Source: Clostridia bacterium (GTDB lineage Bacteria; Bacillota; Clostridia; UMGS1883). From it: DNA of 34,631 nt. Positions 1 to 34,631 of this stretch are shown piece by piece. Location of the stretch: assembly GCA_017547445.1 (NCBI GenBank), contig JAFYPR010000068.1, forward strand, positions 1 to 34,631. Direction: 5' to 3'. The notes under the pieces are model-generated. The model ran no database searches. It was not told the origin of the DNA and saw only the letters and a program-made list of their open reading frames with translations. Positions within the stretch are counted from its first letter, which is position 1. The number at the start of each line of letters is the position of its first letter. The translations under genes were made by a program, and so were the position numbers.

Positions 1-3000
1 CAAAGGCGAATCACCAAAGTCTCTGCTTGCCGCCTGGGATTTCATTTCATAGTCAGCTTTACGAATTGCATCTTCCTCACTCATTCCCTGAGCAATATAT
101 ACACCCGTCAGCATCTTATGCATTGCAGTAATTGTAAATTTATCTGACCAACCCATCAGCTTAAATCCCGCATCAGAAACCTTCTTCCCGGCATTGCTCA
201 CAGCATTTATAACATTTGACGCCGCATTTCTTGCATTCTGTCCTGTCCCGTTACCCGTTACAGGCTTTCTCCAATCCTTTGTGCTTAAGTCAACATCATC
301 ATAAAATCTGCTGAAAAGAAAATCACTCTTTTGTATGTGTTCTTTCCAGTTGCCAAAAGCATAGCTCAATCCGTTGCTTCCTCCGCCTGATGCAATTTCC
401 TGTGCAACAACCGCAAGTCCTCTCGTCCAAACAGAGAAATTTGAAAGCGGGGTTCTGAAATTCCAGCTTATCTGATTACGTCCGATATTTCCCATTCCCA
501 ATCTTAAGAATTTTGAAGCTCGTCTTCCAATGAGGTTTTGTGTCATTCTGTCAACAGCGTGCTGTTTGCCTGCCATCTGATTGCCCCATTCGTGAAGCCA
601 TAACGCTACATTACTTAATACATACGGGTCACCGCCATCCTTTCCGTACTTCGTCCTAAGATGGTTTTCCGCCAGTCTCGCCTTCGTAATGTCGCTTGTG
701 TGATAAATGTACTGCAACGTTGCATTAATATATGCATTCGCTCCAAATATAGCATCACTGTCCGTCTTGTTACCCGTTCTCGTATTGAAATACGGGTTGT
801 ACTTACTGTTCGGGCGGAAACTTTCCGTCAAACCGTTTATTGCTGTGGGAAGCTGGTCAATAAACAGATTTCCAAGCTCAACAATTGCATCGTCCTTTTC
901 AAAGTGAGGGAAATAATCCATCTCCACCTTTCCGCTTCGAAGGTTGTACTTCTTACCTCTCTGCACCAGGTTCCACGCCTGCTGAAGTACAGGCAGTCTG
1001 TCCTCTGCAATCCAATCGCATTTAACCCACTTGACATATTTAGCCGCATTGTCGCCATAATCAGCTACCGCCTGTACAATTCCCTCATTCAGATGCAACC
1101 TCTTTGCCGCTTCACTAACACCGGCAGTCTTTATATGCGCTTTAATATCAGCAATATGCTTCTGTACATAGTCCATGTTGTCAAGCATATATCTGAAAGA
1201 ACGTCTCTCACTTTCCGTAAGCCTCAAAGGCGGAGCAACAAACTCTCCCTTGCCTTCAATAAATCTTCTGCGGTTCGCTTCTTCAAGTAATGGTTTATAC
1301 ACTTCATCAGTCAGTGTTTCTGCAGCCTTAACAATTCTTTCTCTCTTGTCAAAGGGGATATCCTGCTCCGTTATTCTTCCTTCGCCGTAGTCCTGGATAA
1401 GCGCGCTGTCCTCACTGCCCGCCTTTATATCAAGGCCCTTTACAATTTCCTTGTATCTTTTCGCCGCTTTCTTAAGTCTTGCCTCATTTGCATCCTTGCC
1501 TCGAACAAGCACCTCTTTCATATTATCGGCAGTCACTATAAAATACCCGTCGCTTTTATCGCCCGTAACTCCATGGTTGCCCATTGTCACATCACGAATG
1601 TCGTTAACTCTGCATATTTTATCAATAATTCTTTCAGGCGTATCCTTCTGCACATTGATATGGCTTATATTTCTCATCTGAGCGGAATAGTAGAACAAAT
1701 GCTTTATAACATCCTCGAAGAGTGCTCTGTGCCTTCTCTTCAGCTTGTCCGGGTTTGCCGTAACCTTTTTGTACATTTCCGCCAAAGCAAATATTTTGTC
1801 ACGGTCCTCAACATTTCTGTATCTCTTGCCAATCTCTTCAACAGTAGTCTCGCCCTCATCAAGCATATGCGCCGCCATTACCATGTCACGGCTCATCTTA
1901 TTCTCTTCCATGTACCTGTCTGCCTCAAAAGCCGCTTTTTCACTCTCCGCAACCTCACTTCTTTCAGCATCCAGCTCCGCATTTGTATGGAAGCAATAAT
2001 CTCCTGTAACACCTCTCTCGTCCGCCCGGGTAAAGTGAGGCATTATCCAGTTGAAGAACCTAAGCTGCTCTTCTCTGTATTCATCCTCCAGCCTTACTCT
2101 TGTCACATCATCTCTTTCTTCCTGTACAGCATCATGCATTTCATTAAGCCTTGCAACCGCACTCTGCACATTAGCCTGTCCAATAGGCTCCCTTTTGTAG
2201 GGGACGGCGCCCTCGACGTCCCGTGTTGAGGCGTACATTTCTTCTCTCGCCCTCTCAACCTCGCTAACGGCGCCTATAGCACTTCTTTCAGCCACATCAA
2301 TCAGCTCCGTCACGTTGCCTCGGTTAAGCATAGGTTTTCTGTTCTTCTTGCGAACTGCCTCTCTTGCATCCTTTATCGCAATCAGTCTGTCCTGTACACT
2401 GTCAGCTTCATTAAGCTCTGCTCCCATATTCGCAAGCTCTTCATACACAACGTCAACACCTATTCCGTTCGTTCTGCTCCATCCGCCAACACCAAACACA
2501 CTTGACAATTCCCTCGCTGTCAAATCCTGGCTGTCTTCCTTTTCAACCAACACCTTGCTCTTATTCTTTCGCATACTCTTAAAGTAATTGCTTAAAACAT
2601 CATCACTTACGTTTTCTTCACCGTAGTAAACCATGTCATTCTTCAGTATGGAATCACGCAATACCTCTCTCCAAACCTGTGCCTTCGCCTCATCACCCTT
2701 TGCAATGCTGTCCGAAAGTCCCTGCACCGCATGTGCGCTTTCCGCACTCAGCTTATTCCCGATCTTTTCCTCAATGGCAATACGAATATCCCTTTCAAGC
2801 TTGTATGCCCTGTCCTCATACTGTGCCTGACTTACAGGTGCAGGCATGGAGAATTTTATTCCTCGTCTATCACTATTCCTTTCATTGTCCCCATCAGATA
2901 CTCCAGAAGAAAGCTGTCTGCGTTCCACGTCTTTTTCGCTACTTGCTCCATTATGTAGTCTCCCTTCGTTTGTATGTATCTCGACAACTCCAGGTATTCC

Positions 3001-6000
3001 TCTTCCGTCTGCAGTAACGTCATCATTAACGCTACCACCTTGACCGATACGCCTAACTCTTGCAAGCCCACTATTAATTCTTTTTGCTTCATTGACAAAT
3101 TCGTCACCATTATATCCCAACTCCTCGTTGATATCTTTTATATCCTGTATGTATCTGTGAATATATTCATAATCAAGCCTGAAAATCGGTGCAACTCTAT
3201 AATCTTCACCTTTATAGAACACGTAGAAATAATGCTTTTTTCCCTTTTGACCAAAACAGGAAACCGCATCTATCAAACCTTCTGTTCTCGTAGCATAGCT
3301 TGCTTCCGTTGTGTATTTGTGTCGTAATGTAGCCATATCATTATTGGGGATTTTGATTGCTTTCCCGCCATTATACTTTATGCCACGTAATCCTTTTAAC
3401 GACCTCAACTTTTCAAGCACTTGTAAATCAATTATATCATTTTGAGCACCACTGTCAACTGCCTCCTCGGCAGTTTTTTTATTATCCTCAGAAAATGATA
3501 TCATGCTATCATCCGTAAAAACAGTGTTTTGACCGCCTCGATACGGTATATTTTCTCTTCGCTCGGCTTCGGTCATATTCATTCTTCGGCTTGCTTCCCT
3601 GGATTCAATCTCGCCTGCAGTGTTATAATAACTCTCTTTTGCTTCAAGGTTTATATCCTTTTTCTTTAATTCATCAAGCTCCCATTCAGCATCTTCGTAC
3701 TCCTCGTATGCCTCAGAGTTTTCAGGGTCATCAAAAAGTTCCTGCTTGAAGTCGAGCCAGGCACTGTAATCATTTTTAACTCTTGCAACATCCTCTAAGT
3801 GGGAAAGCTGGATAAGCACTTTTTTACGAAAATCTTCTGTCATTTTATCCAATGCGCTTTGTTTTCTTTTTTGCAGTTCCCATCTCTTGTCCGCATGTTC
3901 ACCAGCCAGTCTGTTTTCCCAATATCTTATGTTGCTTCCCCTGGCAAAGCCTTCCTTTTTCTGAATCCAATGCTGAATCTCATGAACAATAACACTCTTT
4001 GTGAAATCATCATTCATTTTATCCTTAACAGTAATAACATTGTTGTCAGTGTCGAATTGTCCTTGTGCACCGCCCAAATCTTCTTTGAACTGGATTTTAA
4101 CATTTCTGAGCTGGGGATATGCTTCATATAGCTTGTCATGGTTGAAATATGCCTCAAGCTTATCCTGTGTCATTGCATCCGCACTGACCTTACCAGGAAT
4201 ACGGAACGTTCCTTCCCAAATCATACGAAGCTTATCATATTCAGCTTGTTCATCCTCGGTCAATTCACGTCCGCCTTCAATTCCAAGAGCATACTTATTC
4301 TGCACTTTTAAAAGCTCACGGTATCGTGCATAATCGGGGTGCCTTTTCTTAAACTCCAAATCCCCTTTGCGTGAGAACTCAGCATCCTCGTCACTTATTT
4401 CAAATCTCCACTTGCCGTCAATACCTCTGTACCAGCCTGTTTCTCTGAGTATTTCTTCTGCCGTAGCCTTTCCCTGCTCCATGCTTTCAGCTTTTTCCAG
4501 AGCACTCATATCTGCAGTGTCAGCGTTTGCTCCTGCAAAGGAAAACCTAATATCTGGATTTGTTCTGTCAAATGTGCCGATATTGTCTGTTGCAGATTTT
4601 ATGTTTACATCCTTCAAGACGATATACTCATTATATCCTTCTCCAAACTCATCAACAATAACACCATCATAGCCTTCGCTTGTAAGGTGTTCATATGCTT
4701 GCCTGAAGCTTCCCTTTTCCTTTGCTAAAGCATAAGTATCACCCTCATACGGCTTTGTTATTTTGATATAATATTCGCCTGTTTCTCCATAACCCAAACC
4801 ATCTTCCTTGCTCTCCGCAAAGTAAAATCCGGGCAAATCGTAATCGGGAACACCTTCCCAACTTCTTGATTTTGTAATATCAAATCTTGTGAACTTTTCA
4901 CTCGTACCATGATACACCACCTTCGGCGTGCCGTCCGCATTTCTTACAACAGATGCAGGATTAGGCTGAAAATCTGCATCTTTCTGCTTGACAACACTGA
5001 ACAAATCTGCTACAGTATCTATGTCAGCAGTTGAGGTTGACTGGGCTAAAGAATTATTTCTTGAACCCTTGGCGCTCAACTGCTGATTTGTTATATTCTG
5101 CAGCTGATATGCTCTTGATATTGTTCCGTCACTGTTAACATCGTTAAGTTCTTCAACATAAAGCTTCACAAGTTCGTGTCCGTTGCCGGCATCTACAACT
5201 GCATACATACTGTGCATCATAACCGAATTAGGTGATTTTGTGTGTTCTGCAGGTATTGTATAACTATCCAGCAAAATAGCGCTTTGAACAATTCCTTCAA
5301 TGTAATCAAGCAAAGGTATTGCTGTGTAATTTTTTGCTTGCAGATGCGCCTTTGTTTCGCTAAACACTTTACCCGAAACTTGAATATCCCAACCGGTATC
5401 ATTGTTTTTCGTGACACCTCTTTGTGAACCCTTGTTTAAAACAACCTTTACAGGCGTTGTATCAAATTCTCTCCAGTCTCCGAACCAGGCACGGAAGAAC
5501 GGTGACTTCGTCTTAAGCTCTGCCCAATATTTCTTCGCAAAGGCTTCCGTATCCTTAATTTCCTGTGAAGTAAACTGATTAACACTCTTACCCTTGTGAC
5601 CTGTACCGCTTCCCTGTATCGCCTGAATAGCCCGCACGTCAGCATTTGTAATAACACTATTTGCCGACTGCTTCATGCCCTCCACTTCTCCGGAAGTGGC
5701 TTTTTTATTTCCAATCTCTCTGTACGCCTTAACAAGTGCCTGATGCACAGCCTGCAAATCATTAATATACCTTGTAGCCTCACCATATTCGTAAGTGCCT
5801 CGCATCTTCTGCAGAGCGCTTCTTAACTTTACAACAACGCTCCTCACCGCTTCGGCAATAGCTTTTATCTTGCTCTTCTTAACATCAACTCTTTCACCGC
5901 TCTCGGTTATAGCATTAATAAGGCTCTGGCTGTATTCAGGGTTTATCAGCATATCACCTGCCACATCTGCAGCATATTCTTCAAACTTCATCTCATCTGT

Positions 6001-9000
6001 GAAGTTTTCGTACACACCGCCTGCATTTTCATAACGGCTCTCGTAATCAGCTTCAACCTCATGGGCAAATTCCTTCCTGAACTTGTCCTTTACAACCTTT
6101 TCAAACTCTCTGTAAGCCTCAGCGTTTGTGTTTTTAAGCACATGGATAAACTCATGTCCCAGTGTTTTCTTAACAGGGTTAACACCATTAATATTAAGAT
6201 AAATATTGTCCCCGATTGTTGCACCGTCACCAACAGCTGTACCGTCACTCTTTTCAGCCACATCAAAAAACTTAATATGAAATCCTTCATCTGTCAAAGC
6301 CTTTGCAAGCTTCAAATCCTTAAGCTTCTTGTCAGTTTTTTTCCGTTTTGCCTTCCAGTCATGCAACTCATTACTCTCAAACTTAAAACCTTCAGGTCTC
6401 GCTCTGTCAATTGCCCTTAACTCCGCATCAGCTCTTATAATTGCCTCTTCTGCAGTTATAATCCTTGCATTAGGCACGCTTGCAGTAAAGAAAGCATCAG
6501 GATTTTCTGCAATCTTTCCTGTACGAATCTGCTTTACTCTTGCTGCCTCGTTTTCAATCTCTGTTCTTGCCTCATTTTCGGCACGTGCCGCCATTTCCTC
6601 AAGGCTCTTTACAGTGTTGTTGTACACATTCTCTTTCTCGGTTGTCCAACTGCCCTCGGAAAGCTTTTCTGCAACAATATTTACTCCCTTCTTAATTGCA
6701 CTGCCTTTGCTTTCCTCCACTTCAGGAACAGCCTCCTTTGTATCAGCTTCAGCTGACGGAGGGATTGCTTGCTCACTCTCCACATTTTCAACCGCTTCGG
6801 TTACCCCTTTATCCTCGGGAGCATTTTCAATCTTAACCATCGGGGCATTTTCATCCTTATTTTTCCTTCTGTTTTGTGCATAATCAAATCCGCTATATAC
6901 CGAACTCGAAACACCACCGGAAATTGCACCTGCAATTCCGCTAAGTAAAATTTCACCGCCCTGTTCCAGCATTGCTTGTTTCTCAGCCTCTGTCTTTTCC
7001 ATTCCATTTGTTATAAGTTCGTCTACTCTCCTGTTGAACCTTGAATTTTCGCCCATTATCATATCATCATATATAGGCTCAGCAATAGCAGAAACAACTT
7101 CTTCCAACCCTTCTGCCACAGTCTGAGTTTTGATATGCTTTAAAACTGACTTACTTCCTTCTTGAACCGCCCTTTTTGTTCCTTCAAGAAGATTATCAAT
7201 ACCAATCCCCTCTGTTAAAAATTCAACCGCTGCCGAAGTGTAACCAAATGCCATCGCCTCTTCTTTTGATGCGCCTCTCACCGTCGCATCATAAACTCCG
7301 TTTTGATATGCTCCGCCGGCCATCAGCGTTTGATGCAGTTTTACCCCAAGTGCTGGGTTTCCTGTAACTGTTCCAACCACTGTTGACACACCCGCCGTCG
7401 CCATGTTATCTGCAACACTCATTCCTATATCGTACACAGCTTCCCAGCCCGGATTTTTTATCATCTCCTTCGTTGTTGCCGTAACGGTTTGGGCATCTCT
7501 TGTAATATCAAATCTCATACTGTTAACATCAAAAGGTCTGCTCGAATCACTTACAGCATCCTTTACAATATTAACGCCTCCCACAGCCTTGTCAGCTATT
7601 CCTGATGTAACTTTTCCTACATTTGCAATGAAAGGAGCATCTTTCGTAAAGTCTTCCACTTTTTTCGCACGTTCCTCCGCACGTCTCTGCAATGCTTCTT
7701 GTTTTATTCCCTTAAGGTATCTGCCAATAACCTTTGCTCTTTCCACCTCATTATCGTATACATCTGGAGAATATTCCTGTCTCCACATATATGCAATTTG
7801 CTTTTTCTGTTCATCCGTAGCATTTGCAATTACGTTAATTTCATCATCTGTAAAATAAGTGTCAAACTGACCTGTCTGCACATCCTTCAAAACTCTCTCA
7901 GGATAATACAAGTGCATAATAAGACTGTAATCATCATCTGTCACAAAATCAAAACCGTCCTTATCAGGGAGCACGCTTTTTTCTTCCCAGTCGCTCTGTT
8001 TTTTTGCATTTTCTTCAATTTCTTTTGCTTCTGATTCATATGCACTATCAAGGATTCCGTAATTTTCTGAGAGCAGTCTTTTATTCTTTTCAACATCCGT
8101 CTCCTCATTGTAAACGGATGTTGCTAACTTTTCTGTGTTAATTCCTAACAACGGACCTGCCGTTACTGCATCTTTCTTCAAACTTCTCCATATTTTTTTA
8201 TAAAAAGGATCTGAAGCATTAGTGTTCTGAGCCAAGTGCTCCTCGATCACTCCCAAATCTTCAGCAGAATACACTCTCGCGAGAGCCTCTGCCTCCGCCT
8301 GAGCATAAACATCATTGAGGTATTGTGAGTACTTTTTATTCTCTGTGGGTATCGACACCGGCTTATAAGTATAATTTTCAGGCCTTATTGTCCTGAGTTC
8401 CGCTTCTCTTTCCTTTGCAATCTTATTCACATAATATCTCTCTTCAATAGAAAGTTCCTGAAGTTCTTTCACCGCATCCTGTGCATCTTTAATCGCTCCG
8501 TTTTTTCTTGCAGCTTTTCTCACATCAAAAACAAAACTTCTGCCAAGAATTCCAAAAGTATTCATATCAACACCTTCAAATTCTTCCGCATCCTTTTGTG
8601 TTACCTTTGTCAAGTATTCGTCCCACGTTGAACTACCGCTCTCGTCAATTTTTCTTTGTACCCACGAAAGGTCTTCTCCTCCTTCTGTAACTTTTCTTGC
8701 GGCATTAACATTTCCTAATTCTGAATCCAAAAGTCTTTTTGTTTTCCCGCTTATAAAATTACCTAAAACTTCCTCATCCTTTTTAACAGGCACTTTATCA
8801 CTTTTTCCATCCTCTAAATACTGCTTGTACCCTTCAACACTTGTTTTTGCAATCTTCTCTTTCGCATCTTTGCTGTCAGGGGAAAACTTCTCACCATATT
8901 TGTTTTTCGGAACTTCGGGCAAGTCAAGCTTTTTCTCGCCTTCGTCAAGTATGGCTATAGCTCCCGCATATCTATTTTCTGCGGCCATTTTTCTTTCAAA

Positions 9001-9225
9001 GGTCGTTTTAGCTTTTTCTTTTATTTCTGCATCAGATGCAATACCTTTCAACTTTTCCTGCATTTGAGGGCTGAAGCTTTCTATCGGCGCGCTAAATTTC
9101 TCCCCATTCTTGCCACGTGTGGTCAGCGGTGCAGAATTATCCTGCACCGCTTCTTTTTCCTCTTTTTCTTTTGTATATTCGCTTACCGCCTTGTATATAT
9201 CAGCACGTGTTAACTTATCTGTCAT
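1..9225 (-). CDS. Giant phage polyvalent protein, partial (C-terminus beyond left edge)
   Basis: An uninterrupted minus-strand frame starts at ATG 9225 and runs off the left edge, giving 3075 residues with no stop. It belongs by architecture to the phage polyvalent proteins: very long multi-enzyme proteins thought to be packaged and injected to act on the new host. Visible parts, in order, are a charged N-terminal third; hydrophobic Gly/Ala-rich stretches near residues 600-680 and 755-780 that could contact membrane; a zinc metallopeptidase motif HEFIH near 1024; an LPD3/nuclease-like block around WFGDW near 1241; an ADP-ribosyltransferase-like domain (YHGTSEKF near 1437, GFYFAES near 1473, ending near 1540); a second motif HEIQH near 1746, followed by EGFARG; long helical regions; and a C-terminal region (about 2880 onward) resembling an LPD38-type domain. 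The gene lies 12 nt after the 9238 gene and probably shares its promoter. Family assignment is confident; the LPD subdomain names are tentative. Confidence 0.85.
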   Translation of the reverse strand, partial: MTDKLTRADIYKAVSEYTKEKEEKEAVQDNSAPLTTRGKNGEKFSAPIESFSPQMQEKLKGIASDAEIKEKAKTTFERKMAAENRYAGAIAILDEGEKKLDLPEVPKNKYGEKFSPDSKDAKEKIAKTSVEGYKQYLEDGKSDKVPVKKDEEVLGNFISGKTKRLLDSELGNVNAARKVTEGGEDLSWVQRKIDESGSSTWDEYLTKVTQKDAEEFEGVDMNTFGILGRSFVFDVRKAARKNGAIKDAQDAVKELQELSIEERYYVNKIAKEREAELRTIRPENYTYKPVSIPTENKKYSQYLNDVYAQAEAEALARVYSAEDLGVIEEHLAQNTNASDPFYKKIWRSLKKDAVTAGPLLGINTEKLATSVYNEETDVEKNKRLLSENYGILDSAYESEAKEIEENAKKQSDWEEKSVLPDKDGFDFVTDDDYSLIMHLYYPERVLKDVQTGQFDTYFTDDEINVIANATDEQKKQIAYMWRQEYSPDVYDNEVERAKVIGRYLKGIKQEALQRRAEERAKKVEDFTKDAPFIANVGKVTSGIADKAVGGVNIVKDAVSDSSRPFDVNSMRFDITRDAQTVTATTKEMIKNPGWEAVYDIGMSVADNMATAGVSTVVGTVTGNPALGVKLHQTLMAGGAYQNGVYDATVRGASKEEAMAFGYTSAAVEFLTEGIGIDNLLEGTKRAVQEGSKSVLKHIKTQTVAEGLEEVVSAIAEPIYDDMIMGENSRFNRRVDELITNGMEKTEAEKQAMLEQGGEILLSGIAGAISGGVSSSVYSGFDYAQNRRKNKDENAPMVKIENAPEDKGVTEAVENVESEQAIPPSAEADTKEAVPEVEESKGSAIKKGVNIVAEKLSEGSWTTEKENVYNNTVKSLEEMAARAENEARTEIENEAARVKQIRTGKIAENPDAFFTASVPNARIITAEEAIIRADAELRAIDRARPEGFKFESNELHDWKAKRKKTDKKLKDLKLAKALTDEGFHIKFFDVAEKSDGTAVGDGATIGDNIYLNINGVNPVKKTLGHEFIHVLKNTNAEAYREFEKVVKDKFRKEFAHEVEADYESRYENAGGVYENFTDEMKFEEYAADVAGDMLINPEYSQSLINAITESGERVDVKKSKIKAIAEAVRSVVVKLRSALQKMRGTYEYGEATRYINDLQAVHQALVKAYREIGNKKATSGEVEGMKQSANSVITNADVRAIQAIQGSGTGHKGKSVNQFTSQEIKDTEAFAKKYWAELKTKSPFFRAWFGDWREFDTTPVKVVLNKGSQRGVTKNNDTGWDIQVSGKVFSETKAHLQAKNYTAIPLLDYIEGIVQSAILLDSYTIPAEHTKSPNSVMMHSMYAVVDAGNGHELVKLYVEELNDVNSDGTISRAYQLQNITNQQLSAKGSRNNSLAQSTSTADIDTVADLFSVVKQKDADFQPNPASVVRNADGTPKVVYHGTSEKFTRFDITKSRSWEGVPDYDLPGFYFAESKEDGLGYGETGEYYIKITKPYEGDTYALAKEKGSFRQAYEHLTSEGYDGVIVDEFGEGYNEYIVLKDVNIKSATDNIGTFDRTNPDIRFSFAGANADTADMSALEKAESMEQGKATAEEILRETGWYRGIDGKWRFEISDEDAEFSRKGDLEFKKRHPDYARYRELLKVQNKYALGIEGGRELTEDEQAEYDKLRMIWEGTFRIPGKVSADAMTQDKLEAYFNHDKLYEAYPQLRNVKIQFKEDLGGAQGQFDTDNNVITVKDKMNDDFTKSVIVHEIQHWIQKKEGFARGSNIRYWENRLAGEHADKRWELQKRKQSALDKMTEDFRKKVLIQLSHLEDVARVKNDYSAWLDFKQELFDDPENSEAYEEYEDAEWELDELKKKDINLEAKESYYNTAGEIESREASRRMNMTEAERRENIPYRGGQNTVFTDDSMISFSEDNKKTAEEAVDSGAQNDIIDLQVLEKLRSLKGLRGIKYNGGKAIKIPNNDMATLRHKYTTEASYATRTEGLIDAVSCFGQKGKKHYFYVFYKGEDYRVAPIFRLDYEYIHRYIQDIKDINEELGYNGDEFVNEAKRINSGLARVRRIGQGGSVNDDVTADGRGIPGVVEIHTNEGRLHNGASSEKDVERRQLSSGVSDGDNERNSDRRGIKFSMPAPVSQAQYEDRAYKLERDIRIAIEEKIGNKLSAESAHAVQGLSDSIAKGDEAKAQVWREVLRDSILKNDMVYYGEENVSDDVLSNYFKSMRKNKSKVLVEKEDSQDLTARELSSVFGVGGWSRTNGIGVDVVYEELANMGAELNEADSVQDRLIAIKDAREAVRKKNRKPMLNRGNVTELIDVAERSAIGAVSEVERAREEMYASTRDVEGAVPYKREPIGQANVQSAVARLNEMHDAVQEERDDVTRVRLEDEYREEQLRFFNWIMPHFTRADERGVTGDYCFHTNAELDAERSEVAESEKAAFEADRYMEENKMSRDMVMAAHMLDEGETTVEEIGKRYRNVEDRDKIFALAEMYKKVTANPDKLKRRHRALFEDVIKHLFYYSAQMRNISHINVQKDTPERIIDKICRVNDIRDVTMGNHGVTGDKSDGYFIVTADNMKEVLVRGKDANEARLKKAAKRYKEIVKGLDIKAGSEDSALIQDYGEGRITEQDIPFDKRERIVKAAETLTDEVYKPLLEEANRRRFIEGKGEFVAPPLRLTESERRSFRYMLDNMDYVQKHIADIKAHIKTAGVSEAAKRLHLNEGIVQAVADYGDNAAKYVKWVKCDWIAEDRLPVLQQAWNLVQRGKKYNLRSGKVEMDYFPHFEKDDAIVELGNLFIDQLPTAINGLTESFRPNSKYNPYFNTRTGNKTDSDAIFGANAYINATLQYIYHTSDITKARLAENHLRTKYGKDGGDPYVLSNVALWLHEWGNQMAGKQHAVDRMTQNLIGRRASKFLRLGMGNIGRNQISWNFRTPLSNFSVWTRGLAVVAQEIASGGGSNGLSYAFGNWKEHIQKSDFLFSRFYDDVDLSTKDWRKPVTGNGTGQNARNAASNVINAVSNAGKKVSDAGFKLMGWSDKFTITAMHKMLTGVYIAQGMSEEDAIRKADYEMKSQAASRDFGDSPL
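2193..2224. repeat. Palindromic repeat inside the polyvalent gene
   Basis: A GC-rich inverted repeat (arms GGGAC/GTCCC on the minus strand) lies in frame in the polyvalent gene, near residues 2335-2345, and encodes the local peptide TRDVEGAVPYK. It resembles dispersed intergenic palindromes of Firmicutes genomes, so it may be a small inserted element. This is a resemblance only; no second copy of this exact type was seen in the window. Confidence 0.4.
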
Positions 9226-9237
9226 AATTATCGCCCC

Positions 9238-10617
9238 TTAAATGTTTTTATAAAAACTGTCTAAGTCTCCGTCTAAAATATCAAAGTAACCATACAATGC
9301 TCGTCTCTCGTCCTCATCAGTTGTCATGCTGTGAATTTTTCTTATGATTTCCGCTTTGCTTAATCCGTTTTTAACCTTAGTTTCATCAACGGGAGCATTG
9401 TCTGTTATTTCCTCATTCCCATTACCCTCTTCAGGTGCACCTTCTTCCGCTTCTTCAGATTTATCACCGTCACTCTGCCCTGCAGCATATCTTCTCAAAC
9501 CTTCTGCGATATCGGGCATTCCCATTGCCTCATACTTTGCCGCTTCGGCATAAAGGTCCGCCTCAGTCTTCCCCTTTTCTAATTCTGTTTCAGCTTCAAT
9601 TTCCTTTGTTTTCAAGTCAACGGTTTCATCAAACTGTTTTCCGCTCTCTGTCCGCTGCGCCTCAGGCACTTTCACTGTAGGGGCATATTCTTCAAATCCT
9701 TCTACGTTCTGCACCTTCCAGAGCCTTGCTTCTTCCGCCTGCCTCTTAGTTTCCATGTCGCCACGTGCTTCTGCCTCGTTTATAATTGCCTGGAAATCCC
9801 ACTCAGGGTTTTTAAGAGTACCGTCTTCATTGAAGAAAACATTACCTTCTTTGTTAAGCGCCTCAGGCACCTGTCCCGTAATGTCTGCATCACTCTGACG
9901 ATTCTCGTTTTCTGCATCGTTTGCGCTTTCGGCAGTAGCTTTTGCATTCGCTATCGTATCGTTATATGCATCATTTACGTATGTACCGCCCTGCATCATA
10001 TCACGGTAATTCTGACCGCCCGCCTCAACATTTCTCTCATGCAAATCAAAAACAGTGTCAATTCCGGCTTCTTCATATGCCTGTCTTTGTCTGTCCGCAT
10101 TCGCCTTTGTAAACGAATCAAGATTACCGTCATTTCTAACACTGCCGTCAGCAAGTGCATCTCCTCTTGCCTCTTCACCCAATCCTCTGTATCGCTCCAT
10201 AATTGCCTTTGCCGCTTTAGTATCCATAGGGTCAGCATCTATTCTGTCTTCCTGCTTCTGGTATCCATCTTTCCACATATCTTTAAACTCACCGGCAAAT
10301 TCGCCCTGACTCTTCGCCGCATCGGTTGCCGTTCTCGTGTTCTCCAATGCCATTCCTCTGTTTGTGTCAACCTTCCTTGTGCCCATATAGTTACTCATAA
10401 AGCCCTTAGCCTCATCAAAATTCATTCCCTGCAAGTCCTTTGCCACATCATAATTGCCGGCATCTACAAGGCCCTTATAATAACCTCTTGCTTCTTCTTC
10501 AGCAGCCTTCATTCCATCCTCATCACCGATGTCATTTGCCGCATGCCATTTACTTTTTGCCTCAACAACACCCTTGATACCCTTTTCGGTTTCATCGTTC
10601 CATACATTTTTCTTCAT
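9238..10617 (-). CDS. Hypothetical charged virion protein (possible ejection protein)
   Basis: 459 residues from ATG 10617, with a good AGGAG ribosome site 8-10 nt upstream. I do not recognise the family. The protein is very acidic and lysine-rich, almost free of Cys, and predicted largely helical. It has Ala/Glu/Lys coiled-coil-like stretches (for example residues 325-375) and a low-complexity acidic linker near 380-410. It ends only 12 nt before the giant polyvalent gene and follows the first conserved promoter-like motif at 10651-10679, so the two form one unit. This position, next to a probably injected polyvalent protein, suggests a minor capsid or internal ejection protein. That role is inferred from context only; another virion role is equally possible. 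Confidence 0.75.
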   Translation of the reverse strand: MKKNVWNDETEKGIKGVVEAKSKWHAANDIGDEDGMKAAEEEARGYYKGLVDAGNYDVAKDLQGMNFDEAKGFMSNYMGTRKVDTNRGMALENTRTATDAAKSQGEFAGEFKDMWKDGYQKQEDRIDADPMDTKAAKAIMERYRGLGEEARGDALADGSVRNDGNLDSFTKANADRQRQAYEEAGIDTVFDLHERNVEAGGQNYRDMMQGGTYVNDAYNDTIANAKATAESANDAENENRQSDADITGQVPEALNKEGNVFFNEDGTLKNPEWDFQAIINEAEARGDMETKRQAEEARLWKVQNVEGFEEYAPTVKVPEAQRTESGKQFDETVDLKTKEIEAETELEKGKTEADLYAEAAKYEAMGMPDIAEGLRRYAAGQSDGDKSEEAEEGAPEEGNGNEEITDNAPVDETKVKNGLSKAEIIRKIHSMTTDEDERRALYGYFDILDGDLDSFYKNI

Positions 10618-10650
10618 AACATTATCTCCTTTCGTTCTTTACCATTACAC

Positions 10651-10679
10651 TATCACAATTCTTTTCTCACCGCGAAAAA
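10651..10679 (-). promoter_or_regulatory. Conserved phage promoter-like motif, copy 1
   Basis: On the minus strand this reads TTTTTC, 17 nt, GTGATA. The hexamer is followed by GCGG and a conserved G three bases later. It matches three other intergenic copies (24116, 26363, 28225) in sequence and exact spacing. It lies 33 nt before the start of the 459-residue gene, leaving a short leader with the ribosome site. Promoter function is inferred from recurrence and position. Confidence 0.7.
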
Positions 10680-10717
10680 AGGACCCTTTTCAAAACTTAA
10701 TCGAAAAAAGGTCCTTT
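10674..10717 (-). terminator. Rho-independent terminator after lysin gene, fused to promoter copy 1
   Basis: On the minus strand, AAAGGACC pairs with GGTCCTTT; the stem extends by TTTT/AAAA with one bulge and is followed at once by six T. It lies about 85 nt after the lysin stop codon. Its T-run is also the -35-like TTTTTC of the promoter motif. Confidence 0.65.
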
Positions 10718-10802
10718 CAATTTCAAATTTTAGCGAAATTTAAATTAACAACTCAAATTCTGCCTAAATTCAAGTCAAACAACTCAAATGCAACTGAAAT
10801 TT

Positions 10803-12167
10803 TCAGTTCTTTCTCGCTCTCATCACCATCGCCAAAGCTTCAGCTCTTGTAATCGGCTCATCGGGTCTGAAGGTCCCATCCCCTCTGCCGTTCACAATGC
10901 CTTCCTCTGCGGCCTCATTGATAACATCTTCCGCCCAGTGCCCCTTAATATCTGTAAACTTATCCATGTTCTTTTTCTCCTTCTTCTCAATGCCAAATCC
11001 TTCGCACAAGCCGTCAACAATTGCCTCAACTACTTCATGTGTCTTTATCGCAAAGAGCTCCATATCGTCGAAATCGTCAATAAAGCACGTTTCAAGCAGC
11101 GCATAGCTCACGCCCTGTCCCTTGCAGATGTTCATGTTCTGCAGGTCGCTTCTTTTCTTAACCCCTCTGTTCTTAAAACCAAGTGCACATATTTTTTTCA
11201 AAACAGCCTCTTCTGCGCCCGTATCACTCTTTGAAGCATGTACCAATATCTCTGTGCCCGTTGTCTTTCCATCACCTGTCACATCATCCACACAAGCATT
11301 AAAATGCACTTCAAGCACAAGGTCATACCCGGTGAAATCAAAAGCATTGTTTTTGAGATATTTGTACGGGTTTCTTGTTATATCAAAAACTTCAACCTCA
11401 ATATCCGTCTCAATTTCAAGCTGTGTTCTGAGTAGTGACACAACATCTCTCGCCAAATCTGCTTCCTTATATCCGCACCCAGTCGCACCGGGGTCACCAT
11501 CACCGTGTCCGGCAATTAAAAGTATCTTCATAGTCTTCTTTACCTCCTCTTTTTCCTCACAAGGCTTAATAAGATAACCTCTCTTCAAGTCTGTGTACTT
11601 GTAGCTGTCAAGTCCCATTGCTCCGCCTTTATTACCCCAGGAATTTATAACTTTAAAAATCTGTTGATTGTCATCCCATCCGATTATAGGAACAGCATGG
11701 CTGTCCGGCTTTTCTTTCACGATTGCAACAATCGGAATTTGATTTTCAATCAGCGCAGTTTTAATTGCCTCAACCCTTGCATCACGGCTGCCATTGTTTA
11801 TTTTTTCAAACCCTTCCGCAAGATGAATAGCCTTCTCCTTCAGCTCAGGGTGCGCCATGACATACTCGTAAGCCTCAGGGTTTTGCATCATTTCAGGCAA
11901 GTCCTTTGTTAACACCGCTCCCACGTCAATCATTGCAGGGATAGCAGAATCGACAACAAGGCTTTTCATAGTTTTCTGCCCTTCTACGTCACTGCGCCAC
12001 ATTACAGCTCCCCACGTGGGGGAAAACTGTTCCCGTTCCCCCGTCTTCTTGAAGTGGATAATCTGCAGAACACTTGTTATAGCCATCGCCACACATATAT
12101 TAAGCTTCCCCTGATCTCTGCAGTCCGGCCATAACTCCCGAGGTAGCATAAACTTTTCAGGCAACAT
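10803..12167 (-). CDS. Endolysin: papain-like protease + amidase_3 + SLH domain
   Basis: 454 residues with three modules. Residues about 10-200 resemble a C1 (papain-like) cysteine peptidase: Q19 and C25 in DQGKLNIC, H157 in DSHAVPI and N175 in INSWGN. Residues about 213-392 are an N-acetylmuramoyl-L-alanine amidase of the amidase_3 type: zinc ligands H221 (AGHGDGDPG), E236 and H288 (EVHFNA), and catalytic E360 (LLETCF). Residues 404-453 are one S-layer homology domain (FTDIKGHWAED ... ITRAEALAMVMRA), which normally binds secondary cell-wall polymer. Start ATG 12167 has the AAGGAG site. It directly follows the holin, as expected for a lysis cassette. No signal peptide is visible, so release should depend on the holin. 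A linker starts at an internal Met (KKTMKILLIAGHG), so an internally started amidase-SLH form is possible. Confidence 0.92.
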   Translation of the reverse strand: MLPEKFMLPRELWPDCRDQGKLNICVAMAITSVLQIIHFKKTGEREQFSPTWGAVMWRSDVEGQKTMKSLVVDSAIPAMIDVGAVLTKDLPEMMQNPEAYEYVMAHPELKEKAIHLAEGFEKINNGSRDARVEAIKTALIENQIPIVAIVKEKPDSHAVPIIGWDDNQQIFKVINSWGNKGGAMGLDSYKYTDLKRGYLIKPCEEKEEVKKTMKILLIAGHGDGDPGATGCGYKEADLARDVVSLLRTQLEIETDIEVEVFDITRNPYKYLKNNAFDFTGYDLVLEVHFNACVDDVTGDGKTTGTEILVHASKSDTGAEEAVLKKICALGFKNRGVKKRSDLQNMNICKGQGVSYALLETCFIDDFDDMELFAIKTHEVVEAIVDGLCEGFGIEKKEKKNMDKFTDIKGHWAEDVINEAAEEGIVNGRGDGTFRPDEPITRAEALAMVMRARKN

Positions 12168-12183
12168 ATTTTATCACTCCTTC

Positions 12184-12243
12184 CCACCCATCCAAGCCTT
12201 CCCCTTAAAGGGAAGGTGTCAGCTCAGCTGACGGATGAGGTAT
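12184..12243. repeat. Intergenic double-hairpin repeat (CTTCCC/CTCATCCG family)
   Basis: The segment has an inverted repeat CTTCCC-CTTAAA-GGGAAG followed by TCAGCTgagCTGA and ends GGATGAGG. A near copy of the layout is at 18215-18268. It fills most of the 78-nt gap between lysin and holin and looks like a dispersed mobile or REP-like palindrome. Confidence 0.6.
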
Positions 12244-12245
12244 TA

Positions 12246-12518
12246 TTACGCCCTCGGCTCGTTATATGTAAGTGCTCGGTCGCTATCCGAAACACCTGCC
12301 GTTGTTGGGTCATTTACAGCATTCCATACAGAAACAATCACCGCAGTACAAATAGCAGGGTTTGAAACCGCCTGGGCAAGGATTTCAAAAAGCTTCGCCC
12401 ATGTGGTTACCTCCTCCCAGTTAATGCCCAGATGCACCAACACAGGAGCCATAATTGCCATCATAATGTTAGCCCAAAACACAGGGTTCTTAATTCTTAC
12501 CTTCCAGTTAATCTTCAT
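12246..12518 (-). CDS. Phage holin, phi-LC3-type
   Basis: 90 residues. The N-terminus MKINWKVRIKNPVFW and the C-terminal NDPTTAGVSDSDRALTY are hallmarks of the phi-LC3 holin family, which forms membrane lesions that release or activate the lysin. One clear hydrophobic segment (about residues 15-33) and a second weaker one (about 50-68) are visible. Start ATG 12518 is preferred over ATG 12527, because the AAAGGA ribosome site overlaps the latter. It precedes the lysin in transcription order and follows a small membrane protein gene, forming a standard lysis cassette. Confidence 0.9.
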   Translation of the reverse strand: MKINWKVRIKNPVFWANIMMAIMAPVLVHLGINWEEVTTWAKLFEILAQAVSNPAICTAVIVSVWNAVNDPTTAGVSDSDRALTYNEPRA

Positions 12519-12533
12519 TACAATCATCCTTTC

Positions 12534-12992
12534 TCAAATCAGTTTGTTTCCCTTCATGCATTCTAAATACACAGCTTTTATGTACTCAAACTCGCTTGTC
12601 ACCCTTCCGTTTATCATCTGGTGTTTATCAAGTAAATTATCATAATCATCATGTATCTCGAATATATGTTCAAAATTATCTTTCGTGTGATGCGTTCCGA
12701 GTCTGCAGCTATCAGCAAAGGCAAATATCTCAGCCCTTATCCTTTTTATCTCGTTGCGGTCAACCTCATCCTGTATATCATCAATCTTCTTCGATTGTGC
12801 TTCTACAGCAATCTTGACCTCCATCAGCTCGTCCTTTATATCCTTGTTCATACTCTGTCCAATCCATTTGAACAAAGCAGACCAAGGATTAAGCTTTATC
12901 TTGCTTACTTCAATAAAAACACTTCCTACAGCTACGATAAACAGCACAGCTGCAATAACTGTTTCTCCCGATTCTTCCAAAATCTCAATCAT
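12534..12992 (-). CDS. Small membrane protein of the lysis region
   Basis: 152 residues from ATG 12992, with an AAGGAGG site. One N-terminal membrane segment (about residues 12-28) is followed by NPWSALFKWIGQ, a coiled-coil stretch (about 50-85) and a conserved-looking C-terminal part (ADSCRLGTHHTKDNFEHI). This layout recurs beside holins in Firmicutes phages; the exact role is unknown. It may sit at the membrane as a holin partner or antiholin. It ends 15 nt before the holin start, so the two are likely cotranscribed. Confidence 0.8.
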   Translation of the reverse strand: MIEILEESGETVIAAVLFIVAVGSVFIEVSKIKLNPWSALFKWIGQSMNKDIKDELMEVKIAVEAQSKKIDDIQDEVDRNEIKRIRAEIFAFADSCRLGTHHTKDNFEHIFEIHDDYDNLLDKHQMINGRVTSEFEYIKAVYLECMKGNKLI

Positions 12993-13061
12993 CTCACTTC
13001 CTCCTTGCTTATCCTGTCAGATTAATCATATGGGCTATACAGTTTTTCGACCTTTAATACC

Positions 13062-15143
13062 TTAACTATTAATATTACTCAAACCTCTTACTAAATACAA
13101 CCTATTGCCAGCACCCTTATCAAACAAGAACAATCTTCCGTCAGGAGTAGCCTTAAGACGATAAATAAGACAATTATCCGATGGTGTATAAACGCCTTCA
13201 TACTCAGGCTGTTCGGGTGTATGTGTAATATCAAACAATGCTATACCTTTATGGTCGTGATTAACAACTAACGTATTACCCATCCTCACAATATGAGATG
13301 GCATACTATCGGAGCCTGTTTTTATCTCATTCATATCCTCAACAGGAATAAGCGACAATTTGCTTTCTGTAGGTACAACAGATATATCCTCTTCATCCAT
13401 TTTCAACGTCAAAATACCCTGAATAGGATAATTTGCAATGTAAGATTTCGTTACGGCAAGTGTTGCATAAATATAAGGATATTTAACAGTAACCGCAAAA
13501 GTATGCGCTTTTGCCGCCCATGTTTCATTGCCTTTAAACACGTATTTCCACACCTGTGTGGGTGATGAAGGATTGGTGATGTCGAAAAGCCATATTCCGT
13601 CTGCGAAACCTGCCGCTGCATAATATACCTTGCCACCTAACTCAAACACTTCACCCTTTTGTATTTCAATTGATGCTTCTGTGGAGAAGTTTTCAATTGT
13701 TTCTTCTGTCAACAACACGGGCACAGTGGGGTTAGATACATCGTATATATCCCATCTCACCATTTGTTGGTTCACAATAAGATTATTATCGTGAATAATC
13801 AGGTCGCTTATCTTTGAGCCGAAAGGAATATACAAGCTCGTTCCGTCAACAGTTGTATCGCTCTTATCAATCTCTTCTCCTGTTGTGGGATTAATAGGGT
13901 TAAGAGTGTTCTTGCTGAAAATAAACAGAGAGCCTGCTGATTTTTCGTTTGTCTGTACCTCTGTCGCTCTCCCTGCTTTGGAAAGTCTATTTCCAACATA
14001 AAGGTAATCGCCATTAATCGCCATACCTGTAGTTTCATAAGATTTATTACCAGAAGGATTATCGGCTGTAATAGTATCTGATGCTGCCACAATATATTTT
14101 GCGAACTGTATGCTTTCTACCACAACAGGAGCTACCTCACAGCTAACATCAATCTTGTAAAGATATCCGTGCTTGGAAAGATATACATATCTCCCTTCTG
14201 CTGTAATCATTGATGCTGCACCATAGTCTAAGGGAGTTTTCCAGTTCATGAATTGAGGCAATCTCACAACCTTTTTGTTCACAAAATCCTTTGTGGTGTG
14301 CTGTTCCATTTCATTTCTAACTTCTTCGTCAAGACTATCTTTCGGAATGGACAACTGTTTTTCATATACCGCATTTTTGATAAGTGTCACTGTAGGTCCG
14401 GTAGAATACCCACTTGTCATTGTAAAGTAAATATAACTTGCATTTTTAGGGATGGGAATGTTTTCTAAATTTATCCATGCACTGCTTGTACCAAGTCCAT
14501 CTATGTGCGAAGAAATAAATTTATCTTCCGCATCAAAGAAATTCACACCATAGGTAGAACTTGAATACAACCTGACTGTTACTGCATCATAACCTGCGAC
14601 ATCATATTTGTAACTATACACAGGATTAGCCCAGCTAACTGTTGAGATTGTTCCATCAGCTTTTACAATGGTTTTTTGAGAAATTAAGCTGCATTCCCCT
14701 GCAACACTTTGCTCTTCCGAAGCAAGAACCTCTTTTACAGGAATAGCTTCTTTTATCTCTTCGAATTTTGTGTCTGCATAGCTTTCTGCTTCACTTACCG
14801 CTTCACTCTTTGCCTCTGCCGCCTTTGTGTCGGCGTATGTCTTTGCATTCTGCTCAGATTTATTCCACTTTTCAACATCGCCCTCTGCAATCTTGTCAAG
14901 CTCTTCCTTGTTTGAGTGATCATGCTTCTTCTTGTTGATATCAGTTTCCTTATCCACCCAACAATCATTAGTCACTCCGCCTTCAAGACGATATTTCGTT
15001 TTTGTTGCTTCAACGTATACCTCCATCCCTTCAAATCTTACGCCTATAGGTATATTATCACGCTCTGCAGTAGTTTTTCTTGTCATTCTGTTATCAACAG
15101 GCACAGGTGCGCCCACATCAAACCCCGCAACAATCTTAGGCAT
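13062..15143 (-). CDS. Tail fibre/receptor-binding protein with probable LVIVD-type beta-propeller
   Basis: 693 residues from ATG 15143, with a strong AAAGGAGG site. The N-terminal about 90 residues resemble the attachment part of phage tail appendages (HDHSNKEELDKIA near 75-87). Residues about 90-135 are a coiled coil rich in Ala/Glu (TYADTKAAEAKSEA). A jelly-roll-like segment may cover about 145-265. The C-terminal 400 residues carry repeated blades with a D(I/V)(S/T)NP-type signature: YDVSNPTVPVLL, FDITNPSSPTQVW and FDITHTPEQPEYEG, as in LVIVD-repeat propellers. The likely role is host surface binding. It carries no template-derived variable repeat, so it is a fixed counterpart of the DGR targets. 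Its start overlaps the preceding gene by 8 nt. Confidence 0.8.
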   Translation of the reverse strand: MPKIVAGFDVGAPVPVDNRMTRKTTAERDNIPIGVRFEGMEVYVEATKTKYRLEGGVTNDCWVDKETDINKKKHDHSNKEELDKIAEGDVEKWNKSEQNAKTYADTKAAEAKSEAVSEAESYADTKFEEIKEAIPVKEVLASEEQSVAGECSLISQKTIVKADGTISTVSWANPVYSYKYDVAGYDAVTVRLYSSSTYGVNFFDAEDKFISSHIDGLGTSSAWINLENIPIPKNASYIYFTMTSGYSTGPTVTLIKNAVYEKQLSIPKDSLDEEVRNEMEQHTTKDFVNKKVVRLPQFMNWKTPLDYGAASMITAEGRYVYLSKHGYLYKIDVSCEVAPVVVESIQFAKYIVAASDTITADNPSGNKSYETTGMAINGDYLYVGNRLSKAGRATEVQTNEKSAGSLFIFSKNTLNPINPTTGEEIDKSDTTVDGTSLYIPFGSKISDLIIHDNNLIVNQQMVRWDIYDVSNPTVPVLLTEETIENFSTEASIEIQKGEVFELGGKVYYAAAGFADGIWLFDITNPSSPTQVWKYVFKGNETWAAKAHTFAVTVKYPYIYATLAVTKSYIANYPIQGILTLKMDEEDISVVPTESKLSLIPVEDMNEIKTGSDSMPSHIVRMGNTLVVNHDHKGIALFDITHTPEQPEYEGVYTPSDNCLIYRLKATPDGRLFLFDKGAGNRLYLVRGLSNINS

Positions 15144-15747
15144 TTTTTATTCCTCCTTTCAATTCCACCATAAATTTCATTCCTTCCGTTGCTTTGTGTG
15201 GCAAAGTATATACATTAAATCCGCCAACGATGCTTTTTTCAAAGTCGTTTATGTAGTCATAACCGCCATCACCCACTATAGAAACAATTTCCTTTCGGCA
15301 CGCAATACAGTACCTTCCCCGAGGAACAGTAAAAACAACACTCTTCGATACATCCAGCTTCTCTACATCTGATTCTGATGCCGGAATATCTTCCACAATA
15401 CCGAAGTGTATAAAGCCCGCTTTCTTGCCGCTTACTTCGCCAAACAGGTTCTCTCTAACTTCAAAAACCTGTATTGCAAGAAGTCCTTTATCCTCATCTG
15501 TAACATATCTTATCTGCAGTTCTCCATACTGCTCCGCCTCAAGCTTAATAGTTTCCTCTTCCGTAAGCTCCAGAATTATTGCATCACCGTCAAGTGTTGT
15601 GTCGCAATCCTCTTTAAGCAAAACCTCTTTCCCGTTCTGCTTTATAACGCAGTCCACCTTCGCATCAATCCCGAGCTTTCGCCCCGCAGGCACCATCACG
15701 CACCCTTCCTCGCCTCTGACAAATACAATTTTACGAGCCACTTTCAC
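15136..15747 (-). CDS. Phage tail/baseplate-associated structural protein, unknown family
   Basis: 203 residues. It starts at GTG 15747, with GGAG upstream inside the preceding small gene. The N-terminal half (MKVARKIVFVRGEEGCVMVPAG ... ITLELTEEE-like) is a beta-rich module similar in feel to the fibre-adjacent proteins of siphoviruses and podoviruses. The C-terminal half contains VVFTVPRGRYCIACRKEIVS and a Gly-rich end. I do not recognise a named family. It is tightly packed, overlapping the coiled-coil gene by 17 nt upstream and the fibre gene by 8 nt downstream, which implies translational coupling and a role in the same tail assembly. Confidence 0.75.
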   Translation of the reverse strand: MKVARKIVFVRGEEGCVMVPAGRKLGIDAKVDCVIKQNGKEVLLKEDCDTTLDGDAIILELTEEETIKLEAEQYGELQIRYVTDEDKGLLAIQVFEVRENLFGEVSGKKAGFIHFGIVEDIPASESDVEKLDVSKSVVFTVPRGRYCIACRKEIVSIVGDGGYDYINDFEKSIVGGFNVYTLPHKATEGMKFMVELKGGIKNA

Positions 15748-15889
15748 TCACCTTCTCCAGCTTCTCTTCAACTTCTCTTATTTTATCCTCAAGCTTTTCT
15801 ACACTTGTTTTCATATCCCTTTCAAACTTTTCAAGTTTTTCAAGCTTGTCCATGATTTTTTTAAACTCCTTCTTTTCTTTATCATTCAT
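15731..15889 (-). CDS. Small coiled-coil protein (52 aa)
   Basis: A short gene, ATG 15889 to TAA 15731, encoding MNDKEKKEFKKIMDKLEK and onwards. The protein is nearly all Lys/Glu/Leu with clear heptads (KLEKLEKFERD, VEKLEDKIREVEEKLEKV), so a coiled coil is likely over its whole length. Its start overlaps the end of the 767-residue structural gene (ATGAATGA) and its end overlaps the next gene by 17 nt; a GGAG site lies upstream. Such a tight overlap supports real translation. It may be a trimerisation or chaperone-like tail component. Function is unknown. Confidence 0.7.
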   Translation of the reverse strand: MNDKEKKEFKKIMDKLEKLEKFERDMKTSVEKLEDKIREVEEKLEKVSESGS

Positions 15890-18185
15890 AGCTTACTTCT
15901 CCACCGTTTTTAATTTCCATATCCATGCTCACAAGTTTAAAGTATCCTTCGCCTCTGAATCTGAGCTTCAAAAACCAATCCACAACATTTGTAAGGCTTA
16001 CCTCTGCTCTCTGCAATATTGTTTTCGTGCCGGCATTTGTCCTCAGAAGGATTTGTTCTGCATTCCCGTCACTCTTTATTGCTTCAACAACAAAAGTGCT
16101 GTTTGCCCCGATCTCATACGTAATTTTCAGCTTCGACAATCTCTTTAAGCTTAAAGTGTTTTCAGTCATAGCATCAGTTTCAAACTCCCAATCACCATAA
16201 ATCTTTCCTTCAAGCTTTATAAGTTCTCCAGAACTCGTAATTGCATGCATCTCACCGCCGAACATTATCATTTTGCCAATATCGGCAAAATGATATGACT
16301 GCCTCTCTTCCCACATATCTAAAAGGAAATCATACTTATATACTTTATCACCTGTTTTTACAAGTATACTTCTGTCATTACCAAGCATCTTTACGTTTTC
16401 ATACACATCAATGCCAAGCTCGTCCCCTATCACAGCGGGAAAACCTCCGCCATATGTCCTCAGAGCATTTTTTCCCGCGAAGCATAATCTGCCGTAAGCC
16501 TCGCAAACCGCTTCCGGGAACGCTGTTCCAACAGCATACACATCCTGGATTGTAAAAGGATTACTTCCTCCGTATACCTCCTGCATAAATCCGCTTTTAA
16601 GAACACTTATTCTGCCCATATACTCACGCATTGCCACAATATCACCATCAGCATTGGCATTCGCCGTAGTAGTTGTCATCCATGCATTCTCGCTCGACAT
16701 CTTATCAGTAGTATCCAACTCCCACTCGTTGTAGGTGTTATGGTTACTTGCGATAATCTTGCTTCCTACGCTTCCGAAAACTCTTCCCTTATAAAAAGTT
16801 ACATGGTCAAATTCAGGCGCTACCGTATTTTCGTAATTGAAAATACCCGGTTTACGGTTGTAGCTTGCATCTTCATTTTCCGTAATAACACCATACCCAT
16901 ACCAATAGTGCGCCAAGCCGCAAATAGTATCTCTCGTCTGTTCTATTCCGTATTCAGTCAAAAAATCTTCAATACTAAAGTTTTTTAAAAATTGCAACAC
17001 ATCATCATATTCAGCATAGGTAACCACTTCATATGTATCATCCTTTGGCTTCCTCAATGTTGCTTTATCTGTGTATATCGTGCCAATGGCTTTTCCTACA
17101 TATTTTTCGTATGTGTCTTCCCCTGCTCCGGATTCATCCAAATAACAGCCTACGTATATTGTTTCATCCTTTTTTCTTAAATACAGATTCCTTCTCAATT
17201 CAACCCAACACGAATACTTAGTGTCTGAACCATCATGTATAGGAACACTTTTTATGTATCTCCACACCTCTCGTGCTTTTCCGTCTTCGTCACAAATGCA
17301 GTAAATACGCGCAGTATCTGCTTCTTCGTTCCACAACAAAGGCATAAAATTATCAATAAAATCTATACTTCCGCATGGGAATACCGGAAGATGCTTAGAC
17401 CCACCAGTTGTTGCATTCCATGTCGAAAATACACAAACATTTTTGTTTGTCGGCAAACTTACATCATTGCCGCTTGTTTTCTCTACAAAAACACACCTTG
17501 TTTTTTCGGTCGGCAATATTTTTTTTGAATTGGGAAAATCCACTTCATCTTCGCACATCATCACGTAACAGAATTTTCCGTTTATTACTCTGCCGTAAAC
17601 ATATCCTTCTTCCGCCGCAATAAAAATCTCTTCGCCTCTCGTCACGCAGTCATAAACCTTACCTAAGCTTTTTTCAATATTCGCTATTGTTCCGTCATCC
17701 CCAACAAGCTTCTTAACCATTGTAAACTCTGCCACTACCTCAGGTGTCACCACGCTCTCCACGTTCGGAAAATCTCTGAATGTCACATTAACCGCTTCGG
17801 AAAGAGCTCCCGAATCAAAGGTAGCACGTTTGTTCATTCCTCTCCATCCGCCAAGGTGTACAATGTTACTTCCCTGTACGGGTATTTTTGCCTTGCTCAT
17901 TTCTACGGTATCACTTTCAGGCTCACTTACATTGACTGCAGGTATATTCTTCAACATACCTCCCGCTTCTCTTTCCGGAGGCTCCACCTTTGTCATTAAA
18001 ATACTTTTTTTCATACCTTCGATATGTCTTTCAGGCTCACTTACATTGACTGCAGGTATATTCTTCAACATACCTCCCGCTTCTCTTTCCGGAGGCTCCA
18101 CCTTTGTCATTAAAATACTTTTTTTCATACCGGTCGTTTCTTTTGCAGGATTATTTATATTTCCTTCAAAAACACTCTTTTTCAA
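15882..18185 (-). CDS. Large structural protein with N-terminal tandem repeat (tail hub or DNA-stabilisation-like)
   Basis: 767 residues. It starts at TTG 18185 after an AGGTGAAAG site. The first about 95 residues are built of repeated units: MKKSILMTKVEPPEREAGG and MLKNIPAVNVSEPE occur twice, from a perfect 104-nt DNA repeat. The body begins at LGGWRGMNKRATFDSG (about residue 112) and continues as a beta-rich protein of about 650 residues with many short strands (GEEIFIAAEEGYVYGRV, VTFYKGRVFGSVGSK), compatible with a propeller-like or tail-hub fold. Its position after the connector genes and before the tail appendage genes fits a tail tube/hub or packaged-DNA stabilisation protein of a short-tailed phage. 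The exact assignment is uncertain. Confidence 0.75.
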   Translation of the reverse strand: MKKSVFEGNINNPAKETTGMKKSILMTKVEPPEREAGGMLKNIPAVNVSEPERHIEGMKKSILMTKVEPPEREAGGMLKNIPAVNVSEPESDTVEMSKAKIPVQGSNIVHLGGWRGMNKRATFDSGALSEAVNVTFRDFPNVESVVTPEVVAEFTMVKKLVGDDGTIANIEKSLGKVYDCVTRGEEIFIAAEEGYVYGRVINGKFCYVMMCEDEVDFPNSKKILPTEKTRCVFVEKTSGNDVSLPTNKNVCVFSTWNATTGGSKHLPVFPCGSIDFIDNFMPLLWNEEADTARIYCICDEDGKAREVWRYIKSVPIHDGSDTKYSCWVELRRNLYLRKKDETIYVGCYLDESGAGEDTYEKYVGKAIGTIYTDKATLRKPKDDTYEVVTYAEYDDVLQFLKNFSIEDFLTEYGIEQTRDTICGLAHYWYGYGVITENEDASYNRKPGIFNYENTVAPEFDHVTFYKGRVFGSVGSKIIASNHNTYNEWELDTTDKMSSENAWMTTTTANANADGDIVAMREYMGRISVLKSGFMQEVYGGSNPFTIQDVYAVGTAFPEAVCEAYGRLCFAGKNALRTYGGGFPAVIGDELGIDVYENVKMLGNDRSILVKTGDKVYKYDFLLDMWEERQSYHFADIGKMIMFGGEMHAITSSGELIKLEGKIYGDWEFETDAMTENTLSLKRLSKLKITYEIGANSTFVVEAIKSDGNAEQILLRTNAGTKTILQRAEVSLTNVVDWFLKLRFRGEGYFKLVSMDMEIKNGGEVSYE
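17914..18131 (-). repeat. Perfect in-gene tandem duplication, 104-nt copies with 114-nt period
   Basis: Bases 17914-18017 and 18028-18131 are identical as read. They are separated by 10 nt that differ in origin. The 114-nt period is 38 codons, so the frame is kept and the N-terminal peptide is doubled. Complete identity at third codon positions points to recent duplication or ongoing slippage or recombination. Confidence 0.9.
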
Positions 18186-18214
18186 TCTCTTTCACCTCAC
18201 TCCAAATCGTCCCC

Positions 18215-18268
18215 CACCCAAGCCTTCCCCTCAAGGGGAAGGGGGACCGCTTTAGCGGCGGATGAGGT
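18215..18268. repeat. Intergenic double-hairpin repeat, second copy
   Basis: The same family as 12184-12243: CTTCCCCTCAAGGGGAAG, then ACCGCTTTAGCGGCGGATG, then AGG. It lies in the 133-nt gap between the connector gene and the 767-residue gene. Confidence 0.65.
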
Positions 18269-18299
18269 GTAGCTTGCTCCGCAATCATCAATTCTGCAC

Positions 18300-18327
18300 T
18301 TTGGCTAACCGCAACGGGTTAGCCAAA
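18300..18327 (-). terminator. Hairpin overlapping a stop codon (weak terminator or repeat end)
   Basis: TTTGGCTAACC and GGTTAGCCAAA form an 11-bp perfect stem around a 6-nt loop. The TAA stop of the 18319 gene lies inside the stem. No T-run follows on the minus strand, so this is not a classical terminator; it may stabilise the mRNA end or be the edge of the adjacent repeat. Confidence 0.4.
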
Positions 18328-18918
18328 TGTAGGTCTTGTGCTTTCAACCCACTTGTCAAAGCCCTCGCGGTATGCATTATAATCTGCCGCCCACTTCGCG
18401 CTCATGTCATCCTGATGGATGTACTTATACGCTTCTGTTCTGATGGCAGAAAGCAACATCGGAATGTACTCCGTGGGAAGCTCAACCTTATTGACCTTTG
18501 TATTTTTATTAATTTCCACCGGGCGGTAATTGTAATAAATCTCAATTTCACCTCTTAATGTTTCTTTCGTAACAACTCTTATCTCTCCATCAGCACCCTC
18601 ATAATATGTGTTTTCATACGCATGTGCATTTTTGGGAAGTGTATACATGAAATTTTCCCCATTGGCTCTTACAGTCACAATATCCTCAAATGGAATTGTA
18701 ACACCTCCTGGCACTGAAACGTTTGTTGCAATTCCGGCATTAGAATCAAATTCTCCCGTCGCCATAATCTGCTTCTTTATTACCTGACTGTACAAATACT
18801 GCATTTCGGTGTTACATGCCAGATACAATATATCATCAGGCACCGCTTTATAGCTTTCAACCTCGTTCTTAATCATCGTAAACAAATCATCATATGTATA
18901 TGTTTCACTCTTGAACAT
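18319..18918 (-). CDS. Head-tail adaptor/connector protein (probable)
   Basis: 199 residues from ATG 18918. The N-terminal half is helical (YTYDDLFTMIKNEVESYKAVPDDILYLACNTEMQYLYSQV); the middle has strands (VSVPGGVTIPFEDIVTV, EIEIYYNYRPVEI); the C-terminus is helical again, with LLSAIRTEAYKYIHQDDMSAKW. Size, fold pattern and position just after the capsid and a 120-residue partner fit the adaptor that joins portal to tail in short-tailed phages. It ends inside a hairpin. The call rests on context and secondary-structure pattern, not on a recognised signature. Confidence 0.65.
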   Translation of the reverse strand: MFKSETYTYDDLFTMIKNEVESYKAVPDDILYLACNTEMQYLYSQVIKKQIMATGEFDSNAGIATNVSVPGGVTIPFEDIVTVRANGENFMYTLPKNAHAYENTYYEGADGEIRVVTKETLRGEIEIYYNYRPVEINKNTKVNKVELPTEYIPMLLSAIRTEAYKYIHQDDMSAKWAADYNAYREGFDKWVESTRPTFG

Positions 18919-18936
18919 CTAATTCACTCGCTTTCC

Positions 18937-19299
18937 TTACCACTTCGGCATTACACGGATTTTGTTCCCGTTCTGCCTCTCCTTAACTCTGCCCTTGCCT
19001 TCTTCAACATATTTATAAAAAAGACTCTTTTTATTATCGTCACCTGTCAACAAGTAACAATTGTTTTCAATTATCGCGTTATGGAACAAATCATTGCACC
19101 ATATTTTTTCACCACTCACCATTGTAGGATGCTTCTCTGCCCCCGTGTTCAGCCATAAATACTTTTTAGAAACAAGCACCTCTAATTCTGAAAGCGTATC
19201 CTCCAGGAAGTTTATAAACTTTCTCTCGGAAAGCTCCACATCCAACGGGAGCCTCAAGCATACCTTTTCATATAATTCCTTAACCGTCATTTCAATCAC
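18937..19299 (-). CDS. Small head-completion/connector protein (probable)
   Basis: Up to 120 residues from GTG 19299, or 117 from ATG 19290 (TVKELYEKVCLRLP); neither start has a strong ribosome site. It is helical at the N-terminus (ELYEKVCLRLPLDVELSERKFINFLEDTLSELEVLV), with YLWLNTG and a basic C-terminus (KGRVKERQNGNKIRVMPKW). The gene follows the capsid terminator at 19304-19344 and precedes the adaptor by 18 nt. That position fits a head-completion protein. Because a strong terminator precedes it, its expression needs read-through or a promoter I cannot see. Confidence 0.6.
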   Translation of the reverse strand: MIEMTVKELYEKVCLRLPLDVELSERKFINFLEDTLSELEVLVSKKYLWLNTGAEKHPTMVSGEKIWCNDLFHNAIIENNCYLLTGDDNKKSLFYKYVEEGKGRVKERQNGNKIRVMPKW

Positions 19300-19303
19300 C
19301 CAA

Positions 19304-19344
19304 CTAAAAAAACAAAGGCAGGCAAGGCATTGCCCGCCTTTGTT
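19304..19344 (-). terminator. Rho-independent terminator after the capsid gene
   Basis: On the minus strand AACAAAGGCGGGCA pairs with TGCCTGCCTTTGTT (14 bp with one G-U pair) over a 6-nt loop and is followed by seven T. It lies 22 nt past the capsid stop. It probably limits read-through so that capsid mRNA is in excess over tail mRNA. Confidence 0.9.
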
Positions 19345-19365
19345 TTATCTTCTGATTATTTTCTC

Positions 19366-20583
19366 TTACGCTGCAATATCGCAGTTTGTAAGCTTGAACA
19401 TGCCGCCGGGGTTACGGTAGATATAGTTACCATAGCTTGTCATAAGCGCACCGTACTTGCTTGTACCGGGAATAAGCTGGAATGCAACCGCTTCGGGAGC
19501 CGCCTTCGCATAGTCAAGCTTGGACATATACGGAATAATATCCTTTGTGGAAAGACCAATCATTTCGCCCTTCTTCACAAACTGCTCCTCATACACGTCA
19601 ACCCTGTCTGTACCATGGATAAAGGAAAGGCTCTTAAATCCGCCTTCACCCTCGTTCTTAGAAATAATCTGTGTGCCGCTTGCCTGAATTTCTTCCGCAA
19701 AGGCATCATATGCACCTGCGCCTGCGGCAATAACGTCAATCTTGCCGTTCTTCCTTCTTGCACTTCTCATCGCATCTCTCATCTTGTTAAATGTAAGGTC
19801 GTGACCCACATCAATCACCTTGGGTTTAACCCAAAGATTCTTAGCCTTTTCAATGCCGGCAATCTCTGTAACAGACTCATCAAATAACGCATCAATACCT
19901 GTGATTTCGTTACCATAAGAATTCTGAAGTGTAATAAATGCTTCAGCTGCCACAGTAATGCTCTGTCCTTCAAAGTAAACTGTTGCACTGCCGTCAGCAT
20001 TATCTGCAACGTCTGTAATTCTCGCCTTCTTGTATGTAGGTTCACTTCCTACTGCAGCTCCCTTGGGGTAAATGTCAACCAAAATGCCTGCTATAAGATT
20101 TCTGCCGTCATCCACTTTTACAGACTCTGCACCGGCAGCCTGAGCCGTAATTGTAGCCAAAACGCCTGTGCCGTTGCCGAAAAGCGCTCTGCCGAACTGC
20201 CACTGCGCTGTTTCAGTAGCACCTTCCAGCTCATCCTGGACATAGTTAATCATCTGAGCCTTGCTCATGTCGCTTCTTGCAAGGCGGTCATAAAGCTCAA
20301 TTGCCACCTGGAACTCAACAGGGGTTTCAGTGTATCTCTTTCTGATGCGGTTTGCTGCCTTTGCGGCGTTTTCGCCTGTCAGGTCACCAAAGCCTGCACC
20401 GCCTACTAAACCAACGGGAACAGGGCAAGTAATTACATCACTGCCGTCATACCCCTTATTGTTTGCCCAAATCTTCTTTGCAATGAAGCTGGATTCTGTA
20501 AAAATCGCATTACGCATCGCATCAATATACCCCTCTTTAAGGATCGTATCCGCAATCGCAATTAAATTATCCTGATATGTCAT
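19366..20583 (-). CDS. Major capsid protein, HK97-type fold
   Basis: 405 residues from ATG 20583, with an AAAGGATG site. It resembles HK97-fold major capsid proteins of short-tailed Firmicutes phages: an N-terminal arm (LIAIADTILKEGYIDAMRNAIFTESSFIAKKI), a central helix (ETAQWQFGRALFGNGTGVLATI), a beta insertion (about residues 155-225), and a C-terminal A-domain-like part (KIDVIAAGAGAYDAFAEEI ... SFIHGTDRVDVYEEQFVKKGEMIGL). It lies between the scaffold-like gene and a strong terminator, the usual capsid position. No long delta domain is visible, consistent with a separate scaffold gene upstream. Confidence 0.85.
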   Translation of the reverse strand: MTYQDNLIAIADTILKEGYIDAMRNAIFTESSFIAKKIWANNKGYDGSDVITCPVPVGLVGGAGFGDLTGENAAKAANRIRKRYTETPVEFQVAIELYDRLARSDMSKAQMINYVQDELEGATETAQWQFGRALFGNGTGVLATITAQAAGAESVKVDDGRNLIAGILVDIYPKGAAVGSEPTYKKARITDVADNADGSATVYFEGQSITVAAEAFITLQNSYGNEITGIDALFDESVTEIAGIEKAKNLWVKPKVIDVGHDLTFNKMRDAMRSARRKNGKIDVIAAGAGAYDAFAEEIQASGTQIISKNEGEGGFKSLSFIHGTDRVDVYEEQFVKKGEMIGLSTKDIIPYMSKLDYAKAAPEAVAFQLIPGTSKYGALMTSYGNYIYRNPGGMFKLTNCDIAA

Positions 20584-20601
20584 TATGTATCATCCTTTCT
20601 T

Positions 20602-21594
20602 TTAACCGAAGAACTTTTTCTTCATTTTTTCTCTTGCCTCAGCCATTGTCTGGGGCTTCTTTTCTGCCTTATAAGGTTCTGCCTGGGAAAAACTTCCACC
20701 CATAGGCACAACAGGTACCTCACCTGTAGATTTCAGCTTTTCAAGCCGGTCCTTTTCAATCGCCATCTTGAACTCTTCATTCTTGCGGTAAAGGTCCATC
20801 AGCTCATCCACACTCATGCCTGTCTTATCTTTTTCAATCGCTTCCAGACCCTTATTCATAATGTAAGCAGCAATTCTCGCCTGCACGGGGTTTTCATAAG
20901 CTTTGAGAACCGCGTCTCTTCCGATAAGTGCCTCTATAGCATCGCTCTTTGCTCCATATCCGGGGAAATCTTCCTCCATATGGCTCAAAAGCTTAATAGC
21001 CTTCGCTATACCACTCTGTCTCTCAGCTTCGTCTCTCTCTGCCAGAATAGGCGCCGCCTCGCTCTTTAAAGCTTCTAAAAGATATGTAACAAGGTTTTCC
21101 TTCGCCTTGCCTCTTTCTTCGTCCGTACCATACAGAAATGCTGAAAAATCAACGCCGTCCAAAGCGCCTGTGGCAACCGCTGTAATACCTTCCTTGCCAA
21201 GCTCTCCACTCTGCTCCAACGCCTTACGAAGGTTTTCAATTTCTTCCTTCTGAGCTTTGTTTTCAGCAATCAAAGCCTCAGCATCAATATTGGCTCCCTC
21301 CCCGAGGGAGCTGTCACCGTCAGGTGACTGAGGGAGTGCTGCATCATCCCCACCCGCTTCGGTCCCATCAAGGTTTTCCACATCGCCTCCCTTGCCTAAA
21401 GGGAGGGGGACCGCGTCAGCGGTGGAGGGATTTTCCTCATCAGGAACTTCTTCCGTTTCCGCCATAGGTGCATCTGCAACTACCGAGCTTTCCGGGGCGG
21501 TTTCCCCTTCAGGAATGTTTTCAAGTGCCGCTTCTTCAGCCTCAAGCTTCTTCTTTACCTTTTCCTTAGCTTCTTTAAAAAAATCTTTACTCAT
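20602..21594 (-). CDS. Capsid scaffolding-like protein
   Basis: 330 residues from ATG 21594 (MSKDFFKEAKEKVKKKLE), chosen because GGAAG lies about 10 nt upstream and the longer frame would overlap the portal gene. It is acidic and helical, with a low-complexity middle and a basic C-terminal tail (TMAEAREKMKKKFFG), which is the classic scaffold layout: an acidic body plus a basic helix that binds capsid protein. It lies between portal and capsid, as expected. Residues about 55-103 are encoded by two palindromic repeats (21293-21338 and 21387-21434), so part of the linker is repeat-derived. No protease motif was seen. Confidence 0.75.
   Translation of the reverse strand: MSKDFFKEAKEKVKKKLEAEEAALENIPEGETAPESSVVADAPMAETEEVPDEENPSTADAVPLPLGKGGDVENLDGTEAGGDDAALPQSPDGDSSLGEGANIDAEALIAENKAQKEEIENLRKALEQSGELGKEGITAVATGALDGVDFSAFLYGTDEERGKAKENLVTYLLEALKSEAAPILAERDEAERQSGIAKAIKLLSHMEEDFPGYGAKSDAIEALIGRDAVLKAYENPVQARIAAYIMNKGLEAIEKDKTGMSVDELMDLYRKNEEFKMAIEKDRLEKLKSTGEVPVVPMGGSFSQAEPYKAEKKPQTMAEAREKMKKKFFG
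21293..21338 (-). repeat. Palindromic repeat coding in frame (DSSLGEGAN type), copy in scaffold gene
   Basis: Two hairpins, GCTCCCTC-cccg-GAGGGAGC (sharing bases) and GTCACC/GGTGAC, end in CTGAGGGAGTG. They are read as LPQSPDGDSSLGEGAN. Nearly the same DNA occurs at 29550-29593 in the ParB-like gene, and a relative at 30234-30282. Confidence 0.85.
21387..21434 (-). repeat. Palindromic repeat coding in frame, second copy in scaffold gene
   Basis: CTCCCTT-gcct-AAAGGGAG is followed by GACCGCGTCAGCGGT and GGAGGGATT; it is read as NPSTADAVPLPLGKGG. This is the same two-hairpin layout as the 21293 copy, about 50 nt away, with a different loop and second stem. Confidence 0.75.
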
Positions 21595-21608
21595 TTCTCT
21601 CACTTCCT

Positions 21609-23570
21609 TTACATCACTGCAGGCATTTGCGCCTTCTTCTGCTCGCACCTGGCCTCATGTGCACTGTAATGCGCCAGCACAAGCTCTGCCCATTGCGGCT
21701 TTGTTCGCCTTAACTGTTCAAATTCTGCCGACAGAATGAACCGCTTATGCTCCTCTGCGTGTATTTCGTCATCATCATAGGAATTAATATCGCAAAACAT
21801 CCCCTGCCTCATGTACACAGTTTCCCTCTGGGCGCTTTGTACCTGCAGGCTGTTCATATCCATAATTTCCGTGAAGTTTCCTAATTTCGCTTTCTGTAAC
21901 ACAAAGTTTTTCACCCTTTGGCTCGTCACACCGTTTTCATCTGCAAAATATCCAAGGCTCATGAACATCTTGAATCTTTCAAGTTGCATATCTTCACTCA
22001 CAATAAGCTGATTTTGTGCGTCAAAGTCAACCTCATAGCTTGTTATATCTTCGCTTGTAAAGATAAGCGCATTGCCAATTTCATTCAGACCCACACATTC
22101 CACAACTCTCGGAATCGTTGAATACCGCTTATAGAGCACAAGCCACATCACGGCAAGCCCCTTCACGCTCTCGCGCATATACTCGCCAGTCTGAGCCATC
22201 CTTGTGTTATCAATCTCCTTAAGCTCTTCAATACCTTTGCCACTCTTAATTCCGCTCGGAGCTGCACCTACCATCTGCATTTGACTTACACCCGATACGT
22301 ACTCCATATCATTTTCAAGCTTTTCAATGGTAGTTATTACTTCTCCCGGAAGCCTGTCAATAGGCATATTTGTCGGTTTTTGAGATCCTTGTTTATACTC
22401 AATAATACGGCCGTCACGTCTTCCATACATTTCCAGGCTGTCAACATCAATACTTCCTTCTTCCGCTAAAAGCTCTCCCACAGCAAGACGTTTTATGTAC
22501 TCTCCTACAGAATTCTTAGCGTCGTTATAAGCTCTCTGCAAAGGAATTAAATCCTCAATCACACTCTTGCCAAAAAACTGTCCCGGAATACTCTTGCACT
22601 TAAACTGACTCAGCGGGATAATTCCACCGGGCAACTCCCCGTTGTAAAGAATAACTCCCTCTTCAACGTCTGCCATTGTAATACATCTGCCGTTAGGGAA
22701 TTCTCGTCCGGGTTTTTCGTAATATGTAATTATCCTCACGGCATGTCTTTTCTCGCTTTGGCTCAAAATATTGCCTGTGCATTCCTTTTCAATACCATAG
22801 CTTATAGGCTTTGGTGTAACGGTAAAGGTCTGTATGGTTTCTCCGTCGGTTTTAATGTTGTATCGGTCATAAGCTTCTTTTCTGTTTATAACCTGCACAA
22901 CCATAATACTGTTTTGGTTTTCGATGCCTTCAACCATTACATCATCGGGATACACCTCAAAATTACTGAGAAGGGAATATTCTACATCGCCTTCGTGAAC
23001 TTCACGCCGTTTTACATTGATGCTTCCATCCTCTTCAAGCTCCGTATATTCTTCAATCGTCGTAACTCTGCCCTTTGCACTGTTCCAACCGCATACCCAG
23101 AAACCTCCACCCGTGATTTCATTCCACATAATAGCCTGATTCTTCTTCTGATTGAATCCACTGACATCCATCATGTGGTTTATAATCTTACTGCACACGT
23201 CAGCCTTTGCCGCATCGTCTACATCGTTACGTCTGGGTTTCACACTCATGGCATAGTCAATTTTTTGCAAATTAGCAGCTCTCGTCTCAATAATAGGAGC
23301 AATTCGGTTGTAAACCTCTCTCTCCTTCTGCTTATTGAGCGGCAACAACTGTTCAATGCCAAAATCTCTGTATGTATTAATGTCACAATATTGATTGCCC
23401 ATGTAAAAGTTAGCATTTAATGTCCACCTTAATTCATAAGGCATCCTCTCCTGCTTTCTTCTCCCGAACTCCTCACGGATGAACGCAATCAAATCTGCGT
23501 TGTCCTTTTCTGCCTTTCGCTTTTCCCAATCCGCTTCACTTTGTTGGAAGAACAAATCTCTCAAAATCAT
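21609..23570 (-). CDS. Portal protein, P22-like
   Basis: 653 residues. It resembles the large portal proteins of short-tailed phages related to P22: an N-terminal part (RWTLNANFYMGNQYCDINTYRDFG), NRIAPIIETRAANLQKIDYAMSVKP near residue 90, a clip/stem region (SIPGQFFGKSVIEDLIPLQRAYNDAKNSVGEYI near 320-350), and a helical wing and crown region after 420 (SGIKSGKGIEELKEIDNTRMAQTGEYMRESVKG). The dodecameric portal forms the DNA entry vertex and binds terminase. Its start overlaps the end of the small membrane-protein gene by 4 nt (ATGA), and the scaffold gene starts 15 nt after its stop. The size matches the family. Confidence 0.88.
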   Translation of the reverse strand: MILRDLFFQQSEADWEKRKAEKDNADLIAFIREEFGRRKQERMPYELRWTLNANFYMGNQYCDINTYRDFGIEQLLPLNKQKEREVYNRIAPIIETRAANLQKIDYAMSVKPRRNDVDDAAKADVCSKIINHMMDVSGFNQKKNQAIMWNEITGGGFWVCGWNSAKGRVTTIEEYTELEEDGSINVKRREVHEGDVEYSLLSNFEVYPDDVMVEGIENQNSIMVVQVINRKEAYDRYNIKTDGETIQTFTVTPKPISYGIEKECTGNILSQSEKRHAVRIITYYEKPGREFPNGRCITMADVEEGVILYNGELPGGIIPLSQFKCKSIPGQFFGKSVIEDLIPLQRAYNDAKNSVGEYIKRLAVGELLAEEGSIDVDSLEMYGRRDGRIIEYKQGSQKPTNMPIDRLPGEVITTIEKLENDMEYVSGVSQMQMVGAAPSGIKSGKGIEELKEIDNTRMAQTGEYMRESVKGLAVMWLVLYKRYSTIPRVVECVGLNEIGNALIFTSEDITSYEVDFDAQNQLIVSEDMQLERFKMFMSLGYFADENGVTSQRVKNFVLQKAKLGNFTEIMDMNSLQVQSAQRETVYMRQGMFCDINSYDDDEIHAEEHKRFILSAEFEQLRRTKPQWAELVLAHYSAHEARCEQKKAQMPAVM

Positions 23571-23770
23571 TTACCCTTCTCCCACCTTTCGTGCCAGCTG
23601 TCGGGTTTCTTTGTCTTATGTGCTGCGTTTAACAAGGTATTAAGAACACCGCTATCATTACAAGGTTCTTCTCTCGCCTTTGGTGTTACTGCCTTCCAGA
23701 TGAGCACATCAAATGCTGCCAAGGCAAAAAATATCAGCACCAAAAGCGAAATTATAATAATATCACTCAT
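23567..23770 (-). CDS. Small membrane protein before portal
   Basis: 67 residues from ATG 23770, with an AGGGATAGGA site. One strong membrane helix (residues about 3-26, IIIISLLVLIFFALAAFDVLIW) is followed by a polar, Lys-rich tail. It overlaps the portal start by 4 nt, so it is translationally coupled. I do not recognise the family; small membrane proteins at this position are common but of unknown role. Confidence 0.7.
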   Translation of the reverse strand: MSDIIIISLLVLIFFALAAFDVLIWKAVTPKAREEPCNDSGVLNTLLNAAHKTKKPDSWHERWEKGK

Positions 23771-23791
23771 ATTCCTATCCCTCGCTCGATG

Positions 23792-24082
23792 TTATTCCTC
23801 CGCCGCTTCTGTTTTCTGCTTTCCGTTTTTCTTAGGCTCCTTCTTTGAGGAAGCCGTCTGATCTGCCGGCTGAGGGAGATTTTCCCCGGTAACCACTGTC
23901 ACACCGGTCAAATCATTAAGTCTTCTGTTAAGTCCCCTGATGCACTCTTCGCATATAATCACGCTGGGGCCAAACCCGTCACTTGCCGACACATAAAAGG
24001 TGTCAACCCGTCTTCCGTTGCATCTGCAGCCCTTAATCTGACACTTGCCTGTTACCTTTTTGAAAATCTTAATTTTATTCAT
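23792..24082 (-). CDS. Small Cys-rich, zinc-binding-like protein
   Basis: 96 residues from ATG 24082. This start is chosen because a GGAGG site lies just upstream and the conserved promoter-like motif (24116-24144) would lie inside the longer frame. C14/C19/C21 in KCQIKGCRCN and C44/C47 in IICEECI could bind zinc. The last about 30 residues are a low-complexity Lys/Glu tail. It is the first gene of the portal-capsid unit. Function is unknown. Confidence 0.7.
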   Translation of the reverse strand: MNKIKIFKKVTGKCQIKGCRCNGRRVDTFYVSASDGFGPSVIICEECIRGLNRRLNDLTGVTVVTGENLPQPADQTASSKKEPKKNGKQKTEAAEE

Positions 24083-24115
24083 TTTCACGCCTCCATTCAT
24101 TCGTTGAATAGAGCG

Positions 24116-24144
24116 TATCACACTTTTTGACACACCGCGAAAAA
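24116..24144 (-). promoter_or_regulatory. Conserved phage promoter-like motif, copy 2
   Basis: TTTTTC, 17 nt, GTGATA on the minus strand, with GCGG after the hexamer. A start site about 7 nt past GTGATA would give a leader of about 25 nt with GGAGG before ATG 24082. It lies between the terminase stop and the portal-capsid unit. Confidence 0.7.
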
Positions 24145-24152
24145 TAGGATTT

Positions 24153-25643
24153 TTACCTTCCTCTCCTGTATCTCATCTGCTGACGGTAATGAAGTGCAGC
24201 TTTATTTGCCACCACTTCTTCAGGTGTTTTTTGTATATACATCACCGCAAAGTAACGGAGCGCATCCACGCTATGCGTCAAACTGTGAGGCTCTTTCGCA
24301 TAAATATCAGGCCGCTTCTTGTCCTTCTGTATTTTCGACAACGAATAAGAACACATCTCCGCACTTCCACGCTCAAACAGGAGCCTCGGAGCCTTTCCGT
24401 CTTCGTGATACAAAAGCTCCTTAAGCGCTGCACAACCTGCCGCAATATCATTACTGCTCTTAATTAGTACAACACCATTTTCACGGAACAAGTCAAATCT
24501 GCTCCTGCCCGTGCTTGTCTCTCTGTTCCACATATCAGGCGGAGCAAACACAGCTTTCGGCTTTCCTTCCTCCTCCCAATATCGTCTGATTTCCCTTGCC
24601 GCTTCACTAACAATCAAATCAGGGCAGTCAAGCTCACGAAAAACTCTGCACACACCCTTTTCATCAACCGAAATCCATTTAACGGAAAGCATATCCAAAC
24701 CATAGTCAATACTCTGGTAATAAACAAGCCGCTTCCTCTCCTCCGACTCCATGGGCGCAACTACGTGTACACTCGTATCGAATTCGGGGAAGAAGCTTCC
24801 TCCCGGTATAGTCAAAGCTTCCTCTACCGTCGCAGGATATTCCTGCAGAGTCTTGTCCTTTCCCATGGCTTCCACCGTCTCCGCATACCACTTCGCATCA
24901 CGGCTCGGATCAGCATACCAGGGGATAAAAATTCTGTTAAATCCCTTCGTCTCGTAATTAACAACAATGTCTTCAAATAGTGTCCCTCTCTCCATAGTTG
25001 ACAACCCGATGAACTTACCGCCGTTTTTTCTGTTAATCGTCGGGTATGCGGCCGTGTATGTTCTTTCTGCATAACTATGTGTGGCCCATTCGTCAAAAAT
25101 CAATAAATCTCCCGTAAAACCTCTACCGCCGTCCCCCGAAGTGGCAAAAGCTTCCATGACGCTCTTTTGTCCATCGTGATGCACAATCTCAACCTTTTCT
25201 GCCTTGGAGTTTATTTTTGCAATGCCCCCGTCACCAATTAAAAAGCTCATTCTCGGCAAAATAACCACGCCTGCTCTGCGTATCAGTTCTTTCGCTTCCT
25301 TTTCACCCTGAGACAAAATAATCACTCTGTACCCGGGATTTGCCACCATCTTTGTGACTGCATAAGCACACACGAGCCACGAAAATCCTAACTGTCTCGC
25401 CTTCAAAATTACCGTCTTTTTATTTTCGTCAATGGACAAAACCGCTTCCTTCTGTTCTTTCCAAAGCTTAAAAAGGCAAACACCGCCATCATCACTTTTG
25501 TCCTCAAAATATACAAAGTTCTCAATGAATTTCACAATATCGGTCTGACTGAGTCTTATTACTTTCTCCCTCGCTTTTTTCAAAGCTTCCGGCACATCAA
25601 TTCTGCACTCTGAACTCCGCACTTTGCATTTACTCAATGCCAT
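24153..25643 (-). CDS. terL: Terminase large subunit
   Basis: 496 residues. The ATPase part has a Walker A-like KARQLGFS (about residues 82-89), Walker B LLIFDEWA and a coupling motif LSTME. The nuclease part begins at YQSIDYGLDM and includes APPDMWN and HSVDALRYF near the C-terminus. It cuts and pumps DNA into the prohead through the portal. ATG 25643 overlaps the small-subunit gene by 14 nt. The first about 15 residues (KCKVRSSECRID) come from a TGCAGA-rich dispersed repeat, so the ancestral start may be further in, near residue 17. Otherwise length and motifs are normal. Confidence 0.92.
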   Translation of the reverse strand: MALSKCKVRSSECRIDVPEALKKAREKVIRLSQTDIVKFIENFVYFEDKSDDGGVCLFKLWKEQKEAVLSIDENKKTVILKARQLGFSWLVCAYAVTKMVANPGYRVIILSQGEKEAKELIRRAGVVILPRMSFLIGDGGIAKINSKAEKVEIVHHDGQKSVMEAFATSGDGGRGFTGDLLIFDEWATHSYAERTYTAAYPTINRKNGGKFIGLSTMERGTLFEDIVVNYETKGFNRIFIPWYADPSRDAKWYAETVEAMGKDKTLQEYPATVEEALTIPGGSFFPEFDTSVHVVAPMESEERKRLVYYQSIDYGLDMLSVKWISVDEKGVCRVFRELDCPDLIVSEAAREIRRYWEEEGKPKAVFAPPDMWNRETSTGRSRFDLFRENGVVLIKSSNDIAAGCAALKELLYHEDGKAPRLLFERGSAEMCSYSLSKIQKDKKRPDIYAKEPHSLTHSVDALRYFAVMYIQKTPEEVVANKAALHYRQQMRYRRGR

Positions 25644-26154
25644 TCACCGCCTTGAGCAGTTTTCTGTCATCTTCTGTAAGCCCCAGGTTCTGTGTAGACG
25701 CACCCGTCATCAACGCCTGCTTCTCATGCATCACATCAATAATGCCACCCAACTCTTTCAATCCGGGAACTGTAAATTCCCTTGCCTGCTTCTCCAGTAT
25801 AAAAACAAGCTTATTTCTCGCTTTGTCGTCAAGGTCTCTCCCCTCAATAACGTCCTCAATTATATCCATCAATTCTCCCGCGTCAGCTTGTGCCATAAAA
25901 AGCCTCTTTTTAACAAGCTCCATACCTTCGTTTATAATCTTCCATGCATTCTCAACAAAATTCTCTTTTCCTGTTTCTTCTGCAGTTTTTTCTGCTTCCG
26001 TCCTTTTCGGCTTTTCTCCGTTCACAATACGCCTTGCAGCACTTTCACTTATTTTGGCAGCATCTGCACACTTCTTAAAGCTCTCACCCGTCTGCCTCAT
26101 TGCAATTACAATTTCCTTCTGCTTATCAGTAATCTTTTTAGCCAATCTTTTCAC
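25630..26154 (-). CDS. terS: Terminase small subunit
   Basis: 174 residues from GTG 26154, or 172 from TTG 26148, which has better spacing to GAGAGG. The N-terminal helix-turn-helix (KQKEIVIAMRQTGESFKKCADAAKISESAARRIV, residues about 11-44) is the DNA-recognition part. The remainder is helical and likely oligomerises, and the C-terminus (LTEDDRKLLKAVNGIE) would contact the large subunit. Position directly before terL, with a 14-nt overlap, and the size fit the family. No direct specificity signature for packaging type was seen. Confidence 0.8.
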   Translation of the reverse strand: MKRLAKKITDKQKEIVIAMRQTGESFKKCADAAKISESAARRIVNGEKPKRTEAEKTAEETGKENFVENAWKIINEGMELVKKRLFMAQADAGELMDIIEDVIEGRDLDDKARNKLVFILEKQAREFTVPGLKELGGIIDVMHEKQALMTGASTQNLGLTEDDRKLLKAVNGIE

Positions 26155-26235
26155 CTCTCAATGTACGGGGACACACCTGTTGTACAGATATGTAGCCCAC
26201 TTGATTTAAAAGTTTTGTTCTATTATTCCGAGTGC

Positions 26236-26340
26236 TTATCTGTGGGTCAGGAATATCCCCGCCTTTACATACGCTTCGCTAAACATTTTGAAAGTGAGAT
26301 GTAAATGCAAACTTCTCATTTCACATTTCACATTTCTCAT
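26236..26340 (-). CDS. Possible 34-aa leader ORF
   Basis: ATG 26340 follows a GAGGAGTTAGGA ribosome-like site and a promoter-like motif, and runs to TAA 26236 (MRNVKCEMRSLHLHL ... FLTHR). The coding sequence contains short direct repeats and has no recognised family. Its position between the promoter and terS could make it a leader peptide. It could equally be chance. Confidence 0.3.
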   Translation of the reverse strand: MRNVKCEMRSLHLHLTFKMFSEAYVKAGIFLTHR

Positions 26341-26362
26341 TCCTAACTCCTCACCCAAACCC

Positions 26363-26391
26363 TAACACAAAAAAATGCAAACCGCGAAAAA
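26363..26391 (-). promoter_or_regulatory. Conserved phage promoter-like motif, copy 3
   Basis: TTTTTC, 17 nt, GTGTTA on the minus strand, with GCGG after the hexamer. It is the only recognisable promoter-like element before the terminase genes, about 210 nt upstream of terS. Confidence 0.65.
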
Positions 26392-26416
26392 AGGGACCTG
26401 CCAAAGCAAATCCCTT
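26387..26416 (-). terminator. Terminator-like hairpin joined to promoter copy 3
   Basis: On the minus strand AAGGGA and TCCCTT pair across a 14-nt loop and run straight into a T-run that is also the start of the promoter motif. It would end the unit that closes with the 66-aa gene. The stem is short, so confidence is moderate. Confidence 0.5.
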
Positions 26417-26494
26417 CTATTTTGCACACACGTACACACATGCTCGTGCGCTGCCATCATTCTTTTGCACACCAATAAGACAGGTCACCACCCG

Positions 26495-26695
26495 TCACTT
26501 TTTCTCTGCCTCCTTACAAAGTGCCTTATAAAAACTGCACTCCTTGTAATTCCCTGCACAATACGGATAAACAATCAACCTCCGCATTTTTTTATCATTG
26601 AACACAATATCTCCGATACCGCACTTCATAGTAAGCTTGTACGTACTCTCCTCTTCCCAGAAAGGGCACAATCCATAGAGTGGCAATTCTATCAC
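26495..26695 (-). CDS. Small Cys-rich phage protein
   Basis: 66 residues from GTG 26695 (or 63 from TTG 26686, which has better spacing to AAGGGAG). It has five Cys (CPFWEEE, MKCGIGD, YPYCAGNYKECSFYKALC) with conserved-looking spacing and could bind zinc. Such short proteins are frequent before terminase genes in Firmicutes phages. Function is unknown. It follows rep with a gap of about 100 nt in which I see no gene. Confidence 0.65.
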   Translation of the reverse strand: MIELPLYGLCPFWEEESTYKLTMKCGIGDIVFNDKKMRRLIVYPYCAGNYKECSFYKALCKEAEKK

Positions 26696-26796
26696 TCTCC
26701 CTTAAAGCTCTCTTCCTATACGTCATTTCGCTCTAAAACACACGACTTACAAGGCTAAACATAAAGGTGTCACATCACATCCTTTCACACCCGTTT

Positions 26797-27540
26797 TCAC
26801 GCAACAACTCTGTTCTTATATGTAGGGATTTTAACAAATTTGAAATTTAAAAAGCCGTTTACACCCTCGTAAACGTTTACTAATTTATATCCCTTTGGAG
26901 TCTTCGGAGGCTTGTCCACACTGTAATTTCTCTTTATTTCCCTTGCCTCTTCCTTCTCAGGCCGACTCACATTTTTAGTTTGTATCCATCTCTTGCCTTT
27001 TACTTCAATTGCATGGTCAAAGAGGTAATTGGCAAGAGATGTGTAATCTCGGCCGTGGTCAACACCGTTATAAAGGTTGTGAGCACGAAGCCTCTCTATT
27101 CTCATTGTCGTACCATTCTTCCACTTATCTATTATGTAATTCTCCCACACACCGTCTATAATAAGATGATGATGAAGTCTGCCGCTTTTTCTGCCATAAC
27201 CCGTTACCGCCATTATCTTTGCATTCTTAAACTTATATCTTATCTTTCGTATAAACTTTTTTAATTCCGCTTCAGCTTCCTTATAGTCCTTCGGCAAATG
27301 CTTGTCGTCATATGTGAGTGTTACATATAAACCTCCGTACTGGAATGTAGCATTTACATTCCCGATAAATCTCTTTCGGCTCTGCCTCTCGTTGGCAATA
27401 CGTTTTTCCTCATCAGTACGAGGACGAGAGAGCTTTCTCTGAATGTCGCTTGCATCCTTCACGCCTTCATTCACGGCGTAAACTTCAACATCCAACACAC
27501 AACCCGAGTATATTCTTCTTTTATATTTTTTGATGGCCAT
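26797..27540 (-). CDS. rep: HUH-type rolling-circle replication protein
   Basis: 247 residues from ATG 27540, with an AGGTGAGAG site. It matches phage and plasmid rolling-circle initiators: motif YVTLTYDDKHLP (residues 72-83), a metal-binding HUH motif LHHHLIIDG (H123-H125), and a candidate nucleophile in DYTSLANYLFDH (Y166 or Y172). Such enzymes nick one strand at the origin, stay linked to the 5' end through Tyr, and start strand displacement. A helical region (about 40-60) and a basic C-terminal part follow the pattern. It lies directly after a hairpin-rich block that could be its origin. For a tailed phage this replication type is unusual. Confidence 0.85.
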   Translation of the reverse strand: MAIKKYKRRIYSGCVLDVEVYAVNEGVKDASDIQRKLSRPRTDEEKRIANERQSRKRFIGNVNATFQYGGLYVTLTYDDKHLPKDYKEAEAELKKFIRKIRYKFKNAKIMAVTGYGRKSGRLHHHLIIDGVWENYIIDKWKNGTTMRIERLRAHNLYNGVDHGRDYTSLANYLFDHAIEVKGKRWIQTKNVSRPEKEEAREIKRNYSVDKPPKTPKGYKLVNVYEGVNGFLNFKFVKIPTYKNRVVA

Positions 27541-27544
27541 ACTC

Positions 27545-27765
27545 TCACCTCAAATGCGATATATTTGCCTTTGGCAAATTCGATATATCTCCACTCTGCT
27601 CCGATGCGATATATGCTCATTACATTCACATGCGATATGATATGAATCCACACACGCCCGCAGGCATATCGCGTGAAAGGCACATATCGCTCCCCGAAGG
27701 GGAATATCACAAATCCTCAAGGATTTATATCGCTGGCTAAGCACAATCAAAGATTGTGCTTAGCC
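27545..27765. repeat. Hairpin array with GATAT spacers; candidate replication origin or mobile palindromic element
   Basis: A series of small hairpins: ATTTGCC-ttt-GGCAAAT, CCCC-gaa-GGGG, AAATCCT-ca-AGGATTT, and a 14-bp perfect stem GGCTAAGCACAATC (loop aaa) at 27735-27765. They are separated by short (T)ATCG/GATAT sequences. The segment fills the about 206 nt between rep and the preceding gene, whose stop codon lies in the last stem. It resembles dispersed hairpin elements of Clostridia; an origin for the adjacent HUH Rep is the alternative. Confidence 0.7.
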
Positions 27766-28064
27766 ACATACTGTCCGTAGCTCATTTTCTCTTTGTCCCA
27801 AGCTTCTTTTGAAATCCTCGCCCGCTGTTCATACACGGTCTCTTCTCTTGCTTTCCTGTTTCCCTGTTTCTTGCATTCTGCACTGCAAAAATGCTCGTTT
27901 CTCTCAATCTGATTAAATTCTTTTCCACAGGCAAAACAAAATCTCTTCTCAATCCCTAATTTAGCGGCATTCAAATCTCTGCAGTCAGGGCACCTGAAAA
28001 GTCTCCGTCCTGACTGCGCAAATCTCTTGCCGCACAATACGCAATAACCTTTTTTAATTTTCAC
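27747..28064 (-). CDS. Zinc-ribbon protein (double CxxC module)
   Basis: 105 residues from GTG 28064, chosen because GAGG lies upstream and the start overlaps the end of the preceding small gene. Two zinc-ribbon-like units are visible: CVLCGKRF ... CPDCRD and CFACGKEF ... FCSAECKKQ, which look like four Cys each. The Lys/Arg-rich C-terminus (NRKAREETVYEQRARISKEAWDKEKMSYGQYV) could bind nucleic acid. It ends inside the 14-bp hairpin at 27735-27765. Similar proteins are common in Firmicutes phages; the role is unknown, perhaps host RNA polymerase or DNA binding. Confidence 0.75.
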   Translation of the reverse strand: MKIKKGYCVLCGKRFAQSGRRLFRCPDCRDLNAAKLGIEKRFCFACGKEFNQIERNEHFCSAECKKQGNRKAREETVYEQRARISKEAWDKEKMSYGQYVAKHNL

Positions 28065-28200
28065 TGCACTTCTTGCCTCTCTTAATACTTTTATCCACAC
28101 GTATCTTCAACCACAGCCCGCATTTCCTGCAATATGCCTTTTTTAAATCCTCATATTTATGTACTGTCACCAAATACGGACAATTATCTTTACAACTCAT
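28054..28200 (-). CDS. Small Cys-rich protein (48 aa)
   Basis: A gene too short for usual cut-offs: ATG 28200 to TAA 28054, encoding MSCKDNCPYLVTVHKYEDLK and onwards, with CRKCG and a KKCSEN end. Five Cys in C-x3-C ... C-x2-C order suggest a zinc knuckle. It starts about 25 nt after the -10-like part of promoter copy 4 and overlaps the next zinc-ribbon gene by 11 nt. The ribosome site is weak. The overlap and promoter spacing support it as real. Confidence 0.6.
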   Translation of the reverse strand: MSCKDNCPYLVTVHKYEDLKKAYCRKCGLWLKIRVDKSIKRGKKCSEN

Positions 28201-28224
28201 GCCATCACACTTCTATTTCCAAAA

Positions 28225-28253
28225 TAACACTCTTTCTTGCATCCCGCGAAAAA
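28225..28253 (-). promoter_or_regulatory. Conserved phage promoter-like motif, copy 4
   Basis: TTTTTC, 17 nt, GTGTTA on the minus strand, with GCGG after the hexamer. It lies between the ParB-like gene and the 48-aa gene and would drive the zinc proteins and rep. Confidence 0.7.
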
Positions 28254-28258
28254 TCCTA

Positions 28259-29782
28259 TCAGTTTTTATAAACTTCATGGCTTCCGTCAAGCAGTGCTTT
28301 CTCCTCGTCACTCATTACATACCCAAGTTTCACTAAAAATGCATACACTTTTTCCATTCCTTCGTTCTTCTCATACTCGGCATCATAATAATTGTACGCA
28401 CTCGAAGCATTTCTCTTAAGTTTTACATAAGCCTTTACTGCCAAAAGGTTTAAGACCATTTCTCCATTGTATATTTCCACAGCCCTTTCATCACTTACAT
28501 CCTGTATCCTGTCGCCCAAAACGCTCTTAACATCACACCACATACTTCTGTATGTTGGCTCATCTGTTAACAGGATGGGTGCAATTACTGCAAGATGCTC
28601 CTGCTTAAATTCATAACCCGCAAAGAAATCGCTTCTCATTTGTTTCATTCCACCCCAAAGTTCCTGAAGCTTATCTCTTCTCTCTCTGATTTTAGTCTCC
28701 TCGCGCTCTTCTTCTAATTCTTCAAGGTTTTTCTCCTCAATCTCTTCTTCGGTCAATCTTCTGTAAACAGTAAAAGTATTACTACCATTATAGTAATAGA
28801 AAAGTTCCCGTCCGTCTCCTTCCAGAGGCTTGCTGAAATCTTCCTGACTCTGCCATGTATACAATGAAGTAACCTGCCGCATATCTTCTGCCACCTCATC
28901 GGCACCAATCTCGGTTGCCTGCGCATCCATATACTGTTTCAAAATTTTTATTTTCTCTGCATCCTTCTCAGCATCAATAGCACGTCTTAATTCCCATGCA
29001 AAGTTGTTTGTGCCGATGCTTTCAAGCACCTTTTCACGCTTCGCCTCATCCTTAATCTCCAAAAGCTTCTCATAATCGGCAAGTGTTGCTCCCTTCATTT
29101 CCGCTTCCTTAAGCTTGTCAACACTTGCAATCTTCATCAGATTTTTTCTTCGCCTTACCGTACTTTCGCTCAAGCCGGTCTGCCTCGATACGTCACTCAC
29201 CGTATCACCCAAATCAAGCATCATCTGGATTCCGCCCGCCTGCTCCACAATGGTTAAATCGTTTCGCTGCATATTTTCACTTAGCATAACAGCAAGCTGT
29301 TCCTTCTCGCTCATGGCACGCACAACACAAGGCACTTCCTTCAGCCCTGCCATTTTTGCCGCCGCCAATCTTCTGTGTCCTATAACCACCGTATAGCCGT
29401 AGCTTCCCGGCACAACAGTCAGGTTCTGCATAATTCCCTGTTCCTTTATGCTATCAACAAGCTCACTAAGGTCCCCCAAATCCTTTCTCGGATTGTCCGG
29501 ATGCGGATGTATCTTATCCACCTCAATCATCCTTATAACAGGCGCATTGGCTCCCTCCCCGAGGGAGCTGTCAACTTCGCTGACTGAGGGAGTGTCGCAA
29601 TTACTTGTATCTTCCGCTTCCACCTTCCTTGCCCAGCAATCCTCGCAGGATATAGCACACATTCCCGTTTCGTCCTTTTCTGGATCATCCATAAGATTAA
29701 AATCACACGGGCATTTTTCTTCCGTTTCTCTGTCAATGTCCAATTCCGGATGCTCCTTCTGAAGCTTTTCCTTTAATGTCAT
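28259..29782 (-). CDS. ParB-like nuclease/CTPase-fold DNA-binding protein
   Basis: 507 residues. ATG 29782 is preferred, with AGGAGG 6 nt upstream (ATG 29788 overlaps that site). The ParB N-terminal domain is at about residues 85-175 (IEVDKIHPHPDNPRKD, GYTVVIGHRRLAAAKMAGLKEVPC), with LSENMQRNDLTIVEQA and a helix-turn-helix (TVSDVSRQTGLSESTVRRR). A Cys-rich segment precedes it (CPCDFNL ... CAISCEDCW), and there is a long helical C-terminal half (DUF-like). Phage ParB-like proteins act in partition, nicking or transcription; no ParA is visible. Residues about 68-80 (PSVSEVDSSLGEGAN) derive from a palindromic repeat. It overlaps the preceding gene by 50 nt. Confidence 0.82.
   Translation of the reverse strand: MTLKEKLQKEHPELDIDRETEEKCPCDFNLMDDPEKDETGMCAISCEDCWARKVEAEDTSNCDTPSVSEVDSSLGEGANAPVIRMIEVDKIHPHPDNPRKDLGDLSELVDSIKEQGIMQNLTVVPGSYGYTVVIGHRRLAAAKMAGLKEVPCVVRAMSEKEQLAVMLSENMQRNDLTIVEQAGGIQMMLDLGDTVSDVSRQTGLSESTVRRRKNLMKIASVDKLKEAEMKGATLADYEKLLEIKDEAKREKVLESIGTNNFAWELRRAIDAEKDAEKIKILKQYMDAQATEIGADEVAEDMRQVTSLYTWQSQEDFSKPLEGDGRELFYYYNGSNTFTVYRRLTEEEIEEKNLEELEEEREETKIRERRDKLQELWGGMKQMRSDFFAGYEFKQEHLAVIAPILLTDEPTYRSMWCDVKSVLGDRIQDVSDERAVEIYNGEMVLNLLAVKAYVKLKRNASSAYNYYDAEYEKNEGMEKVYAFLVKLGYVMSDEEKALLDGSHEVYKN
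29550..29593 (-). repeat. Palindromic repeat coding in frame, copy in ParB-like gene
   Basis: The same double hairpin as 21293-21338 (GCTCCCTCcccgagggagc, then GTCA-acttcgc-TGAC and TGAGGGAGTG), read as PSVSEVDSSLGEGAN. It sits between the Cys-rich segment and the ParB domain. Confidence 0.85.
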
Positions 29783-29978
29783 ACTCATCCTCCTTTCCTG
29801 ACGCCATTACAAATGCCGCCATAAAACTTTCTCTCACTACCCCAAGTGGCATATTTGCCTCTTTTGCTATGTTTTTCAACATGCACGCAACCGACAAAGT
29901 CAGCTCTGTCATCACCTCTGTGAATGTCCCCTGTCTCTCAGTATTACAAGACGTGCCTTTTACTTCAATCTTAATCAT
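29733..29978 (-). CDS. Small phage protein, unknown
   Basis: 81 residues from ATG 29978, with a GAGGGAG site. The composition is mixed, with a helical middle (TFTEVMTELTLSVACMLKNIAKEANM) and a Gly/Ser C-terminus. It overlaps the ParB-like gene by 50 nt and the preceding gene by 8 nt. I do not recognise the family. The N-terminus MIKIEVKG resembles that of small phage proteins that bind nucleic acid or other phage proteins, but nothing more specific can be said. Confidence 0.65.
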   Translation of the reverse strand: MIKIEVKGTSCNTERQGTFTEVMTELTLSVACMLKNIAKEANMPLGVVRESFMAAFVMASGKEDEYDIKGKASEGASGIGH

Positions 29979-30216
29979 CTTTGCTCTCCCTCTTTCCTTC
30001 TTTCACATCTTCCAAAAAACTTATAACCGCATCACATATTTCTGCCTTGCTCATATCCCCGGTCTTCGCCAGGCCTTCAACCAGCACACTCAGCCAGCCC
30101 ATTACCGCCACCATATACAACTTCGGATGCAAACCGCTTCTGCTGCAGCTATGTTTTATTGCCAAGCCGTCCTTGTCAGCATTAAAAACGAACTTGACCT
30201 TAATCCACTTCTTCAT
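29971..30216 (-). CDS. Small phage protein, unknown
   Basis: 81 residues from ATG 30216, chosen for its GGAGGTTG site; longer frames lack one and run through a repeat. It has a strand-like N-terminus (KKWIKVKFVFNADKDGLAIKH), a short hydrophobic helix (LYMVAVMGWLSVLVEGLA) and a charged helix at the end (KAEICDAVISFLEDVKEGKRESKDD). It overlaps both neighbours (16 nt and 8 nt). Its size and layout resemble the next gene's product, so the two may be paralogues. Unknown role. Confidence 0.65.
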   Translation of the reverse strand: MKKWIKVKFVFNADKDGLAIKHSCSRSGLHPKLYMVAVMGWLSVLVEGLAKTGDMSKAEICDAVISFLEDVKEGKRESKDD

Positions 30217-30763
30217 TTTCAACCTCCACCCCAGGCTCCTTTGTGCAAAGGGAGCTGTCAGCTTCGCTGACTGAGGGATTGTTTTCTTCTTCAATCTCAT
30301 CACAAACAATCTCTCCCGGAGGCAATTCTGCAGGCGTTTCACCTTCGCAAAGCTCTTTCAGCTTTTCAATAATTTCAGCTTCGAAAGGGGTACGCTCATC
30401 CCTATTCCACCAACGCTGCTCAATCTCCACAGCATCAGGCATCAACGCTTCCATATCAACCCTCATGCTTTTAATACCGTACATCTGTGCAACCCTCGAT
30501 TCAATCCCACAGCCGTGATAAAAGTCCGAACCATATCCAATCCCAACAAAATAATCCGCTTCGCTCATAAGCAATATGCTTCTGCCCAGGTACCACACAG
30601 GCGGATTCTTTCTTTCCGGAGCTTCAGCCACAATAAACGAATTAATTACCTCCAGCTCCTCGCCAAAAGTAATCTCCGCAATCTTGTGCATCTTTTCCAT
30701 GGTCTTCTTAATGTTTTCATCTGTTCTGCCTTTCATCGGACAGCTGATAAATAATTTCTTCAT
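30200..30763 (-). CDS. Nucleoside 2-deoxyribosyltransferase-like protein (DUF4406-like)
   Basis: 187 residues from ATG 30763, with a GGAAG site. The N-terminus KKLFISCPMKGRTDENI and later SEADYFVGIGYGSDFYHGCGIESRVAQMYGIK match the deoxyribosyltransferase-like fold (a Rossmann-type domain with conserved Asp and Glu; D75 and E91 region). Phage members may remodel nucleotides or their derivatives. The last about 30 residues (ENNPSVSEADSSLCTKEPG) come from a palindromic repeat and look disordered, so the enzyme body ends near residue 150. It overlaps the next gene by 16 nt. Confidence 0.7.
   Translation of the reverse strand: MKKLFISCPMKGRTDENIKKTMEKMHKIAEITFGEELEVINSFIVAEAPERKNPPVWYLGRSILLMSEADYFVGIGYGSDFYHGCGIESRVAQMYGIKSMRVDMEALMPDAVEIEQRWWNRDERTPFEAEIIEKLKELCEGETPAELPPGEIVCDEIEEENNPSVSEADSSLCTKEPGVEVENEEVD
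30234..30282 (-). repeat. Palindromic repeat coding in frame, copy at end of deoxyribosyltransferase-like gene
   Basis: GGCTCCTTTgtgcAAAGGGAGC is followed by GTCA-gcttcgc-TGAC and TGAGGGATTG, read as PSVSEADSSLCTKEPG. It is the same family as the 21293 and 29550 copies but with another first loop. Confidence 0.8.
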
Positions 30764-30777
30764 TTCTTTACTTCCTT

Positions 30778-30981
30778 TCATTCCCACTCATCCTCTTCCT
30801 CGTCTTCACTACAATAATCGCCCTTTGGTTCAAACCCATTGTTGCACTCAATATCATGTCCCGCCTTGCAGGACACAACACATATCCTGCATTCAGGGTA
30901 TTCTCGGCACTCTTCGCAGAAATTTATATCCCCTGCCAGTTCGCACTCGTCATAATACCCGCAACAATCACAATGGTTCAT
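30778..30981 (-). CDS. Small Cys-rich acidic protein
   Basis: 67 residues from ATG 30981. The protein has eleven or so Cys in CDCCGYYDEC, CEECREYPEC, CVVSC and CNNG/YCSED contexts, so several zinc knuckles are likely, and the C-terminal 12 residues are nearly all acidic (EDEEEDEWE). Ribosome site spacing is poor. It follows the next gene by 2 nt and ends just before the deoxyribosyltransferase-like gene. Unknown function; it may mimic DNA or bind RNA polymerase. Confidence 0.65.
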   Translation of the reverse strand: MNHCDCCGYYDECELAGDINFCEECREYPECRICVVSCKAGHDIECNNGFEPKGDYCSEDEEEDEWE

Positions 30982-30983
30982 AT

Positions 30984-31379
30984 TTACAAGACACCGCCTT
31001 TCAACGCTGCTTCTTCTCTTTTGAGGAATACCGAACTACCGATAGCACTTTCATCAAAGGCAATTCCGTCTGTGACGAATAACACCGTCTTAACCGTGCT
31101 TTCATACACCCTCACACCGTCAGTCTGATACACCGTATCTCCCACCTTGCAAGGCGGTGCAATTACACCATTGGCAAGCAGGTGGTCGGCTTCTATCTCG
31201 TATATGTTATACCTGTCTTTCCATTCTCCGTGCTTCACTTCCACAACATCATCTACCGTCTTTCCGTCCACCGCCATTTGTGCGGCTTTTTCAACGAGTT
31301 TATATTTTTCTTTGCTGTCGGTTTCAAACTGCAAAGAATATTCGCCATTGCCTTGCTGTGATTTCCAAGATGTTGCCAT
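30984..31379 (-). CDS. Phage protein of the small 'KVGDTVY' type
   Basis: 131 residues from ATG 31379, which has a GGAG site and overlaps the preceding stop (TAATG). The C-terminal half (HGEWKDRYNIYEIEADHLLANGVIAPPCKVGDTVYQT ... GSSVFLKREEAALKGG) matches small proteins frequent in Firmicutes phage early regions. Their function is not known to me. The N-terminal half is a charged segment that looks partly helical. It is cotranscribed with its neighbours. Confidence 0.7.
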   Translation of the reverse strand: MATSWKSQQGNGEYSLQFETDSKEKYKLVEKAAQMAVDGKTVDDVVEVKHGEWKDRYNIYEIEADHLLANGVIAPPCKVGDTVYQTDGVRVYESTVKTVLFVTDGIAFDESAIGSSVFLKREEAALKGGVL

Positions 31380-31537
31380 TACACCCACTCCTTTCCGCAG
31401 TCTCGACACTTATACACAAGCTTTTCTATTTTACTGTCGTAATACACGCTATCCATAATCCCATCACAGTCCGGGCAATGGGATTTCAAATACTTATAAT
31501 AAAAGTTTTTCAATTTAATAAGCCACTTTTTCGTCAC
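31379..31537 (-). CDS. Small zinc-ribbon protein
   Basis: 52 residues from GTG 31537, chosen because GGAGG lies 5 nt upstream; the longer frame starts inside the end of the RT gene. The sequence has a basic N-terminus (VTKKWLIKLKNFYYKYLK) and two CxxC pairs (CPDCDG and CRDCGKEW), typical of a single zinc ribbon. It starts 10 nt after the RT stop and its stop overlaps the next ATG, so it belongs to the same transcript as the retroelement. Unknown role. Confidence 0.7.
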   Translation of the reverse strand: MTKKWLIKLKNFYYKYLKSHCPDCDGIMDSVYYDSKIEKLVYKCRDCGKEWV

Positions 31538-31547
31538 TTTGCCCTCC

Positions 31548-32594
31548 TCAACTCTGCACTCTACATTCTGCATTCAACACTTGATTTATCTTCTCATCCA
31601 TCCGCTTGCCAAGCCTATAACAATTCCCATGTGATACATGGTTTTTCCACGCACCATAGGAAGCATCAAACTTCTCCTGTGAAAGCTTCCCCTCCCGGAC
31701 AAGCCTCGCCATCAGCACGAACTTCTTCTGAGCATTCCGCTTGTTCTGGTTCTTCAGCTTCCGTATTACCTTCCCGTTTTCTGTCACATACGTATGAAAC
31801 CCAAGATAATTCACACCATTCTTAAAGGGCATTATCTGTGTCTTACCATTAAAGGTCAAATCCAGCGTTCCGAGGAACTCTGTCAGCACTTCAAGGCAGT
31901 ATTTCAAATATTCCTTGTCGGGGTGTATCAAGTAAAAATCATCCATATATCTGCCGTAATACTCAATTCCCAGCTCGCCTTTTATAAAATGGTCCATACC
32001 GTCTAAATACAACAGCGCAAAGCCCTGGTTAATCTGATTACCGAGCGGTATCCCAAACCCTTCCGTGCTGTCAATAAACAAATCACATAGCCAACATATG
32101 TCTTGGTCATGTGAGAAGTGGTAATTTACAACATCCTTCAGCTTTTCGTGAGGGATGCTGTAAAAGAACTTTGTAACATCACACTTTAATATGTAACCGT
32201 CATGTCGGTACTTCTTCCAGAACTCTTTCATCTGCACACTCAAACGGTCAAGACCGAAGAGTGTACCTTTTCCTTTCTGCCCGGCACAGTTATCGCATAT
32301 AAATACCTCCTGCAGCTTACAGAGTATCACATTATCACATAAGCTATGCTGTACGACCTTGTCCTTGAAAGGCGTTGTTTTTATAATACGTTCCTTCGGC
32401 TCATACACTTTAAACTCCGTGTACTCTGATACCCTGTAAGTCTTATTTCTCAGCTGTTCTATCAGAAGATGCACGCCGTCTAAAGCTGATGCAGAAAACC
32501 GTGCAGCACTTTTCTTATTGCCTTTTCCACACTTGGCTCTCCTATAAGCCTTGTACATATTCTCAAAGTCTATAACCTTTTCAAAGTCGGTCAT
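31548..32594 (-). CDS. Diversity-generating retroelement reverse transcriptase
   Basis: 348 residues from ATG 32594. This start is chosen because AGAGGAG lies 9 nt upstream; the frame remains open upstream through the template repeat but has no comparable ribosome site there. RT motifs: KRERIIKTTPFKDKVVQHSL-like finger region (residues 66-85, YEPKERIIKTTPFKDKV), GYILKCDVTKFFYSI (133-147), the catalytic Asp D139, GIPLGNQINQ (181-190), a GxxxxQ-type motif in the place of the group II intron QGxxxSP, and the active site YMDD (216-219). There is no maturase or endonuclease domain. It copies the template repeat with adenine errors, together with the Avd-like protein. The last residues NAECRVQS derive from a dispersed repeat. 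Confidence 0.93.
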   Translation of the reverse strand: MTDFEKVIDFENMYKAYRRAKCGKGNKKSAARFSASALDGVHLLIEQLRNKTYRVSEYTEFKVYEPKERIIKTTPFKDKVVQHSLCDNVILCKLQEVFICDNCAGQKGKGTLFGLDRLSVQMKEFWKKYRHDGYILKCDVTKFFYSIPHEKLKDVVNYHFSHDQDICWLCDLFIDSTEGFGIPLGNQINQGFALLYLDGMDHFIKGELGIEYYGRYMDDFYLIHPDKEYLKYCLEVLTEFLGTLDLTFNGKTQIMPFKNGVNYLGFHTYVTENGKVIRKLKNQNKRNAQKKFVLMARLVREGKLSQEKFDASYGAWKNHVSHGNCYRLGKRMDEKINQVLNAECRVQS

Positions 32595-32803
32595 ACAGCA
32601 TAACTCCTCTTTGTTTATCCGCAGCATAACTGCAGAAAGGTTGCACGTTCTTTTGGTGTGGTGCATTGATTTCAGCATTTGCTTACTCTGTCGAGCTGTC
32701 CACCAGTACGGGCGAACGCCGTTATTGTTGTTGTAGTTATTGTTGTTGATATTGCCACGGGGCGAAACACAAAAAGAAAAATACAACGTACAACCTGTTT
32801 AAT
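32595..32803 (-). ncRNA. DGR template RNA region (TR plus spacer)
   Basis: The 209-nt gap between the Avd-like gene and the RT start contains the 63-nt template repeat and about 113 nt of downstream spacer. In known DGRs the template RNA, including its spacer to the RT gene, is required for cDNA synthesis. RNA ends cannot be seen in the sequence. Confidence 0.6.
32708..32770 (-). repeat. DGR template repeat (TR)
   Basis: A 63-nt repeat with an 11-codon core: AAT ATC AAC AAC AAT AAC TAC AAC AAC AAT AAC. It is flanked by constant GTGTTTCGCCCCGTGGC and GGCGTTCGCCCGT. Nine of 11 codons are AAY, the classic template codon that can yield many residues and no stop when adenines change. It corresponds to VR1 at 33228-33290 and VR2 at 33969-34031. 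Confidence 0.95.
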
Positions 32804-33178
32804 TTAATAACTGCTCTGTTCCTTCTTGCGCCAGGCAAGTGCCATATACTTCACATCACACACAAGCTTCGACCAATACTTAGCTGAATTTTCACTCAAC
32901 AGCTTTATGTTCATCGACAACTCTATGTAACTGAGTAAATTGTCACACCGCATGATAGCTTTCGTTATCAGTTCGCACCTCTCCCGGCATCGTGCCTTGT
33001 TGTCTGTCCGGTTCGCCTCAAGAAGTATTTCGTAAATATCCATACTCCTCAACTGCATTCGGTCAACAAGTGAGTGCCTGAATTTCTTCGGATACCGTTT
33101 TTCATTGGTTGTCAGTGTAAACGTGTGTGCCATAAGCTCTTTTGCCTTTACAATGACTTTCATGTTATCGTCAGCCAT
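32804..33178 (-). CDS. avd: DGR accessory variability determinant (Avd-like, four-helix bundle)
   Basis: 124 residues from ATG 33178, with GAGGGG upstream and 5 nt after the VR1 gene stop. It is predicted as four helices (residues about 5-20, 37-58, 63-92, 96-117) with a basic face and the ending ALAWRKKEQ. Size, helical content, and position between a variable gene and the template/RT match the Avd proteins of known DGRs, which bind RT and template RNA as a pentamer. Motif identity was not tested by search. Confidence 0.8.
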   Translation of the reverse strand: MADDNMKVIVKAKELMAHTFTLTTNEKRYPKKFRHSLVDRMQLRSMDIYEILLEANRTDNKARCRERCELITKAIMRCDNLLSYIELSMNIKLLSENSAKYWSKLVCDVKYMALAWRKKEQSSY

Positions 33179-33183
33179 TTACT

Positions 33184-33711
33184 TTACCCCTCATCAGATA
33201 CAAAGATAAAAGATGAAAAGCGTAAAAACGGGCGAACGCCGTTATTGAGGTGGCAGTTACCGTTGAAGATACCGCCACGGGGCGAAACACAACGTACCCA
33301 AATCGGGTCATAATGAGGTTGTGCCGTATCGGGTGTTGCAAGCCACCACCAACTGTTTACCTTGTGCTCATCAAACACATCCACGTTGTCACGGTAAAAA
33401 TCGAGTGTCGGTAAGCTTACCTTCGATACCAGGTTCTGATACGGTCTTAAGCCGTCAAGCGTCCTCAAGTCTGTTTCAAATTCAAGGATATTTTTTTCTC
33501 CCACAGCCTCTGCAATCTTCGGAAGAAACTCCTCCTGAAGTTTCTTCAATACCAAGCTCTCCGCAAGGTTGTTATTTTTCTTACCAAACTGTTCATAACT
33601 GAAAATGAGGTCCTTCGCCACCACATCCACACTGCCATCCTCACGAGGGAAGCATATAAGCTCATACCCCGCAACATTGATTGTCTGTCCACGTTCAACT
33701 GTCTTAAACAT
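33184..33711 (-). CDS. DGR target protein 1 (variable, C-type-lectin-like)
   Basis: 175 residues from ATG 33711, with an AGGAGG site. The C-terminal part has the DUF6273/C-type-lectin-like features NSWWWLATP (119-127), RCVSPRGG (140-147) and GVRPF. Residues 147-157 (G I F N G N C H L N N) are the variable codons, copied from the template. The N-terminal half (about 1-110) is a distinct domain (AGYELICFPREDGSVDVVAKDL) shared in outline with target 2. The protein is likely displayed on the virion and binds a receptor, or sits on another surface. No signal peptide or membrane segment was seen. The VR lies close to the C-terminus and near the next gene's start. Confidence 0.9.
   Translation of the reverse strand: MFKTVERGQTINVAGYELICFPREDGSVDVVAKDLIFSYEQFGKKNNNLAESLVLKKLQEEFLPKIAEAVGEKNILEFETDLRTLDGLRPYQNLVSKVSLPTLDFYRDNVDVFDEHKVNSWWWLATPDTAQPHYDPIWVRCVSPRGGIFNGNCHLNNGVRPFLRFSSFIFVSDEG
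33228..33290 (-). repeat. DGR variable repeat 1 (VR1)
   Basis: 63 nt aligned to the TR without gaps. Ten differences were counted and all ten are at template adenines (codons 1, 3, 5, 7, 8 and 9 of the core). The constant 13-nt 3' end (GGCGTTCGCCCGT) then diverges from TR, as expected for the initiation of mutagenic homing (IMH) versus IMH* difference. Confidence 0.95.
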
Positions 33712-33933
33712 AAAAATTACCTCCTATATTTTAATTATTATTTTTTATCCCACTCCGTGGGGATAGAGGGAAACAGTTTGTTTCCCTCTATAAGGAACTT
33801 CGTTTGCAACATCAATTCAACTTTGCCACTATCACGATGGCTCGTTTCATTGTGTTGCAGCACAGCCCTCCGTGCTTCCTTCATCCGCCACTGGCGGCGG
33901 TCGCTACTCGGTTCCTCTCTATTTATAAAATTT
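33712..33933. other. Intergenic region between the two DGR targets; hairpins at 33763-33791 and 33885-33897
   Basis: About 220 nt with a perfect 13-bp stem (ATAGAGGGAAACA / TGTTTCCCTCTAT, 3-nt loop) at 33763-33791, a bulged stem of about 8 bp (TATCCCAC/GTGGGGATA) just beside it, and CCGCCA-c-TGGCGG at 33885-33897. A TTG-started frame of 68 codons crosses the region without a ribosome site and is not accepted. The AT-rich stretch before ATG 33711 may hold a promoter. Confidence 0.6.
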
Positions 33934-34536
33934 TTAAGATACAAAGATATCAGATTTTAAGATGCAAAACGGGCGAACGCCGCTATTGTCGTAGTAGCAA
34001 TTGTTGTCGATACCGCCACGGGGCGAAACACACTTAATCCAGGATGCATCTTCGTGTGTAGGTGTGCTGTAAGGAGTTGCAAGCCACCACCAAGTCTTAA
34101 GCTTGAATTTATCAAGAATATGTACATAACGGCGGTAAAAGGTTGTTGTAAGAAGGTTTGCCTTTCTCTTTACCTTGCCGTAGTCCTTCAAGCCATCGTC
34201 ACTTGTAAGGTCAACCGTATGCTCAACAATATTTTCTTTGCCTATAATGGCAGCGAGTTTTTCTGCAAACTCGTTACACAACTTGTCCACATTGGAGCCG
34301 TTGTAATTGTTGTTCTTGCCGAATTTTGCTCCGCCGGGCAAAGCTTCCTTCAGGATAACCGCCGTTGTTTCTTCAGAACGGTCGAGTACAATAAACTCAA
34401 ACGGGCCAAGCTTACAAAGCTCACCTACCTTAACATCCTTAAGCTTCTTATCCGTTATTCCGAAGCTCTTTCTGATTTCCTTTACCTGTTCCTCTGTAAG
34501 GTCAACTCTCTGACCATTTAACATAATGTAGTTCAT
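33934..34536 (-). CDS. DGR target protein 2 (variable, C-type-lectin-like)
   Basis: 200 residues from ATG 34536 (AGGAAAAG upstream). The C-terminal domain has KTWWWLATP (147-155), KCVSPRGG (168-174) and GVRPF. Residues 175-185 (G I D N N C Y Y D N S) are the template-derived positions. The N-terminal part has a helix (LTEEQVKEIRKSFGI), then ELCKLGPFEFIVLDRSEETTAVILK and GAKFGKNNNYNGSNVDKLCNEFAEKL, a pattern typical of DUF6273 proteins. It is a clear paralogue of target 1 in its second half. No membrane segment is visible. It is the first full gene of the window on the coding strand. Confidence 0.9.
   Translation of the reverse strand: MNYIMLNGQRVDLTEEQVKEIRKSFGITDKKLKDVKVGELCKLGPFEFIVLDRSEETTAVILKEALPGGAKFGKNNNYNGSNVDKLCNEFAEKLAAIIGKENIVEHTVDLTSDDGLKDYGKVKRKANLLTTTFYRRYVHILDKFKLKTWWWLATPYSTPTHEDASWIKCVSPRGGIDNNCYYDNSGVRPFCILKSDIFVS
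33969..34031 (-). repeat. DGR variable repeat 2 (VR2)
   Basis: 63 nt aligned to the TR without gaps. Eight differences were counted and all eight are at template adenines (codons 1, 3, 6, 8, 9 and 11). Ends match TR and VR1 and then diverge. Confidence 0.95.
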
Positions 34537-34631
34537 ATCTCTTTTCCTTTCTTTTTTCTCGCTTTTACCACTTGCGATATATTTTTACAAGCCGTTTTAT
34601 TGTCAGCACAAGTCCTATAACATCTACAAGC
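34537..34631 (-). other. Right edge: no complete gene
   Basis: 95 nt upstream of target 2. Two minus-strand frames are open from the edge: one ends at a TGA overlapping the target-2 start (ATGA), the other ends at TAA near 34563 (LVDVIGLVLTIKRLVKIYRKW). One may be the end of an upstream gene; I cannot tell which. Confidence 0.3.

What the first reader, a model, noticed from the sequence alone, without database searches (positions are those of the whole stretch)
31548..34536. Complete DGR with one template and two variable target genes in a phage genome
Template and both variable repeats align over 63 nt without gaps. All 18 differences (10 in VR1, 8 in VR2) are at template adenines, which is the defining DGR signature. 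The set is complete: target 2, target 1, Avd-like protein, TR and RT in one tight unit. Two targets served by one template double the surface that can vary. The targets are C-type-lectin-like proteins, and the phage also has a fixed tail fibre. DGRs are known; a phage cassette with two paralogous targets is less usual and this one may be undescribed.
Basis: partly seen in the sequence, partly recalled or inferred. Interest (0 to 1): 0.93.

Follow-up and report, generated by a model that had tools for sequence, protein, structure and literature searches.

The report
Phage cassette mutating paired lectin genes
A bacterial virus carries a complete self-mutating cassette (a diversity-generating retroelement) in which one template matches two neighbouring genes except at its adenines; dozens of related cassettes keep the same gene pair, often near DNA-replication genes, so the two predicted lectin-like proteins likely act early inside the infected cell rather than as tail fibres.

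Summary
TR 32708-32771, VR1 33228-33291 and VR2 33969-34032 (minus strand) align without gaps; all 10 + 8 differences lie at template adenines. RT, Avd and two DUF6273-like targets (predicted C-type lectins) are present. Two-target DGRs, also in gut phages, are in print, so "may be undescribed" holds at most for this cassette type.

New here: (1) 50 distinct cassettes, window included, have two targets, 48 as tandem pairs beside Avd, and the two targets form largely separate old lineages; (2) named neighbour families are replication, recombination and DNA-modification genes, none head or tail in the rows shown; (3) relatives L110 and L111 differ at 13 of 6,053 positions, all at template adenines of one VR; (4) a covarying helix closes the template in 64 of 64 cassettes; (5) RT motif 4 reads NQ, not SQ, in 35 of 36 close RTs; (6) A-to-C is almost absent before C or T.

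Likely reading: an active DGR diversifying two non-redundant early lectins; their ligand is unknown.

The parts
31548..32594 (-). DGR reverse transcriptase, 348 aa from ATG 32594; motif 4 GNQINQ, catalytic box YMDD
   Evidence: Pfam RVT_1 and phrog_1423; nearest solved structure 8ub7; alignment A3
32708..32771 (-). Template repeat (TR), 64 nt, 20 adenines
   Evidence: self-alignment
32785..32796 (-). 5' strand of the template-closing helix (AGGTTGTACGTT)
   Evidence: covarying helix
32638..32649 (-). 3' strand of the template-closing helix (AACGTGCAACCT), in the TR-to-RT spacer
   Evidence: covarying helix
32595..32803 (-). Whole template RNA region modelled as R1 (5' flank, TR, spacer)
   Evidence: one of the 34 sequences R1 was built from; hit 32595-32809, 216 bits, by construction
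32804..33178 (-). Avd accessory protein, 124 aa
   Evidence: phrog_3206 5.1e-23; Pfam bAvd sub-threshold
33184..33711 (-). Downstream target, 175 aa, DUF6273-like, predicted C-type lectin by homology to the 200-aa target
33228..33291 (-). Variable repeat VR1; 10 differences, all at TR adenines
33934..34536 (-). Upstream target, 200 aa, DUF6273, with an N-terminal extension of about 28 residues that the 175-aa target lacks
   Evidence: model pLDDT 96.0
33969..34032 (-). Variable repeat VR2; 8 differences, all at TR adenines

Best explanation
This is a complete diversity-generating retroelement whose reverse transcriptase and Avd are predicted to copy the one template RNA with errors at adenines and to write the copies into the 3' ends of two tandem paralogous genes, whose predicted C-type-lectin products likely serve as a pair of variable binding proteins early in infection rather than as tail fibres. 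Shown: TR and VRs with A-only differences; RT and Avd genes; the tandem pair kept as largely separate lineages across relatives; A-specific differences between near-identical relatives; a covarying helix that closes the template; replication-type neighbours. Inferred: the steps of mutagenic retrohoming (from the BPP-1 literature); that the helix sets the priming spacer next to the 5' end of the template and limits cDNA length; that both lectins act inside the cell on a variable partner (host defence, host factor or rival phage). My odds by part: DGR 0.97; two non-redundant targets 0.9; early non-virion role 0.55.
For: TR/VR and genes. Relatives: 105 loci fetched by homology to the 200-aa target (78 viral, 27 genomic); with the window 83 of 106 have Avd and RT; 50 distinct cassettes have two targets (34 viral, 15 genomic, the window), 48 as adjacent pairs. 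Over 113 TR/VR pairs of 64 distinct TRs, 1217 of 2258 A's and 29 of 5384 other bases differ (the match scoring favours A). Control: with each base in turn free to differ, summed match length was 7642 nt for A and 3741-3836 nt for C, G, T; A gave the longest match in 101 of 113 pairs (ties go to A). Activity: L110/L111, 13 of 13 differences in 6,053 bp at TR adenines of one VR; window target relatives P0002 and P0001 have 9 of 17 and 6 of 15 residue differences in the 23-residue variable stretch (p 1e-5 and 0.003), P0003-P0005 7 of 33, 7 of 44 and 8 of 44. Separate lineages: 31 of 32 downstream targets of the window's 67-row clade fall in one set of 32 rows (SH-aLRT 100); the odd row there and the missing one are the two genes of L080, whose order is changed. 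Setting: 178 neighbours. Helix.
Against: The window's own VRs have no population data. Gene place is not proof of a non-virion role: tentaclins, with a homologous domain, are argued to be virion proteins (PMC10743442). Only 25 of 39, 37, 148 and 106 families were shown, and many PHROGs rows carry no description. Of 21 near-identical pairs, 3 differ in a VR with next to nothing elsewhere, 1 (L092/L093) differs in the VR among 128 differences, and 17 show no VR difference; G002/G003 are identical over 14,310 bp. In L116/L118 one of three differences is at a template G, in L111/L109 one of 14 at a template C. No downstream DNA hairpin of the BPP-1 kind stood out.
Confidence: 0.72

Rival explanations
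1. The two lectins are virion-borne receptor-binding or adhesion proteins, as Mtd and the tentaclins are thought to be; the genes merely sit away from the tail block.
For: Viral targets of three DGR clades were mostly annotated as tail proteins (PMC8144416 section 9); homologous DUF6273 domains occur in the tentaclins of nd4 and nd12, argued to be virion proteins.
Against: No Ig, tail or anchor family matched these 175- and 200-aa targets; named neighbour families are replication genes; the window phage has a separate tail-type gene (13062-15143), and the TR/VR 18-mer occurs nowhere else in the MAG.
Confidence: 0.35
2. The second target is a spare duplicate with no separate role, kept by recent duplication in each phage.
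For: The two are 39.8% identical over 171 residues.
Against: Upstream and downstream targets form largely separate lineages: 8 and 7 label changes against 36.6 in shuffles.
Confidence: 0.05
3. The window's DGR is decayed: RT motif 4 has lost the SQ dipeptide and the VRs are relics.
For: GNQINQ instead of GxxxSQ; no activity data for the window itself.
Against: NQ is found in 35 of 36 close RTs, and VRs of NQ cassettes differ from TR almost only at A; the AQ relatives L110/L111 differ only at template A's; NQ and AQ exceptions with A-exchanges are in print (PMC3521204).
Confidence: 0.05
4. The RT belongs to a group II intron or retron and the repeats are coincidental.
For: None found.
Against: Best solved match 8ub7 at 1.3e-30 against 6.5e-9 for a maturase; Avd, TR and two VRs.
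Confidence: 0.01

Closest known systems
Two-target DGRs of gut phages nd4 and nd12 (PMC10743442)
   Same: One TR, two VRs, DUF6273 C-type-lectin domains; RT 45% and 50% identical. One target of each, homologous to the 200-aa target, lies away from the tail genes: in nd4 next to a DNA polymerase III subunit, in nd12 among small hypothetical genes
   Different: The other nd target is a tentaclin with Ig domains and VR near the 5' end; the two targets lie kilobases apart; here both are small, tandem and paralogous
Faecalibacterium phages Lelie, CP11, Lagaffe_CP (PMC11792537)
   Same: Two variable regions per DGR; large and small DUF6273 targets in Lelie and CP11; two paralogous targets in Lagaffe_CP
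   Different: In Lelie the RT follows baseplate genes, and the gene matching the 200-aa target lies 14 kb away
BPP-1 DGR (Mtd, Avd, TR, bRT; layout from passages of PMC12875486 and recall)
   Same: RT homologous, Avd, TR upstream of RT, VR at the target's 3' end, C-type lectin
   Different: Single tail-fibre target (recalled); motif SQ; reported A-to-C preference is the reverse (PMC12875486)
Quimbyvirus DGR (PMC8008677)
   Same: Two C-type-lectin targets, one argued non-structural beside defence-related genes
   Different: Frameshifted RT; targets far apart; Bacteroides phage
DGRs of Burkholderia phage Magia, Shewanella phage vB_Sb_QDWS, Pseudomonas phage LPPA56
   Same: Same order: two small targets, Avd, TR, RT; gap-free 90-100-nt TR/VR stretches with 8-15 differences, all at A (the finder reports only such stretches); RecT and an integrase, a DNA methylase and an integrase, or a tyrosine recombinase nearby
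   Different: Targets did not come up in the searches with mine; RTs matched only below the rows listed, if at all; helix test not significant. The Magia announcement names targets 47 and 57; I find 46 and 47

Membership tests
Diversity-generating retroelement (DGR) | TR and VR differ at template adenines only | tested here: met
   18 of 18 differences; chance 1.2e-6 and 2.8e-5
Diversity-generating retroelement (DGR) | RT of the DGR kind | tested here: met
   8ub7 1.3e-30, phrog_1423; no RT tree with retrons and introns was built
Diversity-generating retroelement (DGR) | (I/V/L)GxxxSQ in RT motif 4 | tested here: not met
   LGNQINQ here. [quoted passage not shown]
Diversity-generating retroelement (DGR) | Avd or other accessory gene | tested here: met
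   phrog_3206 5.1e-23; Pfam bAvd sub-threshold
Diversity-generating retroelement (DGR) | VR at the 3' end of a C-type-lectin target | tested here: met
Diversity-generating retroelement (DGR) | DNA stem-loop downstream of VR (BPP-1; aids homing, not strictly required) | tested here: inconclusive
   DNA folds z -1.50 (VR1) and +1.15 (VR2)
Diversity-generating retroelement (DGR) | Active A-specific diversification | tested here: inconclusive
   Not testable in the window alone; seen in relatives L110/L111
[quoted passage not shown]
   No Ig family matched; lengths 175 and 200 aa, below the 313-649 aa reported
Tail receptor-binding target (Mtd-like) | Part of the virion tail | not testable with these tools
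   Named neighbour families are replication genes; no proteomics

The most novel reading that the evidence does not exclude
A phage-borne, antibody-like system that works inside the cell: two co-inherited small lectins, expressed with replication genes and hypermutated from one clamped template RNA, bind varying host-defence, host or rival-phage molecules; the same design, seen in Proteobacteria phages too, would be a class of non-structural DGRs.
Probability: 0.4. Interest if true: 0.88.

Novelty: new variant of a known kind. Interest (0 to 1): 0.6.

Why it matters
Phage DGRs are mostly read as tail-fibre mutators. A widespread family with two small, separately maintained lectins near replication genes would mean that phages also hypermutate non-structural proteins, with an isolated phage of like gene order (Shewanella phage vB_Sb_QDWS) in which this can be tested. 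The template-closing helix is a simple, testable element for where cDNA synthesis ends. The A-to-C deficit speaks to a question left open in PMC10743442: mutation or selection.

Tried and rejected
Exact pattern with N at every template A in IMG/VR: no match. First structure model from 17 sequences was poor (pLDDT 68.8); replaced by the 121-row alignment (96.0). Profile search of the target against solved structures: none up to E 1; Avd: only one hit, E 0.8. Foldseek alone gave one match under 1e-3. Fusion of TR and RT in one frame: rejected (stop in a relative). Motif-4 residue as cause of the substitution bias: G/T/C shares do not differ clearly between NQ, SQ and AQ (p 0.085). G007, same genus, RT 92%: its contig ends at the RT start, and no target was found in it, G005 or G006. 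Helix as a general DGR trait: 7 of 17 control TRs reached p 0.05 or less (crAssphage C0521BD4, BMP-1, nd12, MT837771, Versailles, Shimadzu, Lelie), 10 did not (p can go no lower than 0.01); Magia, QDWS and LPPA56 did not. Left open; Handa et al. 2025 on the BPP-1 complex is not held. Promoter and terminator scans: 9 against 6.6 and 5 against 2.7 in shuffles.
Full report
OBSERVATION. On the minus strand the window reads: 200-aa target (33934-34536, VR2), 175-aa target (33184-33711, VR1), Avd (32804-33178), TR (32708-32771), RT (31548-32594). TR and each VR align without gaps over 64 nt with 8 and 10 differences, all at TR adenines; the chance of that is 2.8e-5 and 1.2e-6. The invariant 18-mer occurs exactly three times in the MAG, which is 59.8% complete. 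The RT start is the conserved ATG at 32594, not the TTG at 32786 (a relative has a stop between).

A WIDESPREAD PAIRED CASSETTE. The 200-aa target has 3777 relatives at E up to 1e-3 among 3858 candidates, in a database clustered at 90%. I fetched 78 viral and 27 genomic loci with relatives of it (retrieved by homology, so frequencies are no estimate for all DGRs). With the window, 83 of 106 carry Avd and RT; in the other 23 one or both were not found, some being cut by contig ends. After removing identical TR regions, 50 distinct cassettes have two targets (34 viral, 15 genomic, the window); in 48 the two are adjacent and next to Avd, in L080 and L083 the other lies about 5.5-5.8 kb upstream. 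Named sources are mostly Oscillospiraceae and other Clostridia MAGs, many from ruminant guts. In a tree of 112 target rows without the VR (bodies under 95 residues dropped), 'up' and 'down' need 5 changes between them; each label alone needs 8 and 7 against a shuffled mean of 36.6; 31 of the 32 downstream targets of the window's 67-row clade form one set of 32 rows with SH-aLRT 100. The tree used the quick method; 43 of 108 inner branches are poorly supported. The pair thus looks old and kept, not a recent spare.

ACTIVITY. Over 113 TR/VR pairs of 64 distinct TRs, 1217 of 2258 adenines and 29 of 5384 other bases differ; for the 106 pairs that pass a filter (at least 45 nt, at least 4 A-differences and 4 per other difference) it is 1174 of 2165 and 26 of 5184, and 44 of the 64 TRs have two or more such VRs. 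The scoring favours A, so I let each base in turn vary freely: summed match length 7642 nt for A against 3836, 3741 and 3819 for C, G, T; A was longest in 101 of 113 pairs, ties going to A. L110 and L111, from different IMG metagenomes, differ at 13 of 6,053 positions, all 13 at TR adenines in the VR of the second target. L111 and L109 show the same 13 plus one in the VR at a template C. L116 and L118 (single target) differ at 3 of 16,510, all in the VR, one at a template G. Of 21 near-identical pairs compared, these are the 3 clear cases; L092/L093 differ in a VR among 128 differences; 17 show no VR difference. G002/G003 are identical over 14,310 bp. For the window's own target, P0002 differs at 9 residues within positions 169-191 and 8 elsewhere, P0001 at 6 and 9, P0003-P0005 at 7 and 26, 7 and 37, 8 and 36. 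Over the window's target and its best 120 relatives, mean column entropy is 1.59 bits at 169-190 and 1.02 elsewhere; 173, 175, 177-180 and 182-185 are among the 20 most variable columns.

PLACE. One search listed 184 upstream and 177 downstream ORFs, up to four a side, of the 50 cassettes (counts); from these I chose by hand 86 and 92, mostly same-strand ones of about 65 residues or more (three of the 92 are window genes). Pfam shows replisome organisers, SSB, DnaB, RecT, ParB, DNA methylases, HUH Rep, Sak; the PHROGs that carry a description are of the same kinds. None of the 100 rows shown (25 each of 148, 106, 39 and 37 families) names a head, tail or packaging family; the rest were not shown. 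For comparison I looked at 15 named phage regions, picked from the hit list by hand. In 10 the DGR RT lies near tail, baseplate or virion genes (BalMu-1, phiARM81mr, a crAssphage, VHML, jmh51_hp, vir525, Versailles, Lelie, Shimadzu, Arawn); BMP-1 is unannotated there, LBR48's RT stands at the record's start before holin and lysozyme, and Magia, QDWS and LPPA56 show no annotated tail gene beside it. In the window the order along the minus strand is cassette, ParB, Rep, terminase, portal, capsid, tail-type gene. Homologues of the 200-aa target in nd4, nd12 and Lelie also lie away from the tail block. Magia, QDWS and LPPA56 have the same order with two small targets each, TR/VR stretches with 8-15 differences at A, and RecT, a DNA methylase with a 'host nuclease inhibitor', or a tyrosine recombinase nearby. 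This favours an early, non-virion role but does not show it.

TEMPLATE RNA. In 34 template regions a helix joins the flank just 5' of TR to the spacer; with three small spacer helices, 39 cells have changes on both sides against 7.9 in shuffles, and sliding the partner drops pairing from 96.8% to 28-49% (shuffles do not keep relatedness). Over all 64 distinct cassettes the best complement between the two flanks has the form GG...CC; in the 61 of 12 bp, eleven of twelve positions pair in 61 of 61, with up to five pair types (position 4: 36 of 61). Taken alone, 50 of 64 single sequences beat shuffles at p 0.05 (27 of 35, 17 of 17, 6 of 12 by clade). Model R1 finds the whole region in 19 of 19 family loci outside its training set, and parts without the 5' helix strand in nd12, MT837771, Lelie, Shimadzu, nd4 and L010; the other control loci gave nothing or hits at E above 0.02 (E-values rough). 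Rfam at gathering threshold has no match there. I infer that the helix brings the priming spacer next to the 5' end of the template and could stop cDNA synthesis; in BPP-1 a motif at the avd 3' end ends synthesis (PMC12875486, passage).

ENZYME MARKS. Motif 4 ends in NQ in 36, SQ in 20, AQ in 8 and GQ in 2 of 66 distinct RTs; 35 of 36 RTs at least 69% identical to the window's have NQ. Over 105 distinct TR/VR pairs (at least 45 nt, at least 3 A-differences, at most 1 other), A became C in 80 of 861 A's before A, 3 of 890 before C, 3 of 338 before T, 0 of 33 before G. In 24 VRs of 21 other DGR loci (23 tried, some near-identical) it was 31 of 267 before A, 9 of 250 before C and 14 of 104 before T (p 0.29, 1.2e-4 and 2.8e-7); several controls, nd12 and Lelie among them, also lack it before C. 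Serine from 840 AAY codons came 100 times by AGY and never by TCY, where about 21 were expected at the before-A rate, which selection on the protein alone does not explain. For BPP-1 bRT the reverse is reported, guanosine misincorporation 26.8% at NAC and 2.4% at NAA (PMC12875486). PMC10743442 section 2.6 had noted the rarity and left mutation or selection open.

KNOWN OR NEW. Papers seen: PMC10743442 (abstract, 2.1-2.4, 2.6, discussion), PMC11792537 (passages; 25, 58), PMC3521204 (passages; 56, 78), PMC8144416 (passages and one section; 57, 60, 64), PMC8008677 (passages; 63), PMC12875486 (passages; 80, 113, 121), PMC7883833 and PMC5883640 (passages; 134, 135). Two-target phage DGRs and non-structural targets have precedents. 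I found no account of a conserved tandem pair near replication genes, nor of the helix, in searches; this library lacks most subscription papers, and Wu et al. 2018 and Handa et al. 2018 and 2025 are not held. Verdict: a real DGR and a new variant of a known kind.

Noticed in passing
27661-27735 (-): Gut-1 RNA (RF01706), 52.1 bits against a cut-off of 50, just upstream of the Rep gene in this phage.
   Followed up: no
26797-27540 (-): HUH-type Rep (REP_ORF2-G2P; phrog_3584) in a phage with terminase, portal and capsid genes; phrog_3584 also tops the list of genes downstream of related cassettes, 8 of 92.
   Followed up: partly
10803-12167 (-): Lysin-like protein with Amidase_3, an S-layer homology domain and a sub-threshold papain-like match.
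   Followed up: no
1-9225 (-): Open frame of at least 3075 codons that runs off the contig end.
   Followed up: no
15882-18185 (-): N-terminal near-exact repeats (KSILMTKVEPPEREAGGMLKNIPAVNVSEPE) in a 767-aa protein without Pfam match.
   Followed up: no
L113 end; G007:C99 end: Contigs that stop at the VR (L113 matches L110 only up to base 2321) or at the RT start, as strain-variable repeats could cause.
   Followed up: partly
L170, L173, L174: Isolated Proteobacteria phages with two small targets, Avd, TR, RT; TRs of Magia and QDWS are nearly identical.
   Followed up: partly
TR/VR pairs of the family: A-to-C almost absent before C or T, the reverse of bRT's reported preference.
   Followed up: partly
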